From contig NZ_CP024996.1 in NCBI RefSeq assembly GCF_003719195.1, positions 5,146,001-5,210,000 of the forward strand: DNA of 64,000 bases, given 5' to 3'. Position numbers and translations under genes: made by a program. This document shows, one piece after another, positions 1-64,000 of this stretch; positions within the stretch are counted from its first letter, which is position 1, and the number at the start of each line of letters is the position of its first letter. The stretch comes from Herbaspirillum rubrisubalbicans (GTDB taxonomy: Bacteria; Pseudomonadota; Gammaproteobacteria; Burkholderiales; Burkholderiaceae_D). The notes beneath the pieces were generated by a model. That model saw only the letters and a list, made by a program, of their open reading frames with translations, had not been told where the DNA came from and did no database searches.

Positions 1-723
1 GCACGCCGTATCGGTCGTCACATCGCACTGGCCCTGGCGCAAGCGGGCTGGGACGTGGCGGTCCACTACAACCGCTCGCGCCAGGAGGCCGAAGAGCTGG
101 TACGCGAGATCGCAGCCCTGGGCCGGCGCGCCCTGGCGGTGCAGGGCGAGCTGGGCGATCAAGCTCAGGTACGTGCGCTGCTGCCGCAAGCCGCGCCGCT
201 GGGACGCATTTCCTGCGTGGTCAACAACGCTTCGCTGTTCGATTACGATGACGCCGCCAGCTTCGGCAACGACCGCCTGCTGCGCCACATGAGCGCCAAT
301 GTTGGCGCCCCGGTGCTGCTGGCGCAGGCCCTCTTCGAGATCACGCCGGCAGGTGAGCAAGCGGTGGTAGTGAACCTGCTGGACCAGAAACTGTACAATC
401 CCAATCCCGACTTCCTGTCCTACACCCTTTCCAAGGCTGCCCTGCACAGTGCCACCACCCTGCTGGCGCAGGCATTGGCGCCCAAGGTGCGGGTGGTGGG
501 CGTGGCGCCCGGGCTGACCATGGTCTCGGGCGACCAGACCGAGGAACAGTTCGGCAAAGCCCACACTGTCACGCCTCTGGGCCGTGGCAGTACGCCCGAG
601 GACATCGCCGCTGCGGTCTGCTACGTCGCTTCGGCGCGAGCCGTGACGGGCACCACCCTGCTGGTCGATGGCGGCCAGCATTTGCTTCCCCTTTCGCGCG
701 ACGTCATGTTCGTGGCGAAATAA
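1..723 (+). CDS. SDR family oxidoreductase, pteridine-reductase-like (5' end outside window)
   Basis: The reading frame is open from the first base, so the gene starts upstream of the window. The first residues, ARRIGRHIALALAQAGWD, are the end of the N-terminal Rossmann TGxARRIG nucleotide-binding motif, which is typical of pteridine/dihydromonapterin reductases. Further on are the NNAS motif and the YTLSKAAL (YxxxK) catalytic segment, followed by VAPGL and a C-terminal VDGGQ. About 240 residues are visible, which fits a complete SDR minus roughly 10 residues. It lies 17 bases before folB, so the two are probably co-transcribed and a role in pterin or folate metabolism is likely. The SDR assignment is secure. 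The pteridine substrate is an inference from the ARRIG signature and the neighbour. Confidence 0.85.
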   Translation, partial: ARRIGRHIALALAQAGWDVAVHYNRSRQEAEELVREIAALGRRALAVQGELGDQAQVRALLPQAAPLGRISCVVNNASLFDYDDAASFGNDRLLRHMSANVGAPVLLAQALFEITPAGEQAVVVNLLDQKLYNPNPDFLSYTLSKAALHSATTLLAQALAPKVRVVGVAPGLTMVSGDQTEEQFGKAHTVTPLGRGSTPEDIAAAVCYVASARAVTGTTLLVDGGQHLLPLSRDVMFVAK

Positions 724-740
724 CCTTTACTCTTTTGATC

Positions 741-1130
741 ATGCTCTTCCTGTCCCATCCTTCCCTGCAAGATTGCCGCCGCCTGTTCCTGCGCAACTAC
801 GAGGTGTTCATCAACATCGGCGTGCACGAATTCGAAAAGAAGGGTGAGCAGCGCATCCTGATCAACGTCGATCTTTACGTCCCGCTGGCCGAGACCACGC
901 CCACCGCCGACCACCTGGACGAAGTGGTGGACTACGACTTCATCCGCTCCACCATCGCCGAACGCATGGCCCGCGGCCACATCCATCTGCAGGAAACCCT
1001 GTGCGACGACGTGATGACGGCCATGCTGGCCCACCCCAAGGTGCGCGCGGTGCGGGTGTCGACCGAGAAGCCGGATGTGTACCCAGATTGTGATTCGGTG
1101 GGGGTGGAGACTTTCCGGATCAAGGCTTGA
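741..1130 (+). CDS. folB: Dihydroneopterin aldolase FolB
   Basis: The product of about 129 residues carries FINIGVHEFEKKGEQRILINVDL, which is the FolB fold with its IGVHxxE segment, then VVDYDFIRSTI and VRVSTEKPDVYPDCDSVGVE near the C-terminus. FolB converts dihydroneopterin to 6-hydroxymethyl-dihydropterin and glycolaldehyde in folate synthesis in the cytoplasm. The ATG at 741 was chosen over the in-frame TTG at 735, because the two extra residues have no support. It directly follows the SDR gene on the same strand and probably shares its transcript. The length is normal for the family, and nothing looks disrupted. Confidence 0.9.
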   Translation: MLFLSHPSLQDCRRLFLRNYEVFINIGVHEFEKKGEQRILINVDLYVPLAETTPTADHLDEVVDYDFIRSTIAERMARGHIHLQETLCDDVMTAMLAHPKVRAVRVSTEKPDVYPDCDSVGVETFRIKA

Positions 1131-1222
1131 TCTCCATTCGACAGATCACTCTGCCCGACTGGCCCCGCTTCATGCGGGGCTTTCTTTTTTCGAGATCTGG
1201 CCGAAGTTTTCCCCTTCCATCC

Positions 1223-1241
1223 TGCTACCAAGGTGGTAGCA
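1223..1241. promoter_or_regulatory. Inverted repeat, candidate HigA operator
   Basis: TGCTACC-N5-GGTAGCA is a perfect 7-bp inverted repeat ending 15 bases before the toxin start. Antitoxins of the HigA type bind such repeats to repress their own operon. The position fits an autoregulatory operator, but binding is inferred. Confidence 0.55.
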
Positions 1242-1256
1242 TGTTACGGTGTGTTG

Positions 1257-1550
1257 ATGCGCATCATTGCCCTCTCCACACTACGGACTTTCTGGACCGC
1301 CCATCCTGCCGCGGAGACTCCCCTGCGTGCCTGGCACGCGCTGGCCAGCCGGGTGAACTGGAAAACGCCGGCCGATATCAAGGCGGCCTATCGCAATGCC
1401 AGTTTCATCAGAAACAACCGTGTGGTGTTCAACATCAAAGGCAACGACTACCGGCTGGTGGTCGCCGTGCGCTACGACAAGGAATTGATCTACATCCGCT
1501 TCGTCGGCACGCATCGCCAATACGACGCCATCGATGTGGAAACGATTTGA
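1257..1550 (+). CDS. higB: HigB-family toxin (RelE superfamily mRNA endoribonuclease)
   Basis: The 97-residue product starts MRIIALSTLRTFW and carries WKTPADIKAAYRNASFIRNNRVVFNIKGNDYRLVV, followed by IYIRFVGTHRQYDAID. This is the signature of the HigB/YgjN group of type II toxins, in which the stretch before GTHxxYD holds the catalytic region. The ATG at 1257 was preferred to the GTG at 1233, which lies inside the inverted repeat and would add eight unrelated residues. It sits 11 bases before the antitoxin gene, so toxin precedes antitoxin as is usual for hig loci. The expected role is ribosome-dependent mRNA cleavage when HigA is lost. Confidence 0.85.
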   Translation: MRIIALSTLRTFWTAHPAAETPLRAWHALASRVNWKTPADIKAAYRNASFIRNNRVVFNIKGNDYRLVVAVRYDKELIYIRFVGTHRQYDAIDVETI

Positions 1551-1561
1551 AGGAAGTTCAT

Positions 1562-1954
1562 ATGCAACTCAAACTGATACGCACCCGCAAGGATTACCGC
1601 GCCGCACTGGCCGAAGCAGAAAGACTGTGGGATGCCCCTGCCCGCTCGGAGCAAGCCGATCAACTGGATGTACTCACCCTGCTGATCGCGCACTACGAGC
1701 GCGCACACTTTGCCATCGATGATCCTGACCCCATCGACTTCCTGCTGCACGTGATGCAAGCGCGCGGCATGACGCGCAAAGACCTGGAACCCTATCTGGG
1801 CCCACGTAGCCGCGTCTCCGACATCCTCAATCGGGTGCGTCCGCTGACCCTCGACATGATCCGCAAGCTCAGTGCAGGCCTGAATCTACCTGCTGACCTG
1901 CTGATCCAGCCCTATCCCGTGAGAACGGCCAGCAGCGAACTTCTGAGCGCCTGA
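1562..1954 (+). CDS. higA: HigA-type antitoxin, HTH domain (COG5499-like)
   Basis: 130 residues starting MQLKLIRTRKDYRAAL. The N-terminal half (RTRKDYRAALAEAERLWDAP) and the segment AHYERAHFAIDDPDPIDFLLHVMQ are typical of the HTH antitoxin family paired with HigB/YgjN toxins. The C-terminal half (TRKDLEPYLGPRSRVSDILNRVRPLTLDMIRKLS) is an XRE-type helix-turn-helix. It should neutralise the upstream toxin and repress the operon through the inverted repeat ahead of it. An AAGGAAG ribosome-binding site lies just before the ATG. Confidence 0.88.
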   Translation: MQLKLIRTRKDYRAALAEAERLWDAPARSEQADQLDVLTLLIAHYERAHFAIDDPDPIDFLLHVMQARGMTRKDLEPYLGPRSRVSDILNRVRPLTLDMIRKLSAGLNLPADLLIQPYPVRTASSELLSA

Positions 1955-1968
1955 AGCCCCCAAGAAAA

Positions 1969-1996
1969 ATGCCGTTCAGTCTGCACCGAACGGCAT
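1969..1996. terminator. Bidirectional intrinsic terminator
   Basis: ATGCCGTTC and GAACGGCAT form a perfect 9-bp stem with a 10-base loop between higA and the convergent yitT-like gene. Read on the minus strand the stem is followed by TTTTTCTTGG, a good U-tract. Read on the plus strand it is followed by TCATTTC. It probably ends transcripts from both sides. Confidence 0.75.
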
Positions 1997-2029
1997 TCAT
2001 TTCTCCAAGACGCCCCAGCGTCTCTCCTG

Positions 2030-2662
2030 CTACATCCCCATATACCTTCCGGCCCGGTGATTCAAGGCAATCACCAGATTGGCCGTCACTGCCCCCAGGA
2101 TCGAGGCCAGCAACACGCGCGGCGTCACCACGAACAGCGAACACAGCACGATCACCACATCCACGCCCATCTGCAGCTTGCCGGCGCGCAGGCCGTAGCG
2201 GTCCTGCAGGAACAGCGTGACCACGTTGATGCCGCCCAGGCTGGCGCCGTGACGGAACAGCATCACAAAGCCTACTCCCATCAGCAAGCCGCCCAGCACG
2301 GCGCTGTAGAACAGGTCCAGCTTGGCATAGCCGATGAAATGCGGATGCATCAGCGAAAAGCCCGATACCAACGCCACCGCGCAGAAGGTCTTGCCGGTGA
2401 AGCGCAAGCCCATGCGGCGAAAGGCGAAGTAGTAGAACGGGATGTTGATGGTGAAAAACACCACGCCAAACGGCAGGCCGGTGAGGTAATGCGTCAGGAA
2501 GGCCAGACCGGCGGTGCTGCCGGTCAATAGCCCCACCTGGCTATACATGTTCACCGCCAGCGAGACGAAGAGCGTGCCGGCCACCAGGGCCAGCACGTCT
2601 TCATAGCTCTTGTGGCGCAGGTCGGCCACGGAAACGGCGGCCTTGCTTGCCACTTCAGCCAC
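2030..2662 (-). CDS. YitT family membrane protein
   Basis: About 210 residues with five or six hydrophobic segments (VLALVAGTLFVSLAVNMY, STAGLAFLTHYLTGLPFG, VVFFTINIPFYYFAF, LLMGVGFVMLFRHGASLGG, VVIVLCSLFVV). The stretch GASLGGINVVTLFLQDRYG matches the YitT pattern, in which SxGGxDII or similar follows a helix. Transport function in this family is not established. The GTG at 2662 is chosen because GAGGT lies six bases upstream. It overlaps the end of the aminotransferase gene by eight bases, so the two are likely translationally coupled. A paralogue lies at 36680-37348. Confidence 0.75.
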   Translation of the reverse strand: MAEVASKAAVSVADLRHKSYEDVLALVAGTLFVSLAVNMYSQVGLLTGSTAGLAFLTHYLTGLPFGVVFFTINIPFYYFAFRRMGLRFTGKTFCAVALVSGFSLMHPHFIGYAKLDLFYSAVLGGLLMGVGFVMLFRHGASLGGINVVTLFLQDRYGLRAGKLQMGVDVVIVLCSLFVVTPRVLLASILGAVTANLVIALNHRAGRYMGM

Positions 2663-3845
2663 GCAGTACCTCGGCCATGGTTTCGGCCACGCGTGCGACG
2701 TTGCTGTCGTTGAGGCCGGCCACGCAGATGCGACCGGTGCCCACGGCATAGACGCCGAACTCTTCACGCAGACGATCCACCTGGGCCGAGGACAGGCCGG
2801 TGTAGCCGAACATGCCGTTCTGACGCAGCAGGAAGGAGAAGTCTTGGTCCGGCACCGCGCTCTTCAATTGCGAGGCCAGCTTGACGCGCATGTCGCGCAC
2901 CCGCACGCGCATCTCTTCGACTTCGGCGCGCCATTGCGTGGCCAGCTTGTCGTCGCCCAGCACATGCGCCACCAGCAATGCGCCATTGCGGGCCGGGCTG
3001 GAATAGTTGCGACGCACGGTCAGCTTCAACTGGCCCAGTACGTTGGCGGCCTGGCCCGACTGCGGGCAGAACACCGACAAGGCACCGATGCGCTCGCTGT
3101 AGAGCGAGAAGATCTTGGAGAAGGAATTGGAGAGGAAGAACGGGATCTGGCGACGCACCGCTTCACGCACCGGCCAGATATCTTCATCCAGGCTTTCGGC
3201 AAAGCCCTGGTAGGCCAAGTCGAAGAAGGGCAACAGGCCGCGCTTTTCGACCACGGCGATGATCTCTTCCCACTGCGCGCGGGTCGGATCGACCCCGGTC
3301 GGGTTGTGGCAGCACGGGTGCAGCAACACTACTGCGCCCTTGGACAGGGAGTCGAGCTTGGCCAGCATGGCCGGGAAGTCCAGGCCCTTGGTCTGGGCAT
3401 CGTAGTAAGGATAACGCTCGGTCTTGAAGCCAGCGCCTTCGAAGATGCCGACGTGGTTGTCCCAGGTCGGATCCGGCAGCCAGATGGTGGGTTGCGGGAA
3501 GAAGCGCGCGATCAGGTCGGCGCCCACCTTCAAGGCCCCCGAACCACCCAGGGTCTGGACGATGGCCAGGTGCTCGGTCGACGGCAGATCGGCGCCGAAG
3601 AGCAGCTTGGCCACCGCCTGGCGATAGGCGGCATGGCCTTCCATGGGCAGGTAGACATAGGGCGCGCCGGCTTCGGCCACTGCCGCCGCGGCTGTGCGCA
3701 CCGTGGGCAATACCGGCACCACGCCCCGACCATCGGTGTAGATGCCGATGCTCAGGTTGACCTTGTTGCTGCGCTCATCGCGCTGGAATTGTTCCATCAG
3801 GCTCAGGATGGGATCGCCGGCATACGGCGGGAGATGCGAAAACAT
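2655..3845 (-). CDS. tyrB: Class I aromatic amino acid / aspartate aminotransferase
   Basis: 396 residues, normal length for the AspC/TyrB family. Visible motifs include NLSIGIYTD near the N-terminus, PDPTWDNH, the LLHPCCHNPTGVDPT loop, FFDLAYQGFAE and the PLP-lysine region SNSFSKIFSLYSERIG. It is a PLP enzyme moving amino groups between aromatic amino acids or aspartate and 2-oxoglutarate. The SNSFSK-FSLY-ERxG sequence matches TyrB-type enzymes, so aromatic substrates are likely but not certain. GAGGT lies five bases before the ATG. The YitT gene is directly downstream and overlaps it. Confidence 0.88.
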   Translation of the reverse strand: MFSHLPPYAGDPILSLMEQFQRDERSNKVNLSIGIYTDGRGVVPVLPTVRTAAAAVAEAGAPYVYLPMEGHAAYRQAVAKLLFGADLPSTEHLAIVQTLGGSGALKVGADLIARFFPQPTIWLPDPTWDNHVGIFEGAGFKTERYPYYDAQTKGLDFPAMLAKLDSLSKGAVVLLHPCCHNPTGVDPTRAQWEEIIAVVEKRGLLPFFDLAYQGFAESLDEDIWPVREAVRRQIPFFLSNSFSKIFSLYSERIGALSVFCPQSGQAANVLGQLKLTVRRNYSSPARNGALLVAHVLGDDKLATQWRAEVEEMRVRVRDMRVKLASQLKSAVPDQDFSFLLRQNGMFGYTGLSSAQVDRLREEFGVYAVGTGRICVAGLNDSNVARVAETMAEVLRG

Positions 3846-4170
3846 GTGGACCTCTTAGGATGGAGAAACGCCGCTGCCGGCGCAGTCGCGCTTTGCCGGC
3901 AAAACCGCCATGGTAGCGCGGCGCGAGGAAAAATTCCTGTTCTGTGCGCACGCACGCGGATTTTACGGGGGATTGAAGAGCCATACCATGAGGCGTCGAT
4001 GCCACGCTGACAGGCCGTCAGCCCACGCGAAAATGGCGGGAACCGGCGCTGCATGAGAAAATGCCGCTCCTCCGCCCGCACGCAGCCTCCCGTCCATCAA
4101 CTATTTTTTGTTGATGCACGGCAATATTGCTGATCCGGCAGCAACAGCATACCGATTGAAGGAATTCCCC
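3846..4170. other. Divergent intergenic region between tyrB-like gene and ttcA
   Basis: About 325 bases with no supported gene. It must hold the divergent promoters of the aminotransferase and ttcA, but no convincing -35/-10 pair could be picked by eye. A GAAGGAATT ribosome-binding site precedes ttcA. Confidence 0.5.
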
Positions 4171-5127
4171 ATGAACGACATTGCGGCCACAGTGCAACTG
4201 TCCGACCTCGCCGAACTCGACGACCTGCCCACCCAGGGCGAGAGCGGCCAACCCGAAGTGAGCGCCCGCGGTTCGCGCCGCTTCGATATCCTGGAAAAAG
4301 GCATCCGCCGCCTGACCGGCCGCGCCATCGCCGACTTCGACATGATCCGCGACGGCGACGTCATCATGGCCTGCATGTCGGGCGGCGCCGACAGCTACAC
4401 CATGCTCGACACCCTGCGCTACCTGCAGACGGTGGCGCCGGTGAAGTTCGAGATCATCGCCGTGAACCTCGACCAGAAGCAGCCGGGCTTCCCCGAGCAC
4501 ATCCTGCCGGAGTATTTCGAGCGCATCGGGGTGCGCTATCGCATCGTCGAGGAAGACACCTACAGCATCGTCAAGGAAAAGATCGCCCCCGGCAAGACCA
4601 CCTGCTCGCTGTGCTCGCGCCTGCGGCGCGGCATCCTGTACCGGGTGGCCAAGGAACTGGGTGCCACCAAGATCGCCCTGGGTCACCATCGCGACGACAT
4701 CCTGCATACCTTCATGCTCAACATGTTCTACGGCGGCAAGATCAAGACCATGCCGCCCAAGCTGATCGCCGACGATGGCCAGAACGTGGTGATCCGCCCG
4801 TTGGCCTACGTGCGCGAACCCGACATCAAGAAGTACGCGGCGGCCATGCAATTCCCCATCATCCCCTGCAACCTGTGCGGCTCGCAGCCCAACCTGCAGC
4901 GTCAGGCCATGCGCGAAATGCTCAACCAATGGGAAAAGACCAATCCCCTGTGGATCAAGAGCATGTTCACCGCCATGGCCAACATCGCGCCCTCGCACAT
5001 GCTGGACCGCAGCCTGTTCGACTTCAGCAGCTTCAAGCCGGGTGCCGGCAAGGAAGCCACCGGCGACACCCTGTTCGACCGGGATGACAAGCTGGACCAG
5101 GGTCAGTCGGTAATCAACCTGCTCTGA
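4171..5127 (+). CDS. ttcA: tRNA 2-thiocytidine biosynthesis protein TtcA
   Basis: 318 residues. The PP-loop SGGADS (residues 70-75) binds ATP and adenylates the target base. Cysteines in CSLC (145, 148) and CNLC (233, 236) supply the iron-sulfur cluster ligands known for TtcA. The [19 protein letters not shown] segment is characteristic. The enzyme thiolates cytidine 32 in the anticodon loop of certain tRNAs. The ATG at 4171 follows GAAGGAATT. An upstream in-frame start at 4108 would add 21 residues without family support. It is a single gene with a hairpin downstream. Confidence 0.95.
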
Positions 5128-5563
5128 TTCCCGAAACCGGATGCCATATTCTCGCCAGTTCAAAAAACTAAGTCTGGCGAGACACATCGTTTCACCTCAG
5201 CAGTCCGAAAGCCCGCTTACAGCGGGGCTTTCGCGGCCCTGGATAGTCTTCAAACACTGATGCAAAAGTAAATTTTTGTTGTCATACGGCTATAGTCTGG
5301 GATTGGGCATCAAATACCCTCCTCTTCCACGCTTGAAGGCGAAAACACGCATGTTCTAATCTGTCCCATCGCAGTGAAGCGCCGCGAGGCCACACCGCCA
5401 GGAAAGAAAAAACATAACCATGCAGTCGTGGTTTCGCAGGGAAGCGTGATCCCGACAGGAACATCAATCAGTTGGGCCGCCTGGTAACGCCATGTGAGTC
5501 AATGATCGACTTCGCGCCTCTGCCCCCGAACGACTCTCTGCCATACGTGTATGAGGCTGCCTG
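5128..5563. other. Intergenic region ttcA-rfbG
   Basis: 436 bases without a supported gene. It contains a hairpin at 5207-5232, then a more AT-rich stretch (about 5255-5300) that may hold the promoter of the following sugar-dehydratase gene. No start upstream of 5564 is convincing. Confidence 0.45.
5207..5232 (+). terminator. Hairpin downstream of ttcA, candidate terminator
   Basis: GAAAGCCC and GGGCTTTC form an 8-bp stem about 80 bases after the ttcA stop. No U-tract follows on the plus strand, so termination efficiency is uncertain. Confidence 0.5.
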
Positions 5564-6640
5564 ATGGCTAACTTTTGGCGCGACAAGCGCGTTTTCATCA
5601 CCGGTCATACCGGCTTCAAGGGGAGCTGGCTGACCCTGTGGCTGCACCTGATGGGTGCCAGGGTGAGCGGCTACGCCTTGCCGGCTCCGACCAATCCCAG
5701 CCTGTTCCACCTGGCACGGCTGCACAACTGCGTGCAGACCACCACGGGCGACGTGCGCGATCCGCGCCACCTGGCCGAAACGCTGGCGGCAGTGCAACCG
5801 GACATCGTGTTCCACCTGGCGGCCCAGCCGTTGGTGCGCGACTCCTATGCCACGCCCGTGGATACCTACGCCACCAACGTGATGGGCACCGTACACCTGC
5901 TCGAAGCCGTGCGTCATACGCCCAGCGTGCGTTCGGTCGTGGTGGTGACCAGCGACAAATGCTATGAAAACCGCGAGTGGCTGTGGGGCTATCGGGAAGA
6001 TGACCCGATGGGCGGGCACGACCCCTACAGCAGCAGCAAGGGCGCCGCCGAACTGGTGACCTCGGCCTATCGCCGCTCCTTCTTCGCCAACCAACCGGAC
6101 AACCAGGTGGGCATTGCCAGCGTGCGCGCCGGTAATGTGATCGGCGGGGGCGACTTCGCCGCTGACCGTCTCATCCCCGACTTCATCCGTGCCCTCGAAA
6201 AAGAGGAGCCGGTGGTGATCCGCAATCCGCACGCGGTCCGTCCCTGGCAATTCGTCCTGGAGCCGCTGTCAGGCTATCTGCAGATCGCGCAACTGCTCTA
6301 TGAACAGGGCGGCGCCTATGCCGAAGGCTGGAACTTCGGGCCGGCCGATACCGACCTGCAGACCGTGAGCCAGCTATGCGCCACCTTCAACCACTCCTTG
6401 CAGAAGAACGATGTGGGGCAAGTGGAAGTACGCCTGGAAGGCCAGGCCCGCGGCCCGCACGAAGCGGCACTGCTGCGCCTGGATATCTCCAAGGTCCGCC
6501 AGCGCCTGGACTGGATTCCAAAGATGGAGCTCTACACCGCCCTGGAACTGACCGCGCAATGGTATGCAGGCTACCTGAACAACGAGGATCTGCGCGCGCT
6601 CTCGGAAAACCAGATCGCGTTCTACCAGAGCCTGAACTGA
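5564..6640 (+). CDS. rfbG: CDP-glucose 4,6-dehydratase
   Basis: 358 residues, normal for RfbG. The N-terminal ITGHTGFKGSWL is the hallmark of CDP-glucose dehydratases within the extended SDR family. It is followed by FHLAAQPLVRDSYATP, VVTSDKCYEN and the catalytic YSSSKGAAE (YxxxK). The enzyme converts CDP-glucose to CDP-4-keto-6-deoxyglucose for 3,6-dideoxyhexoses or related sugars of LPS O-antigen. Unusually, neither rfbF (the cytidylyltransferase that makes CDP-glucose) nor rfbH is adjacent. The only neighbouring glycan gene is a convergent glycosyltransferase. Confidence 0.92.
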   Translation: MANFWRDKRVFITGHTGFKGSWLTLWLHLMGARVSGYALPAPTNPSLFHLARLHNCVQTTTGDVRDPRHLAETLAAVQPDIVFHLAAQPLVRDSYATPVDTYATNVMGTVHLLEAVRHTPSVRSVVVVTSDKCYENREWLWGYREDDPMGGHDPYSSSKGAAELVTSAYRRSFFANQPDNQVGIASVRAGNVIGGGDFAADRLIPDFIRALEKEEPVVIRNPHAVRPWQFVLEPLSGYLQIAQLLYEQGGAYAEGWNFGPADTDLQTVSQLCATFNHSLQKNDVGQVEVRLEGQARGPHEAALLRLDISKVRQRLDWIPKMELYTALELTAQWYAGYLNNEDLRALSENQIAFYQSLN

Positions 6641-6694
6641 AGCCGCCCACTGCATTGCCGCCCGGCGCATACGCACACGGGCGGTCTGCAGCGC

Positions 6695-7744
6695 TCAATA
6701 GCCCATCTTGCGGATCTCGGCCATGGTCTGGGTACGCAGCACCAGGCGTTCGAACTCCTCTGACCACTCTCGCGTGAGATTTTTCAACAGCAGACTCTTG
6801 CCGGCACGGGTCACGCGGCGGCGCACGTCTTCGTTGTGCAGCACCATCTGCAGGTTCGAGGCCAGCAGCTCGATATTGCCCACCGGGTGCATCAGGGCAT
6901 TGACCCCATTCTTCAGGCCGATGTGGCGATAGGTCTCCAGGTCCGACAGGCAGACCGGCACATCCAGCTCGAAGGCTTCCCAGATCGTCAGCGGCTGTGA
7001 TTCGCTGGAACTGGCCAGCACATAGGCATCGGCCGAGGCCAGGTAACGCAGGACTTCCTCATTGGGCAGCTCGCCCAGGAAGCGATAGCGCTCCGGCAGC
7101 GCCTCGGAGAGCTTGCGCGCACCCTCGCCCAGTTGCAGGTACTTGCCGATGAACAGGCATTCGGTGTTGGCACGCTGCTCGGCGCTCATGGCGTTGACGG
7201 CCATGATGGTATCTTCCATGCGCTTGCGCGGCTCGATGGTGCCGATGCAGACAATACGTTTCTTGTCCTTGGGCTTGGCCTGCAGATCCTGCTGGCGATA
7301 GATGGCGTCATTCCAGAACGGCAGCACATGCACCATGGCCGGGCTGTCGAACAGGAAGCTGCCATAGACCAGGCGCTGGAATTCGGTCTGGAACACGATG
7401 TGCGAAGCGCTCTTGAAACCCTGTGCCATCTGCGGATAACGCAGCAGCAGATCGCGCCCGATCTCGGCCTCGTGGACCCACCAGATCACCGGGCAGCGCG
7501 CCCCCAGCTCGCCCACCAGCGAACCCGAGAGAATACAGTTGGAGATCACCACATCGGTCCCCGCAGGCAGATCCCTGACGATGGGAATGCCCATCGCCTC
7601 GAATTGCTTGCGCACCTCGCCCTGACCATCGATACGCGGCAGCACCGACACCTCATGGTTCTGCACCAGACGTTCGGCCAGGCGCAGCATCGCGATGCTG
7701 GCGCCGGTGGTATAGAACTCATCGTTCAACAGAAGAATCTTCAT
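6695..7744 (-). CDS. Glycosyltransferase family 4 (GT-B fold)
   Basis: 349 residues starting MKILLLNDEFYTTGASIAMLRLAE, with a glycine-poor but typical N-terminal domain. The C-terminal domain carries IVCIGTIEPRKRMEDTI, FLGELPNEEVLRYLASADAYVLASSSESQPLTIWEAFELDVPV (the EX7E-like donor-binding segment of GT4) and HPVGNIELLASNL. It transfers a sugar from a nucleotide sugar, probably to LPS or another surface glycan. The acceptor and donor cannot be told from sequence. It is convergent with rfbG (54-base gap) and divergent from glmU. Confidence 0.85.
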   Translation of the reverse strand: MKILLLNDEFYTTGASIAMLRLAERLVQNHEVSVLPRIDGQGEVRKQFEAMGIPIVRDLPAGTDVVISNCILSGSLVGELGARCPVIWWVHEAEIGRDLLLRYPQMAQGFKSASHIVFQTEFQRLVYGSFLFDSPAMVHVLPFWNDAIYRQQDLQAKPKDKKRIVCIGTIEPRKRMEDTIMAVNAMSAEQRANTECLFIGKYLQLGEGARKLSEALPERYRFLGELPNEEVLRYLASADAYVLASSSESQPLTIWEAFELDVPVCLSDLETYRHIGLKNGVNALMHPVGNIELLASNLQMVLHNEDVRRRVTRAGKSLLLKNLTREWSEEFERLVLRTQTMAEIRKMGY

Positions 7745-7968
7745 GCACTTTCCAAGCGGGTTGGGCCACAGCCGCAGCAGTGGTTGTCATGGGACAAAGT
7801 CCCGGTAGCTTCTCATGGTAAAGGCCGGCGCCGCGCATAAAAACCGGATTACAGCGGCAAAGGCCCTTCAGCTTCATATTTTGGCAGCGAGAGCAGGCGA
7901 GCAGACAAATCGGGAGATGCGCCATGCTAGACTTTTGTTCTTTGGCTGATCCATTCCTTCATCACCTC

Positions 7969-9327
7969 ATGAACATCGTCATCCTCGCTGCCGGCATGGG
8001 CAAACGTATGCAATCCTCGCTGCCCAAGGTCTTGCACCCCCTGGCCGGCAAGCCCCTGCTGGGCCACGTCATCGATACCGCGCGCGAACTCGCCCCCACG
8101 CAACTGTGCGTGATCTATGGCCATGGTGGTGATGCCGTGCCCAAGGCCTTCGCCGGCCAGGGTCTGTCCTTCGCCCTGCAGGAACCGCAACTGGGCACCG
8201 GCCACGCCGTCATGCAAGCCCTGCCGCACCTGGACGATGCGGCGCCCACCCTGGTGCTGTACGGCGACGTGCCCCTGACCAGCGCGAGTTCGCTGCAACG
8301 CCTGCTGGTGGCCGCCGGCCAGGACAAGCTGGGCGTGCTCACCGTGACCCTGGACAACCCCACCGGCTATGGTCGCATCGTGCGCGAAGACGGGCGGATC
8401 AAGCGCATCGTCGAACAGAAGGACGCCAGCCAGGCCGAGCTGGCCATCGACGAAGTCAACACCGGCATCATCGTGGCCCCCACCGCGCGCCTGCGCCAAT
8501 GGCTGGCCAAGCTCTCCAACCACAATGCCCAGGGCGAGTACTACCTCACCGATGTGATCGCCGCAGCAGTCGCCGATGGCGTGGAAGTGGTCTCGGCCCA
8601 GCCCGACGATGTGGCCGAAACCCTGGGCGTGAACAGCAAGGTGCAACTGGCCGAGCTGGAACGCGTCCACCAGCGCAACATCGCCCATCGCCTGCTGGAA
8701 GCCGGCGTCACCCTGGCCGACCCGGCCCGCATCGACGTGCGCGGCAGCCTGGAATGCGCACGCGACGTCAGCATCGACGTCAACTGCGTCTTCGAAGGCC
8801 AGGTCAGCATCGGCGAAGGCAGCACCATCGGCGCCCATTGCGTCATCCGCAATGCCCGCATCGCTGCCGGCGTGGAGATCAAGCCCTTCACCCACATCGA
8901 CGACGCGGTGGTCGGTGCCGGCGGCAAGATCGGCCCCTACGCGCGTCTGCGCCCCGGCACCGAACTGGCGCAGGACGTCCACATCGGCAACTTCGTCGAG
9001 GTCAAGAACAGCATCGTCGGCGTGGGCAGCAAGGCCAACCACCTGGCCTATGTGGGGGATGCGGATGTGGGCAGCGGCGTCAACGTCGGCGCGGGCGTGA
9101 TCACCTGCAACTACGATGGCGCCAACAAATTCCGCACCATCATCGAGGATGAGGTCTTCATCGGCAGCGACAGCCAACTGGTAGCCCCGGTGCGCGTGGG
9201 CAAGGGCGCCACCATCGGCGCCGGTACCACGCTGACCAAGGATGCACCGGCGGGCCAGTTGACACTCTCGCGGGCCAAGCAATTGTCGCTACCGGGGTGG
9301 CAACGGCCGGTCAAGATCAAGAAGTAG
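7969..9327 (+). CDS. glmU: Bifunctional GlmU (N-acetylglucosamine-1-P uridylyltransferase / GlcN-1-P acetyltransferase)
   Basis: 452 residues. The N-terminal uridylyltransferase motif [15 protein letters not shown] is at residues 5-19, followed by YGDVPL and NTGI. The C-terminal half is a left-handed beta-helix with hexapeptide repeats, and holds [18 protein letters not shown] and [14 protein letters not shown], the acetyltransferase active-site region. It makes UDP-GlcNAc for peptidoglycan and LPS. The ATG at 7969 gives the usual MNIVILAAG start, while an upstream ATG at 7924 adds 15 unrelated residues. glmS lies further downstream on the same strand, separated by an IS and a regulator. Confidence 0.97.
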
Positions 9328-9438
9328 GTATGGGGATTTCCCCTGTGGACAACTTAAGTCCTTGGAGGGGTGGTTCTGAGGTGATATGAAGTAAAAAGCA
9401 CCTACTACCGCTACCAATCGACTTACCCACAGACATGA

Positions 9439-9466
9439 GCGGCCGATATATGAATATATCGGCCGT
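9439..9466. repeat. Left copy of the 28-bp direct repeat flanking the IS (palindromic terminator)
   Basis: The repeat contains a perfect palindrome: CGGCCGATATA, loop TGAA, TATATCGGCCG. The same 28 bases, in the same orientation, recur at 11033-11060. The element between them has matching terminal inverted repeats, so this is best read as a target-site duplication of a terminator stem-loop. Confidence 0.85.
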
Positions 9467-9479
9467 CAGGTTGATGACG

Positions 9480-9505
9480 AACCCCGTGTTTTCGAACACG
9501 GGGTT
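9480..9505 (+). terminator. Subterminal IS hairpin (left end)
   Basis: AACCCCGTGTT pairs with AACACGGGGTT, and the stem is followed on the plus strand by TTGTTTTT. It would terminate transcription coming from glmU into the IS, just past the transposase stop codon. Confidence 0.75.
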
Positions 9506-9512
9506 TTGTTTT

Positions 9513-10979
9513 TCAGGCGCAGGTAATTTGCAGATGGTCGATGGCGCAGAAGCCAAGCAAGGCGCGCATTTTTCGCTGTAGCCACTTTTGTACGCTGGCA
9601 GAGGCGCTCAAACCGTGTAAAAGCGCGCGCAAGCGCGCCACCAACAGGGCAATCTTCTTCATGTTCTGGGCCGCCGCCGCCAACAAGCACTGCTCGGCGA
9701 CCTTGCGCAATCCCCGCATACGGGCATAACGATGTCCGTGCAATTGCTTGGCGTCGGCGAAGCTGCGTTCTACCGTTTCCTTGCGTCGGGCATAGATGCG
9801 CTTGCCCCATTCGGTACGACGCCGATCATCCACCTTCTCCTTGGAACGCTCCCACACATGGCGCGTCACCACCTTGACCGCATTGGCGCTATTGGTGCAT
9901 TGCTCGCGTACCTTGCAGCCTCGGCATTGCTCAGGGTTGGATTTGTATTCCCGATACCCGAGTCGATTGGTCGTGCTGTAGCGCAAGGGTTGACCCTGCG
10001 GGCAGATGTATTCGTCACGGTAGGCATCGTACTCATACGCCCGTTTAAAGAATGTCCCCGGCTTGTGGTTGGGTGTGCGGTAGCCCATCACGCCGCTGAT
10101 CTCGCGATTCTCCAGTCCCTGGCAGACGGCCGGTGTGAAGTAGCCCGCATCCAGGCCAACGGCCTGTACATCAAATCCGAACGTCTGGCGCTGACGATCC
10201 AGGCGTGCCAGATAAGGCTGACTGTCATGGACTGAGGCGGGCGTGACATGGGTATCGGTAATGATGGAATGCTTGGCATCGACGGTGCGGTGATCCAGGT
10301 AGAAGAAGCCCTTGGGCTTGTCGTCGCGCACCATGTAGCCGCTCTCGGGATCGGTGCGACTGACCTTGATCTCTTTGGTGGGCGGCTCATCATCGTCGTC
10401 ACGCTTGAGCGGTTTCTTGCCATGCTCGGCACGGTCGATATCCACAGCGGCATCCAGTTCGGCCAGATAGGCCGAGGGGGTCTGGGTAACTTGAACGTAG
10501 TCGAACTTGTTCTTGTTGGCGTTGGCCTTGAGGTGGGTGCTGTCGCTGTAGAGCACACGGCCATCGACCATGCCGCGTCCAATGGCCTGGCGCACGATCT
10601 CGTCGAAGATCTCTTGATAGACGGTGGTATCAATGAAGCGGCGGCGCCGGTTCTGGGAGAAGGTGGATGAGTCCGGTACCTTGTCGGTCAGACGGAATCC
10701 GGCAAACCAGCGATAGGCCACATTGACCTGGACCTCGCGGATGAGCTGGCGCTCGCTGCGGATACCGAAGAGGTAACCGATGAACAAGAGCTTGAAGAGT
10801 ACCACCGGGTCCAGTGCCGGGCGGCCATTGTCGGCGCAATACAGATGCGCCACCTTCTCTCGGATGAACTCGAAATCCACCGCCGCGTCGATCTTGCGCA
10901 GCAGGTGGTCCTTGGGCACGAGCATCTCGATGGTCACCATCTCTAACTCGTGCTGGGCGGCTGTCGGTTTTTTGAGCAT
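9513..10979 (-). CDS. IS1182 family DDE transposase
   Basis: 488 residues. The N-terminal LVPKDHLLRKIDAAVDFEFI and DNGRPALDPVVLFKLLFIGYLFGIRSERQL are the classic DUF772/IS1182 start. Candidate acidic catalytic residues lie in VLYSDSTHLKANANK, VGLDAGYFTP and ETVERSFADAKQLHGHRYARMRG. A C-x2-C-x5-C cysteine segment (EQCRGCKVREQC) is also typical. It has full length and no internal stop, so it may be active. It is bounded by hairpins and terminal inverted repeats. Confidence 0.93.
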   Translation of the reverse strand: MLKKPTAAQHELEMVTIEMLVPKDHLLRKIDAAVDFEFIREKVAHLYCADNGRPALDPVVLFKLLFIGYLFGIRSERQLIREVQVNVAYRWFAGFRLTDKVPDSSTFSQNRRRRFIDTTVYQEIFDEIVRQAIGRGMVDGRVLYSDSTHLKANANKNKFDYVQVTQTPSAYLAELDAAVDIDRAEHGKKPLKRDDDDEPPTKEIKVSRTDPESGYMVRDDKPKGFFYLDHRTVDAKHSIITDTHVTPASVHDSQPYLARLDRQRQTFGFDVQAVGLDAGYFTPAVCQGLENREISGVMGYRTPNHKPGTFFKRAYEYDAYRDEYICPQGQPLRYSTTNRLGYREYKSNPEQCRGCKVREQCTNSANAVKVVTRHVWERSKEKVDDRRRTEWGKRIYARRKETVERSFADAKQLHGHRYARMRGLRKVAEQCLLAAAAQNMKKIALLVARLRALLHGLSASASVQKWLQRKMRALLGFCAIDHLQITCA

Positions 10980-10993
10980 GACCGATTAAACAA

Positions 10994-11021
10994 CAAAGCC
11001 TTGGCTTTCGCCAAGGCTTTG
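10994..11021 (-). terminator. Subterminal IS hairpin (right end)
   Basis: CAAAGCCTTGG and CCAAGGCTTTG form a perfect 11-bp stem with a six-base loop. On the minus strand it is followed by TTGTTTAATC and lies just upstream of the transposase start, so it can stop read-through from the lrp-type gene into the transposase. Confidence 0.65.
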
Positions 11022-11032
11022 TCATCAATCTG

Positions 11033-11060
11033 GCGGCCGATATATGAATATATCGGCCGT
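11033..11060. repeat. Right copy of the 28-bp direct repeat (palindromic terminator)
   Basis: Identical to 9439-9466. Here the palindrome is followed by TTTTTC on the plus strand, so the uninterrupted ancestor was probably a normal intrinsic terminator between convergent glmU and the lrp-type gene. Confidence 0.85.
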
Positions 11061-11063
11061 TTT

Positions 11064-11552
11064 TCATGAGGCTTCGTCGGTGTCGAGAAGGATCGCGGTC
11101 TCGAACTTGCTGCGATGGATGGAAAAATAGCTGCGCACATTGCGCACATTGCGCTGGGAAGCAAAGAGCCGATGCGCCAACGCATGATAGGCCGGCATAT
11201 CCCGCACCAGCACCACCAGCACGAAATCCGGCCCTGGCGAGACGCGATAGCACTGCTGCACCGCCGCCTCCCCGGCCACCAGCGCCTCGAAGTGCTGCTG
11301 CTCTTCTTCCCCTTGCCGATCCAGCGTGATCTCGACAATCGCCGTCAAGGTCGACGCCAACTGTGCCGCATCCAGCAAGGCCACCTGGCGCGCGATCACG
11401 CCCGCCTCCACCAGCCGCTTGACCCGCCGCAGACAGGTCGGCGGCGAAGCATGGACCTGTGCGGCCAGTTCCTGGTTGGTCTGACTGGCATCGGTCTGCA
11501 AGGCTTGCAGGATGCGACGATCGAGGTCGTCCAGTGCGATGGAAGGTTTCAT
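11064..11552 (-). CDS. Lrp/AsnC family transcriptional regulator
   Basis: 162 residues. The N-terminal winged helix-turn-helix is LDDLDRRILQALQTDASQTNQELAAQVHASPPTCLRRVKRLVEAGVI, the classic AsnC/Lrp DNA-binding domain. The C-terminal RAM/AsnC ligand domain includes YRVSPGPDFVLVVLVRDMPAYHAL. The ATG at 11552 was preferred to the TTG at 11561. It is divergent from glmS across an AT-rich region that probably holds both promoters. The effector and targets cannot be told, but an amino acid ligand is usual for the family. Confidence 0.9.
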   Translation of the reverse strand: MKPSIALDDLDRRILQALQTDASQTNQELAAQVHASPPTCLRRVKRLVEAGVIARQVALLDAAQLASTLTAIVEITLDRQGEEEQQHFEALVAGEAAVQQCYRVSPGPDFVLVVLVRDMPAYHALAHRLFASQRNVRNVRSYFSIHRSKFETAILLDTDEAS

Positions 11553-11561
11553 GGGTAGCAA

Positions 11562-11751
11562 GGGGGAGGTGGCAGCGCTTGAATCTGCTCAAGCAGCATT
11601 GTCATTAAAAATCAAATATCTTCATATTATTAAATTTTATTTCACAATCTATCATATAAGTAATAATAGTTCATAAGTACATATTTTTAGAAATCATATT
11701 TCACATCGCCTCCCCTAATATGCTCACACATCTTTTCCAGTGAGGCATTCC
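11562..11751. promoter_or_regulatory. AT-rich divergent promoter region lrp-type gene / glmS
   Basis: From about 11595 to 11705 the sequence is strongly AT-rich (runs such as TATTATTAAATTTTATTT) in an otherwise GC-rich region. It lies between two divergent starts and probably contains both promoters and Lrp-type binding sites. No single -35/-10 pair stands out. Confidence 0.5.
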
Positions 11752-13569
11752 ATGTGCGGCATCGTCGGCGCAGTAGCGCAACAAAACGTCACCCCCATCC
11801 TGCTCGAAGGCCTCAAGCGCCTTGAATACCGCGGCTACGATTCCTGCGGCGTAGCGCTGCACGTGGATGGCAAATTGCAGCGCTCGCGCAGCACCTCGCG
11901 CGTAGCCGACCTGCAGCAACAGGTGGCGCAGACCGGTCTGTCCGGTTTCACCGGCATTGCCCACACCCGCTGGGCCACGCATGGCGCCCCGGCCACCCAC
12001 AACGCGCACCCGCACTTCTCGCGCGAACGCATCGCCTTAGTCCACAACGGCATCATCGAGAACCACGACGAACTGCGTGCCGAACTGCAAGCGGCCGGCT
12101 ACGTCTTCGAAAGCCAGACCGACACCGAAGTGATCGCCCACCTGATCGACCACATGTATGACGGCGACCTCTTCCACACCGTACAGCAAGCCGTGCGCCA
12201 CCTCACCGGCGCCTACGCCATCGCCGTCTTCTGCGCCGATGAACCGCACCGCGTGGTGGCCGCACGCCAGGGTTCGCCGCTGATCGTGGGCGTGGGCGAA
12301 GGCCAGAACTTCGTCGCCTCCGACGCCATGGCCCTGGCCGGCACCACCGACCAGATCATCTATCTGGAAGAAGGCGACGTGGTCGACCTGCAGATACAGA
12401 AAGTTTGGATCGTCGACGCCGCCGGCAAGCCCGCCGTGCGTGAGGTGCGCACCGTACAGGCCTACACCAGCGCCGTCGAACTGGGCCCCTACCAGCACTA
12501 CATGCAAAAGGAAATCTTCGAGCAGCCGCGCGCCATTGCCGACACCCTGGAAGGCGTGGTCGGCATCATGCCCGAGCTCTTCGGCGACAAGGCCTACAAG
12601 GTCTTCAAGGGAATCGACTCGATCCTGATCCTGGCCTGCGGCACCAGCTACTACGCCGGCCTAACGGCCAAGTACTGGCTCGAATCGATTGCCCGCATCC
12701 CGGTCAACGTCGAGATCGCCAGCGAATACCGTTACCGCGACAGCGTCCCCAATCCCAAGTCGCTGGTGGTCACCATCTCGCAAAGCGGCGAGACTGCCGA
12801 CACCCTGGCCGCCCTCAAGCACGCCCGTAGCTTGGGCATGTTGCACACGCTGACCATCTGCAACGTCGCCACCAGCGCCATGGTGCGCGAATGCGAACTG
12901 GCCTACATCACCCGCGCTGGAGTGGAAGTGGGCGTGGCCTCGACCAAGGCCTTCACGACCCAGTTGACCGCCCTCTTCCTGCTCACGCTGGTTCTGGCGC
13001 AGAGCCGCGGCCTGCTGACCGAAGAACAGGAAGCCGAACACCTCAAGGCCATGCGCCACCTGCCGGCGGCGCTACAAGGCGTGCTGGCGCTGGAGCCTTC
13101 CATCGTAGCCTGGGCCGAAGCCTTTGCCCGACGCGAGAATGCGCTGTTCCTGGGCCGCGGCCTGCACTACCCGATCGCACTGGAGGGTGCGCTCAAGCTC
13201 AAGGAAATCACCTACATCCACGCCGAAGCCTATGCCGCAGGCGAACTCAAGCACGGCCCGCTGGCGCTGGTGACCGAGCAGATGCCGGTGGTCACCATCG
13301 CGCCCAATGACGCGCTGGTGGAAAAGCTCAAGTCCAACATGCAGGAAGTGCGTGCGCGTGGTGGCCAGTTGTATGTGTTTGCCGATGGCGATTCACGCAT
13401 CACCTCGGCAGAGGGCGTGCATGTGATCCGGATGCCGGAACACTATGGCGCGCTGTCACCGATCCTGCATGTGGTGCCGTTGCAGTTGCTGTCTTATCAC
13501 ACGGCATTGGCGCGGGGGACGGATGTGGATAAGCCGCGTAATTTGGCTAAGTCGGTGACGGTGGAGTGA
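11752..13569 (+). CDS. glmS: Glutamine-fructose-6-phosphate aminotransferase GlmS
   Basis: 605 residues starting MCGIVGAV, so the catalytic Cys becomes N-terminal after Met removal. The class II glutamine amidotransferase domain ([17 protein letters not shown]) is followed by two SIS isomerase domains ([30 protein letters not shown]-like region, [36 protein letters not shown]). The C-terminus is [17 protein letters not shown]. It makes glucosamine-6-phosphate, the first hexosamine step that feeds GlmU. The ATG at 11752 is required for the Cys start. The 3' end of the gene is the classical Tn7 attachment site. Confidence 0.97.
13531..13569 (+). other. Candidate attTn7 recognition sequence in the glmS 3' end
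   Basis: The codons for the conserved [12 protein letters not shown] tail are what TnsD binds in Tn7 systems. The putative transposon end begins 28 bases after the stop codon's last base, close to the distance known for Tn7 insertion. Confidence 0.6.
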
Positions 13570-13596
13570 GGGATGGGGAGGGGTGGTTGATGATCA

Positions 13597-15104
13597 TGTT
13601 ATGACTAAAATTACGGCTTAAATTGAGCCGTAATTTTCAATTGTTACTATAAAAATACATTACGGCTTCTAATTACAATTAGAGCCCGTTGCACTCTTTA
13701 TATTAACGGCCAAATGCTTTAGACCACGGCCGCCCCGTAATACATGCTCAGCTAAAACCTCAGCTGAGTATCTATCATGTCGATACCCAGTTGAAGAGAC
13801 CCGTTTATTTACCGTATTACCCTGCCGTTTACCCTGGCGAAATTTGTGGCTCCTGGCTTTCACGCATCAAATTCCACAACACACTAGGCATATGGAATTC
13901 CGTACTTGCTAGTCTCGGCATCTTTCAGGAACTGCGGTTTCGAGTTTTTGACTTACATCAGCCACCCGTTGCGCTTAGCTTAGTACTTCACTATTTGGGG
14001 ACGACATTGCACGACGCGATGGCGAGCATGTCTACGGTGCCATATAGCCGGACGTTTGACGCAGCGACGCCTAGCCGGCGCCATCATCTCCCGAGATTCT
14101 GCTCCCTATGTATCGCAGATGACATCGAGTCACACGGAGAGCCCTACTGGCATACCGAGCATCAATTACCCAACGTATTGGTCTGCCGTCTACATGCAGT
14201 TCTCCTACGTGACAGATGTCCCGCCTGTGACAAAATCCTAGCCACCAAAAATAAGTTTCTAGTCGAGCCCCTTACTCATAACTGCATATGTGGAGCTGAT
14301 CTTCGTGCATTGCCGCGGCGGAAGATATCGACGACTCATAAGCTCTACGCACTCTCAGAGATCAGCTATCACGCGCTTAGCGAAAAGGGCGGCTCCTTAG
14401 ATCTGCGCCAAATCATCGCATTTCTTCTGAAGAAAACCAAATCTGCGCAGGGACTTCATCAACTACTCCAACACGTTTGGGGGCGACATCCCGAAGTAGA
14501 AATATTCTGGAGCACAGACCATGCACTGACTAACATGCGCGCCTCCGATATTGCCGCCGCATTAGTAGCTCTAGGCCTCAAATACGATGAGGCAATTGGA
14601 AAAATTACCTCGCCCGCAACACATGGATACCTCACCCAGGGCGAAAAGAGGCGAAACAAGATGCCCGCCACTCTGGACGACGCCAAAAGGTCTATGTGTG
14701 ATTTCTCAGAACGCTTCCCGGGGAAACGCTTAGCAATGAATAAGGTTGCGTACGAATACTTGCTCATTCACGATCTTGATTGGCTTAACCGAGTCTTTCC
14801 ATCAGAGCGACCACGGCGCTTGCCCTCGATTCATTCTGATCGCCAATCAATCCACTCAACGATACAGCGCTGCGCAGAGTCTGGAAAACCGCACTTCATT
14901 ACGACCTATCCCGAACACATTAGAGCGCAAATCCGTGATTCTGCTTGGCTTGATGCCTACCGAGCTAAGGCTAAAAAGAAAAGTGGCCCCAAAGATGAAA
15001 CGTATGAAGAAAAGTCTCAAAGCAGGGTGAGCGAACTTATCGAAGCTATCCGCCTGTCTGAAACTCTTTCTACGCGCCCGAGAAAGATAACTACACGTAC
15101 CTTA
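13597..15104. mobile_element. Remnant of a Tn7-like element (one end plus tniQ/tnsD)
   Basis: Starts with TGTTATGACT 28 bases past the glmS stop, where Tn7 elements insert. Three copies of TTACGGCT (two direct, one inverted) lie in the next 75 bases and could be transposase-binding repeats. The only gene is a TniQ/TnsD-type targeting protein. TnsA, TnsB and TnsC genes and the opposite end are absent in the window. The distal border is placed near 15104, where sequence homologous to an MFS transporter begins. The base composition is clearly less GC-rich than the flanks. Confidence 0.65.
13607..13637. terminator. Hairpin after glmS, probable terminator
   Basis: AAAATTACGGCT and AGCCGTAATTTT form a perfect 12-bp stem with a seven-base loop. 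A-rich and T-rich flanks make it a plausible bidirectional terminator. The same TTACGGCT core recurs nearby, so it may also belong to the transposon end. Confidence 0.6.
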
Positions 15105-15134
15105 TCGTGGCGACTCTGGAATGCAGAACCATAA
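13791..15134 (+). CDS. TniQ/TnsD family transposon targeting protein, C-terminus probably truncated
   Basis: 447 residues from a TTG start. The N-terminal YYPAVYPGEICGSWLSRIKFHN matches the TniQ opening (P-x-E-x-x-x-S-W-l-x-R). The zinc-binding core is FCSLC (C104, C107), GEPYWHTEHQLPNVLVCRLH (C132, H135) and DRCPAC (C143, C146), followed by NCICGADL. TniQ/TnsD proteins bind a fixed chromosomal site and recruit the TnsABC transposase. TnsD of Tn7 binds the glmS end, which is exactly where this gene lies. The last codons (SWRLWNAEP) are read from DNA homologous, on the other strand, to an MFS gene, so the native C-terminus seems lost. Tn7 TnsD is about 508 residues. Codon use is AT-richer than its neighbours. 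Confidence 0.85.
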   Translation: MKRPVYLPYYPAVYPGEICGSWLSRIKFHNTLGIWNSVLASLGIFQELRFRVFDLHQPPVALSLVLHYLGTTLHDAMASMSTVPYSRTFDAATPSRRHHLPRFCSLCIADDIESHGEPYWHTEHQLPNVLVCRLHAVLLRDRCPACDKILATKNKFLVEPLTHNCICGADLRALPRRKISTTHKLYALSEISYHALSEKGGSLDLRQIIAFLLKKTKSAQGLHQLLQHVWGRHPEVEIFWSTDHALTNMRASDIAAALVALGLKYDEAIGKITSPATHGYLTQGEKRRNKMPATLDDAKRSMCDFSERFPGKRLAMNKVAYEYLLIHDLDWLNRVFPSERPRRLPSIHSDRQSIHSTIQRCAESGKPHFITTYPEHIRAQIRDSAWLDAYRAKAKKKSGPKDETYEEKSQSRVSELIEAIRLSETLSTRPRKITTRTLSWRLWNAEP

Positions 15135-15731
15135 CAGTAGCGAAAATGCCACCGGCAGCATGCCACCCAGCAAGAAGAGGCCACGCCAGCCATAGTGGGG
15201 CAGCACCAGGTTGGCGAAGAGACCGGCCAACATTCCTCCCAGGGGAACGCAGACGATGGTCGCGGTGACGGCAAAGGTTCGTATCCGGGCCGGACTGAAT
15301 TCTGCCGTAATCGTGGTAGAGACAGGCAGGGCACCGCCGATTCCGAGGCCGGCGAAAAAGCGCAGGATTGCAATCGTGGTGATATCCGGAGAAAGCGAGA
15401 TCAGGCTGGTAGCGATCCCGAACACGAAGACACTGCCAATGATGGCCAGGCGGCGACCGAAGCGATCTGCGAACAAGCCGGCAAAGGCGCTTCCCAAGCC
15501 CATGCCGACCAGGCCCGCGGCCACAGCCGGAGCAAACGCATTGCGTGTGACGCCCCACTCCTTGATCAGGCTGGGAATGGCAAAGCCAATCAGCTGCCCG
15601 TCGAATCCGTCCATGACGATCGACAGCGCTGCCAGGATGACCACCATCTTCTGGAAGCCGGTAAACGTCCCTTCATCCAGCACGCGCCCGATGTCGACGA
15701 CCTTTGCTTGATCGATCCCGTAGGTGCTCAT
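15102..15731 (-). pseudogene. MFS transporter (aromatic acid:H+ symporter type), C-terminal half missing
   Basis: About 209 residues starting MSTYGIDQAKVVDIGRVLDEG. It has the N-terminal six-helix half of an AAHS-type MFS transporter: SIVMDGFDGQLIGFAIPSLI (the DGFD motif), GLFADRFGRRLAIIGS (the MFS loop 2-3 motif) and GLGIGGALPVSTTITAEF. Similarity stops right after LWFCIPESPR, where a stop codon follows and the sequence becomes that of the tniQ gene. Full members are about 440-460 residues, so the second half was deleted. It belonged to the aldehyde dehydrogenase/decarboxylase cluster on the same strand and would have imported an aromatic acid. Confidence 0.85.
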
Positions 15732-15829
15732 GTGCGCTCCCGGATCGTGTCTTCGATGATGGCCGGGGCGAACGCATTGATGCGGATTGGATCGTGCTTG
15801 TGATGCAGGTGCCAGGATGTCATTTTCAT
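15728..15829 (-). CDS. Possible 33-residue leader peptide, coupled to the MFS gene
   Basis: A short frame starts at ATG 15829 with AGGAGA at good spacing (AGGAGACAGCC-ATG) and ends with TGA overlapping the MFS start as ATGA. The predicted peptide begins MKMTSWHLHHKHDPIRINAF and is His-rich near the start. No family is recognised. The ribosome-binding site and stop/start overlap are the only support. Confidence 0.4.
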   Translation of the reverse strand: MKMTSWHLHHKHDPIRINAFAPAIIEDTIRERT

Positions 15830-15933
15830 GGCTGTCTCCTTGGTTGTATCGCACGGGTCCGGTCATTGCCGGCCCGCATTGGCGATTGTTTTTATAGCGG
15901 GACGGCGTACCGCCCCGCGTGCAGCGAACTCCC

Positions 15934-17385
15934 TCAGAACGGGTACTGGCGCTGCGAGGTTTGAACCGTGATCCAACGCAGATCAGTGAATTCCGCCACC
16001 CCGGCGCTACCGCCAAAATGACCGAAGCCACTGGACTTCACTCCGCCGAAGGGCATATGCGCCTCGTCATGCACGGTCGCTCCGTTGATGTGGCAGATCC
16101 CGGACTCGATACGGCGTACCAGGTTCAGTGCGCGGGCGATATCACGGCTGAACAGTGCGGCCGAAAGACCATATTCATTGTCGTTGGCACATGCAATGGC
16201 GGCATCGTCATCCTTGACCCGCACGATGGGCTTGACCGGGCCGAAAGACTCCTCGTGATAGATGTCCATCTGCGCTGTGACATGGTCCAGCAGGGTCGCT
16301 GGCATGAGCGTGCTCTCGGCCTTGCCGCCGCACACCAGGCGTGCGCCCTTGGCAAGGGCATCATCGATCAACGCGTTACAACGCTGCACGGTTGCCAGGT
16401 CGACGACCGAACCCAGTACCACCGGCCCTTGGCGTGGATCACCCAGCGGCAGGCTACGAGCTTTGGCCACCAGGCGTGCCACGAAGTCATCCGCCACACG
16501 TTCGTCAACGATAATGCGCTCGGTGGACATGCAGATCTGCCCTGAATTGGCGAAGGCGCCGAAGGCCGCTGCCTGCACCGCAGCCTCGATGTCTGCATCG
16601 TGCAGGACGATGAAAGGTGCCTTGCCCCCCAGCTCCAGCACCGAAGGCTTGAGGTACTTGGCGCATTGGCCTGCGATGATGCGGCCTACACGGGTCGAGC
16701 CGGTGAAATTGACACGTCGCACTGCCGGATCGGCGATGATGGCTTCAACAATTTTTCCTGCATCTTCCGGCGCATTGGTGATGAAGTTCACCACGCCGGG
16801 TGGCAATCCGGCATCCTGAAATGCGTCAATGATGAGGCCATGCGTGGCCGGGCAGATTTCAGAGCCCTTGAAGATCACGGTATTGCCGCAGGCCAGCGGA
16901 AGTGCGACGGCACGCACGCCCAGGATGACAGGTGCATTCCAGGGTGCGATGCCCAACACGACGCCAGCGGCCTGGCGAACACCCATGGCGAGGTTGCCTG
17001 GGACATCGGAGGGAATGAGCTGCCCCGCGATCTGGGTCGTCATCGCTGCGGCTTCGCGCAGGCCGTCGGCGGCCAGATGCACGTTGAAAGCCGCCCAGTG
17101 ATGAGACGCACCAGTCTCGGATGCCATGGCCTCCGCAAAGGCGTCTGCGCGGGCTTGCAGCGCATCAGCCGCACGGGTAAGCAGGCTGCGGCGTTCTCCG
17201 GGGCCCATCGCTGCCCAGGCAGGGAAAGCCTCAGCAGCAGCGCGAACGGCCGACTGTGCATCCGCGACGGTCGCCGCCGGTGCTCGCGAGGCAACGCTCT
17301 CATCGAGCGGATTGCGCCGCTCAAAGCAAGCACCGCCAGTGGCTGAACGGCGCTGGCCGTTGATCAGCATGTCAACTTCTTTCAT
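15934..17385 (-). CDS. NAD(P)-dependent aromatic aldehyde dehydrogenase (benzaldehyde/salicylaldehyde/vanillin type)
   Basis: 483 residues, full length. It has the cofactor region GIAPWNAPVILGVRAVALPLACGNTVIFKGSE, the catalytic Glu in LELGGKAPFIV, the catalytic Cys in NSGQICMSTERI, EESFGPVKPIV, and the C-terminal HMPFGGVKSSGFGHFGG, typical of salicylaldehyde, vanillin and benzaldehyde dehydrogenases. It would oxidise an aromatic aldehyde to the acid. An adjacent benzoylformate decarboxylase remnant suggests benzaldehyde from benzoylformate. AGGAGGAG precedes the ATG. The gene itself looks intact, although both neighbours are broken. Confidence 0.9.
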   Translation of the reverse strand: MKEVDMLINGQRRSATGGACFERRNPLDESVASRAPAATVADAQSAVRAAAEAFPAWAAMGPGERRSLLTRAADALQARADAFAEAMASETGASHHWAAFNVHLAADGLREAAAMTTQIAGQLIPSDVPGNLAMGVRQAAGVVLGIAPWNAPVILGVRAVALPLACGNTVIFKGSEICPATHGLIIDAFQDAGLPPGVVNFITNAPEDAGKIVEAIIADPAVRRVNFTGSTRVGRIIAGQCAKYLKPSVLELGGKAPFIVLHDADIEAAVQAAAFGAFANSGQICMSTERIIVDERVADDFVARLVAKARSLPLGDPRQGPVVLGSVVDLATVQRCNALIDDALAKGARLVCGGKAESTLMPATLLDHVTAQMDIYHEESFGPVKPIVRVKDDDAAIACANDNEYGLSAALFSRDIARALNLVRRIESGICHINGATVHDEAHMPFGGVKSSGFGHFGGSAGVAEFTDLRWITVQTSQRQYPF

Positions 17386-17470
17386 AGTCTCCTCCTGTTG
17401 TTTCTAGCTTCTATCTCGCTGCCAGGCCATTAGTATCATTTGCAACCAAGCAGAATCCTAACGAAAACAA

Positions 17471-18600
17471 TCAGCGCACCACGACTTCTACCAGACGGGG
17501 TTCATTCGACGATATCGCCGTCTGCAGTGCCGCGGCCAGCTCGCCGGGCTCACTCACACGCACCCCTTGGCATCCCATCGACTGCGCCAGTGCAACGAAG
17601 TCGAGGCCGGGAAGATCAGTCCCTTGGACCACGTCGCCGGCACCGAAGCCGAAAACCGGCGCGAAGTCCTGCAGGGCGGCGTAGCGCCTGTTGTTGATGA
17701 TCACGAAGGTGAGGGGAAGACGCAGCTGCACTGCGCTGTAGATGGCTTGCGGCGAGTACATGGCAGAACCATCCCCGATCAGCCCGATGACGCGTTGCTG
17801 CGGCCTGGCCAGGGCAACCCCCACCGCCGCCGGCATGCCATAGCCAAGACCGCCGCTGGCCATGGTGTAGAAGGTTCCCGGGCGTGTAAAGGGCAGATAG
17901 GCCTGCATGGTCGGACGAGATCCTGGCGCTTCCTCGACGACGATATCCTCTGCTGCGCGCACTTCTGCGAGGGTCTGCATGGCAAAGGCCGCTGACATCG
18001 GTGTCTCCGGCTCGGCGCGGGGACGCGCAGCACGCGCAGGTGGCAGCGGACGAGCGGCGGGCGGATGCTTCAGCAGCTGCGCCAACAGGTCTTGCAATCC
18101 CAGCTGGATATTGCCGACGATGGCGGTCCCGGACGGCGTCCAGGAAGCCGTCACCGGATCATCAATCAATTGGTACAGCTGCGCACCGGATGGCAGATGC
18201 GGCCCACTGCCTTCGACGTGATAGGTGAAGGCCGGAGCGCCGGCTACGAAAATCAGGTCGTGGCCATTGAGCAATTGAACGATCTTCTCGCGCATAGCCG
18301 GCAGGAATCCAGCGAACAGGTGATGGTCTTCAGGGAAGCTGCAACGCGAGGACATGGGCGCAACAAATACGCGTGCGTTGGAGACCTCGGCCAGACGAAG
18401 CACCTCATCCCAAGCCCCGGCACGGTCCAGTTCCGAACCGACGACGATGGCCGGACGCTCACTGCGGTGTAGGGCGGTGGCAAGGGCAGCGATGGCGTCC
18501 GGCTCGGGGCGGCTGCGCGTGGTGACTTCGGTGGCCTCGAGCAACTCCCCAGGCTGATCCCAGTCATCCACGGGAATGGAAACGAACAGGCTGCCACGCT
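17471..18600 (-). pseudogene. Benzoylformate decarboxylase-like ThDP enzyme, N-terminal third deleted
   Basis: The frame resembles MdlC from SLFVSIPVDDWDQP onward, through a middle domain (AFTYHVEGSGPHLP, with the family's active-site His region) to the ThDP-binding GDGSAMYSPQAIYSAVQL and FVIINNRRY. About 376 residues remain of an expected roughly 525. The N-terminal pyrimidine-binding domain, with the essential Glu and a catalytic His, is absent. A stop codon lies four codons before the first recognisable residue, at about 18600. Unless a start at GTG 18571 makes a non-catalytic protein, this is a dead gene. It pairs with the aldehyde dehydrogenase downstream. Confidence 0.82.
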
Positions 18601-18776
18601 GTCATACTCCCCTGATATCCCGCCTTCTCAAGTCCAGAACATATCAATTGAAGAAAGGCGCGCTGCTCATGAAATCGGAGTACATGGACGACGATCGACG
18701 ATATTGAGCAATTTGGTCATAATATTTTCCAATATGGCCAATTTACCTCGCCTTTCGCAAGGCTTTACAAGACGAT

Positions 18777-19631
18777 ATGTCACGCATTGCAATCTCCGAT
18801 CCAACTGTTGCACCCAAGGACGTCGATGGCGTCTCGCGCCCCGTCCTAGCCCTGAGCGCTACATCTGTCGCAAAGGATTGGGAAAACGCCCGGCATCAGC
18901 ATCGCAAGGCGCAACTGATCTACTCGGTACGCGGCATCCTCAACTGCGAAATCGAAGAAGGTGTGTGGATCGTGCCGCCACAGTGCGCCGTATGGATACC
19001 GGGCGACTTGCCGCACGCTGCACGGGGTGCCGGCGAAACCGAATGCTATTGCCTGTTCGTCGAGCCAGATGCCGCACCAGACCTGCCCAAGACCTGTTGC
19101 ACGATTTCGGTATCGCCATTGCTACGCGAACTGATACTGAAGGTGGCTGGCTTTGCTGAGTTATATCCGCTGGGGGGAAGGGAAGACCGTTTGATTGCCG
19201 CCTTGCTCGATGAATTGGCAACCGCGCCGGTGGAAGACCTGCACCTGCCCATGCCGCGCGACCTCCGACTACGCCGGCTCGCAGAAATGATTCTGGCAGA
19301 TCCCTCGGACAAGACCTCGAAAGCCGATTGGGCGATGCGCATTGGCATGAGCGAACGCAGCATGAGTCGCCTCTTGCTGCAGGAAATCGGAATGAGCTTC
19401 GGGCGCTGGCGACGACAGCTGCATGTGATCCTTGCACTGCAACGTTTGACCAAGGGTGAAAGCGTGCAAAGCGTGGCATTGGAACTGGGGTACGAAAACG
19501 CCAGTGGGTTCATCACCATGTTTCGCAAGGCAACCGGCAAGTCTCCCGCACGCTACCTTTCGGATCGCACGAGCGGCGCGGAGCATACGTCGGTGCCCGG
19601 AATCATGCTCCCGGATGAATTCTCCACCTGA
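18777..19631 (+). CDS. AraC family transcriptional regulator with N-terminal cupin
   Basis: 284 residues. The N-terminal cupin-like sensor has HQHRKAQLIYSVRGIL and VPPQCAVWIPGDLPHAARG. The C-terminal AraC domain has two HTH motifs: SKADWAMRIGMSERSMSRLLLQEIGMSFGRWRRQL and ESVQSVALELGYENASGFITMFRKATGKSPARYL. The layout matches the short-N-terminus AraC group that often regulates neighbouring transport or efflux genes. It is divergent from the decarboxylase remnant and convergent with the Fur-family gene, so its target could be either the decayed aromatic cluster or the efflux operon. Which one is not decided by sequence. Confidence 0.88.
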   Translation: MSRIAISDPTVAPKDVDGVSRPVLALSATSVAKDWENARHQHRKAQLIYSVRGILNCEIEEGVWIVPPQCAVWIPGDLPHAARGAGETECYCLFVEPDAAPDLPKTCCTISVSPLLRELILKVAGFAELYPLGGREDRLIAALLDELATAPVEDLHLPMPRDLRLRRLAEMILADPSDKTSKADWAMRIGMSERSMSRLLLQEIGMSFGRWRRQLHVILALQRLTKGESVQSVALELGYENASGFITMFRKATGKSPARYLSDRTSGAEHTSVPGIMLPDEFST

Positions 19632-19680
19632 ATGGAGCAGGCTGTCTCGGCCCAAAGCGGCCACTGGCTTCTATCCTCCA

Positions 19681-20250
19681 TCATGCTCCTTTGCGGAGTT
19701 TGCGACATTTGGAACACGTGGTGGTAATGATGAAAACCGGCTCCGTATCAGGAACGAAGCCCTCCTGGAATACCAGCAACTGCAGGCGTTTGCGGAATGC
19801 AAGGTCTTCAATGAAAACCAGACGCGCACCACAATGACAACGCAATGTGACGTATTGGTGCTCTGGCGTCTCCGGTTTGATCGCATAGAAGGCGCGCCCA
19901 CGCGCGCCTGCCGTGCGAACCAGCAGGCCGGCCGCCCAAAGATCGTTGAGCGCTCGGTAGACCGATCCTTGCGCAAGGCTGTCGAACTGCGTGCTGAGGA
20001 GGAGATATATCTGGCTGGCATCAAGACAGCTGGGAGCAGCCTTTTCCAAGGTGCTTAACACCCCGGCACGAGCATTCGTCGGCCGCAGTCCATTCGTTTC
20101 CAAACGTTGTTGCTGTGACGATGTCGGCAATCCCGTCTCGGCACGGCTTGTCACAACAGACTTTCGCTTGTGTTTGACTGACGGAAGCTTCTTGCTGCCG
20201 AATGGCGCAATCGAGTCAACCATCCCACCCGAGTCATCGTATTGCTTCAT
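19681..20250 (-). CDS. Fur family transcriptional regulator (divergent paralogue)
   Basis: 189 residues from ATG 20250, with AAGGA about eight bases upstream. The first 55 residues are a Lys/Ser-rich extension without family match. The Fur DNA-binding winged helix follows (LRPTNARAGVLSTLEKA, LDASQIYLLLSTQFDSLAQGSVYRALNDLWAAGLL), then a metal/dimerisation part with CHCGARLVFIED and a C-terminal TCSKC pair. The usual HHH cluster of Fur is not evident (EHQYVTLRCHCG), so metal preference is unclear. It is next to the efflux operon and about 6.5 kb from a siderophore receptor carrying a Fur box. Confidence 0.8.
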   Translation of the reverse strand: MKQYDDSGGMVDSIAPFGSKKLPSVKHKRKSVVTSRAETGLPTSSQQQRLETNGLRPTNARAGVLSTLEKAAPSCLDASQIYLLLSTQFDSLAQGSVYRALNDLWAAGLLVRTAGARGRAFYAIKPETPEHQYVTLRCHCGARLVFIEDLAFRKRLQLLVFQEGFVPDTEPVFIITTTCSKCRKLRKGA

Positions 20251-20386
20251 ATTGTCGTTCCTTAGCGATGCCGGACCTCGGTTGCCGGTCGCAACACGAA
20301 GCAGCATGGCGCATGGGCGGTCCTGCTGCCGGCGCGAGGTGCTGTCACCACCTGGCTGGCATCCGTCACCGCGGGCGCACCACAGC

Positions 20387-21841
20387 CTATTCCCATCCGC
20401 CACCCAGCGCCTTGAATACGCTGACCTGTGCAGAATTTAGCCGTTGATCGGCAGCGGCCACTTGCGATCTCGCATCGACCAGGCTGGACTGCGCAACGAT
20501 CACGTCAAGGTAACTGATCGATCCGGCACGGTAGCGCTGGCCTGCCAACTGAAAAGCTTTGTCCGCCCGGTCACGTGCTTGGATCAGTGCCTGCCGCTGC
20601 TGCATGGCCGCGCCATAAGCGCTCAAGGATTGTTCGGACTCTTTTAGCGCATTGAGTACTACGCCATCGAAGCTGGCCAGTGATGCTGCGGCTTGTGCCT
20701 TGGCCTGCACGATACGGCTGCGTACAACCATCGTGTTGGGAAAGCTCCAGGAAATCAACGGCCCCAAGGAAAACGACCAGGTGCGATTGCCATTCAGAAA
20801 GTCATTGCGCAGGTAACTTGCCGAAGCACCCAGTGTGACCCGTGGATAGAGGTCGGCCACCGCCACGCCAATGCGAGCAGTATCGGCGGCCAGTTGGCGC
20901 TCGGCCTGGCGCAAGTCCGGGCGGCGGCGCAGCAGCGCGGTGCCTTCACCGATAGGCAGTGCGCCTGCGACCTCGGGAGCCTTGGTGCAGGCGCGCGCAG
21001 ACGTGGGCACCTGCGATGGCGTGCGTCCCAGCAGAGCAGCCAGTTCGAACAGCGCGGCCTCCTTCTGGTTTTGCAACGGCGGCAACGCCGCCTGGGCCTG
21101 GGCCAGGGTCACGCCGGCCCGCTCCACGTCCAGAAGCGAAGCCGCCCCTGCGTGTTCCTGGCGTCTTATCAGATCCAGACTGCGCTGGGCCAGTTCGATG
21201 GAGGACTGAGCAACCTCAATGGATTCGCCATACGTGCAGGCATCCAGGTAGGCCTTTGTGGTGTCGGCGACGACGACCACCTTGGCAGCATCATGGGCAG
21301 CCGCTACTGCCTCGGTATCATCCCGGGCAGCCTCGATATCGCGTTTGACCCGACCAAACAGGTCGACTTCGTAAGATATGTCGATGCCGCCGTTGTAACT
21401 CAACTGCGTAGGTGCTTGACCGGTCCCCGTCCAGGTGGTCTGGTCTCGGCCATAGCTGGGGCTGATGGACAAGTTGCTCGAAGGGTAGAGGCCGCCACGT
21501 GCCTCCTTGTAAACGGCCCTTGCACGGTCGAGGTTGGCCAGCGTTACGCGCAGATTGGTGTTGGCCGTCAGTGCTTCTTGCACCAGTTGGTCGAGCGCGG
21601 GATCGTTGTACAGCTTCCACCAGTGCGCAGGAAGTGGTGCAGCGGTGTCGGTATTGGCTGGCTTGCTGACGAAGGTTCCGACCGCAACCCTCGGCGAAGC
21701 CGGCAGATGATAGTCTGGGCCGCTGGCGCAACCCGTGTTAGCGATGGCAGTGACAATCACAATCAAAGCAACGCGGCGAGAGATGAACAGCGACGCACCG
21801 GAAGCATTGGACATGGTAGGGGTCAGTTTAGAGTGCGACAT
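20387..21841 (-). CDS. RND efflux outer membrane lipoprotein (OprM/NodT family)
   Basis: 484 residues. The signal peptide ends in a lipobox (AIANTGC), so it is a lipoprotein. Two OEP repeats follow, with features such as HWWKLYNDPALDQLVQEAL, NTNLRVTLANLDRARA, GGIDISYEVDLFGRVKRDIEAA and RRPDLRQAERQLAADTARIGVA. It forms the outer-membrane channel for the RND pump. The ATG at 21841 was chosen because GGAGG lies six bases upstream, and it overlaps the end of the pump gene by 14 bases. It is the last gene of the three-gene efflux operon. Confidence 0.92.
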   Translation of the reverse strand: MSHSKLTPTMSNASGASLFISRRVALIVIVTAIANTGCASGPDYHLPASPRVAVGTFVSKPANTDTAAPLPAHWWKLYNDPALDQLVQEALTANTNLRVTLANLDRARAVYKEARGGLYPSSNLSISPSYGRDQTTWTGTGQAPTQLSYNGGIDISYEVDLFGRVKRDIEAARDDTEAVAAAHDAAKVVVVADTTKAYLDACTYGESIEVAQSSIELAQRSLDLIRRQEHAGAASLLDVERAGVTLAQAQAALPPLQNQKEAALFELAALLGRTPSQVPTSARACTKAPEVAGALPIGEGTALLRRRPDLRQAERQLAADTARIGVAVADLYPRVTLGASASYLRNDFLNGNRTWSFSLGPLISWSFPNTMVVRSRIVQAKAQAAASLASFDGVVLNALKESEQSLSAYGAAMQQRQALIQARDRADKAFQLAGQRYRAGSISYLDVIVAQSSLVDARSQVAAADQRLNSAQVSVFKALGGGWE

Positions 21842-24800
21842 CAGGTGCCTCCGCAGTAGCCAGTTCGCGGGCACGGGCGCTTTGCGCTAATGCACGGTGA
21901 TCTTTGGCGATAAAGCTGTAGATGGTAGGCAGCACGAACAGCGTGAAGAAGGTACCGATCATCATGCCCATCACCACCACGATGCCAATGGAGAAGCGGC
22001 TGGCCGAGCCCGCGCCGTTTGCGAACAGCAAGGGCACCAGGCCTGCGACCATCGCCGCGGTGGTCATCAACACCGGGCGCATCCGCACGGCGGCAGCCTT
22101 CTCGATTGCATCGATGCGGCTCAGGTTTTCGTGATGCTGGATATGGTTCGCAAACGTGACCATCAGAATGCCGTGCTTGGAAATGAGCCCGATCAACGTG
22201 ACCAATCCGATCTGGGTATAGATGTTGAGCGTGGCATAGCCTAGCCAGAGCGGCACGAGTGCTCCGCAGACCGCCAGCGGAACTGTCACCAGGATCACCA
22301 GCGGATCACGCAAGCTTTCAAACTGCGCCGCTAGCACCAGGAAGATGACCACCAGCGCGAAGCAGAACGACACCAGCAGGCGGTTGCCTTCCTGCACGAA
22401 CTGGCGGCTGTCGCTGAGCCAGTCCACGCTGGTGCCAGGCGGTAGTGGCTGCGATTGCAAGAAGGCAACCGCTTCGCCCATGCTCACGCCGGGTGCCGGT
22501 AGCAGTTCCAGCGTTGTCGAGTTCATCTGATTGAATTGCGCGAGCTGGTTCGCCTGCGGCCGCATTTCCACCTGGATCACGGTGGACAGCGGCACCATTG
22601 CACCGGAGCTTGCCTTTACGTAGAAACGACCGATATCTTCCGGCGTCATGCGTTCGCTACCACGTACCTGCGGAATGACGTCGTAGGAGCGGTCATGGAA
22701 ATTAAAGCGGTTGACGTAGTTTTCTCCGACCAGCACTGCCAGTGTGTCAGCGATAGACTGCATGCTCAGGCCCATCTGGCTGGCTTTGGCGTTGTCGATG
22801 GTGATATGGGCCTGCGGGCTGTCGTAAGACAGGTCGTTCTGGGCGTAGAGGAACAAGCCACTGGCATAGGCCGCATTCTTGATCTTCTCACCGGTTTCAT
22901 AGAGCATCTTGAAGTCATCGGGTGAACGCAACACCATCTGCACCGGCAAGCCCCCGCTGGAGCCGGGCAGCGGGGGCAATTGCACGGCAGTCAGGGTCTC
23001 GCCGTCGATGGCGCCGCCGGCCGCCTGAATCTGGCTCTGGATGTCAGTCGCCGATCGCTTGCGTTCCGACCAATCCTTCAGGATCGCGCCCCCGATCATC
23101 ATGTTCTGGCCACCGGCATAGTCACCGATGTTCATGAAGCTGCTGTCGAATTCCGGGATCGACTCGAACAGCTTCTCGATCTGTTGGGCGTAGCGGGCCG
23201 TGTAGCCTACTCCGGCATATTGCGGTGCCTTGGTGACGACGATGATGGCACCCTGGTCTTCGGTGGGCGCCAATTCGCGACGCGTACCGGCAAACAACAC
23301 CACGATGGCGGCCAGCACGACTGCACCGACCAGAAGGACCGCGCCGCGAGCGGCCAGTGTGTGGGCAAGGATGCGCTGATAGATTGCCGTCAGCGCTTCC
23401 ATGGAGTGTTCGATCCGCTTGGCTAGCCGACCCTCACCTTGCCTGGAACTGAGCAGCATCGAGCTCATGACCGGCGAGAGCGTCAGTGCGACGACTCCCG
23501 AGACGATTACCGAGCCTGCCAGGGTGAAGGCAAACTCCTTGAACAGTGCTCCGGTGAGCCCGCCCATCATACCGATGGGGGCGTAAACCGCTGCCAGCGT
23601 GATGGTCATGGCAATCACCGGTCCGACGATTTCGCGCGCACCGAGCAATGCCGCACGCACAGGTGAAAGACCTTCCTCGATGTGGCGATGGATGTTCTCC
23701 ACCACGACGATGGCATCGTCCACCACCAGCCCGATGGCCAGAACCATGGCCAGCAGTGTCAGCAAGTTGATCGAGAACCCGCAGGCCAGCATCAATGCCG
23801 CCGTGCCGACCAGGGACAAGGGGATGGTGACCACCGGAATGATGACAGCTCGGAATGTGCCAAGGAACAGGAATATCACCACGATAACGATCGCGATGGC
23901 TTCGACCAGTGTGTGCTGCACTTCCTCGATGGATGCATTGACGAAACGTGCCACGTCGTAATTGGGAGCCACCGTGAGTCCCGGCGGCGCCATCGCCCGG
24001 ATCTTGGGAAGCAGTGCATTGGCGCGCTTGACGATCTCAAGAGGATTGCCATCAGGCGTAGGCTGAAGGGCAACGAAGATGGCGGGCACTCCGCTTGCGA
24101 AAGACAGGTTGTTGTAGTTCTGGCCGCCGACCTCGATGGTGGCTACATCCGACAGCCGCACAATGCCGCCTGCGGGGCTGGACTTGACGACCATTTGACG
24201 GAAATCGTCAACGCCGCGCAGGTCGGTGGCGGCGCTGATATTGGTCACCGTCAAGGAGCTCTTGAGCTGGCCCGGTGCCGACTGGACGTTGTTGGCACGC
24301 AGCGCGGCCGATATCTCCCCGGCCGAGAGGCCATGCGCGGCCAATCGCACCGGGTCGATCCATATACGCATGGCCAGGGCTTGCCCTCCGAATACATCGG
24401 CCGAGGCCACGCCGGGAATGCTCGTCAGCAGGGGTTGTGCCACCCGTGAGGCGAAATCCGTCACCTGCGGGATAGACAGGGTATTGCTGTAGAACGCGAT
24501 GTACTGGACCGCCGTGCCACCTTCGGTGGATTTGCTGATGACGGGATCGGTCACTCCCGCAGGCAACTGATACTTGACCTGCTGCACCTTCGCGAGGATT
24601 TCGGTCATCGTTCGATCGGCATTGGCATTGAGTACGAGGCGTGCCTTGATCTCGCTTCTGCCCTGCTTGGTGGTCGAACTGAGGTATTCGATACCACTGG
24701 CCGTCGCGATGGACTGCGAAATCGGCGTGGTGACAAAGCCCTGCATCACGTCCTGGGTCGCACCAGGAAGCATGGTGCTGATCGTGATGGTGGCGTTTTC

Positions 24801-24920
24801 CAGATAGGGATACTGACGTACGGGCAACAGGAATACCGCGGTGGCGCCCATCAGCAAGATCAAAAGGCTCACCACCAGTGCCAGGATGGGTCGTCGAATG
24901 AAGATGTCGGTGAAATACAT
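21828..24920 (-). CDS. RND multidrug efflux permease (HAE-1, AcrB/MexB-like)
   Basis: 1030 residues starting MYFTDIFIRRPILALVVSLLILL. It has the typical HAE-1 N-terminus (LPVRQYPYLENATITISTMLPGA), the proton-relay helix segment LAIGLVVDDAIVVVENIHRHIEEG (helix 4 Asp pair), the internal duplication of the two periplasmic domains, and LAAQFESLRDPLVILVTVPLAVCGAL and GLISKHGILMV in the second half. It is an inner-membrane proton-driven pump for hydrophobic or amphiphilic drugs. The GLISKHGIL pattern resembles MexW/MdtB-like members. The substrate is not predictable. It overlaps the channel gene and follows the adaptor gene by 11 bases. Confidence 0.95.
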   Translation of the reverse strand: MYFTDIFIRRPILALVVSLLILLMGATAVFLLPVRQYPYLENATITISTMLPGATQDVMQGFVTTPISQSIATASGIEYLSSTTKQGRSEIKARLVLNANADRTMTEILAKVQQVKYQLPAGVTDPVISKSTEGGTAVQYIAFYSNTLSIPQVTDFASRVAQPLLTSIPGVASADVFGGQALAMRIWIDPVRLAAHGLSAGEISAALRANNVQSAPGQLKSSLTVTNISAATDLRGVDDFRQMVVKSSPAGGIVRLSDVATIEVGGQNYNNLSFASGVPAIFVALQPTPDGNPLEIVKRANALLPKIRAMAPPGLTVAPNYDVARFVNASIEEVQHTLVEAIAIVIVVIFLFLGTFRAVIIPVVTIPLSLVGTAALMLACGFSINLLTLLAMVLAIGLVVDDAIVVVENIHRHIEEGLSPVRAALLGAREIVGPVIAMTITLAAVYAPIGMMGGLTGALFKEFAFTLAGSVIVSGVVALTLSPVMSSMLLSSRQGEGRLAKRIEHSMEALTAIYQRILAHTLAARGAVLLVGAVVLAAIVVLFAGTRRELAPTEDQGAIIVVTKAPQYAGVGYTARYAQQIEKLFESIPEFDSSFMNIGDYAGGQNMMIGGAILKDWSERKRSATDIQSQIQAAGGAIDGETLTAVQLPPLPGSSGGLPVQMVLRSPDDFKMLYETGEKIKNAAYASGLFLYAQNDLSYDSPQAHITIDNAKASQMGLSMQSIADTLAVLVGENYVNRFNFHDRSYDVIPQVRGSERMTPEDIGRFYVKASSGAMVPLSTVIQVEMRPQANQLAQFNQMNSTTLELLPAPGVSMGEAVAFLQSQPLPPGTSVDWLSDSRQFVQEGNRLLVSFCFALVVIFLVLAAQFESLRDPLVILVTVPLAVCGALVPLWLGYATLNIYTQIGLVTLIGLISKHGILMVTFANHIQHHENLSRIDAIEKAAAVRMRPVLMTTAAMVAGLVPLLFANGAGSASRFSIGIVVVMGMMIGTFFTLFVLPTIYSFIAKDHRALAQSARARELATAEAPDVAL

Positions 24921-24931
24921 GGTGCCGTCCC

Positions 24932-26047
24932 TTACTTTGCGCCAGCGGTGGGCGCGGCCGCCGCGGGGGCATTGATCTTCACCACGGCCCCGGGAGGCAG
25001 GCGGTTCTGACCGGCCATCACCACGATGTCGCCGGCCTTGACGCCCTGCGTCACCAGGACTTCCTCATTGAGCCGCTGACCGGTCACGACCGGTACCGCG
25101 ACCGCCTTGCCGATGCCCTGCGCGTCAGCCCCGCGCACGAGCACCACGCTGTCACCCGATGCCGATGTCTGGATCGCCGTCAAGGGCAACACGATGCCAT
25201 CCTCCACAGCAGGCAAGTCCAAGCGTGCAGTCGCGTACATGCCGGACTTCAGGAGCCGGTCGGCATTGGGCAAGATGGCCTGCACGGCCACGTTACGGGT
25301 TTCACCGTCGATGCGCGGTTCGATACTGCTGATCTTGCCGGTGAATACCCGACCCGGCACAGCGTCCACGGAGACCTGCACCGATGCGCCTACCGTGAGC
25401 CTGGACAAGTCCTGCTGGGGGAGCTGGAAGTTCACGTAAAGCGGGTCGGCCTGGGTCAGCGTGGCGATCGCATCACCGGCATTGAGATACTGGCCTGGAT
25501 TGACATGCCGGATGCCGATCTGGCCGGAGAACGGTGCCCGTATGTTCTTCTGCTCGATACGCGCGTCCAGCTGCCGGACGGCGGCGACGGCCTGATCAGC
25601 GTCTGCCTGGCGTTGCTCCAGCAATTCACGCGACTCGGCGCCGGCAGGAGACAGTTCTCGCGAGCGTCTCAACTGGAGCTGGGCGAAATCGGCCTTGGCC
25701 ACTGCCGCGGCGCGATCCGCCTGTTCGGGAGCGTCATAGAGCTCGACCAGCAAGCCGCCCTGCTTGACCGTCTGGCCGGACTCGAAATGGATGGCGGTCA
25801 CACGGCCGGATGTGTCCGGAGCCAACTGCACTTCCCGCACGGCTTGCAAACTGGCGACGACCTGCAAGTTTTCGGGCACGGCACGAGCTTCGGCGCGGAT
25901 CGTCGAAACCGGCAGCGGGGGCATGGCGTAGTGTTCAGCACCACCGCTGCGCAAGGAACGCACGGCATAGAGCGCGCCGAAGACCACCACGAGGCCGACG
26001 ACGCTTATGGCAATGGGCTTGGCTCGGAAGCTGGAGGCAGCAATCAT
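24932..26047 (-). CDS. RND efflux periplasmic adaptor (membrane fusion protein)
   Basis: 371 residues. It has one N-terminal membrane anchor (AISVVGLVVVFGALYAV). The barrel-sandwich half-motifs VQLAPDTSGRVTAIHFESGQTVKQGGLLVELYDA and NIRAPFSGQIGIRHVNPGQYLNAGDAI flank an alpha-hairpin. The C-terminal domain contains TAIQTSASGDSVVLV. It links the pump and the outer-membrane channel. The ATG at 26047 follows GGGGAG, while a longer frame to 26209 has no support and reaches the MITE-like repeat. Its promoter probably lies between this start and that element. Confidence 0.93.
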   Translation of the reverse strand: MIAASSFRAKPIAISVVGLVVVFGALYAVRSLRSGGAEHYAMPPLPVSTIRAEARAVPENLQVVASLQAVREVQLAPDTSGRVTAIHFESGQTVKQGGLLVELYDAPEQADRAAAVAKADFAQLQLRRSRELSPAGAESRELLEQRQADADQAVAAVRQLDARIEQKNIRAPFSGQIGIRHVNPGQYLNAGDAIATLTQADPLYVNFQLPQQDLSRLTVGASVQVSVDAVPGRVFTGKISSIEPRIDGETRNVAVQAILPNADRLLKSGMYATARLDLPAVEDGIVLPLTAIQTSASGDSVVLVRGADAQGIGKAVAVPVVTGQRLNEEVLVTQGVKAGDIVVMAGQNRLPPGAVVKINAPAAAAPTAGAK

Positions 26048-26199
26048 ATGGCTCCCCAAGCGGCCATCATTGATAAGGACGAGTGGAATCGACTGTGGAG
26101 AGTCGATAGACGAAGGCAAGGTAGGGGCATCAGTTGGTTTCCTGGGGATAGAACAAAGTGCTTGTGCGACCGGCTTGGCGCGCCGGGTTGAGGCATGAC

Positions 26200-26471
26200 T
26201 AGAACTCATTTCATAGATAGGCGTGAGTGCGAGCGCGTCCCGTTTGGGATGAAGTGCAAGGCGCGAATTTGGGTCAAGACTGGGCGTCTTGACCCAAATT
26301 CGTAACGCAGCAATTCGCCCAAACGGGCCGCTCCCTTCGGGTTCTGCTCAGAAAGGGCGCTGGCCGCGTTGCGCTCCTTGCGTGTGGCACCGCCACACGA
26401 CGCGTCGCGCGCCTTGCCAGCGCCCTTTCTGGGCAGAACGCATCTCACGCCTATTTATGAAATAAGTTCTA
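26200..26471. repeat. 272-bp MITE-like fold-back element with nested inverted repeats
   Basis: The outer 28 bases at 26200-26227 and 26444-26471 are inverted repeats with two mismatches (core ATAGGCGTGAG / CTCACGCCTAT). TA at both outer ends suggests a TA target. Inside are an IR of 10 bp (CCCGTTTGGG 26239-26248 / CCCAAACGGG 26323-26332), a perfect 17-bp stem at 26264-26280/26286-26302 with a five-base loop, a 23-bp near-perfect IR (26341-26363/26417-26439) and a small stem CGTGTGGC-ACC-GCCACACG (26381-26399). There is no coding gene. It sits between the divergent efflux operon and the TonB receptor. Confidence 0.75.
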
Positions 26472-26650
26472 ACCACAATGACGCATAGCGTACCCATACC
26501 AAGGAACTTCCGCATTGCGAAATCAGGTCAGAATACTTTTCAATACGGCCATCCGACGGCAATCGTCACGATTGGCCTAATCGGATAACAATCTGGCCTG
26601 GTTTCGCTACTCCCCCCTCTTTCCCCCATTGTTAAATGCTGTGTCCAAAT

Positions 26651-26669
26651 AACAATGATTATCGTTTAT
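26651..26669. promoter_or_regulatory. Fur box upstream of the TonB receptor
   Basis: AACAATGATTATCGTTTAT matches about 13 of 19 positions of the Fur consensus, including the central AATGATTATC. It is in an AT-rich segment about 107 bases before the favoured receptor start. The rest of the gap 26472-26650 shows only AT-rich promoter-like sequence. Iron-dependent repression of the receptor is inferred. Confidence 0.7.
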
Positions 26670-26775
26670 GTCCTCTCTCAAAGCTGTTTCGAAATCCCGT
26701 CGATCAGTCGACCTGCGCGCAAATCTCCTCACCTATCCTGTTGTCGATAGGCCCTACCTGGGCATAGTCAGGGAT

Positions 26776-28980
26776 ATGCCTCGCACGGTATTGAACTCGG
26801 CCGTCGCCGCTGCAGTTCTCATGAGCGCGCAGGGCGCCTTCGCCGCCGACTCGTCACCGACACAGAACAAGTCTGATGCGGCGCCTCAAGAGCAGACAGC
26901 CTTGCCGACCGTCACCGTCTCGGGGCGCTCCGATACGGCAACCACCGAAGGTAGCGGCTCCTACACCACAGGCACCACAGCGGCCGCCACGCACCTGCCA
27001 CTATCGCTGCAGGAAACACCTCAGTCGGTGACGGTAGTCACGCGCCAGCGCATGGACGACCAGCAATTGAATTCGGTGCAGGGTGTACTGGATAACACGC
27101 CGGGGATCTCGTCTTACCAGTCCGATAGCGAGAGGACGAGTTTCTATTCACGCGGGTTCTTGATCAACAACGTTCAGTACGATGGCATTCCCACTGTCGT
27201 CGGCAACACCGTCAACGGCAGCGGCATCAGCGCCATCGATACCTCGTTCTATGACCGTGTCGAGGTGGTGCGTGGCGGTTCTGGCTTACTCACCGGAACC
27301 GGCAATCCCTCGGCAGCCATCAATCTTGTGCGTAAAAGACCGACCCAAGACTTCTCGGCATCGGCCTCGCTCAGTGCAGGGAGCTGGGATACTCACCGCG
27401 CAACGGCCGACATCTCGACGCCCTTGACTGCGGACGGTCGCATCCGCGCGCGCGTGGTCGCAACCGATCAAGAAGGACACTCTTACATCAATGGCTACAA
27501 GCCGGAGAAAAAATCGTTTTACGGCATCGTCGAGGCCGATCTGAGCCCGAGAACGACGGCGAGCCTGGGCTTTGACTACCAGGACTTGACGTCCACGGGT
27601 TCTACCTGGGGCGGTTTGCCGCTGTGGTTCAGCAACGGTACGCAAGCCAGTTACTCCCCGTCCCAAAGCTACGCGCAGGACTGGAGCCATTGGGACAACA
27701 CCTACAAGACGGCGTTTGCCGCAATTGATCACCGATTCGACAATGGCTGGAAACTGCGTGCCATCGCCAACCAGTACCGCACCGAATACAACGCCGAACT
27801 GCTCGGTCTGGTCGGCCGTCCCGATGCCAGCACCGGATTGGGCTTCTTCCCCAACGGCGCGTATCCGGTCGGGCTCGCCTCCAACGGTAGCAGTCGTCAA
27901 AATACCTTCGATGTGATGGCCAGCGGTCCCTTTGAACTGCTGGGCCGTCAACATGAGCTGGTGGTGGGCGCCACGACTTCGCGCCGCACTTCCAACCAGA
28001 ACGACGTTGCACCGTTCTATGCTGGTTTTAGCCCAGTCAATATCTATGACCTGAGCACCCCCTTTGCCCGCCCTGACTTCGCGGCGATGAACTGGGCGCC
28101 GACCCGCACCGAAATCAAACAGAGCGGTGTCTATAGCGCAGCCCGGTTCTCGCTGGCCCAACCCTTGAAACTCATCGTTGGCGGTCGCTTGAGCAACTAT
28201 GAAATCGACGATAGCGTCAGCGGCTCGGCAATGCACTACAAGAAGAACAGTGTCTTCACTCCCTATGCGGGATTGGTCTACGACATCAACAACATCTATT
28301 CGACCTACGTCAGCTACACGCGCATCTTCAACCCGCAAACCGACTATCAGGATAGCAAGGGCAACGTGCTCACGCCGGCCACCGGGAAAACCACCGAAAT
28401 CGGCCTCAAAGGCGCTTATCTGGACGGGCGTCTGAATGCATCGGTGGCCGTGTTCGAGACCAAGCTGGACAACGCGGCCCAAATCGTGGCCGGCGCCTTT
28501 ACACCGAGTGGCGCCCAAGCCTACACAGGCGTAGATGGCACCAAGTCGCGCGGTATAGAAGTGGATCTGCAGGGTGAACTGACACGCGACTGGAACATTT
28601 ATGCCGGCCTCTCTCACTTCGCGGCGCAAGATGGCAATGGCGTGCGCTTGAATTCGCAAATCCCGCGCACCACGGCGCAACTTTTCACTACTTACCGACT
28701 GCCCGGACAGTGGAGCAAGCTGACGCTGGGCGGCGGTGTCAAATGGCAGAGCCGCTTCTACGAAGCGGCCAATACTGGCACCAGTACGCTGGGTGGAGAG
28801 CAGGGGGCTTACGCCCTGGCATCACTGATGGCGCGTTACGCAGTCTCGACGAAGACCACCGTGACGGTCAACGTCAACAACCTGTTCGACAAGAAATACG
28901 CGTTGCAAAAGGGTGATTTCGATACCGTGACGTATGGCGCACCACGCAACGCGATGGTGACGCTTGCCTACAAATATTGA
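26776..28980 (+). CDS. TonB-dependent siderophore receptor
   Basis: 734 residues from ATG 26776, which gives a clean signal peptide (MPRTVLNSAVAAAVLMSAQGAFA). The frame is open to an ATG at 26668, but that start touches the Fur box. The TonB box region is around LPTVTVSG. The plug carries PLSLQETPQSVTVVTRQRMDDQQLNSVQGVLDNTPGIS and VEVVRGGSGLLTGTGNPSAAINLVRKRP. The beta-barrel ends with the outer-membrane signature NLFDKKYALQ...PRNAMVTLAYKY. It imports a ferric siderophore across the outer membrane. No siderophore synthesis genes are nearby, so it probably takes up a xenosiderophore. Confidence 0.93.
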   Translation: MPRTVLNSAVAAAVLMSAQGAFAADSSPTQNKSDAAPQEQTALPTVTVSGRSDTATTEGSGSYTTGTTAAATHLPLSLQETPQSVTVVTRQRMDDQQLNSVQGVLDNTPGISSYQSDSERTSFYSRGFLINNVQYDGIPTVVGNTVNGSGISAIDTSFYDRVEVVRGGSGLLTGTGNPSAAINLVRKRPTQDFSASASLSAGSWDTHRATADISTPLTADGRIRARVVATDQEGHSYINGYKPEKKSFYGIVEADLSPRTTASLGFDYQDLTSTGSTWGGLPLWFSNGTQASYSPSQSYAQDWSHWDNTYKTAFAAIDHRFDNGWKLRAIANQYRTEYNAELLGLVGRPDASTGLGFFPNGAYPVGLASNGSSRQNTFDVMASGPFELLGRQHELVVGATTSRRTSNQNDVAPFYAGFSPVNIYDLSTPFARPDFAAMNWAPTRTEIKQSGVYSAARFSLAQPLKLIVGGRLSNYEIDDSVSGSAMHYKKNSVFTPYAGLVYDINNIYSTYVSYTRIFNPQTDYQDSKGNVLTPATGKTTEIGLKGAYLDGRLNASVAVFETKLDNAAQIVAGAFTPSGAQAYTGVDGTKSRGIEVDLQGELTRDWNIYAGLSHFAAQDGNGVRLNSQIPRTTAQLFTTYRLPGQWSKLTLGGGVKWQSRFYEAANTGTSTLGGEQGAYALASLMARYAVSTKTTVTVNVNNLFDKKYALQKGDFDTVTYGAPRNAMVTLAYKY

Positions 28981-29055
28981 TCTTCCCGCAGACACGCGCT
29001 TGTCGCCCATCGGACAAGCGCCAACATTGAATTCTTCATTATCGAGAACACTTCC

Positions 29056-29511
29056 ATGTCCCAACAGCCCTCACCTTCCTCCGCCTCCAACCGGGCCATG
29101 AGCCCCCCAAACAAGACCGCCTTATTCTGGTTGACCACAGCCGTTGGCGCCGTGCTTTTCGTGACCTTCCAGTTGTTCTTCTACGTCAATGACTTTGTCA
29201 GGGCGCATGGAGCAACACCGGCCATCACATTCGAGACCAATGTCCTGTGGATGTTTTCTGCGTACTACGGCTGCTGGATCGTCACGGTGCTTCTGGCACT
29301 GACCGGAACCCGCAAGGCGCAGTGGCTTACCCTGGTCCTGGGTGCCCTGCTTGTCGTTCTCAATACCCTAGGCGGAATCTCCGACGGCTTGCGCGATGGC
29401 TGGCACGTCGCCTTCTCCGCAATATTCTTCATTTCATTGCCCGGTGTGTTCGCCATTGCGGTCACCTGGCGCAACATCAACAACAAAGGAAACAGCCATG
29501 TCGATGAATAA
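29056..29511 (+). CDS. Four-helix inner membrane protein of unknown function
   Basis: 151 residues. A polar, Ser/Pro-rich N-terminus of about 24 residues is followed by four predicted membrane helices (FWLTTAVGAVLFVTFQLFFYV, VLWMFSAYYGCWIVTVLLAL, WLTLVLGALLVVLNTLGG, VAFSAIFFISLPGVFAIAV). I do not recognise the family. It follows the siderophore receptor by 75 bases on the same strand and overlaps the next gene, so it may be in the iron-controlled operon. A possible role in siderophore handling is a guess from context only. Confidence 0.75.
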   Translation: MSQQPSPSSASNRAMSPPNKTALFWLTTAVGAVLFVTFQLFFYVNDFVRAHGATPAITFETNVLWMFSAYYGCWIVTVLLALTGTRKAQWLTLVLGALLVVLNTLGGISDGLRDGWHVAFSAIFFISLPGVFAIAVTWRNINNKGNSHVDE

Positions 29512-29899
29512 TTCAGATTTCCCCCTGGTATGGATGAGCTTTACGCGAGAGCCTGGGCATGATCACGAGCAGGACTACGCCGACTTCGAGGCCAATTTGC
29601 AGCGCGAGGAAGCCTTCGTCATCCTGACCGATACCGTCCCTGAAGAAAACCATGAGCATTCACCGGAAGAAAAGAAACGCACTGCGCTCTGGATGAAAAA
29701 GCACAAGGATCAATTGCGAAAGCTGGTTCTGGCAATGGTCGTGGTCGAACCCAACTCGGCGAAACGTCTTGGCTTCAAGGCTTTTTCTGTAGTTTTCGCC
29801 AAGTTCTGGGGCTACCCTCTACTGCTGGCCAGCTCACGTGAGCAGGCCGAGCAGATGGCCAGAGAACTCCTCGCGGAGAATGTGAAATCATCGGCCTGA
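29498..29899 (+). CDS. Small soluble protein of unknown function
   Basis: 133 residues starting MSMNNSDFPLVWMSFTREPG. It is acidic and rich in Glu and His in its first half (HDHEQDYADFEAN, EENHEHSPEEKKR), then has an amphipathic C-terminal half ending in SREQAEQMARELL. There is no signal peptide or membrane helix. No family is recognised. The ATG overlaps the end of the preceding membrane-protein gene by 14 bases, so translation is likely coupled. The genes form a receptor-membrane protein-soluble protein set under one Fur box. Confidence 0.72.
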   Translation: MSMNNSDFPLVWMSFTREPGHDHEQDYADFEANLQREEAFVILTDTVPEENHEHSPEEKKRTALWMKKHKDQLRKLVLAMVVVEPNSAKRLGFKAFSVVFAKFWGYPLLLASSREQAEQMARELLAENVKSSA

Positions 29900-30049
29900 T
29901 GACTCAGGCCCGTGTGGAATCATCCAGATTGCAAATAACGTGATCGCCGAAGCGACGCTATCGGTCAGCGTGTGCAGCATCGGCGATCAGCGCCCGGTTC
30001 TGGATCAGAACACTCGCCACAGCCTGTGTCCTTGTCTCATATCGCGCGC

Positions 30050-33000
30050 TCAATCCGTCATGGATGACCGCTTCGACCAGAACTTCCAGAAGGCCGGACC
30101 TGCCCCCTGAACCGCTGGCGCTTCCCCTTCGTCCTTGTCATGCGCCAGCTTGTACAACAGCGGCAACACCAGCAAGGTCAGCGCCGTCGAGGACAGGATG
30201 CCGCCGATGACCACGGTCGCCAGGGGGCGCTGGACTTCCGCACCGGTTCCGGTGGCAAGAGCCATGGGGACAAAACCGAGGGAGGCCACCAATGCCGTCA
30301 TCAAGACCGGACGCAAACGGGTCATGGCTCCCTCGTCAATGGCGTCATCCAACGAACGCCCTTCCTCGCGCAAACTACGGATGAAGGAGATCATCACCAA
30401 TCCATTAAGCACCGCCACGCCTGACAAGGCGATGAAACCCACAGCGGCCGAGATCGACATGGGAATGCCGCGCATGGCCAGCGCGAGAATGCCGCCGGTC
30501 AGTGCAAACGGAATACCGGTAAACACCAGCATCCCATCCTTGACGTTGCCAAACATCGCAAACAACAGGACGAAAACCATCAACAAGGCAACCGGAATGA
30601 CGATCTGCAGACGCTGTGTCGCCGATTGCAGGTTTTCAAACTGGCCGCCCCACGTAGTCCAGTAGCCGGAAGGAATCTTCACTTCGGACTGCAACTGGCG
30701 CTCGGCATCGGCCACAAAGCCCCCCAGGTCGCGGCCACGCACGTTGGCACTGACCACGATGCGACGCTTGCCATCTTCCCGGCTGATCTGATTGGGACCG
30801 GGAGCAATGTTGAGCGTGGCCACCTCGCTGAGCGGGATATAGCTGGTGCGCGCGGCGTCCTCTTGCAAAGGCAATGCGAGCGGCAGGCGACGGATCGCCT
30901 CCAGATCGGTACGTGCATCGTCGGGCAGGCGCACCACGATACCGAAGCGGCGGTCGCCCTGGAACAGGGTGCCAGCTTGCTTGCCGCCGATGGCGGTGGC
31001 AATCGTATCCTGGATGTCCGAGACGTTGAGCCCATAACGCGCCGTCTTCTGGTGATCGATGTCCACCGTCAGCATCGGCAAGCCCGTGGTCTGCTCAATC
31101 TTGACTTCGGTGGCGCCAGGGATCTTCTCCAGCACGGCCGAAATCTTGCCAGCAGTCTCATTGAGCACGTCCATATCATCGCCGAAGACCTTCACCGCGA
31201 CGTCACTGCGCACGCCTGAGATCAACTCGTTGAAGCGCAGTTGAATGGGCTGCGAGAATTCGTAGTTATTCCCCGGGATCTTGGCCACTTCTGCCTGAAT
31301 CGCTGCCAGCAACTCCTCATGCGTCTTCCTGGGCTTGGGCCACTGCTCTTGCGGCTTGAGCATGATGTAGCCATCGGAGATGTTCGGCGGCATCGGATCG
31401 GACGCCACTTCTGCCGTACCGGTACGGGCGAACACCCGTTCCACTTCGGGGAATTTCTGTTTCAGCGTCTTTTCGAGCTGCTTTTGCATTTCGAGAGACT
31501 GGCTCAGGCTGGTGCCCGGAATCCGCAGCGCCTGGATCGCCATGTCGCCTTCGTTCAGGCTGGGGACGAATTCGGTACCCAAGCGCGTGGCGACGGCGCC
31601 GCAGACGACGATAAGCGCGCCAGCAAAGGTCAGCACGACGGCCTTGTTGTCCATGATGCGCTTGAGCATGGGCTCATACATGCGCTTGGCCCACACCACC
31701 ATGAAGTTTTCTTTCTCGGCCACCTTCTCGCCAATGAACAGGGCAATGGCCGCCGGAATGAACGTGACCGACAGGATCATGGCCCCCATCAGGGCCGCCA
31801 CCACGGTAAATGCCATCGGCGTAAACATCTTGCCTTCGACCCCGGTCAAGGCAAACATCGGCAGATACACGATCATGATGATCAACTGGCCGAACAGCAG
31901 GGGACGGCGCGCCTCCTTGGCGGCGGCAAATACTTCATGGAAGCGTTCGCTGCGGGTTAGCGTTCTGCCGTGATGCTGCTGTGCGTGGGCCAGGCGGCGC
32001 ACGCAGTTTTCCACGATCACCACGGCGCCATCGATGATGATGCCGAAATCGAGCGCACCAAGACTGAGCAGGTTGGCACTGACCTTGTTGGTCACCATCC
32101 CGGTGAAGGTAAAGAGCATGGCCAGCGGAATGACGGTCGCCGTGATGATGGCAGCACGGATGTTGCCGAGGAAGACAAACAGCACTGCCACCACCAGCAA
32201 TGCGCCTTCGACCAGGTTTTTCTTGACCGTGGCGATGGCCTTGTCGACCAGTACCGTGCGGTCATAGACGGTGACCGCCTCCACTCCCTTGGGCAAGGTA
32301 CGATTGATCTCGCGCATCTTCTTGTCCACCGCCTGCGAGACCTTGCGGCTGTTTTCGCCGATCAGCATGAACACGGTGCCCAGCACCACTTCGCGACCAT
32401 TTTCGGTGGCCGCACCGGTGCGCAGTTCGCGGCCGATGTCGACTTGCGCGACGTCGCGCACGCGAATGGGCACGCCCTTCACATTGGCCAGCACGATATT
32501 GCCGATATCCTCGGTCGAGCCGACCTGGCCGGGAGCGCGGATGAGGTATTGCTCGCCGCGGCGCTCGATATAGCCCGCGCCGACATTGTTGTTGTTCTTT
32601 TCCAGCGCCTTGATGACCGTATCCATCGTCATGCCGTAGGAAGCCAGCTTTTCCGGGGACGGCGCCACCAGATATTCCTTGGCGAAGCCGCCGATGGTAT
32701 TGATCTCGGTCACGCCTGGCACCAGGCGCAACTGCGGCTTGATGACCCAATCCTGGATTTCGCGCAGGTCGGTCGGGGTATAGGGTGTGCCATCGGCTTT
32801 GCGCGCATCGTCTTTGGCCTCGACGGTCCAGAGATAGATCTCGCCCAGCCCGGTCGATATCGGCCCCATACCGGGGTCGATGCCGGGCGGCAGTTGACTT
32901 CTGGCTTGCTGGATGCGCTCATTGACCAACTGCCGGGCGAAATAGATATCGGTGCCATCCTGGAAGATCACGGTCACCTGCGACAGGCCGTAGCGCGACA

Positions 33001-33253
33001 GCGAGCGCACCTGTTCCAGATGGGGCAAGCCGGACATGACCGTCTCGATCGGATAACTGATGCGTTGTTCGGTCTCCAGCGGCGAGTAGCCCGGCGCTGC
33101 CGTATTGATCTGCACCTGCACGTTGGTAATGTCGGGGACGGCGTCGATAGGCAGCTTCTGGTAGCTGTAGAGCCCATATGCGCCCATCCCCAGCACCGCC
33201 AGCAGGACCAACCATCGATGCTCGATGGCAAAGCGAATGATGCGTTCAAACAT
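30050..33253 (-). CDS. czcA: Heavy-metal efflux RND permease, CzcA family
   Basis: 1067 residues. The HME-RND N-terminus (MFERIIRFAIEHRWLVLLAVLGM, LPIDAVPDITNVQVQINT) and the helix-4 signature LGALDFGIIIDGAVVIVEN mark it as a CzcA-type pump. The DFG-IIDG-VVxVEN sequence is found in Co/Zn/Cd exporters rather than Cu/Ag CusA-type ones. Further motifs are GTEFVPSLNEGDMAIQ and the second-half LSGVAVLNGLVMISF. It drives proton-coupled export of divalent cations with CzcB and CzcC. It is the last gene of the minus-strand operon czcI-czcC-czcB-czcA, 29 bases after czcB. Confidence 0.94.
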   Translation of the reverse strand: MFERIIRFAIEHRWLVLLAVLGMGAYGLYSYQKLPIDAVPDITNVQVQINTAAPGYSPLETEQRISYPIETVMSGLPHLEQVRSLSRYGLSQVTVIFQDGTDIYFARQLVNERIQQARSQLPPGIDPGMGPISTGLGEIYLWTVEAKDDARKADGTPYTPTDLREIQDWVIKPQLRLVPGVTEINTIGGFAKEYLVAPSPEKLASYGMTMDTVIKALEKNNNNVGAGYIERRGEQYLIRAPGQVGSTEDIGNIVLANVKGVPIRVRDVAQVDIGRELRTGAATENGREVVLGTVFMLIGENSRKVSQAVDKKMREINRTLPKGVEAVTVYDRTVLVDKAIATVKKNLVEGALLVVAVLFVFLGNIRAAIITATVIPLAMLFTFTGMVTNKVSANLLSLGALDFGIIIDGAVVIVENCVRRLAHAQQHHGRTLTRSERFHEVFAAAKEARRPLLFGQLIIMIVYLPMFALTGVEGKMFTPMAFTVVAALMGAMILSVTFIPAAIALFIGEKVAEKENFMVVWAKRMYEPMLKRIMDNKAVVLTFAGALIVVCGAVATRLGTEFVPSLNEGDMAIQALRIPGTSLSQSLEMQKQLEKTLKQKFPEVERVFARTGTAEVASDPMPPNISDGYIMLKPQEQWPKPRKTHEELLAAIQAEVAKIPGNNYEFSQPIQLRFNELISGVRSDVAVKVFGDDMDVLNETAGKISAVLEKIPGATEVKIEQTTGLPMLTVDIDHQKTARYGLNVSDIQDTIATAIGGKQAGTLFQGDRRFGIVVRLPDDARTDLEAIRRLPLALPLQEDAARTSYIPLSEVATLNIAPGPNQISREDGKRRIVVSANVRGRDLGGFVADAERQLQSEVKIPSGYWTTWGGQFENLQSATQRLQIVIPVALLMVFVLLFAMFGNVKDGMLVFTGIPFALTGGILALAMRGIPMSISAAVGFIALSGVAVLNGLVMISFIRSLREEGRSLDDAIDEGAMTRLRPVLMTALVASLGFVPMALATGTGAEVQRPLATVVIGGILSSTALTLLVLPLLYKLAHDKDEGEAPAVQGAGPAFWKFWSKRSSMTD

Positions 33254-33282
33254 GATTGTCGTCTCTCTTGAAGTCGCCGCTC

Positions 33283-34497
33283 TCAGTGGCTGTGCTCGGC
33301 GGAACCCTTACCCAGTTCCGCCTTGATGGCGAAGCTGCCGGTAGCGGCATATTCGGTACCGGCATCGATGCCGGACTTGATTTCAACGAACTTTCCACTG
33401 GCGCGCCCGAGGGTCACCTCCTGGGCCGCGAAACCGCCGGGCACGCGCACGAAGACCACGTTCTTGCCATCAACGGTCTGGATCGCATCGGCTGCCACCG
33501 CGACCGGCACCTGCGCCTCATCGGAGACCACCTCGACATTGACGAACAGACCCGGGCGCCAGATCTCGCCGGTATTGGGCAACACCACATGGGCCTTGGC
33601 CGTGCGGCTCTGTTCACCAATCAGGGAACCCACATACGAGATATTGCCTTGGGCACTAGCGCTCAACGCGGTGGCCTGGACCACGACTTTCTCGCCGACG
33701 CGAACGACCTGCATGTCCTTGGGCGACACAATGATCTCGGCCCACACGCTGGAGAGATCGGAAATCAGGAAGGCGTTGACGTCTTCACGCACGGCCTCGC
33801 CCAGGCCGAGATGTTTCTCGACCACGGTCCCATCGAAGGGTGCGCGGATTTCATAACGGTTCAGGCTGCCAGAAGACCCGCTGGCCCCAATGGCGCGCAA
33901 CTTCTGCTGTGCATTGCGCACCGCCACCTCGGCTTCACGCAAGGCGCTCTGGGCTTGCAGATAATCCTGCTCGGCAGAAATCTTTTGTTCCCACAGCTTC
34001 TTTTCGCGCTGATAGGCCGTGCGGGCGAGGGACAGACGCTGCTCGGCATTGAGCAGTTCGGAACGCAGCTCCGAGATGGCGCTGCTGTTGATGACGGCCA
34101 GCACCTGTCCCTTCTTCACCTTCTGCCCCAGAGTGGCCGATACCGACTCGACGATGCCGGCCACCTGCGGCACGACATGGGCGGTGCGATCTTCATTGAA
34201 GCGAATCTCGCCCGGCAACTGCAGGCTGGAAGTGATCTGCATGGCGCCGGCCGTCTTGAGCTCGATGGCAGCAGCGGCCATCTGCTCCTGGTCCAGTGCG
34301 ATCTTTCCCTCTTCCTTGTGATCGCTGCCCTGGTCCTCGCCGGGATGTTCGTTGTCCTGATGGCCGCCCTCTTCCTGATGGGCAGATGGCTTTGCGTTCT
34401 CCCCTTGCGAACCGTTGCCCTTCATCAGGGTGATCCCCGCGACAAGCGCTGCCATGACGATGATGGTCGCGATGGTGAATGTCTGTTTCTGGCTCAT
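33283..34497 (-). CDS. czcB: Heavy-metal efflux adaptor, CzcB family
   Basis: 404 residues with one N-terminal membrane segment (FTIATIIVMAALVAGITLM). A His/Glu/Asp-rich stretch follows (HQEEGGHQDNEHPGEDQG and beyond, residues about 39-65), likely metal-binding as in CzcB/CusB relatives. The adaptor core includes GEIRFNEDRTAHVVPQVAGIVESV and RYEIRAPFDGTVVEKHLGLGEAV. It bridges CzcA and CzcC and may deliver metal to the pump. It lies between czcC (eight-base gap) and czcA. Confidence 0.92.
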   Translation of the reverse strand: MSQKQTFTIATIIVMAALVAGITLMKGNGSQGENAKPSAHQEEGGHQDNEHPGEDQGSDHKEEGKIALDQEQMAAAAIELKTAGAMQITSSLQLPGEIRFNEDRTAHVVPQVAGIVESVSATLGQKVKKGQVLAVINSSAISELRSELLNAEQRLSLARTAYQREKKLWEQKISAEQDYLQAQSALREAEVAVRNAQQKLRAIGASGSSGSLNRYEIRAPFDGTVVEKHLGLGEAVREDVNAFLISDLSSVWAEIIVSPKDMQVVRVGEKVVVQATALSASAQGNISYVGSLIGEQSRTAKAHVVLPNTGEIWRPGLFVNVEVVSDEAQVPVAVAADAIQTVDGKNVVFVRVPGGFAAQEVTLGRASGKFVEIKSGIDAGTEYAATGSFAIKAELGKGSAEHSH

Positions 34498-34505
34498 GTT
34501 TTATC

Positions 34506-35792
34506 TCACTCGGCTGGAGAGGTCTCGATGCCGGCCAGACGATCCAGGTCTGCGGCTGCTTGGAATGCAGTAGAAAGCGCTTTCCAGTACTGCGCTTTGG
34601 CTTGGAAATAGGCGCGTTGGGCGTCAAGGACATCCAGATATCCGAACTTCCCCAGTTCGAATCCTGTGCGTGCTGCCTGGTAGGCCGATTGCGCTGCGGG
34701 GACGATCTCATCGCGCAAGGCGGTGGCCTCTTCCCTGGCATTGCGCAGGCGCTCGAAGCTCTGCGCGGCCTCGCTCTGCATCTGCACTTCGATGACTGAC
34801 AGCGTGTCCCGCGCGATATCGACACGTTTGAGGGCTTCGAGCTCATTGCCTTTGTTGCTGTCAAAGACAGGAATGGGAACCGAAAAGCCGACCACCCACA
34901 TGTTCCGAGCGTTTGATTCATCGCGCTTGTTGCCCAGGGTCAGGCTCACATCGGGCGTGCGTTTGCTGGTCTCGATACTGGCCAGCGCACGCCGACGCTC
35001 CACTTCCAGCTGGGCCAGCCTGACGGTGGGACCGCTAGCGACCTTCTCGGTCAGTTGCGCAATGGCCGGCAAGGGCGGCAGCGACTCGACGCCATGGTCG
35101 GTCAGTTCAAAGCCATTGCCGACGCTGCCCCATAAGGTCGCCAATTTCTTCTGCGCGACAGTGAGATCGCTATTGGCTTCATTGAGCTCCAGCCGCGCAC
35201 TGGATTGCGCTACCTGCGCCTTGGTTTGCTCGACGGGAGAAATCTTTCCTGCCATGACGCGCCGTCCCGTCATCTGCGCCGAGGTGTTGGCCAGACCCAG
35301 CAGTTCGCTGGCCAGACGCTGGCGCTCGGCGGCCACCATGACGTCGTAGTACGCAGCCACTACGCCGGCGCGTATTTCGGTACGCTTGACGGCATAATCC
35401 AGCAATGCCATATCGCGCGCACGCTGGGCAGCGTCAATACGCACGCTGCGCTTGCCGCCAAGTTCGATGGGCTGCGTGATCTGGTAGGTGGTAGTCCGGC
35501 TGGACTTGCGGAAATCCTCGATCAACGCCGAAAACTCTGGATTGGGTCTGGCGCCGGCCTGGAGGATCGTCGCCTCGACCGCCTCGATCTCTTTTCTGGC
35601 GGCGGCGAGCGTCTTGTTCTGCTCGAATGCCAGGCTGATCGCAGCCGGCAGCGACAGCAGTCGAGTTTCTTTATCTAACGCTGACGCCGTGGAGGGCGGA
35701 TTGTATTGCGTAGTTGAAGGCGCAATGGATTGCGCTTGGCTGGAGCCGGCCGCGAGCAGCGCGAGCCCCAGCAAGAAGCTGTGCCGATACAT
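34506..35792 (-). CDS. czcC: Heavy-metal efflux outer membrane channel, CzcC family
   Basis: 428 residues with a signal peptide (MYRHSFLLGLALLAAGSSQAQS). The outer membrane efflux repeats contain LPAAISLAFEQNKTLAAARKEIEAVEATILQAGARPNPEFSALIEDF and YQITQPIELGGKRSVRIDAAQ, which is the CzcC-specific pattern. No lipobox is present, as is usual in CzcC. It provides the outer-membrane exit duct of the metal pump. Confidence 0.92.
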   Translation of the reverse strand: MYRHSFLLGLALLAAGSSQAQSIAPSTTQYNPPSTASALDKETRLLSLPAAISLAFEQNKTLAAARKEIEAVEATILQAGARPNPEFSALIEDFRKSSRTTTYQITQPIELGGKRSVRIDAAQRARDMALLDYAVKRTEIRAGVVAAYYDVMVAAERQRLASELLGLANTSAQMTGRRVMAGKISPVEQTKAQVAQSSARLELNEANSDLTVAQKKLATLWGSVGNGFELTDHGVESLPPLPAIAQLTEKVASGPTVRLAQLEVERRRALASIETSKRTPDVSLTLGNKRDESNARNMWVVGFSVPIPVFDSNKGNELEALKRVDIARDTLSVIEVQMQSEAAQSFERLRNAREEATALRDEIVPAAQSAYQAARTGFELGKFGYLDVLDAQRAYFQAKAQYWKALSTAFQAAADLDRLAGIETSPAE

Positions 35793-35861
35793 CGAATTCT
35801 CCGGTAATGAAAAGGGGAATTCGGCGAGAGCAGTTGGTGTGTGGGGATTGTCCTCGCCGAG

Positions 35862-36215
35862 TCAAGCGGCGAGCGGCCAATTGGGCTTGTCAGGCCCGTC
35901 GGCGATATGCGAGGCAGGATGGGGAAGGTGGGCTGGAGACGAGGCCTGCGCCGTGGCTGGTGCAATGATGACGATGGTGCTACCGGCCTGGACCGACTTC
36001 ATGGCACAAAAGTGGCACAGGGAACAGTCCATGTCGCGGTCACCGGGCTTTGATTTTTGGTAATCAGCCTGTTCATCCCCCTTCAAGGAAGGATGATCGT
36101 GATGCCCCAGATGCATCGGAACCCTATCATTTTCCGCTTGGCAATATGAGCCCACTGCCGCCCAGGAGAGCTGCACCGGCAACAGGAAAGCAAGCAAGAG
36201 GATCAGAGTGCGCAT
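35862..36215 (-). CDS. czcI: CzcI-like small periplasmic protein
   Basis: 117 residues with a signal peptide (MRTLILLLAFLLPVQLSWA). The mature part has HLGHHDHPSLKG and the CSLCHFCAMKS cysteine/histidine segment, then hydrophobic VIIAPATAQASSPAHLPHP. Size, position as first gene of a czcCBA operon and the His/Cys content match the CzcI group, proposed to modulate metal induction. The sequence is poorly conserved between species, so the name rests on layout as much as on similarity. Confidence 0.75.
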   Translation of the reverse strand: MRTLILLLAFLLPVQLSWAAVGSYCQAENDRVPMHLGHHDHPSLKGDEQADYQKSKPGDRDMDCSLCHFCAMKSVQAGSTIVIIAPATAQASSPAHLPHPASHIADGPDKPNWPLAA

Positions 36216-36679
36216 GGTTGGGACGAATGCTACGGCAGAGGTGCGAACAAAAAGATTGCCTGGTGATTACTGATTTGTAATGAATGCCGGAGTTGACTCG
36301 GTCTGCGTCTTGTCGGCATTCCCGATCTGGACGATGCCGTCATGCCGAAATGCCGTACTGAGTGCGGGCAGCGTCTGTCAGGCGCATCAGCATAGGCTCC
36401 ACCAAGGCCTACCCGGCAACGCCGGAATAACGATCACATGGGCATTTCGGCATCCTGCGCACTATTGGCATATTTCCTGCTAGAAGAGAAAGGTGTTGCA
36501 CTCCTGCCGCGCCGCCTCAACCAGTCGTCGCGGCAGTGCAACAAATCCTTTACCATGCGCCCCAGCAGCGGTTGTCGACGACAGAAGGCAGCCGCAATGC
36601 ATTGGCTGCACCGGCTTACCCGCTGGCCTGGCCATTGACGTGACGCATTCGTTATCCACGATCGATGATTGGTATTGCC
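36216..36679. other. Divergent intergenic region czcI / YitT-like gene
   Basis: 464 bases with no supported gene. Near czcI there are ATTAC-N6-GTAAT (36266-36281) and GAATGCCG/CGGCATTC (within 36282-36320) inverted repeats that could bind a regulator of the metal-efflux operon. No known czcR/cusR regulator gene is in the window. The rest shows nothing clear. Confidence 0.4.
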
Positions 36680-37348
36680 ATGACCACTTCCACCGCCCCT
36701 TCCGCGACCTCTTCCCCCATTGCGTCAGCAGGCGAACGCAGCACCCCGGCCACCACCGTGCGCCACAACTGGATCGACAATCTGCAGGGCCAGCTCTTCG
36801 GCGTCGTCATGATCGCCTTCGGCATGTCCATGCTGCACAGCCTGGGGCTGATCATCGGTCAGATAGCAGGGGTCGCCTTCCTGGTGACCTATGTCACTGG
36901 CATGAGCTTCGGCATGGCCTTCACCCTCATCAACCTGCCCTTCTACCTGCTGGCGGCGCTGCGCATGGGCGCGGCCTTCACCTGGCGCACGCTGGCAGCC
37001 GTCACGGCGGTGTCGGTGCTGACCAATATCGCCGGCAACTACATCAGCTACCGCCATCTCGATCCCATCGTCGGTGCCGTGCTGGCAGGCCTGTGCGTGG
37101 GCATCGGCCTGATCGGCCTGTTCCGCCACCAGGCCAGTTGCGGTGGCATGAGCATCCTGGCCTCATATGTCCAGGAGCGCACCGGTTTCAAGGCTGGCTG
37201 GCTGCTGATGGGTTTCGATCTGGTGCTGTTTGCCACGGCCGCCTTCTTCCTGCCGGCGGAGCGGGTCCTGTATTCGCTGGTGGGGGCCATCACCATGAAT
37301 CTATTCGTGGCCTGGAATCATCGCTACGAGTGGTATATCGCCAGATGA
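36680..37348 (+). CDS. YitT family membrane protein (second copy)
   Basis: 222 residues from ATG 36680 (an ATG at 36665 is also possible). A Ser/Thr/Ala-rich N-terminus of about 30 residues precedes five or six membrane segments (QLFGVVMIAFGMSMLHSLGL, VAFLVTYVTGMSFGMAFTLI, WRTLAAVTAVSVLTNIAG, GAVLAGLCVGIGLIGLF, LVLFATAAFFLPA). The central RHQASCGGMSILASYVQERTGFKAGWLLMGFDLVLF lines up with RHGASLGGINVVTLFLQDRYG of the protein at 2030-2662, so the two are paralogues. Function is unknown. It lies 115 bases before a NasR-type regulator. Confidence 0.78.
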   Translation: MTTSTAPSATSSPIASAGERSTPATTVRHNWIDNLQGQLFGVVMIAFGMSMLHSLGLIIGQIAGVAFLVTYVTGMSFGMAFTLINLPFYLLAALRMGAAFTWRTLAAVTAVSVLTNIAGNYISYRHLDPIVGAVLAGLCVGIGLIGLFRHQASCGGMSILASYVQERTGFKAGWLLMGFDLVLFATAAFFLPAERVLYSLVGAITMNLFVAWNHRYEWYIAR

Positions 37349-37463
37349 GCGCCGCATAAAAGCGCGCAGGGCGCTGCCGTCTGCCTGGACGATTCCATTA
37401 CAATCGCGGGAAATTCATGCATCCTGTGAATACGACTAGCCCTGCGATTTTTATGTACTTCCC

Positions 37464-38723
37464 ATGAGCAACGTCCTCAACTACCTGATCACCGCCCGCC
37501 GCTGCGAAGTGGAAGAGCTGCAACGCCTGGCCCGCACCTGCCAACTGGTCTTGACCGTGGGCAAGCTGGTGCATTGCCTGCAGCAGGAGCGCGGCATTTC
37601 CAATCTCTACCTGGGCTCGCGCGGGGAACGCGACGCGCAGGCCTGGCAGGCGCGTGTGGCCGCCAGCCAGGCGGCGCAGCGCGAATTCACGGCCTGGCTG
37701 GATTCGACCGAGCACGACAACGCGCTCTCCAATGGCGCGCGTCTGTACACCCGCATCGCCTTCGCCCTGCACGCACTGGATGGCCTGCCGCGCCTGCGTG
37801 CGGACATTGCGGCCCTGGCCTGCTCGCCCGCGACCAGCTATGAACGCTTCAAGACCCTGGTGGGCGCATTGCTGGCGCTGGTGTTCGAGGCCGCCGACGT
37901 GGCGGTCGACCCGCAGATCTCGCGCCTGCTGGTGGCCTTGTTCAATCTGATGCAGGGCAAGGAATTCGCCGGCCGCGAGCGCGCCACCGGGGCCGCCGCC
38001 TTTGCCATGGGCAAGATCACGCGCGAACAGGAACAGAGCATCGAATACCAGATCGAAATGCAGGAACAGGCGCTGCGCCGTTTCGAATCCTTCGCCGAGG
38101 GTTTTCGCAACGAATGGAGCGCCATGCAGGCCACGCTGCCGCTGGCCGATCTGGAACGGCTGCGCCGCAAGCTGCTGACTGCCCACGAGCGGCCACTCGA
38201 TCCGCAACTGGCCGAGACTTGGTACCAGTGCTGCTCCATGCGCATCGACGGCCTGCACCGGGTCGAGATCCATCTGGCGCAATACGTGCAGGCACAATGC
38301 CGCGACAAGATCGTCGAGCTGCAAAAGGAACTGGATGACCAGGGCCAACTCTTCAGTCAATCCGAGGGACTGGACCCGCTAGCACCACTGACCGCCTTTT
38401 CTTCCAGCCTGGAGGGCCAGGCGCTACAGGACGAACCGATGCACTCGGGCGTGGGACCGCACCTGACGCACTCCATCGTCGATATCCTGCGCGCCCAGTC
38501 CGAACGTCTGCAGAACCTGACCCAGGAATTGGCCACCGTGCGCGAGAGCCTGGAAGAGCGCAAGCTCATCGAACGCGCCAAGGGCGTGCTGATGATGAAG
38601 CAGGGCCTGAACGAAGAAAACGCCTACCGCCTGCTGCGCAAGCACGCCATGAACCAGAACCGGCGTATCGCCGAAGTGGCCCAGGCCATTCTGTCGCTGA
38701 CCGAGATCCTGCCGCAGGCCTGA
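37464..38723 (+). CDS. nasR: NIT- and ANTAR-domain antiterminator (NasR-like)
   Basis: 419 residues. The N-terminal two thirds form a helical nitrate/nitrite-sensing NIT domain (VGKLVHCLQQERGISNLYLGS, with a typical LQxERG-S signature; ALFNLMQGKEFAGRERATGAAAF). The last 70 residues are an ANTAR RNA-binding domain (LEERKLIERAKGVLMMKQGLNEENAYRLLRKHAMNQNRRIAEVAQAIL). NasR-type proteins bind nitrate and prevent termination in the leader RNA of assimilatory nitrate reductase operons. No nas genes are in this window, so it acts elsewhere or in trans. The nearby YitT gene is its only same-strand neighbour. Confidence 0.9.
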   Translation: MSNVLNYLITARRCEVEELQRLARTCQLVLTVGKLVHCLQQERGISNLYLGSRGERDAQAWQARVAASQAAQREFTAWLDSTEHDNALSNGARLYTRIAFALHALDGLPRLRADIAALACSPATSYERFKTLVGALLALVFEAADVAVDPQISRLLVALFNLMQGKEFAGRERATGAAAFAMGKITREQEQSIEYQIEMQEQALRRFESFAEGFRNEWSAMQATLPLADLERLRRKLLTAHERPLDPQLAETWYQCCSMRIDGLHRVEIHLAQYVQAQCRDKIVELQKELDDQGQLFSQSEGLDPLAPLTAFSSSLEGQALQDEPMHSGVGPHLTHSIVDILRAQSERLQNLTQELATVRESLEERKLIERAKGVLMMKQGLNEENAYRLLRKHAMNQNRRIAEVAQAILSLTEILPQA

Positions 38724-38740
38724 ACCACTGCGCTGGCGAC

Positions 38741-40378
38741 TCAGCCAGACGTGGCTGCCCGGGCTGGCGTGGCGGTCGGCGCGGGCAAGCCGATCTGTCC
38801 CAGGTACGTATCCAGGCTGGCGCGCCAAGCGGCCGGATAGTGGTAGATGAAATGACCATCATGGCCGTTATAGGGCACGATGACCAGTGTGGCACGGCCC
38901 CCGGCCGCGGTGAAGGCGTCATGACAGGCCTTGATCGTGGTGACCGGGTAACGACTATCCTGCTCGGCAAAGATCCACAGCATGGGTGTGCGGGTGGTCT
39001 TGCCGCTCTCTCCGAAGCCGCGGATCATGGTCGGGATGAGGGCGCTTGAGCCAAAGCCGCCATTGTCGTTGCGCCCCCCGGAAAAATTGATGGCCCCGAT
39101 GACACCGGGCAGATTCAGGCTGGCCAGGTACATCGTGGTATAACCGCCCGCGGATTGACCGGCGATGATCATGCGCGAGCCATCCAGTTGGGGCAGCGTG
39201 CGCAGCATCTCGATGGCTGGCAGGACATCGGCCGCGTGTCGCCGTGCCGCATAGAGCGCGTCACCATCGGCCCGACTCCACGACTGCTGGTACAGCCCTT
39301 CGGACATGCCCACCCCGCGCCGAGCTGGAAACGCCACCGCCACGCCATTGCGCAAGAATTCGGCAGCCACCGTCATGTCGCGCAAGCGCTGCTTGTAGCG
39401 GATGGAAGAAGAGTCCATTTCCACATCACCATGACTGAAGATCATCACCGGAAACGGCCCCGCCCCATCCGGCAGCAACAGCGTCATCTCCAGGTGGATA
39501 TCTTCGCCCGGGATCGCATAGCGCATCACCTGTTCGCGCCAGGCCACCTGCGCGGTCGGACTACCGATGAAATCGGCGACCGTGCGTCCGGCCAGCAAGT
39601 CCGCTACCAGGTCGGCAAAGGGGACTTCCAATCCAGTCAGGCTGGCCTGTCTGCCCTTGCCGCAGCCTATGGTTTTCTCGGGCTCGGGATAATTGGCTTG
39701 GATCAGGCGCAGATGCTGCTGGCTGGCGACCCACTGCTGCTCGTAGAAGGGAATGGCCGTGCATTTGGCGCTGGGCACGGCCACCAGCGTGACGCGCCCG
39801 GACAGGGCACTCCAGTTCGTGGTCCGTGCCTTCTGGAAGTCGCCCGAGACGACGATGGCCTGCGGCGTGCCGGATTCGGACTTAAGAAAATCCAACAGCG
39901 GCTGGCCGGCGTTGCCATAGCTGCCGTAGGCCAGCGGCACGCCGGCAAAGCGCTCATGCAGGTAGCCTGCGGCCTGGCGCAGATCGCGCGCCAGCTCCTG
40001 GCTGCGCTGGATGGTACTGCGGCCATTGGCATCGCTGGCCGCATCCATGTACACCACCTCGATACCCCGTTGTGCCAGCAGACCGGCGGCACGTACCCAG
40101 GGCGAGAAACTATTGAGCTTGCCGGCGACGATATTGGGTTGATCCGCCGAACCGGCCACCAGTACCACCGAAGCCGGCGCAGGCACGCCCACCGACAGTG
40201 CCAGGGTCAGGCTTACCGCACGCCCGTCGCTGGCGCGATAGGACAAGGTCTGCATTGACCAAGCCGCCGCAGGCGCGTCGCTGCTCTGGCCCGAGGCCGG
40301 TGAAATCAGCAGCAAGGCCAGCGTGGCACACAGGATCACCCGCATGGGATGCATCAGACCAATGAACAGACGGCGCAC
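38741..40378 (-). CDS. Secreted alpha/beta hydrolase, apparently two hydrolase-like halves
   Basis: 545 residues from GTG 40378, chosen because GGAGGAG lies six bases upstream and it gives an Arg-containing signal peptide (RVILCATLALLLISPASG). The C-terminal half is a dienelactone-hydrolase-type alpha/beta hydrolase with nucleophile elbow AGQSAGGYTT, NFSGGRNDNGG, an acid in IFAEQDSRYPV and a His in YNGHDGHFIYHY. The N-terminal half (SVVLVAGSADQP, AYGSYGNAGQPLLDFL) also looks like a hydrolase core with a degenerate elbow. It is probably a periplasmic esterase or peptidase with unknown substrate. It is downstream of allophanate hydrolase but separated by 89 bases. Confidence 0.75.
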   Translation of the reverse strand: MRRLFIGLMHPMRVILCATLALLLISPASGQSSDAPAAAWSMQTLSYRASDGRAVSLTLALSVGVPAPASVVLVAGSADQPNIVAGKLNSFSPWVRAAGLLAQRGIEVVYMDAASDANGRSTIQRSQELARDLRQAAGYLHERFAGVPLAYGSYGNAGQPLLDFLKSESGTPQAIVVSGDFQKARTTNWSALSGRVTLVAVPSAKCTAIPFYEQQWVASQQHLRLIQANYPEPEKTIGCGKGRQASLTGLEVPFADLVADLLAGRTVADFIGSPTAQVAWREQVMRYAIPGEDIHLEMTLLLPDGAGPFPVMIFSHGDVEMDSSSIRYKQRLRDMTVAAEFLRNGVAVAFPARRGVGMSEGLYQQSWSRADGDALYAARRHAADVLPAIEMLRTLPQLDGSRMIIAGQSAGGYTTMYLASLNLPGVIGAINFSGGRNDNGGFGSSALIPTMIRGFGESGKTTRTPMLWIFAEQDSRYPVTTIKACHDAFTAAGGRATLVIVPYNGHDGHFIYHYPAAWRASLDTYLGQIGLPAPTATPARAATSG

Positions 40379-40467
40379 TGCACTCTCCTCCATCAGCAAC
40401 ACCGTGCAGGCGACATGCCGGCCGGCCCACGCCAGGATCGGCGTGACCGGCATCATACTGTGCCCGG

Positions 40468-41859
40468 CTAGCTCGCGATAGAGCGCCGCCCCACCAGAGG
40501 CCGTCCATGTGCGCGCTGCAAGGCATCGGCCATGCCCAGCAAGGCCTGGTCGGCAAAGGCCGGGCCGAACACGGTGATGCCCCAGGGCAGGCCATTCTTC
40601 ATGAAATTCATGGGCGTGGCCACGGCTGCGTAGTCCAGCATGTTCATGAAGTTGGTGTACCAGCCCAGGTCGGAATTGCGCTGCACGGGCTGCTCGCGCA
40701 ATTCCTCCAGCGTCACCGGGCGCGGATAGGCCGGGGTCACCACGCAATCCAGTCCAGCCAGGATGCGGTCGCAGTCGGCCTTCAACTGCTGCAGCCGATA
40801 CTGGGCGCGGAAGGTATCGACGGCGCTGTACTGCGGGGCCTTGCGCAAGACGTCGCGAATGACCGGCAAGACTTCTTCGGGCTGTTCCTTGAGCAGGGCT
40901 TCGACGGTGCTGTAACGCTCGGCGACCCACGGTCCCTCATAGAGCAGGCGGGCGGCTTCCAGGAAGGGTGTGAAATCGATGGGCACGGCCACGCCGCCGA
41001 TGGCTTCCATCTGTTCCAGTGCCTCCACGAACAGGACCGGACTTTCGGCGCAGCCGAGAAACTCCAGTTGACGCGGCACTCCGAAACGAAAGCCCCGACG
41101 CGGTGGCTGGAAGGCCGAGGCATCGTTATGCGGCAGATTGCCGCGGCTGTATTCATCACGCTCATCAGGCCGGGCACACAGTGCCAGTAGCTGGCTGGCT
41201 TCAGCCGCCGTGGCGGTGAAGAACGTGACGCAATCCAGCGTGCGACAGGCCGGCACCACCCCGGCCGTGGAGAGCAAGCCCTTGGTCGCCTTCAGCCCGA
41301 CCAGGTTGTTGAGCGCCGCCGGCACGCGTCCGCTGCCGGCCGTGTCAGTCCCCAGCGCAAAGCTGCTCAGGCCCAGCGCCACCGCCAACGACGAACCGGA
41401 AGAAGAACCGCCTGAGGGATAGTCCGGGTGCACACTGTTGCGGCACGCGCCATAGGGTGAGCGCGTACCATTGAGGCCGGTGGCGAACTGGTCGAGGTTG
41501 CACTTGCCGATGGGAATGGCGCCCAGCGCGATCAAGCGCTCCACCAGCGTGGCACTCTCGCGCGGCACATAACTGAAGGCCGGGCAGGCAGCAGTAGTGG
41601 CAATGCCTGCCAGATCGATGTTGTCCTTGATGGAAAAGGGCACGCCATACAAAGGCAGGCTGTGCGGGGAACAGGCCTCCAGCGCTTGCAGATAAGGCTC
41701 GCTCTCCTGCTCGTTCAACAGGTGGATGTAGAGCCGATATTGCGCATTGAGGGCGCTGGCGCTCTCGCGCAAACGACTGACCACCTGGCGCGGCGTCAAG
41801 CGTGCTTCGCGATAGGCGGCGATGAGCGCATCGATGCGCAGGTCAAAGGAATGGATCAT
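40468..41859 (-). CDS. atzF: Allophanate hydrolase, amidase domain only
   Basis: 463 residues. The amidase-signature domain has PLYGVPFSIKDNIDLAG (catalytic Lys) and YPSGGSSSGSSLAVALGL (GGSS-GS with cis-Ser and nucleophilic Ser), plus GTDTAGSGRVPAALNNLVGLK, where GRVPAA is typical of allophanate hydrolases. It converts allophanate toward ammonia and CO2, the last step of guanidine/urea carboxylation pathways. Characterised AtzF proteins are about 600 residues, with a C-terminal domain of about 130 residues that helps the second step. Here the frame stops after the amidase domain and only 89 bases separate it from the next gene. The ATG overlaps the carboxylase stop (ATGA). Confidence 0.9.
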   Translation of the reverse strand: MIHSFDLRIDALIAAYREARLTPRQVVSRLRESASALNAQYRLYIHLLNEQESEPYLQALEACSPHSLPLYGVPFSIKDNIDLAGIATTAACPAFSYVPRESATLVERLIALGAIPIGKCNLDQFATGLNGTRSPYGACRNSVHPDYPSGGSSSGSSLAVALGLSSFALGTDTAGSGRVPAALNNLVGLKATKGLLSTAGVVPACRTLDCVTFFTATAAEASQLLALCARPDERDEYSRGNLPHNDASAFQPPRRGFRFGVPRQLEFLGCAESPVLFVEALEQMEAIGGVAVPIDFTPFLEAARLLYEGPWVAERYSTVEALLKEQPEEVLPVIRDVLRKAPQYSAVDTFRAQYRLQQLKADCDRILAGLDCVVTPAYPRPVTLEELREQPVQRNSDLGWYTNFMNMLDYAAVATPMNFMKNGLPWGITVFGPAFADQALLGMADALQRAHGRPLVGRRSIAS

Positions 41860-44800
41860 GCGCGCTCCTGCCCGCTGGCTTCCATCACCAACACGCATTG
41901 CCCCGCGCGCACCGGGCTGCCGGGCTGCACGCGCACCTCGGCAACAATACCGGCCTCGGGCGCGGCAATATTGATTTCCATCTTCATCGATTCCAGGATC
42001 ATCAACAATTCCCCCTGCGCCACGCGCTGCCCCGGACTGACCTTGACCTGCCACAGGTTGCCGGCAATCGGCGCATCCACTGCCATCTGCCCCGCTTGCA
42101 GAGGCGGCCCCTGATCACTGGCGGCGCTGGCTTCCTCAATCTCGAAGTTGGCCTGGCCACTGGCGATCCAGCGCTGCCGCTCGGCATCGAAGGCGGCTTG
42201 CTGGTGCTCGCGGAAGGCGGCGATGCCCGCGGCCTCCTGCTGCAGGAAAGCCTGGTAATCCGAGAGACTCAATTGGGTCTGTTCGATCTGCAGATCGAAG
42301 CGACCCAAGGGAAAATCGCGGCGGATGGTCAGCAACTCCTCGGCTGTGACCGGGTAGAAACGGATCTGGTCAAAGAAGCGCAGCAGCCAGGGCTTGCCAC
42401 CAAAGGCCGCGACCTCGCGATAGCGGTTCCACATCTGCAGGGTGCGACCGACGAACTGGTAACCGCCCGGACCTTCCATGCCATAGACGCACAGATAGGC
42501 GCCACCGATGCCCACCGAATTTTCGGCCGTCCAGGTGCGCGCCGGGTTGTACTTGGTGGTCACCAGGCGATGGCGCGGGTCCAGCGGCGTGGCCACCGGT
42601 GCCCCCAGGTAGACATCGCCCAGGCCCATGACCAGATAACTGGCATCGAACACGGTCTGGCGCACGGCACCGAGATCCTTGAGATCATTGATGCGGCGGA
42701 TGAATTCGAGATTGCTGGGACACCAGGGTGCATCCTTGCGCACGGTGGTCATGTATTTCTCGATGGCGAGCTGACAGGCCGGGTCGTCCCAGGACAGAGG
42801 CAGATGCACGATACGCGACGAAACCGTCAGGTTTTGGCGAGCGCAGACCGCATCCCACAACCCGGCTACGGTATCGAGCAACCGCTGCAAGGGCAGCGCC
42901 TCAGGCTGGTAATGCACCTGCAGCGAGCGGATGCCGGGGGTGAGGTCGATCACGCCGGGCAACGCCTGTTCTTCCAATGCGGCGATCAGGGCATGGACGC
43001 GGAAACGCAGCACCAGATCCAGTTGCGGACTGCCCACTTCCAGCAGCAGATTGGCATCCCCCGACAGGCGCGCTACCAGGCGCCGGTCGTCGTGGCCCAG
43101 GTCCAGCACGATGGGCGAGGCCAACGCGACCGGCGCCCACGCCACCGCCTGTACCTGCAACGCGGTGATTTCCTGGTGCGCGGCCAGGGCGATGCGGCGC
43201 GCGGCGGCCACATCCACCGGCACGAAGCGGACCTTGTCACCGGCCTTGAGCTGGCCGATCTGCCACAGGTCGGCTTCGATCACGGTCACCGGGCAGACAA
43301 AACCGCCCAGGCTGGGACCGTCCGGTCCGAGAATGACCGGCATGTCGCCCGTGAAATCGACCGCACCCACGGCATAGGGATTGTCATGGATGTTGGAGGG
43401 ATGCAAGCCGGCTTCGCCGCCACTGTCGCGTACCCATTCCGGCTTGGGGCCGATCAGGCGCACGCCGGTACGACTGGAATTGAAGTGCACTTCCCAATCG
43501 GTGGCGAAGAAGGTATCGATATAGGCCGGCGTGAAATATTCCGGTGCGCCATGCGGCCCATAGATCACGCGCACTTTGCGTACCGGTTCCAGCGGCGGAT
43601 ACAGTCCTGGCGGTAGCGCCTGCCCGACCTTGGTCGCAGCCGCCTCGGCCAGCGGCGCCAGGTGCAGGATATCGCCGGTGGCCAGCGCCCGGCCACCATG
43701 GCCGCCGAACTGTCCCAGCGTAAAGGTACTGCGGCTGCCCAGGTAGGTCGGCACTTGGAGGCCGCCGCGCACGGCCAGATAGCTGCGCGCCCCGGCTCCG
43801 CGGATGACACCGAGCTTGAGCGTACTGCCCGCGGCAATGTGCAGGACGGTGTGCATGGGCTGGACCACGCCGTCGATCTGCACCACGATGTCGGCACCGG
43901 TCACGGCCACCACCGCAGCGGTGTTGAAGCGCAGCGTCGGGCCGCTCATGGTCACTTCCAGTCCCGCCGCGTCGCTCGCGTTGCCCAGCAGGCGATTGCC
44001 CAGCCGCAGCGCGCGCTCATCCATCGGGCCCGAAGGTGGTACTCCCACCGCCCAATAGCCGATGCGGCCGGGATGGTCCTGCACCGTGGTTTGGGTGCCG
44101 GGCGCGAGCACCTCCACCGTGTCGGCATGATAGGTCAGGTGCTCCAGGCAGCGCGTCCATGGCTGGCCGCTGGCGAAAGGTGCATCGGCCAGGATCTGGC
44201 GCAGGTAGTGCTGGTTGGTTTCCACCCCGTAGAGTTGTGTCGCTTCGAGCGCAGCATCGAGCGCCAACCGGGCGGCTTCGCGGGTGGGTTGCCAACTGAT
44301 CAGCTTGGCGATCATGGGGTCGAAGTAAGGCGGGATCTCGCAACCGGCTTCGACCCAGGTATCGATGCGCAAGGCCCGGCCATCGGCGGGTGGAAAGGCT
44401 ACTGCCGTCAACAGTCCCGGGCAAGGCTGGAACTGACGGCCCGGATCTTCCGCGTACAGGCGCGCCTGGATCGCATGACCACTGGGTTGCAGGGTGGCGG
44501 CCAATTGCGCCAGCGGTGGCAGTTCGCCGGCCGCCAGTTCGATCATCCAGCGCACCAGGTCCACGCCCCAGACTTGCTCGGTCACGCCGTGTTCCACTTG
44601 CAGGCGGGTGTTGACCTCCAGGAAGTAGAACTGTCCTGCCTGGCTGTCGTAGACGAATTCCACCGTGCCGGCGCTACGATAATTCACCGCCCGCGCCAGC
44701 TTGATGGCCGCTGCGCACAAGGCATCGGCCATGCCCGCGGGCAGGTTGGGGGCGGGCGTTTCTTCCAGTACCTTCTGGTTGCGCCGCTGCACCGAGCAGT

Positions 44801-45479
44801 CGCGTACCCCCAGTGCGATCACCTCGCCCTGGCCATCACCGAAGACTTGCACTTCCAGATGACGCGCGCGTTCGATATATTTTTCGATGAACACGCCAGC
44901 ATCGCTGAAATTGTTCTGCCCCAGTCGGCGCACCGACTCGAAGGCATCGACCAGTTCTTCATCGCTGCGACAGACGCGCATACCGATGCCGCCGCCGCCC
45001 GCCGTGCTCTTCAACATCACCGGATAAGCGACCTGGGCGGCAGCGGCCAGCGCTTCTTGCAGGTTCTCCAGCAGGCCCGTTCCTTCCAGCATTGGCACGC
45101 CCTGCTCGCGCGCCAGGGCGCGGGCCGTATGCTTCAGGCCGAACAGGCGCAACTGCGCGGGAGTGGGGCCGACGAAGGCAATCCCGGCTGCTTCGCAGGC
45201 TTCGGCAAAAGCGGCATTTTCGGACAGGAAGCCATAGCCGGGATGGATGGCCTGGGCACCACTGTCGCGGGCGGCCGCCAGGATCTTGTCCACCGCCAGG
45301 TAGGTCTGGGCGGCCGCGCCTTCCCCCAGCGAGATGGCACGGTCCGCCTGCAACACGTGCAGGCTGCCGAGATCGGCTTCGGAATAGACGCACACGCCGG
45401 TCACCTCCAGCGTGCGCAAGGTGCGCAGGATGCGGCAGGCGATGGCGCCGCGATTGGCAATGAGCAGATGGTCAAACAT
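41856..45479 (-). CDS. uca: Urea/guanidine carboxylase (biotin-dependent)
   Basis: 1207 residues. An N-terminal biotin carboxylase (LLIANRGAIACRILRTLR, PGYGFLSENAAFA, GGGGIGMRV, EVNTRLQVEHGVTE) is followed by the carboxyltransferase domain built of KipI/KipA-like allophanate hydrolase subunit parts (GYWAVGVPPSGPMDERALRLGNRLLGN, FFATDWEVHFNSSRTGVRL). The C-terminal biotinyl domain has ESMKME, with biotinyl-Lys near residue 1166. Enzymes in this context, under guanidine-I riboswitches and next to DUF1989 pairs, are known to prefer guanidine over urea and give carboxyguanidine. The same transcript carries the deiminase pair, ABC transporter and allophanate hydrolase. Confidence 0.95.
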   Translation of the reverse strand: MFDHLLIANRGAIACRILRTLRTLEVTGVCVYSEADLGSLHVLQADRAISLGEGAAAQTYLAVDKILAAARDSGAQAIHPGYGFLSENAAFAEACEAAGIAFVGPTPAQLRLFGLKHTARALAREQGVPMLEGTGLLENLQEALAAAAQVAYPVMLKSTAGGGGIGMRVCRSDEELVDAFESVRRLGQNNFSDAGVFIEKYIERARHLEVQVFGDGQGEVIALGVRDCSVQRRNQKVLEETPAPNLPAGMADALCAAAIKLARAVNYRSAGTVEFVYDSQAGQFYFLEVNTRLQVEHGVTEQVWGVDLVRWMIELAAGELPPLAQLAATLQPSGHAIQARLYAEDPGRQFQPCPGLLTAVAFPPADGRALRIDTWVEAGCEIPPYFDPMIAKLISWQPTREAARLALDAALEATQLYGVETNQHYLRQILADAPFASGQPWTRCLEHLTYHADTVEVLAPGTQTTVQDHPGRIGYWAVGVPPSGPMDERALRLGNRLLGNASDAAGLEVTMSGPTLRFNTAAVVAVTGADIVVQIDGVVQPMHTVLHIAAGSTLKLGVIRGAGARSYLAVRGGLQVPTYLGSRSTFTLGQFGGHGGRALATGDILHLAPLAEAAATKVGQALPPGLYPPLEPVRKVRVIYGPHGAPEYFTPAYIDTFFATDWEVHFNSSRTGVRLIGPKPEWVRDSGGEAGLHPSNIHDNPYAVGAVDFTGDMPVILGPDGPSLGGFVCPVTVIEADLWQIGQLKAGDKVRFVPVDVAAARRIALAAHQEITALQVQAVAWAPVALASPIVLDLGHDDRRLVARLSGDANLLLEVGSPQLDLVLRFRVHALIAALEEQALPGVIDLTPGIRSLQVHYQPEALPLQRLLDTVAGLWDAVCARQNLTVSSRIVHLPLSWDDPACQLAIEKYMTTVRKDAPWCPSNLEFIRRINDLKDLGAVRQTVFDASYLVMGLGDVYLGAPVATPLDPRHRLVTTKYNPARTWTAENSVGIGGAYLCVYGMEGPGGYQFVGRTLQMWNRYREVAAFGGKPWLLRFFDQIRFYPVTAEELLTIRRDFPLGRFDLQIEQTQLSLSDYQAFLQQEAAGIAAFREHQQAAFDAERQRWIASGQANFEIEEASAASDQGPPLQAGQMAVDAPIAGNLWQVKVSPGQRVAQGELLMILESMKMEINIAAPEAGIVAEVRVQPGSPVRAGQCVLVMEASGQERA

Positions 45480-45578
45480 TGAGTTGGCCTTGAAATCCGG
45501 GTCGTCCCGTGATTCGGAAAACCGGCTCGCGGTCGTCCGCGAGGGTTGTAGCGCAAAGCAGGGAGCTAGCAGGCAGGA

Positions 45579-46214
45579 TCAGTCCCACACCAGCACTTCA
45601 GCAGCGGTTGGATTCCAGCCGTTGCAGGGGTTGTTCAATTGCGGACAGTTGGAGATCAGCACGATCAAGTCCTGTTCGGCGTGCAGCTCCACGTACTTGC
45701 CCGGCGCCGAAATGCCATCCTCGAAGGTCAAGCCGCCCTCGGGCGTGACCGGCACGTTCATGAAGAAATTGATGTTGGCGCCAATGTCGCGCTTGGTGAG
45801 TCGGCCATCATGCAGGCAGGCACACAGGAAGTTATCGCGGCAGCTATGCATGTAACGCTTCTCCAGCGCATAGCGCACCGTATTGCTCTCCTGCGCGCAG
45901 GCCCCGCCCAGGGTGTCATGGCGACCGCAGGTATCGGCCACGATGGTGGCCAGCGCACGCCCCAGATTGGAATAGAGCACGCTGCCCGCCCCCAGGTAGG
46001 CGCGGTTCTGGCGTCGCAGGGTGCGTTGCGGGTCGTAGCGCTCGCGCGGATTGGCGGCGCTGTAGAACAGGGTGTCGATGGCCTGGTTGCCTTCCAGGTC
46101 CAGCAGGCGCACGGTCTGGCCGGCCTTGAGATTGAACAGGTAAGGCTCGCCGGCCGGAATCACGTGACGCAACACGGCATCTGCAGGTGCGCGCTGGCTT
46201 TCGATGATGTGCAT
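45579..46214 (-). CDS. DUF1989 protein, urea-carboxylase-associated (carboxyguanidine deiminase subunit)
   Basis: 211 residues starting MHIIESQRAPADAVLRHVIPAGEPYLFNLKAG. DUF1989 features are GNQAIDTLFYSA, NLGRALATIVADTCGRHDTLGGACAQESN and INFFMNVPVTPEGG, and Cys and His residues in DTCGRHD and in CPQLNNPCNGW are likely metal ligands. Pairs of such proteins form carboxyguanidine deiminase, which removes ammonia from carboxyguanidine to give allophanate. It pairs with the gene at 46230-46961 and precedes the carboxylase. Which of the two known subunit names applies cannot be settled by eye. Confidence 0.88.
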   Translation of the reverse strand: MHIIESQRAPADAVLRHVIPAGEPYLFNLKAGQTVRLLDLEGNQAIDTLFYSAANPRERYDPQRTLRRQNRAYLGAGSVLYSNLGRALATIVADTCGRHDTLGGACAQESNTVRYALEKRYMHSCRDNFLCACLHDGRLTKRDIGANINFFMNVPVTPEGGLTFEDGISAPGKYVELHAEQDLIVLISNCPQLNNPCNGWNPTAAEVLVWD

Positions 46215-46229
46215 GGGATGGTCCTGATG

Positions 46230-46961
46230 TCAGAGATAGAAGCGTTCGGTGTTGTGGAAGGCGCGCTCATTTTCGGGGCGCGAATGGCGGCAGGCATGGG
46301 TGCTGTCGTCGCTGTGCGTGTCCAACCACTCCAGCCTGACCGGGCGCGGTGCGTAGTGCGGGTGCGGGTCCATGGGATGCTGCAGGGCGGTCAGGATGAT
46401 GAGGGTTTCCATCGGGGCGGCCAACTCGATGTAGTCACCAGCCTTGGCGTTGCCGGGCACGAAGTGGAACACGCCCTGCTCATCCACGGCCACGCGCGAG
46501 AACAGGTTCACCACCATCAGCAGGTCTTGCAGGTCGAGGTTCCACTTGCCCATTTCCACCAGCAGGTTGTCCACGCCATTGCGATAGAAGCCATTGCGCA
46601 ATTCCTGGTAGCGGCCCTGGCCATATTTCTCTTGCACTTCCTCGGCATTGAGCACGCCGCCGAAGCTGTCATGCCAGCCGCAGGTATCTTCGGTGATGGC
46701 CGCCAGCACCCGTCCCATGTCGGAGTACAGGCAATGCCCGGCCTGCAGACGCGCGGTGTGCTGGCCCTTCAGGGTATCGGGCAGGTTCAGGCGTTCGCTG
46801 GGCTGCTGGGCATTCAACATCATCATGCTGACGTTGGCCCCGCCTTCGATGTCGGTGATGCGCAGCGATTGGCCGCGCTTGAGGATGAAGGACGTATGGC
46901 CGCCGCCGGGCAGCAGTTCTTCGTAGAGTCTGGCCTGAAGGGCCAAGGCTTGCTTGCTCAT
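46230..46961 (-). CDS. DUF1989 protein, urea-carboxylase-associated (partner deiminase subunit)
   Basis: 243 residues starting MSKQALALQARLYEELLPGGGHTSFILKRGQSLRITDIEGG. Core motifs are ANVSMMMLNAQQPSERLN, YSDMGRVLAAITEDTCGWHDSFGG and LLMVVNLFSRVAVDEQG, homologous to its neighbour (GRVLAAITEDTCGWHD versus GRALATIVADTCGRHD). It is the second half of the carboxyguanidine deiminase pair. The ATG at 46961 lies at the end of the ABC ATPase gene with a one-base gap, so translation is probably coupled. A longer frame to 47144 is antisense-like and was not used. Confidence 0.88.
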   Translation of the reverse strand: MSKQALALQARLYEELLPGGGHTSFILKRGQSLRITDIEGGANVSMMMLNAQQPSERLNLPDTLKGQHTARLQAGHCLYSDMGRVLAAITEDTCGWHDSFGGVLNAEEVQEKYGQGRYQELRNGFYRNGVDNLLVEMGKWNLDLQDLLMVVNLFSRVAVDEQGVFHFVPGNAKAGDYIELAAPMETLIILTALQHPMDPHPHYAPRPVRLEWLDTHSDDSTHACRHSRPENERAFHNTERFYL

Positions 46962-46962
46962 G

Positions 46963-47739
46963 TCAGCTTTCCTTTGCAGTGATGAGGGAGGCCAGCTTGC
47001 CGGCCTGTTCGCGGGCGCGTGCCTCGTTGAGGGCGATGTCATAGGTGATGTGGGCGCCATAGGCCTGCGGGTATTGCGGATCGACGCGCACCTTGTCGAA
47101 CACCAGCAGGCGGGTGCCCAGGGTGAATCCTTCGGAGAGGTCATGCGTGACCATGAAGACAGTCAGGCCGCTGTCTTGCCACAGGTCCAGCAGCAGGGTA
47201 TGCATCTCCTTGCGAATGCCGGGGTCAAGCGCACCGAAGGGTTCGTCCAACAGCAACACGCGCGGGCGCACAATGAGCGCCTGGGCAATCGCCAGCCGCT
47301 GCTGCATTCCGCCCGAGAGGCTGCTGGGATACAGGTTCAGTGCATGACCCAGCCCGACGCGATGCAGCAGTTGCGCCGCCTGCTCGCGCGCGCGGCGCTT
47401 GGAACCGCCGAACAAGCGCCCCAGCAGCGGGGCTTGCGGAAGCTCCAGGCCGATGGCCACGTTATCCAGCACATTCAGGTGAGGGAACACCGAATAGCGC
47501 TGGAACACCACGCCGCGCGTGGCATCGGGCTCGGCCGGAAAAGGCTGGCCCTGCAGCAGCAACTGGCCCTTGCTGGGCCGCTCCTGCCCCAGCAGCAAGC
47601 GCAGAAAAGTGGACTTGCCACAACCGGAAGCGCCCACCAGGGTGCAGAACTGCCCTTCTTCCACGCGCAGGTTCAGACGCTCCAGCACCACGTTCTGGTC
47701 ATACTGTTGCCAGACGTTGCGGATATCGATGTAGCTCAT
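46963..47739 (-). CDS. ABC transporter ATP-binding protein (guanidine-associated)
   Basis: 258 residues. Walker A GASGCGKST, Q-loop VVFQRYSVFPHL, signature LSGGMQQRLAIAQAL, Walker B VLLLDEPFGALDP and the H-loop in VTHDLSEG are all present. It belongs to the nitrate/sulfonate/taurine group of importers. It energises uptake with the permease directly upstream (four-base overlap) and the substrate-binding protein encoded divergently at 49640. Control by the guanidine riboswitch implies guanidine or a close relative as substrate. Confidence 0.93.
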   Translation of the reverse strand: MSYIDIRNVWQQYDQNVVLERLNLRVEEGQFCTLVGASGCGKSTFLRLLLGQERPSKGQLLLQGQPFPAEPDATRGVVFQRYSVFPHLNVLDNVAIGLELPQAPLLGRLFGGSKRRAREQAAQLLHRVGLGHALNLYPSSLSGGMQQRLAIAQALIVRPRVLLLDEPFGALDPGIRKEMHTLLLDLWQDSGLTVFMVTHDLSEGFTLGTRLLVFDKVRVDPQYPQAYGAHITYDIALNEARAREQAGKLASLITAKES

Positions 47740-48551
47740 GCGCGACCTCCTTCGGCCCAGGGGAAGAAGCGCCGGTGCACGGCGCGCAGCAGCCAGTCCA
47801 TCAACCAGGCCAGCAGCGTGATCCAGACCACGTAAGGCAGGATCACGTCCATGGCCAGGTAGCGGCGCACCAGGAAGATGCGATAGCCGAGACCCGCCGT
47901 GGCCGAGATCGCTTCTGCGGAAATCAGGAACAACCACGCCGCCCCCAGCGACAGCCGCAGCGAGACCAGCAAGCGCGCCAGCATCTGCGGCAGCGCCACC
48001 CGCAATACCAGGGTCCAGCTATTGGCGCCCAGGGTCTGTGCCTTGATCAGTAGTTCGGCGGGAATGGCGCGGCCGGTATGTTCCAGGTCGCGCGCCAGCA
48101 AGGGGGTCACGCCAATGACGATGAGCATCACCTTGGATAATTCATCCAGCCCCAGCACGATGAACAGAATCGGCAGGATGGCCAGCGGCGGCACCATCGA
48201 GATCACCGTCAAGAGCGGTGAGAAACCGGCGCGCAGTACCGGGAAGATGCCATTGGCGATGCCCAGCACCAGCCCGGCCAACGCGGCGATGCCCAGGCCC
48301 AGCAACACCCGCTGCAGGCTGGCCAGGGTGTCGGCCCAGAGCAGGTAGTCGCCGGTACGCGGGTCTTCCATGAAGGCCATGTGACGGATCGCATCGACCA
48401 TCTGCGCAAGGCTGGGCAGCAGCTTGTCATTGGGATTGTCGGCCAGGCGCGTGGCCGAGCCCACGGCATAGAGCAGTATCAGGATAAGGAAGGGCAACAA
48501 GGTCAGCAGCCATTGCCCGGAGCGGCCCGGATGACGGTTCAGGAAACGCAT
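47736..48551 (-). CDS. ABC transporter permease (guanidine-associated)
   Basis: 271 residues with about six membrane segments (WLLTLLPFLILILLYAVGSA at the N-terminus; LLGLGIAALAGLVLGIANG; AILPILFIVLGL; YVVWITLLAWLMDWLLR). The EAA-type loop is LIKAQTLGANSWTLVLRVALPQMLARLLVSLRLSLGAAW, as in SsuC/TauC relatives. GGGAGG lies seven bases before the ATG at 48551. It is the first gene of the minus-strand operon, behind a guanidine-I riboswitch and a sigma-54 type promoter. Confidence 0.92.
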   Translation of the reverse strand: MRFLNRHPGRSGQWLLTLLPFLILILLYAVGSATRLADNPNDKLLPSLAQMVDAIRHMAFMEDPRTGDYLLWADTLASLQRVLLGLGIAALAGLVLGIANGIFPVLRAGFSPLLTVISMVPPLAILPILFIVLGLDELSKVMLIVIGVTPLLARDLEHTGRAIPAELLIKAQTLGANSWTLVLRVALPQMLARLLVSLRLSLGAAWLFLISAEAISATAGLGYRIFLVRRYLAMDVILPYVVWITLLAWLMDWLLRAVHRRFFPWAEGGRA

Positions 48552-48578
48552 GGTGCGCCTCCCTGAACGAGAGACGGA

Positions 48579-48596
48579 CCCAGCGGCAACGCTGGG
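48579..48596 (-). promoter_or_regulatory. Hairpin between riboswitch and permease gene
   Basis: CCCAGCG-TTGC-CGCTGGG on the minus strand, about 30 bases before the start codon, with no U-tract. It could be part of the expression platform, but this is uncertain. Confidence 0.4.
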
Positions 48597-48687
48597 CGGT
48601 GGGACCTGGGGATGCAAGCAGCGATCACGTGAGACTCCGGTCGGGGTTGAACAAAAGCAGGAGCAGCGCGGCACCTTGAGTGCAACT

Positions 48688-48781
48688 CTCTCCCGGGCTT
48701 TTGTCCCGCCGTGTAACCTCGACCGAGGTCGCCGGCTCTCGGACCAGTCATCTGCCTGCGGCAGACCGGAACCCTAGCCAG
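48688..48781 (-). promoter_or_regulatory. Guanidine-I (ykkC) riboswitch aptamer 1
   Basis: On the minus strand the conserved boxes are CTAGGGTTCCGG, CTGGTCCGAGAG, ACACGGCGGGA and AAAAGCCCGGGAG, in order and with typical spacing. These are the signature segments of the ykkC class, which binds guanidinium. It lies about 70 bases after the predicted transcription start and about 135 bases before the permease ATG. The following genes (transporter, carboxylase, deiminase) are exactly the known targets of this class. A clear terminator is not visible after this copy, so the expression platform differs from copy 2. Confidence 0.93.
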
Positions 48782-48859
48782 CTATTTGAACTTCTCCGTG
48801 CAGCCGTTTTTGATGAATCAGATCATCGATGCGGACTGCTCTGCGTGTAAGACGATTTC

Positions 48860-48875
48860 AGCAAATTCCATACCA
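48860..48875 (-). promoter_or_regulatory. Sigma-54 type promoter for the guanidine operon
   Basis: On the minus strand TGGTATGGAATTTGCT has GG-N10-GC with 10 of 12 consensus bases (TGGCAYG-N4-TTGCW). The riboswitch begins about 80 bases downstream. Sigma-54 control fits nitrogen-limitation induction. Confidence 0.65.
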
Positions 48876-49043
48876 TCATCGACTGCGCCGCAGCCAATGC
48901 AGGGCCTGCGTCCAGGCCAGCATCAGGGCCTCGATGAGCAGCAGCGAAGTGCGCATCCGTCCGCACAGCGGTAATGCTTGTGCGGCATCGGCAGAAAAAG
49001 CGATAGAAAAAATGGCGGCGTCGGTTGATCGGGTCATGGGCAT
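48876..49043 (-). CDS. Possible 55-residue small protein between the two guanidine promoters
   Basis: A minus-strand frame with a strong ribosome-binding site (CAGGAGA six bases before ATG 49043) encodes about 55 residues, starting MPMTRSTDAAIFSIAFSADA and ending with a hydrophobic, Trp-containing helix and LRRSR. The stop codon directly abuts the sigma-54 promoter. There is no family match. The ribosome-binding site is the main evidence. Confidence 0.35.
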   Translation of the reverse strand: MPMTRSTDAAIFSIAFSADAAQALPLCGRMRTSLLLIEALMLAWTQALHWLRRSR

Positions 49044-49362
49044 GGTCTTCTCCTGCGAGCATGGCCTGGCCGTCCAGGATGGTTGTCGAAGCCTGCGCTA
49101 CTGTCCGTGCTCCGACCCAAGTCGTCTTGGCTCGCCCTATGCGAGAACGACGATCTTGTATGCAAGTTCCAGGCCAAGCGCTCTCGTCCCATCCATGCCG
49201 CGCAAACCCGCGCCACCACTGGGTGTGAGTACCAACACCGGCAATGCCCAGGCAAGCCAGGCGCAAGTGTGGTGCAGCGTGGCACCGATTTGGCGCGTGC
49301 GCACTGCGCCATCGCTGCTCATGCACATCTGGATGTATGAGCGCCTGATGCGCTGGCGATGA
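49044..49362. other. Divergent regulatory region of the guanidine module
   Basis: About 320 bases between the two promoters with no convincing gene; longer open frames exist on both strands but look random. Inverted repeats GGTGC-N6-GCACC (about 49271-49286) and TGGCGC-N9-GCGCCA (49291-49311) could be upstream activator sites for a sigma-54 enhancer-binding protein. Confidence 0.45.
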
Positions 49363-49380
49363 TTCGCTATTAATAGCGAA
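49363..49380. promoter_or_regulatory. Perfect 18-bp palindrome upstream of the plus-strand sigma-54 promoter
   Basis: TTCGCTATTAATAGCGAA is fully palindromic and ends 26 bases before the promoter core. The position fits a regulator-binding site, though the protein is unknown. Confidence 0.5.
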
Positions 49381-49406
49381 AAGCGTCTCCACGATCTCTG
49401 TGAGGA

Positions 49407-49423
49407 TTGGCACGAACCTTGCT
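49407..49423 (+). promoter_or_regulatory. Sigma-54 promoter for the substrate-binding protein
   Basis: TTGGCACGAACCTTGCT is an essentially perfect -24/-12 element (GG-N10-GC). The aptamer of the second riboswitch starts about 57 bases downstream. Confidence 0.88.
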
Positions 49424-49479
49424 GAAAAGCGAGTGGGAGCCGGTGATACCGGTCTTGAGTAAGCACAATTTGCAATGGA

Positions 49480-49609
49480 CAGCTAGGGTTCCGGTTCGCT
49501 GTTGCGGATGTCTGGTCCGAGAGCAGTCGACCTCGCAAGGGGTTACACGGCGGGAGAAAAGCCCGGGAGATGACGCGTTCGCAACGACCGCGCCGCTCCC
49601 GGGCTTTTT
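49480..49609 (+). promoter_or_regulatory. Guanidine-I (ykkC) riboswitch 2 with terminator platform
   Basis: Aptamer 49480-49570 shows CTAGGGTTCCGG, CTGGTCCGAGAG, ACACGGCGGGAG and AAAAGCCCGGGAG in order. The last box, GCCCGGGAG (49561-49569), can instead pair with CTCCCGGGC (49596-49604), which is followed by TTTTTCCC. This is a textbook guanidine-controlled terminator: without ligand the hairpin forms, with guanidine it is prevented. It controls the substrate-binding protein gene that starts 30 bases later. Confidence 0.95.
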
Positions 49610-49639
49610 CCCTAATAAACCCTTCGAGGACCATCCGCC

Positions 49640-50716
49640 GTGTACAACATTTCCCGCATCCTTGGTGGCGCCGCCATCGCCCTGGCCGCCTTCGCAGGCG
49701 CACTCTCATCCGCTCACGCTGCCCCGCGCACCGACTTCAAGGTCTGTACTTCCATCTATGCCGGCTGGATGCCGTGGGGCGAAGCGCAGGCCCAGGGCAT
49801 CCTGGCCAAGTGGGGCAAGAAGTACGGCATCACCATCAGCGCCGTGCAATTGAACGACTACGTCGAATCGATCAACCAGTACACCGCCGGTAAGTTCGAC
49901 GGCTGCACCATGACCAACATGGATGCGCTGACCATTCCCGCGGCCGGTGGCGTGGACTCCACCGCCCTCATCGTGGGCGACTATTCCAACGGCAACGATG
50001 GCATCGTGCTCAAGGGGAAGAACAAGAAGCTGGCCGACATCAAGGGGCAGTCGGTGCAACTGGTGGAGTTCTCGGTATCGCACTACCTGCTGGCGCGCGC
50101 ACTGGAATCGGTCGGCCTGCGCGAGCGTGACGTCAAGGTGGTCAACACCAGCGACGCCGACATCACCGCCGCCTTTGCCACCCCGGCCGTGACCAGCACC
50201 GTGACCTGGAACCCCATGCTGTCGTCGATTGCCGCGGCCCCCGATGTCTCGCTGGTCTACACCTCCAAGCAACTGCCCGGCGAGATCATGGACCTGATGG
50301 TGGTCAACACCAAGACCCTGCAGGACAATCCGGCCTTCGGCAAGGCGCTCACCGGTGCCTGGTACGAGATGATGTCCATCATGACCGCCAAGGATGAGCG
50401 CGCCACCCGGGCACTGAGCGCCATGGGCAAGGCCTCCGGCACCGACCTGGCCGGCTTCCAGTCGCAACTGGCGGCCACCGCCATGTTCTACCAGCCCAAG
50501 GCCGCGCTGGAGTTCGCCACCAAGAAGGACTTGCCTACCATCATGGGCCGCATCGCCAAGTTCAGCTTCGATCACGGCATCCTCGGCCCCAACGTCAAGA
50601 GTGCCGATGGCATCGGTATCGCCTTCGACGGCAATGTGATCGTGGGCGACAAGAAGAACGTCAAGCTGCGCTTTGACCCGAGCTACATGAAGATGGCCGC
50701 CGATGGAAAACTCTGA
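49640..50716 (+). CDS. ABC transporter substrate-binding protein (guanidine-associated)
   Basis: 358 residues from a GTG start with GAGGA upstream. The signal peptide is MYNISRILGGAAIALAAFAGALSSAHA. The mature part resembles NitT/TauT/SsuA-type binding proteins (FKVCTSIYAGWMPWGEAQAQGILAKWGKKYG, VQLNDYVESINQYTAGKFDGCTMTNMDAL). It should capture the substrate in the periplasm for the permease and ATPase encoded divergently. The two separately riboswitch-controlled arms together make the importer. Confidence 0.92.
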   Translation: MYNISRILGGAAIALAAFAGALSSAHAAPRTDFKVCTSIYAGWMPWGEAQAQGILAKWGKKYGITISAVQLNDYVESINQYTAGKFDGCTMTNMDALTIPAAGGVDSTALIVGDYSNGNDGIVLKGKNKKLADIKGQSVQLVEFSVSHYLLARALESVGLRERDVKVVNTSDADITAAFATPAVTSTVTWNPMLSSIAAAPDVSLVYTSKQLPGEIMDLMVVNTKTLQDNPAFGKALTGAWYEMMSIMTAKDERATRALSAMGKASGTDLAGFQSQLAATAMFYQPKAALEFATKKDLPTIMGRIAKFSFDHGILGPNVKSADGIGIAFDGNVIVGDKKNVKLRFDPSYMKMAADGKL

Positions 50717-50776
50717 TTTCCTCGTCACCCGACACGACCGACACTAACAGCTCAGATATCAGAAGTCTTATTTTTT

Positions 50777-50798
50777 GCGGGTCCGGCAACGGACCCGC
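50777..50798. terminator. Stem-loop between binding protein and porin genes
   Basis: GCGGGTCCG-GCAA-CGGACCCGC is a perfect 9-bp stem. On the plus strand the T-run lies before, not after, the stem, so it may attenuate or stabilise the mRNA rather than terminate it. Confidence 0.4.
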
Positions 50799-50871
50799 AG
50801 GGCCTCTGTCTGCCCACCGCTTTATTTGCCCCACCCTGCTGACCTCAACAATCACCAACACGGAGAGAACC

Positions 50872-51807
50872 TTGACTACTCACATCCCCACCCGTGCGCG
50901 CACTACCCTGGCGGCCTGCGCCGTTTCGCTCACAGCCCTGCTGGCTGGCGCCCCGGGCCTGGCCCTGGCCGACGATGCCGCCCCTGGCGCCACTCCCGCC
51001 GGCCCCTGGACCATTACCAAGCATATCGACCTGGCCTCGCGCTATGTACTGCGCGGCGCCACCACCACCTATGGCAATGGCCAGCCGCTGGGCAATGCCG
51101 GCGCAGATGCACCCGAGTCCGACCAGCCGGCGCTGCAGTGGGGCATCGACTTCGTGCACAGCAGCGGCTGGAGCTTCGGCTACTGGGCCTCCACCATCAA
51201 TTATTCCTACAAGCAGCTGGGCCGTTCCTACAGCGACCGCAGCATCACCGAATTCCAGAAACCGCGTTCGGTGGAAAACGATCTCTACTTCGCCTATGCC
51301 GGCAACATCAGCGGCGACCTGGGATATACCCTGGGCATGACCGGCTACTACTATGCCAACGGCAGTCATGCCAACGCACTGGAAACCAAGGCCGGCCTGA
51401 CCTGGGGCGCCTTCTCGCTCAATGCGCAGACGCTGTTGAACGACGTCATCTGGGGCAACAAGGGCGACACCTACTGGACCCTGGTCTACACCAAGCCGCT
51501 GCCGTATGACCTCACCTTCACCAGTACCCTGGGCGCCTATACCTATAGCCGCGAAGGCAAGTACCTGGGCACGCGCGATACTGCCACCGGCACTGCCTGC
51601 GGCGCCGGCCAGGCCTTCGTGGTCAACGGCTGCTTCGCCGGCAACGGCCCCAGCAGCGGCGCCTTGCGTCACTTGACGCTGGGTCTGTCGGCCCCCTTCC
51701 CCAACTCCTCCATCACCTGGTCGCTGCAAGCCATCCTCGGCGGCTACAACCGCTTTGACGTCAAGCAGGGCAACCAGCTGGTGGGCATGTTGAGCTGGGG
51801 CTTCTGA
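50872..51807 (+). CDS. TorF-family putative outer membrane porin
   Basis: 311 residues from a TTG start with CGGAGAG upstream. The signal peptide is followed by a beta-barrel protein: WTITKHIDLASRYVLRGATTTYGNGQPLGN and QWGIDFVHSSGWSFGYWAST near the start, many alternating Tyr/Thr/Ser strands, ending in a terminal Phe (GMLSWGF), as is usual for outer membrane proteins. The family (proteins annotated TorF) has a vague transport role. Position, 155 bases after the guanidine-binding protein on the same strand, suggests an outer-membrane entry pore for guanidine. That is inferred from context only. Confidence 0.8.
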   Translation: MTTHIPTRARTTLAACAVSLTALLAGAPGLALADDAAPGATPAGPWTITKHIDLASRYVLRGATTTYGNGQPLGNAGADAPESDQPALQWGIDFVHSSGWSFGYWASTINYSYKQLGRSYSDRSITEFQKPRSVENDLYFAYAGNISGDLGYTLGMTGYYYANGSHANALETKAGLTWGAFSLNAQTLLNDVIWGNKGDTYWTLVYTKPLPYDLTFTSTLGAYTYSREGKYLGTRDTATGTACGAGQAFVVNGCFAGNGPSSGALRHLTLGLSAPFPNSSITWSLQAILGGYNRFDVKQGNQLVGMLSWGF

Positions 51808-51821
51808 TCAAGGGGTAGAGG

Positions 51822-51849
51822 TGCGCAGCCGGACCATCCAGGCTGCGCA
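51822..51849. terminator. Stem-loop after the porin gene
   Basis: TGCGCAGCC and GGCTGCGCA form a 9-bp stem with a 10-base loop, 14 bases after the stop. The U-tract is weak. Confidence 0.5.
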
Positions 51850-51962
51850 TTGAAGCTCCACATCCTGCAGGATTGATGGCGCGAGCGGCGAGCAGCACGG
51901 CGCACGCTCCATATGCACGGCATAATGGCTGCCCGAGCCAACCTCACTGCCGCATCGTCGCC

Positions 51963-52580
51963 ATGAGCCAGTCTTTCCATCGCTATGAACCACGCCACGG
52001 CCACGGCCTGGCGCATGATCCCATTCCCGCCATCCTGGGGCCGCGTCCCATCGGCTGGATCTCCACCTGCAACGCCAATGGCCGGGCCAACGTCGCGCCC
52101 TATAGCTTCTTCAACATCTTCAACTATCGTCCGCCCATCGTGGCCTTTGCCAGCGTGGGCAAGAAAGATAGCGTGCGCAATGCCGAAGCGACCGGGGAAT
52201 TCGTCTACAACCTGGCCACCCGGCCACTGGCTGAGCAAGTCAACCTGAGCAGCCTGGAGCAAAGCGAGGTGGATGAGTTCGCGCTGGCGCGGCTCACGCC
52301 GGCACCGGGCATGGTCGTGGCCGCGCCGCGCGTGGGCGAAAGCCCGGTGGCGATGGAATGCAAGGTGACCCAGATCCAGCAACTCACGGCCCTCGATGGC
52401 CGCACACTGGAGACCTGGATGGTGTTCGGGGAAGTGGTGGCCGTGCATATCGACCAGACGCTGCTGGTCGATGGCGTCTATGCCACTGCCGCGGCGCAAC
52501 CCATCCTGCGCGGCGGCGGCCCGGCGGATTATTTCCAGGTCTTGCAGGAAGGCTTGTTCCAGATGCGCCGGCCCAAATAA
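51963..52580 (+). CDS. Flavin reductase family protein (FMN-binding)
   Basis: 205 residues from ATG 51963. The flavin reductase-like domain shows GPRPIGWISTCNANGRANVAPYSFFNIFNYRPPIVAFASVG and FVYNLATRPLAEQVNLSS, matching the FMN-binding split-barrel family. Such proteins reduce FMN with NAD(P)H or bind flavin for a partner oxygenase. No flavin-dependent monooxygenase partner is adjacent on this strand. The gene is convergent with the MarR regulator (10-base gap). Confidence 0.85.
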   Translation: MSQSFHRYEPRHGHGLAHDPIPAILGPRPIGWISTCNANGRANVAPYSFFNIFNYRPPIVAFASVGKKDSVRNAEATGEFVYNLATRPLAEQVNLSSLEQSEVDEFALARLTPAPGMVVAAPRVGESPVAMECKVTQIQQLTALDGRTLETWMVFGEVVAVHIDQTLLVDGVYATAAAQPILRGGGPADYFQVLQEGLFQMRRPK

Positions 52581-52590
52581 GAAGGACTGG

Positions 52591-53034
52591 CTAGCGCAAC
52601 GGACGATAGCGGGTGATGATTTCCTGCAATAGCTCCTTGAGCATCTCCACCTTCTGCGGATTCATCGACGCCAGCACTTCGCGCTCATGCGCTTCGGCCA
52701 GTTCGATCAGGCCCGATACCAGGCGGCGGCCATTGCGCGTGACCTTCACCAGCGTGAAGCGACGATCATCCTGGCTGGTGGTGCGTTCCACATGCCCTTG
52801 CGCTTCCAGGCGCAGCAGCAGGCGCGTCACGGTGGGCTGCTTGCTCACGGCGGCATCGGCCAGGGCCGAGATGCTCATGCCGCCATTGCTGGCCAGGATA
52901 GACAGCACGCGCCACTCCAGCACCGACAGACCATGTGCTTCCACCACTGCATGAAACTGGGTCGACAACAATTGCCAGGCCTGGCCCAGCAGTGCTGGCA
53001 GGTAGTTGTCGACGAATGCCTTGGACTTTGCCAT
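52591..53034 (-). CDS. MarR family transcriptional regulator
   Basis: 147 residues from ATG 53034 with GAGGGGA close upstream. The winged HTH is WRVLSILASNGGMSISALADAAVSKQPTVTRLLLRLEAQGHVERTTSQDDRRFTLVKVTRNG, with the DDRR wing of MarR. A longer frame reaching the end of the maleate isomerase (TTG at 53139) is possible. It is the last gene of, or just behind, the aryl-CoA/gentisate operon, so it likely represses that operon and senses a pathway aromatic or CoA-ester. Confidence 0.88.
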   Translation of the reverse strand: MAKSKAFVDNYLPALLGQAWQLLSTQFHAVVEAHGLSVLEWRVLSILASNGGMSISALADAAVSKQPTVTRLLLRLEAQGHVERTTSQDDRRFTLVKVTRNGRRLVSGLIELAEAHEREVLASMNPQKVEMLKELLQEIITRYRPLR

Positions 53035-53135
53035 TCCCCTCGCCGCCTCTTCTTCCGAAAGCAGCAAGGATACTCCGTCCCCGGGCGCGATGGGGAGCCC
53101 CGAGGGCTCCTTAGGCGCCCCTTTATTGACCACGC

Positions 53136-53894
53136 TCAATATCGCCCCGACAGCAGCGAACCGAAACCGGGCACGGTAGTGTCCAATTCCAGTCGCTTGA
53201 GCATCATGTAGGTGGTCGCCACCGAAGAGGACAAGACCGGCAGCCCGGTACGATCCTCGATGGCCTGCACCGAGGCCAGCGAAGGCATCTGCACGCAGGC
53301 CGAGGCGACGATGGCATCGACCCCGCTAGTGTTGAGGCGCTTGGTGATCTCGATGGGAGCACGCGGATCCTGGCGACCGACTTCCAGGTTGTCCGGGATT
53401 TCCAGCGAGATACTATCCACCACTTCGATGCCCTCGTTCTCGATGTAGTCGATCACCAATTGCGTAAGCGGCTTCATATAGGGTGTGAGGATGGATACCT
53501 TCCTGGCACCGATGGCGTGCAAGCCATCGACCAGGGCGCCGGCGCTGGTGACCACCGGGGCCGCGCCGCCATTGTCCACGGTGCGCTGGTGCAGGCGCTG
53601 TTCGGAGACCCGATGGTAACCACGTCCCATGCTCATGATGGCCACCAGGCAGGCATAGCCCAGCACATCCACCCGCGCGTCCGACAACTCCAGCGCGCAG
53701 CGGTCGCTGTCGCCATCCATGGCGGCCAGCTCTTCCTTGGTGACATGCTTCATGCGCATCCGGCTGGAGTGGAAGGTAAAGCGTTCCGGCAGGTTCAGTT
53801 CGCGCGCGCGCAGGATGGCCGGGATCTCGGTTTCCATCGTGGTGTTGGAGGACGGCACGATCTGGCCGATGCGATAACTGCGGGTGCTGCTCAT
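53136..53894 (-). CDS. Maleate isomerase (Asp/Glu racemase superfamily)
   Basis: 252 residues. PSSNTTMETEIPAILRAR near the N-terminus and two cysteines in GYACLVAIMSMG (C82) and VASACVQMPSL (C200) match the catalytic Cys pair of maleate cis-trans isomerases. It converts maleate to fumarate, which enters the TCA cycle. In this operon maleate would come from hydrolysis of maleylpyruvate made by gentisate dioxygenase. It overlaps the nitrilase stop by four bases. Confidence 0.92.
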   Translation of the reverse strand: MSSTRSYRIGQIVPSSNTTMETEIPAILRARELNLPERFTFHSSRMRMKHVTKEELAAMDGDSDRCALELSDARVDVLGYACLVAIMSMGRGYHRVSEQRLHQRTVDNGGAAPVVTSAGALVDGLHAIGARKVSILTPYMKPLTQLVIDYIENEGIEVVDSISLEIPDNLEVGRQDPRAPIEITKRLNTSGVDAIVASACVQMPSLASVQAIEDRTGLPVLSSSVATTYMMLKRLELDTTVPGFGSLLSGRY

Positions 53895-54916
53895 GGGTGA
53901 TCCTCCATCAGGTCGGTCAGCGTCGGGGCCGGGGCCTCTTCCGCATAGCCTTCACCGCCGGCGAAATGGGCGGCCTGCAAGGGCTTGCGGTTGACGCTGA
54001 GATTGAAGACGTCGAAGCGGTTGTAGTGGCCGGTGATGTCATGCATCTGGCGCGGTTGAATGCAGCGCGAGAGGTCGATGTCGGCATAGACGATGCCTTC
54101 TTCATCGATCAGCGGCGTGCCGATCACGCGGCCATCGGGGCCCAGCACGCCAGAAAAGGCACTGTTGCGACGGGACAGCAGCGCCCGCGCCTGCGGATGG
54201 CTGGCTTCCATGGCCTGGATGATTTCTTCCGAGACGGTGGAGCAGGACACGATGGTGAACACCTTGCCCTCGAAGCAGTGGGCGGCGGCGCGCACCTTGA
54301 TGGCTTCGGCCATGTCGTAGTCGGCCGGCGCCACCGGCAGCGCAATGTAGCTGGCCACGTGGACCAGCTCACCTTGCGCCAGCAGCGAGAAGCGCGCCAG
54401 AGTATTGGTGTTTTCTCCACAGGCCAGCGCCCCCAGCGGACCGACGCTGGTCTGGTGCACGCGCAGGCCGGAGGCGTCGCCCGGCGCCCAGGTCAGCTTC
54501 TCGGCCCAGGTCGGCACCAGCTTGCGATGGCGGCCGATGATACGGCCATCGTCGGCAATGGTGACCACGGTGTTATAGATCGTGCCAATGCCGTGACGAT
54601 TGCGCTCGTTCACGCCGACCACCACGTTGACCTGGTGGCGCGCAGCGGCTTGCGCGATCTTGCTGATCTCGGGGCCGGGAATCTCAATGGCCGAGCGCGC
54701 CAGGCGCTCGAACCAACTGCTGCCCTCGATGGGGTTCATGATCCAGCTCCAGTAGGGATAGCCGGCCACGAACACTTCCGGGAAGGCCACCAGCCTGGCG
54801 CCATGGCTGGCCGCCTCGGCGATCAACGCCACCACCTTGTCGACGGTGGCGTCGGTGTTCAGAAAGACCGGGGCCGCCTGGACCGCCGCAGCCTTGAAAC
54901 GTTGAAGTTCGAGCAT
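53891..54916 (-). CDS. Nitrilase (carbon-nitrogen hydrolase)
   Basis: 341 residues. The catalytic triad is visible: Glu47 in VAFPEVFVAGYPYW, Lys132 in HRKLVPTW and Cys166 in GALACGENTNTL, the pattern of true nitrilases (EC 3.5.5.1). The product is a carboxylic acid and ammonia from a nitrile. It is located between the FAH hydrolase and the maleate isomerase in a salicylate/gentisate-type operon. An aryl or heteroaryl nitrile feeding this route is possible, but sequence alone cannot name the substrate. Confidence 0.9.
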   Translation of the reverse strand: MLELQRFKAAAVQAAPVFLNTDATVDKVVALIAEAASHGARLVAFPEVFVAGYPYWSWIMNPIEGSSWFERLARSAIEIPGPEISKIAQAAARHQVNVVVGVNERNRHGIGTIYNTVVTIADDGRIIGRHRKLVPTWAEKLTWAPGDASGLRVHQTSVGPLGALACGENTNTLARFSLLAQGELVHVASYIALPVAPADYDMAEAIKVRAAAHCFEGKVFTIVSCSTVSEEIIQAMEASHPQARALLSRRNSAFSGVLGPDGRVIGTPLIDEEGIVYADIDLSRCIQPRQMHDITGHYNRFDVFNLSVNRKPLQAAHFAGGEGYAEEAPAPTLTDLMEDHP

Positions 54917-54955
54917 GTCAGTTCCTTGTGATTGAACAGCCAGATGGGCGTGGGT

Positions 54956-55891
54956 TCAGGCCTTGCCCGGCGGCAGTTCGCCGACCGCCACGATGGGGTT
55001 GCGCAGGCTGCCGATCTTCTCCACGGTGGCCACCACCACGTCGCCCGGCCACATCCATTCTTGCGGCGAGCGGCCTGCGCCCACGCCAGCGGGGGTGCCG
55101 GTGGCGATGATGTCGCCCGGTTCCAGGGTGATGCCGGCGCTGATGTCGGCGATCAGGGTATCGACCTTGAAGAGCATGTGGCGGGTATTGGAGCTTTGCT
55201 TGGTCACGCCATTGACGGTCAGGCTCAAATCGAGATTGTGCGGATCGGGGATCTCATCGGCGGTGACGATGACCGGGCCGAAGGGCGCGTAGGTATCCTG
55301 GCCCTTGGAATAGATCCACTGGCCGGCGCGGCGATTGTCGCGAGCGCTGATGTCGTTCATGACGCTGTAGCCGAATACGTAGTCCAGGGCGCTAGCCTGG
55401 CTCACGCCCTTGGCCTGCTTGCCGATGATGACGGCCAGTTCCACTTCCCAGTCCATCTGGCGGGTAATGGCCTGGTTATGCTCGATGGCGTCGCCCTGGC
55501 CGATCACGGTGGTGGGCGGCTTGGAGAAGATCACCGGCTGCTTGGGCAAGTCCTTGGAGGTATCCAGGGTGCGGCTGGACTCTTCCACGTGTTCCACGTA
55601 GTTCAGGCCGATGCCGAAGATGTTCTTGCGCGGACGCGGGATGGGCGCCAGCAGCTTGACGTTGACCAGCGGACGCGCCACGCCCACCGGCCACTGCCCG
55701 CGATAGCGTTCCAGCAGTGCAGTGGTGCTGGCGAGGGCACACGGGCCCAGATCGATGAAGTCCAGCATGTTGTCGGGCAGTGCTTCCCCGGCGTGCAGGC
55801 CCAGTTGTTGCAGGTCGACGACCAGCTCATCGACGATGGCGCCCAGACGGGCAGCGGCGCTCACGTTGGCGCGGTAGGTAACCAGTTTCAT
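54956..55891 (-). CDS. Fumarylacetoacetate hydrolase family protein, probable maleylpyruvate hydrolase
   Basis: 311 residues. The FAH fold core is PRKNIFGIGLNYVEHVEES, FSKPPTTVIGQGDAI, the metal-binding MDWEVELAVIIGKQAKGV, YSVMNDISARDNR, and IATGTPAGVGAGRSP. FAH enzymes split C-C bonds of 2,4-diketo acids. Next to gentisate dioxygenase and maleate isomerase, the likely reaction is maleylpyruvate to pyruvate plus maleate. Fumarylpyruvate hydrolysis would need a maleylpyruvate isomerase, which is not in the window. Confidence 0.88.
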   Translation of the reverse strand: MKLVTYRANVSAAARLGAIVDELVVDLQQLGLHAGEALPDNMLDFIDLGPCALASTTALLERYRGQWPVGVARPLVNVKLLAPIPRPRKNIFGIGLNYVEHVEESSRTLDTSKDLPKQPVIFSKPPTTVIGQGDAIEHNQAITRQMDWEVELAVIIGKQAKGVSQASALDYVFGYSVMNDISARDNRRAGQWIYSKGQDTYAPFGPVIVTADEIPDPHNLDLSLTVNGVTKQSSNTRHMLFKVDTLIADISAGITLEPGDIIATGTPAGVGAGRSPQEWMWPGDVVVATVEKIGSLRNPIVAVGELPPGKA

Positions 55892-55996
55892 TGCATCTCA
55901 CTCCTGTTCGATTGTGACGGGTTGTTTCGGGGTCGGGCTAATGGGGCGTTAATGGGACATTAATGGATGTGAAGTGGAGATTAATGGCCCGTTAAT

Positions 55997-56035
55997 GGAT
56001 CAACGACTAGGATCAACGACTGGGATCAACGACTG
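55997..56035. repeat. Three 13-bp tandem repeats at the 3' end of gentisate dioxygenase
   Basis: GGATCAACGACT(A/G) is repeated three times head to tail and overlaps the stop of the gentisate dioxygenase gene. Just before it (55950-55998) the motif TTAATGG or TAATGG appears five times. This looks like replication slippage that extended the C-terminus and intergenic gap. Confidence 0.8.
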
Positions 56036-57158
56036 GAGTCAGCGGCTGGTGTCCGTGATGCTCGGCATAGGCTTCTTCGCGATACAGGCCCAGCTTTTCC
56101 ATGACCGGCAGGTCGCTGAAGCAGAACAGGCAGGCGTCTTCGCTGGCGCTGCCGTTGACGTGCTCGTGCCAGGCCCAGGAGGGAACGCAGAAGATGTCGC
56201 GTTCCTTCCAGTCCAAGCGCTGGCCATCGATGATGGAATATCCCTGCCCCTTGGCGACCTGGTAGATGAAGCTGCCGGTGTGGCGATGGGCGCGGCCGGC
56301 AAATCCGGGGCGCAGCAACTGCATACTGGCGCCGATGGTGGCCATGACATGGCCGCCGTGGACCGGGTTGGTGTAGTGCATCAGCAGGCCATCATAGGGG
56401 CTGCCTTCGGCGGCGCGTGCATAGCGTTGCAGGGCTTCGTAGGTGGGGCCCCACTGGTACTTGAAGAGCGGCGAGTAAGGCTTGTTCCAGCCCACGTCAT
56501 GCGGACGCAAGCCCGGCGCGCCCCACAGAGCTACGGCATCATCCACCGCATGGGCCACGGCTTGGTGCAGCTCAGGATGCACGGCATAGAAGCCAGCTTC
56601 CAGGGCATTGACCAGCGGGATGTCCAGGCCATCCTGCCAAATGCAGGGCAGACCATCGGCTTCCACCCCATGCTCATGCCAGGTGCCATTGGGGGTGAGC
56701 ACGAAGTCGTTGGCTTCCAGCGTCATCTTGTGGCCATCGACGATGGTGTAGGCGCCGCGCCCTTCCATGATGAAGCGCAGCGCCGAGGACGAGTGCGCAT
56801 GGGCGCTGGCGACCTCGCCCGGATGCATCACCTGCAGGCCCGAATACAGCCAGCCGACCGCCGCCGAGACCTCGCGCCGCCCTGGATTGTCCAGATAGAT
56901 CACGCGCCGGCCCGCCTTCTCCGGCGAGACCAGCGCCACTGAGCGCAGTACGTGTTCACGCAGCTCGGCATAGCGCCACAGCACCGGCACCGATTGCGAT
57001 TTCGGCTGCCAGGGTTCGATCTTGTTGGCTACCGTCCACAGGGCGCCGGTCTTCAATTGTTCCAACTGGCGGTAGTAGGCCAGCAGTTCCGGCGTGTCCG
57101 AGACATCGGCACGGCCGGCCACGCTTTCGCGGTACTGATCGTAGTTTTCCTTGCTCAC
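56013..57158 (-). CDS. Gentisate 1,2-dioxygenase
   Basis: 381 residues from GTG 57158. Bicupin fold: HAHSSSALRFIMEGRGAYT in the first cupin (Fe(II)-binding His residues) and HRHTGSFIYQVAKGQGYSIIDG in the second. The N-terminal LLAYYRQLEQLKTGALWTVANKIEPW and LWRYAELREHVLRS are typical of gentisate dioxygenases. It opens the gentisate ring with O2 to maleylpyruvate. It is 34 bases after the hydroxylase gene in a single-direction operon. Confidence 0.93.
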   Translation of the reverse strand: MSKENYDQYRESVAGRADVSDTPELLAYYRQLEQLKTGALWTVANKIEPWQPKSQSVPVLWRYAELREHVLRSVALVSPEKAGRRVIYLDNPGRREVSAAVGWLYSGLQVMHPGEVASAHAHSSSALRFIMEGRGAYTIVDGHKMTLEANDFVLTPNGTWHEHGVEADGLPCIWQDGLDIPLVNALEAGFYAVHPELHQAVAHAVDDAVALWGAPGLRPHDVGWNKPYSPLFKYQWGPTYEALQRYARAAEGSPYDGLLMHYTNPVHGGHVMATIGASMQLLRPGFAGRAHRHTGSFIYQVAKGQGYSIIDGQRLDWKERDIFCVPSWAWHEHVNGSASEDACLFCFSDLPVMEKLGLYREEAYAEHHGHQPLTPVVDPSR

Positions 57159-57192
57159 GATGCTTTCCCTTTCCTGGATGACGGCGACCGGC

Positions 57193-59514
57193 TTACTGGC
57201 GCGCCGGGGCGAAACTGCGTTCGAGCTGATCACGGCCCCACTGGTAGGCCGCAGGCCAACTCACCTGGCGCCAGCCCTGGCGCGCACTCTCATGCAGCAA
57301 CCAGGCAGGGTCGGCCAGGAAGGGCCGCGACAGTGCGCACAGGTCGGCACGACCGGAGGCGACGATGCCATTGACCTGGTCAGCCTCGGTGATGGCGCCC
57401 ACGGCGATGGTGGGTACGCCGGCTTCGTTGCGGATGCGATCGGCGAAGGGGGTCTGGAACATGCGGCCATACACCGGCTTCTGCGCCGGCGTGACTTCGC
57501 CCGAAGACACGTCGATCACATCGGCGCCCTGCGCATGGAGCTGGCGTGCGATCTCGACGGCTTCATCGACGGTGGTGCCGCCGGCGGCCCAGTCGGTGGC
57601 CGAGATACGTACCGACAGCGGCAGCTGCGCCGGCCATACGGCGCGCACGGCCTGCACCACTTCCAGCACGTAGCGCAGACGGTTTGGCAGCGACCCGCCG
57701 TACTGGTCCTGGCGCGCATTGGTCAAGGGCGAGAGGAAGCTGGAGAGCAGGCAGCCATGGCCGGCCTGCAATTCCAGCCAATCGAAACCGGCAGCAGCGG
57801 CGCGCCGGGCGGCGGCCACGAAGTCTTCCCGGATCTGCGCCAGTTGTTCGATGCTGGCGGCGGTCGGCACCTGCGAGACGCCCTCCAGGTAAGGCAGTGC
57901 GCTGGCCGAGACCAGCGGCCAGTTGCCGCTGGCCAGCGGTCGGTCGGGCTGTTCCCAACCGAGCTGGGTGGAACCGCGCCGACCGGCATGATTGAACTGG
58001 ATGCCGATGCGCGCTTGACTGTTGCGGTGGACAAAGTCAACCACCTTGGCCCAGGCCTGTTGCTGTTCTTCATTCCATAGGCCCGGACAGCCGGGCGTCA
58101 TGCGGGCCTCGGGCGAGACGGCGGTGGCTTCGGTCAGCAGCAGGCCAGCCCCACCCAGAGCGCGTGCGCCCAAATGGACCAGATGGAAGTCGCCCGGCAC
58201 GCCCTCGCGGGCTGCATACAGCAGGGTCGGCGACACCACCACGCGGTTCTCCAGTTTGATCTCACGCACCTGGAAGGGCGTCAGCAGCGGCGGCGTCGGA
58301 CGCGCCCCATCGGTGGCCAGGCCGGCGCGCTGCGCCAGCCAGCGCTCGTAGCCCTCCAGCCATTGCGGATCACGCAGGCGCAGGTTTTCATGCGAGATGC
58401 GCTGCGAGCGGGTCAGCAGCGAATAGGCAAACTGTTCCGGTTCAAGATCTTCATAGCGGGCCACGTTCTCGAACCATTCGGTGGAGTTGCGCGCCGCATT
58501 CTGGATCTTCAGCACTTCCACTGCTCGCACTTGTTCATATCGCTCCAAAGCCGGGCGCAGGCTGCCCGGCTGCTTGAACATGTTGGACAGTTCGATAGCA
58601 TCTTCCAGCGCCAGCTTGGTACCGGAGCCGATGGAGAAGTGGGCGGTGTGGGCGGCGTCGCCCATCAACACCACCGGCACTTCTGCACCCGCCTCGCCAT
58701 GCGGACGAGTCCAGTGCACCCACTTGTCGCAGATCACGCGCGGGAAGCGGATCCAAATGGCCGAGCCGCGCAGGTGGGTGGCGTTGGAGATGAGCTGTTC
58801 GCCATCCAGCCAGGGGGAAAACAGTTTTTCGCAGAAGGCCACGCCATCTTCCTGCGACATCTGGTCGATGCCAGCGGCTTGCCAGGCGGCATCGGTGGTC
58901 TCGACGATGAAGGTGGAAAGACCATTTTCGAAGCGGTAGGCATGGGCCTGGAACCAGCCGTATTCGGTGGGGACGAAGATGAAGGTAAAGGCATCGAACA
59001 CCTTGCGCGTGCCCAGCCAGACGAAGCGACAGTTACGCTGGTCGATGTCGGGACGGAAGGTATCGGCATAACGGGTACGCACGGCGCTGTTGATGCCGTC
59101 GCTGGCGATAAGCAGGTCGGCCTGGTACTGGCGCGCGATCTCCTGGTCATCCTGCACCTGGGTTTCAAAGACCAGTTCCACACCGAGCTCTTCGCAGCGC
59201 GCTTGCAGGATGTTGAGCAGGCGCTTGCGGCCGATACCGATGAAACCGTGACCGCCGCTGCTGATGACGCTGCCCTTGAAATGCACATCGATGTCATCCC
59301 AGCGGCTGAACTCGCCGGTGATGGTGGCGGCCGATACCGGATCGGCCTCGCGCAGGTTGTCCAGCGTGGCATCCGAGAACACCACTCCCCAGCCGAAGGT
59401 GTCATAGGGGCGGTTGCGTTCGACCACCACTACACGATGAGACGGGTCCTGCAGTTTCATCAGCAAACCGAAATACAAGCCGGCGGGACCGCCGCCGATA
59501 CAGACGATGTTCAT
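57193..59514 (-). CDS. Two-domain salicylyl-CoA 5-hydroxylase / 2-aminobenzoyl-CoA monooxygenase-reductase
   Basis: 773 residues. The N-terminal half (1 to about 380) is a FAD monooxygenase: IGGGPAGLYFGLLMK, VVVERN and GDAAHTAHFSIGSGTKLALEDA. The C-terminal half (about 400-760) is an Old Yellow Enzyme domain: PFQVREIKLENRVVVSP, QFNHAGRRG, LELQAGHGCLLSSFLSPLTNARQDQYGG, GRADLCALSRPFLADP. This fusion is known for salicylyl-CoA 5-hydroxylase-type proteins and 2-aminobenzoyl-CoA monooxygenase/reductase. With a thioesterase and gentisate dioxygenase adjacent, salicylyl-CoA to gentisyl-CoA is the best fit. It overlaps the thioesterase gene by four bases. Confidence 0.9.
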   Translation of the reverse strand: MNIVCIGGGPAGLYFGLLMKLQDPSHRVVVVERNRPYDTFGWGVVFSDATLDNLREADPVSAATITGEFSRWDDIDVHFKGSVISSGGHGFIGIGRKRLLNILQARCEELGVELVFETQVQDDQEIARQYQADLLIASDGINSAVRTRYADTFRPDIDQRNCRFVWLGTRKVFDAFTFIFVPTEYGWFQAHAYRFENGLSTFIVETTDAAWQAAGIDQMSQEDGVAFCEKLFSPWLDGEQLISNATHLRGSAIWIRFPRVICDKWVHWTRPHGEAGAEVPVVLMGDAAHTAHFSIGSGTKLALEDAIELSNMFKQPGSLRPALERYEQVRAVEVLKIQNAARNSTEWFENVARYEDLEPEQFAYSLLTRSQRISHENLRLRDPQWLEGYERWLAQRAGLATDGARPTPPLLTPFQVREIKLENRVVVSPTLLYAAREGVPGDFHLVHLGARALGGAGLLLTEATAVSPEARMTPGCPGLWNEEQQQAWAKVVDFVHRNSQARIGIQFNHAGRRGSTQLGWEQPDRPLASGNWPLVSASALPYLEGVSQVPTAASIEQLAQIREDFVAAARRAAAAGFDWLELQAGHGCLLSSFLSPLTNARQDQYGGSLPNRLRYVLEVVQAVRAVWPAQLPLSVRISATDWAAGGTTVDEAVEIARQLHAQGADVIDVSSGEVTPAQKPVYGRMFQTPFADRIRNEAGVPTIAVGAITEADQVNGIVASGRADLCALSRPFLADPAWLLHESARQGWRQVSWPAAYQWGRDQLERSFAPARQ

Positions 59515-59954
59515 GTCGCACTCCTTGGTTGTTGGTTGGCCCCCGTCTCCAGGGCATTGCGCAGCAGGCCGGGTATATCGATAGAGCGATGCGTCTGCAG
59601 CGAGGTACACACCAGCACCTGCCGCACCTTCATGCGCAGTTGCCCATCGGCTCCGGTACAGGACAGTTGCAGCGTGATCGACTTGCCGCCCAGACGCTCC
59701 ACCTCCAGCGCCAGCGTGACCTGGTCGCCCATGCGGCTGACCGCCTCGAACTGCGCGTGCAGCTCCACGGTGGGCAGGCCGTACTGCAACTGGCCGATGT
59801 AGCCGGCGAAGCCGACTTCGGGTAACAGGCTGTCGATCCAGGCTTCCAGCAGATCGTTGAAGAGCACGAAGTACTGCGGATAGAAGACAATGCCGGCCGG
59901 ATCGCATTCGGAAAAACGGATGCGGTGGGGACGTTCAAATCGAGTCAGGGTCAT
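59511..59954 (-). CDS. Acyl-CoA thioesterase, 4-hydroxybenzoyl-CoA thioesterase type
   Basis: 147 residues starting MTLTRFERPHRIRFSECDPAGIVFYPQYFVLFNDLLEAW. The RFSECDPAGIVFYPQYF segment with the catalytic Asp is the signature of hotdog-fold 4-HBA-CoA thioesterases. In this operon it would release gentisate from gentisyl-CoA. It is placed between the oxidoreductase beta gene and the hydroxylase gene, with a 10-base gap and a four-base overlap. Confidence 0.9.
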   Translation of the reverse strand: MTLTRFERPHRIRFSECDPAGIVFYPQYFVLFNDLLEAWIDSLLPEVGFAGYIGQLQYGLPTVELHAQFEAVSRMGDQVTLALEVERLGGKSITLQLSCTGADGQLRMKVRQVLVCTSLQTHRSIDIPGLLRNALETGANQQPRSAT

Positions 59955-59964
59955 GGCAGCTTCC

Positions 59965-61482
59965 TCATTGCAGGGCGTGCTGTTGCAGGCTGGCGCGCAG
60001 CTTGTGGCCGTGTTCATCGGCCAGGGCTGCCTCGCGCAGTTCACGCAGCACGGCCGGGGCCAGGGTATGGGCATGGCGGTCCACCACCTGCATCAGGGTG
60101 TCGTAGTTGCGCAGGCCGCGCGCATGGGTATCGCTATACCCCTTGACCAATCGCTGGCACTGCGCCACTTCCAGCGCCAGGGCGGGGTTGAGGGCGGCGA
60201 TGCTGGCCACACGCTGCCACCAGCGTTCGATGCGCTCGGTTTCCTGGGCATAGCGCAAGGTGAGGCGACGGCAACGCCGCCAGCGCGACAGGCCGTACAG
60301 CAACAGGAAGCCCGGCAGCGAACTGGTCTTGATGACGCGCCCCTCCTGGGTATAGCGACGCACCAGGCGATGCGCCCAATGCGGGCGCGCCAGCCAGCGG
60401 CCCAGAGCGGCCGGCAGGGTTTCGCAGATTTCTTCCAGGCGCGGGTGCATGAATTCGTTGATATCGACCAGTTGCTCCTGCTTGGCCCGCACATCGCCGC
60501 GCACCCGGGCAAAACGGCTGCTACGGGTCTTGATGTCGGCCACGCGGATGGTGTCTTCATAGGACATCCACAGCGCCAGGTAGCGTGCTGATTCCGCCAG
60601 CAGTTCGTCATCCCGGCCACCGGGCACTACAGCCACTGCTGCCAAGGCATCCAGGCGCTGCAGATAGAGGGCGGCGTAATCGGGATCCTGATAGTCGATC
60701 AGGCGGCGCACACCTTCCACCGCAATGGGCGCCACTGCCGGGGGATAGGCTCGTGCCTTGCGTACCAGTTGCGCCACTTGCTGGTCTGCGATGGCGGCCA
60801 CATCGACTGGCTTGAACAGCGGCGCGTCCTGGGCCGTGCCCGGCGCCGCACGCTCGGCCTGACGCGCCTGATCGTGGCCCACGGCAAAGGCTTTGAGGCT
60901 GGGCTTGACGCCCACACCACCACGCTCGATGGTGGCTTCGAACTGGGCGCGACTGAAGGGCAGCACGCCAATGCCGCACAGGCTACCGAAGAGCACCGCG
61001 CTGATCACGCTGCCCGCACGTTCGGCGGCCTCGGCCATGTCGAAGCTGACAAAGCGCTTGGCAGCCTTGCGCGCATGTTCCACCAGCGCGCTGCTATCGA
61101 CCCGGCCATCACCCATGGCGGTACGTTCGCCGATGGAATAGACGCGGTGGGTGGAACACAGCAAGTTGGTGCGATCCGGCGTGACCAGTCCACGTTGCAC
61201 GGCGCGGCCGGCTTCCATCAGTTCGGAGGCCAGCACCACATCGACGTCGCCAGGCATGGGCATGAGCGCCAGCACCGGGCTGCGTGCATCGGCTTGGCCG
61301 GCGCCGGGGAACAGCTCCACGTAATAGATGGTGGCTCCGGTACGCTGGGCCACGCCGGGCACGGAGGTGGTCTGGGCAAAATAACCGTTGGCTTCGCCCA
61401 GATCGACGATCCAGTCGGCCAGTACGCCGCCGCCCTCGCCGCCCATGGCGAGAATGGCAATCTTGATCGGCTTAAGGGACAT
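59965..61482 (-). CDS. Indolepyruvate oxidoreductase subunit beta family protein (IorB-like, extended)
   Basis: 505 residues. The first 190 residues are the gamma-type 2-oxoacid:ferredoxin oxidoreductase domain (IKIAILAMGGEGGGVLADWIVDLGEANGYFAQTTSVPGVAQRTGATIYYVEL, GDVDVVLASELMEAGRA). Archaeal IorB is only about this long. The remaining about 300 residues are an extra helical domain seen in proteobacterial family members. It works with the IorA-like gene upstream to decarboxylate an aryl-2-oxoacid to the aryl-CoA thioester. Preserved length and composition suggest a working gene. Confidence 0.85.
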   Translation of the reverse strand: MSLKPIKIAILAMGGEGGGVLADWIVDLGEANGYFAQTTSVPGVAQRTGATIYYVELFPGAGQADARSPVLALMPMPGDVDVVLASELMEAGRAVQRGLVTPDRTNLLCSTHRVYSIGERTAMGDGRVDSSALVEHARKAAKRFVSFDMAEAAERAGSVISAVLFGSLCGIGVLPFSRAQFEATIERGGVGVKPSLKAFAVGHDQARQAERAAPGTAQDAPLFKPVDVAAIADQQVAQLVRKARAYPPAVAPIAVEGVRRLIDYQDPDYAALYLQRLDALAAVAVVPGGRDDELLAESARYLALWMSYEDTIRVADIKTRSSRFARVRGDVRAKQEQLVDINEFMHPRLEEICETLPAALGRWLARPHWAHRLVRRYTQEGRVIKTSSLPGFLLLYGLSRWRRCRRLTLRYAQETERIERWWQRVASIAALNPALALEVAQCQRLVKGYSDTHARGLRNYDTLMQVVDRHAHTLAPAVLRELREAALADEHGHKLRASLQQHALQ

Positions 61483-61540
61483 GGCGCAGCTCCATCATGG
61501 GTGGGTTCTTGTTCATCAGGGTCATGGCAGTGGACATGCA

Positions 61541-63739
61541 TCAAAAGGCGTAACGGGCGCGGCGCTTGGCATCGCGGTCTTGCAACCAGCCGATGACCAG
61601 CGTGCGCACGCGTTGGCGCAGGCGATCCATACGGCTCGGGTTGCTGATGATCTCGGCGCGGAAGAAAGAGGGGCACAGCACTGCCGCGTGCGAGACCTCG
61701 CCGCACAGGCCGCAACCGACGCAACTATCGACCACGGTGGCCACCGGGTCGCGCCGCAGCGGATCGGGATTGCTCTTGATGGACAGCGAGGGACAGCCGG
61801 AGAGACGGATGCAGGAATGGTCGCCGGTGCAAGTCTCGGGATCGACGCCGAAACGTTCACGCACCACGCGCTGACCGGCGGCGATGGCCTTGCGCACCTT
61901 GGGTTTTTCGCGGCGCTGCAGGTTGAGCATACATTCGCTTTGCGCCACCAAGACCTTGGGGCCCTTCTCGCTGGTGGTAAGAGCTTCGCGCAGGGTGCTG
62001 GTCATGCGTTTCAAGTCATAGGTGCGCTTGATGGTGCGTACCCACTTCACCCCCACGCCCTTGACTGCAGCCTCGATCTCGTGACCGGTGCTGCGGGTCG
62101 CGTTGAGGGCGCGCGAGGACAGGATGTCCTGGCCGCCCGTGGCCGAGGTGTAGTTGTTGTCGATGATGATGGTGAGGTTGTCGCTCTGGTTGAAGACCGC
62201 GTTGGCCACGCCACTGGTCAAACCGTTGTGCCAGAAACCGCCATCGCCCATCACCGAGATGGCGCGCTTGCCCGCCGGCGCATTGAGCGCAGCCGCACCG
62301 GCGCCACCCAGGCCGTAACCCATGGTGGTGTTGCCCAGGTTGAAGGGCGGCAGGATGGAGAACAGGTGGCAACCGATGTCGGCGCTGATGTGGTGCTCGC
62401 CCAGTTCGCGCTCCACCAGTTTCATGGCGGTGAAGATGGGACGCTCGGGACAGCCGGTGCAAAATCCCGGTGGCCGCGCATGGACCGACTGGTCCAGCGT
62501 GGGCAGCTTGGCCTCGGTGATGGTCTTGCTGGTGGCATTTGCATCGGCGATGGGAATGACGCGCGCGGCGGCGGCCACGGTGGCCGGTACCGATGCCGGC
62601 TGCGCCGCGATGATCTGGTAACGCTCCAGGAATTCGCGCACCCCGGCCAGCACGGTGGCGGTGTTGTATTCACCGGCCAGGGGCAGCAGGTCCTTGCCGT
62701 GCAGCAGCGTACTGGAACCAAGCTGGCGCAGGATGTTGGCCACGTTCTGCTCGACGAAGTTGGGCTGGCCTTCTTCCAGGACCAGGATGGCGCGCTTGCT
62801 CTGGCAGAAACGCTCGAACTCAGCATCCACCAGGGGATAGGCCACGTTCATCACATACAGCGGGATCTTCGATTCACCGAACACGTCGGCCAGGCCCAGC
62901 TGTTCCAGGGCGCGGATCAGGGTGTTGTAGTTGCCACCCTGCAAGGCGATGCCGACGTCGGCGGCATCTTCCGAGAAGAACTCGTTGAGCTGGCGGGAGC
63001 GAATGAACTCGATGGCAGCCGGCCAGCGCTGTTCCACCTTTTCCTTTTCATGCAGGAAGCTGGCCGGTGGCAAGACGATGCGACTCAGGTCGCGCGTCGG
63101 GTTTTCCAGCGCATCCTTGACGGTGAAGGCCGGACGGCGGTTGGCCGAGGTGACGAACTGGCCATGTACGTGGCAGGAGCGGATACGCATCTGCAACATC
63201 ACCGGCGTGCTGCTGGCTTCGGACAGATCGAAGCCATCCTTGACCGCCTGCACGATGCAAGGCAGGTTGGGACGCGGATCGAGCAGCCACATCTGCGACT
63301 TCATGGCAAAGGCATGGCTGCGTTCCTGCATGATGGAGGAACCCTCGCCATAGTCCTCGCCGACGATGATGAGCGCGCCGCCCAGCACCCCGCCCGAGGC
63401 CAGGTTGGCCAGGGCGTCCGACGCCACGTTGGTGCCCACGGTGGCCTTGAAGGTGACCGCGCCGCGCAGCGGATAGTTGACCGAGGCGGCCAGGGTGGCC
63501 GCAGCAGTGGCTTCGCTGGCGCTGTTTTCGAAACGGATGCCATGTTCGGCCAGGATGTCCTGGGCATCGGCCAGCACATCCATCAGGTGCGAAATCGGCG
63601 CGCCCTGGTAACCGGCCACGTAGGCCACGCCGGATTCCAGCAAAGCCTTGGTGACGGCGAGAATGCCCTCGCCACTGAATACTTCTCCTGCGCCCAGGCG
63701 CAGTTTCTTGACTTCTTCTACGAATGATCGCTCGGCCAT
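61541..63739 (-). CDS. Indolepyruvate ferredoxin oxidoreductase alpha subunit (IorA-like)
   Basis: 732 residues from ATG 63739 (GGGGA upstream; an ATG at 63769 lacks a ribosome-binding site). The N-terminal pyrimidine domain has AYVAGYQGAPISHLMDVL. The ThDP-binding domain has GFCTGCPERPIFTAM, GDGGFWHNGLTSGVANAVFNQSDNLTIIIDNNY. The C-terminus has cysteine clusters for two 4Fe-4S centres (CTGDHSCIRLSGCPS and CVGCGLCGEVSHAAVLCPS). It decarboxylates an aryl-pyruvate or arylglyoxylate to an acyl-CoA and reduces ferredoxin. First gene of the catabolic operon. Confidence 0.9.
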   Translation of the reverse strand: MAERSFVEEVKKLRLGAGEVFSGEGILAVTKALLESGVAYVAGYQGAPISHLMDVLADAQDILAEHGIRFENSASEATAAATLAASVNYPLRGAVTFKATVGTNVASDALANLASGGVLGGALIIVGEDYGEGSSIMQERSHAFAMKSQMWLLDPRPNLPCIVQAVKDGFDLSEASSTPVMLQMRIRSCHVHGQFVTSANRRPAFTVKDALENPTRDLSRIVLPPASFLHEKEKVEQRWPAAIEFIRSRQLNEFFSEDAADVGIALQGGNYNTLIRALEQLGLADVFGESKIPLYVMNVAYPLVDAEFERFCQSKRAILVLEEGQPNFVEQNVANILRQLGSSTLLHGKDLLPLAGEYNTATVLAGVREFLERYQIIAAQPASVPATVAAAARVIPIADANATSKTITEAKLPTLDQSVHARPPGFCTGCPERPIFTAMKLVERELGEHHISADIGCHLFSILPPFNLGNTTMGYGLGGAGAAALNAPAGKRAISVMGDGGFWHNGLTSGVANAVFNQSDNLTIIIDNNYTSATGGQDILSSRALNATRSTGHEIEAAVKGVGVKWVRTIKRTYDLKRMTSTLREALTTSEKGPKVLVAQSECMLNLQRREKPKVRKAIAAGQRVVRERFGVDPETCTGDHSCIRLSGCPSLSIKSNPDPLRRDPVATVVDSCVGCGLCGEVSHAAVLCPSFFRAEIISNPSRMDRLRQRVRTLVIGWLQDRDAKRRARYAF

Positions 63740-63818
63740 CGTGGTCCCCGTGTGCAGTGAATACGGCATGAAACGTCTATGGATTGCACTTTCGTTTCTC
63801 GGGACGCTTGCGTCAATA

Positions 63819-63832
63819 CATGATTAATCATG
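63819..63832. promoter_or_regulatory. Perfect palindrome, candidate operator of the aryl-CoA/gentisate operon
   Basis: CATGATTAATCATG is a perfect 14-bp palindrome, 80 bases before the first gene, in an AT-richer spot. Size and symmetry fit a MarR-type operator, and the operon ends with a MarR gene. Binding is not shown. The rest of 63740-64000 has no supported gene. Confidence 0.5.
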
Positions 63833-64000
63833 CATTATGAGTTTTGGCAGAGGCTGGATAAAAGGCGCATTACGGGGATAGAAATGCAGGAAGTTGCCTG
63901 TCTGCCACCGTCGCCTATGGGGTTCTGTCAGTTTCCCTACTGGCCTTTAACAGAGCGGAAAGTAAATGGTTTATTCCAGTTGATTGTTGCCCGACAACTT

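Follow-up and report, generated by a model that had tools for sequence, protein, structure and literature searches.

In Tn7, according to the parts of the account drawn on here (PMC11406308), the C-terminal part of TnsD binds glmS and the N-terminal TniQ domain is the part that contacts TnsC. Elements with two TniQ proteins are also known, and in many of them, as far as the sections of the two papers used here go (PMC11406308, PMC10293859), one of the pair serves a chromosomal site. A literature search returned nothing on Tn7-like elements in Herbaspirillum, for which the print record may still hold some reports. Here we describe the region downstream of glmS in H. rubrisubalbicans, whose genome is a single contig of 5.6 Mb, from a stretch of 64,000 nucleotides (the window) and from related glmS flanks in Herbaspirillum sp. 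YR522 (G021), H. chlorophenolicum CPW301 (G033), H. huttiense NFYY 53159 (G028) and other genomes. We are highly confident that the window contains, at attTn7, an immobile relic left by a two-selector Tn7-like transposon and reduced to one end and a truncated tniQ1 gene.

The glmS gene (11740 to 13569, plus strand), identified by its Pfam SIS and GATase domains, has the attTn7 recognition region at its 3' end and is followed by a Tn7-like transposon end, CATGTTATGACTA...TTACGGC (13595 to 13666, plus strand), recognized by alignment with three relatives and by a jump in identity to YR522. The two genomes are 87% identical over the last 370 nt of glmS and 99.3% identical over 13594 to 15108, and this abrupt onset marks a transposon boundary. 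The initial annotation had placed a candidate end at a TGT 28 bases after the glmS stop; a TGT is indeed found at +28 (13597), but the boundary is probably the CATGTT at 13595, since in H. chlorophenolicum a CCACA duplication fits a CATGTT start and the flanks mismatch with a TGT start. CATGTT lies at +26 from the glmS stop in the window, YR522 and H. huttiense and at +25 in H. chlorophenolicum, and occurs in five of the six ends compared (window, YR522, H. huttiense left end and both H. chlorophenolicum ends), the exception being the right end of H. huttiense, where no target duplication was identified. Across the flanks of these four genomes the end reads CATGTT(A/G)T(G/T)ACTA, a few variable bases, TACGGC and then a second site, ATTnnTACTAT...ATTAnGGC; in the window a second TnsB-site-like repeat spans 13640 to 13666. 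It is this placement of CATGTT at the attTn7 position, along with a related motif beside tnsA in two relatives, that identifies the sequence as a family end. The repeats reported to follow the end do exist, as three copies of TTACGGCT (13611, 13626 on the minus strand, and 13660), but three copies were reached in 6 of 100 shuffles, so that the count by itself falls short of significance and the evidence lies in the arrangement common to the relatives. A repeat search also revealed a near-perfect palindrome within the end, AAAATTACGGCTTAAATTGAGCCGTAATTTT (13607 to 13637), identical in YR522 and absent from H. huttiense and H. chlorophenolicum in the alignment. By analogy with the CCACA duplication, the ATGAT preceding the end (13590 to 13594) is a candidate target-site copy; no partner was found for it, and the single CATG+ATGAT in the window (31874) is not accompanied by a matching end.

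Downstream of this end, the tniQ-type gene described as AT-richer than its flanks and about 220 bases after glmS was recovered as an open frame at 13791 to 15134, starting with TTG 222 nt after glmS, with a GC content of 0.46-0.52 against 0.57-0.65 on either side. Its 447-aa product belongs to the TniQ family, matching the full length of the PF06527 model (E=5.2e-12; 47 bits, the cut-off being 27). The proposal that an intact targeting gene had been kept alone is not supported. Homology to tniQ stops at 15108, and the last eight codons of the frame are antisense MFS sequence; tniQ1 is 3'-truncated, and the fragment (13791 to 15108, plus strand), delimited by Pfam, protein alignment and structure models, retains the N-terminal TniQ domain and the middle and has lost the greater part of the helical C-terminal region present in full-length relatives. 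TniQ1 relatives measure 518 and 535 aa (518-593 aa overall); beyond the window break P0002 runs on for 83 residues, and P0003 and P0004 also continue. In the structure model of the full-length relative P0003 the break falls inside helix 426-433, within a helical region (residues 400-514, pLDDT 71-87 by blocks) that by our reading may have helix-turn-helix-like spacing, in a model that is weak overall (pLDDT 61.5; TM-scores 0.24 and 0.27). The best PDB fold match of this model is TnsD in the TnsD-TnsC-DNA complex (Foldseek probability 0.99, E=3.8e-3), and at E<=0.001 Foldseek gave nothing; a PDB sequence search with the window protein gave no match at E<=0.001 either, and the eight chains returned by a profile search (E 0.05-0.9) include three that are TniQ or TnsD. 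A complete orphan gene was considered and rejected because P0002-P0004 extend past the end of homology and the DNA match to YR522 stops at 15108. No full-length copy of the exact subfamily was seen (the YR522 copy is frameshifted, and P0002 is missing its N-terminus), and the parent is therefore reconstructed from relatives at 37-40% identity. No relative was found among viral contigs, and a 28% match in B. cenocepacia is a tniQ-like sequence split across two frames.

The point at which tniQ1 breaks off is a deletion or rearrangement junction, where the YR522 match (13594 to 15108) overlaps a match to G008 (15103 to 15897) by a 6-bp microhomology, TATCGT (15103 to 15108). From 15103 the window is 96-97% identical to a cluster in the G008 glmS flank, in inverted orientation relative to G008. 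The cluster comprises an MFS transporter gene that is whole in G008 and here lacks its 3' part (15103 to 15737, start approximate, minus strand; MFS_1 E=2e-24, covering positions 2-176 of the 347 in the profile; closest NCBIfam entry an aromatic acid/H+ symport family, below the family cut-off), a presumed aldehyde dehydrogenase-like gene (15934 to 17385, minus strand), and what we take to be a thiamine-diphosphate decarboxylase-like gene (17471 to 18588, minus strand) without its 5' part, the G008 match ending at 18588 and the product measuring 366 aa against 561 aa in G008. Because this cluster is both inverted and cut on either side, a simple deletion does not suffice to account for everything.

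The reported absence of tnsA, tnsB and tnsC was borne out by our searches. No tnsA was found with PF08722 in the window or with TnsA query proteins over 13070-37400; no tnsB with PF09299 (which also misses the TnsB of H. huttiense), with the H. huttiense TnsB itself or with the query set over 13070-37400; and no tnsC with TnsC query proteins over the same interval. The window accordingly lacks, in these searches, the TnsB-type transposase, TnsC ATPase and TnsA endonuclease genes of an intact Tn7-like transposon. It has one truncated tniQ gene in place of two tniQ/tnsD genes adjoining tnsC, and the glmS-side end in place of two inverted ends with a 5-bp target duplication. A pattern scan of the window for a second end, allowing up to three mismatches, returned the known end only, and a looser motif with up to four mismatches added one four-mismatch match upstream of glmS (11648, minus strand), which we take as chance. 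Similarly, a BLAST search of the genome with the 197-nt end found no second copy, its matches being the known copy and its own palindrome, and the interval 13500-40000 contains three pairs of repeats 11 nt or longer within 150 nt (16159, 16333 and 31284), all inside reading frames. A lone but mobile element was rejected on the grounds that neither the window nor the genome searches yielded a second end.

To assess the attTn7 site across the genus, we surveyed 34 genomes, of which one (G027, 63% complete) gave no glmS match, leaving 33 flanks, those of 32 other relatives and the window. In 12 of 33 flanks, as against 1 of 300 control stretches, a direct repeat of 10 nt or more lies no further than 150 nt from the attTn7 position; compared with 60 shuffles each, 14 flanks reach P<=0.05 and 19 do not. 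Moreover, a TGT starts between +19 and +36 in 22 of the 33, compared with 21% of 300 controls. Some of these flank repeats may represent terminators and not ends of transposons; in the window, a scan of 13400-14000 found no terminator. Searches with 17 query proteins, glmS among them, detected Tns-like proteins in the glmS flanks of 8 of the 32 relatives, a lower bound, since flank length ranges from 0.5 to 122 kb per genome and several draft genomes have short flanks. These include tnsA, tnsB and tnsC with TniQ in H. huttiense and G011, tnsA and tnsB with TniQ in G030, and tnsB with TniQ in G024 and G015, while YR522, G032 and G001 have TniQ alone, like the window.

Comparison of the relatives for fuller elements, which had been proposed as a check, located tnsA, tnsB, tnsC and tniQ2 in both H. 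huttiense and H. chlorophenolicum. In H. huttiense the order downstream of glmS is tniQ1, tniQ2, tnsC, tnsB, tnsA. Its TniQ1 (P0004) has 535 aa and is 37% identical to the window protein, and its TnsB (729 aa), which has no Pfam match, owes its name to its position and to an NCBIfam transposase match that falls well short of the family cut-off. The H. chlorophenolicum tnsA, tnsB and tnsC are 60-66% identical to these, and its tniQ2 is broken. In both species the end motif is located 30 nt from tnsA, to its outside (0 and 2 mismatches). With up to three mismatches 1.2 matches are expected per 32 kb of shuffled sequence, and the motif is also matched once elsewhere in 39.8 kb of H. huttiense and twice in G030; the motif alone is thus weak evidence, and what counts is the equal spacing beside tnsA together with the strand. 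In H. chlorophenolicum the left end after glmS and the right end beside tnsA, which sit on different contigs, are both flanked by CCACA if the element starts with CATGTT, giving two inverted ends and a 5-bp duplication across two contigs. Since such transposon versions exist, the objection that the same gene might recur in many relatives with no transposon version does not apply. The initial annotation's view that attTn7 took up a Tn7-like element, most of which has since disappeared, is supported by the family end and by the fuller versions in relatives. It had also supposed that relatives' elements carried cargo, and the fuller versions there do contain other genes. In YR522 (L071, 2533-17281) large genes stand behind the same end and tniQ1, possibly as defence-type cargo.

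Immediately outside the H. chlorophenolicum CCACA lies a different Tn7-like end, AATGAATAAAGTTGGTCG, resembling the glmS-adjacent sequences of G008, G029 and G013 and having a 17-nt inverted match in G006. Two different ends thus stand back to back with CCACA between them (L138, 6066-6200), which reads as serial insertion, or stacking, of different Tn7-like elements at attTn7. In another family of the order, G168 has tnsA, tnsB, tnsC, tniQ2 and tniQ1 in a row (L134, 7562-16353) beside a presumably apaH-like gene, which the element apparently interrupts, and not at glmS; neither its distal end nor the family end motif was found. In H. huttiense and G168, two tniQ/tnsD genes lie next to tnsC. 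G319, tried as an intact TniQ1-only element, has a glmS-side end-like sequence and a 570-aa TniQ1 and no distal end in 18 kb, and was set aside.

The TnsD domain, PF15978, bears on which of the two selectors survives in the window. It is found on TniQ2 of H. huttiense (E=1e-38) and G168 (E=5e-52), on the selector of a glmS-adjacent tnsABC element in G367 (E=2e-45), and on TniQs of G024 (one of two), G032 and G001. By contrast, it is found on none of the seven TniQ1 proteins with an intact N-terminus (those of the window, P0003, P0004, P0005, P0006, G168 and G319), and up to E=1 it has no match in the window protein or in P0002-P0006, P0002 being N-terminally short. By this domain the window protein is not a TnsD-type selector; TniQ2, which carries the domain in relatives, is absent from the window, and the kept gene belongs to the companion TniQ1 lineage and is probably the second selector. 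A less likely alternative, which we hold to be possible, is that the kept gene was itself the glmS-recognizing selector, TnsD in function, and that the relic preserves part of the homing protein. TniQ1-type genes do occur by glmS without tnsABC in YR522 (17.6 kb) and in G319 (from another family of the order; 18 kb), three glmS-linked TniQs, those of G015 and G030 and the second one of G024, lie near a tnsB-like gene and give no PF15978 match, and the best fold match of a full-length TniQ1 relative is TnsD. Nevertheless, the partition of PF15978 between TniQ2 and TniQ1 points the other way, as does the G168 element, which has both TniQs and adjoins the apaH-like gene.

We regard it as very improbable that selection has maintained the truncated TniQ as a host factor, such as a dominant-negative protein that binds TnsC and closes attTn7 to newcomers. 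The open frame takes in the N-terminal TniQ domain in full, and in Tn7 this domain is the TnsC-contacting part, in the passages of the source used (PMC11406308); the protein's cluster has records from two contigs. The close copies, however, are broken in different ways, by a frameshift in YR522 and by the missing N-terminus in P0002, which resembles neutral decay, and the frame has a TTG start and no promoter-like site in 13400-14000 (0 found, 1.2 expected in shuffles). There is only a slim chance that the truncated TniQ1, with its TnsC-contacting domain kept and its C-terminal region gone, brakes Tn7-like elements at glmS in trans; were it to do so, decayed selectors would influence which elements can stack at attTn7.

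The genome does contain other transposition genes, named partly by position, in three further sets that are Tn7- or Tn5053-like. Near 27-33 kb lie tnsA-B-C with TniQ, near 1283-1287 kb a set of tnsB, tnsC and tniQ, and near 1346.7-1351 kb tnsA-B-C. These sets answer the proposed check for tnsABC elsewhere in the genome. The H. huttiense TnsB has a single match in this genome, with 23% identity. A deliberate non-autonomous element, comprising an end, its own selector and cargo and mobilized in trans by another element's TnsABC, would fit these sets and the 99.3% identity of end and tniQ1 in two species, by which the unit moved, but is highly unlikely given the failure to find a second end in the window and genome searches, the truncated selector and the low identity to the family TnsB. 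A lone protein still directing a transposase encoded elsewhere, as first suggested, finds no support. The relic is an ordinary decayed transposon, most likely inactive, at a busy integration site.

For this decayed transposon we infer the following history. The ancestor would have been a two-selector element, with TnsA, TnsB, TnsC, a TnsD-type TniQ2 and a companion TniQ1, that inserted at attTn7 after glmS; by comparison with Tn7, TniQ2/TnsD most likely recognized the glmS 3' end and TnsABC would have made the insertion. Later, a rearrangement at the 6-bp microhomology would have fused the interior of tniQ1 with that of an MFS gene in the adjacent island DNA. The 3' part of tniQ1 would have been lost in that join, and tniQ2, tnsABC and the other end either then or in other steps.

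The wider flank extends to a conserved chromosomal region on the far side of the island (36466 to 38723, plus strand; right island border approximate), delimited by aligned Herbaspirillum stretches. The alignment starts at 36466-36467 in seven of the nine stretches containing the 37464 gene, and not in G013 and G018, which extend at least 3 kb upstream. From glmS to the 37464 gene is 23.9 kb in the window, 50.5 kb in G019, 56.4 kb in G024 and 121 kb in H. huttiense. The window therefore has a roughly 24-kb glmS flank with a one-ended, selector-truncated relic, compared with flanks of 50-121 kb in three relatives. An IS1182-family transposase lies at 9513-10979, between what we take to be glmU and the genes preceding glmS. 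A repeat of about 275 bp with terminal inverted repeats GAACYCATTTCATARATAGGCGTGAG (26198-26471), a MITE-like element, is also present in the G024 and G008 glmS flanks, with 96% identity between species, and a cluster at 30061-36217, presumably metal-efflux CzcCBA-like, has an 80-83% counterpart in the G019 and H. huttiense glmS flanks at differing distances.

Collectively, these flanks make the remodelling of a glmS island visible, from the stacking of Tn7-like elements in H. chlorophenolicum to a microhomology join that erases transposition genes while other island genes remain. With the TniQ1/TniQ2 pair, the question of which target the second selector of a dual-TniQ element serves can be put to a specific example. 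Like Tn7 (TnsABCDE) at attTn7, the locus shows insertion about 25 nt after glmS, end repeats and a TniQ-domain selector; unlike Tn7, it keeps one end and a truncated selector without tnsABC, the family termini resemble CATGTT...AACATG, and in H. huttiense tnsA lies at the glmS-distal end. The glmS-linked tnsA/tnsB/tnsC/TniQ elements of H. huttiense and G011 in the genus and of G367 in the order share the target site of the window, which differs from them in having no tnsA, tnsB or tnsC. Judged against the portion used of the description of dual tniQ-tnsD Tn7-like transposons (Faure et al., 2023, PMC10293859), the related family agrees in having two TniQ beside tnsABC and stands apart in its large TniQ1 (518-593 aa in relatives) with a C-terminal helical region of its own.
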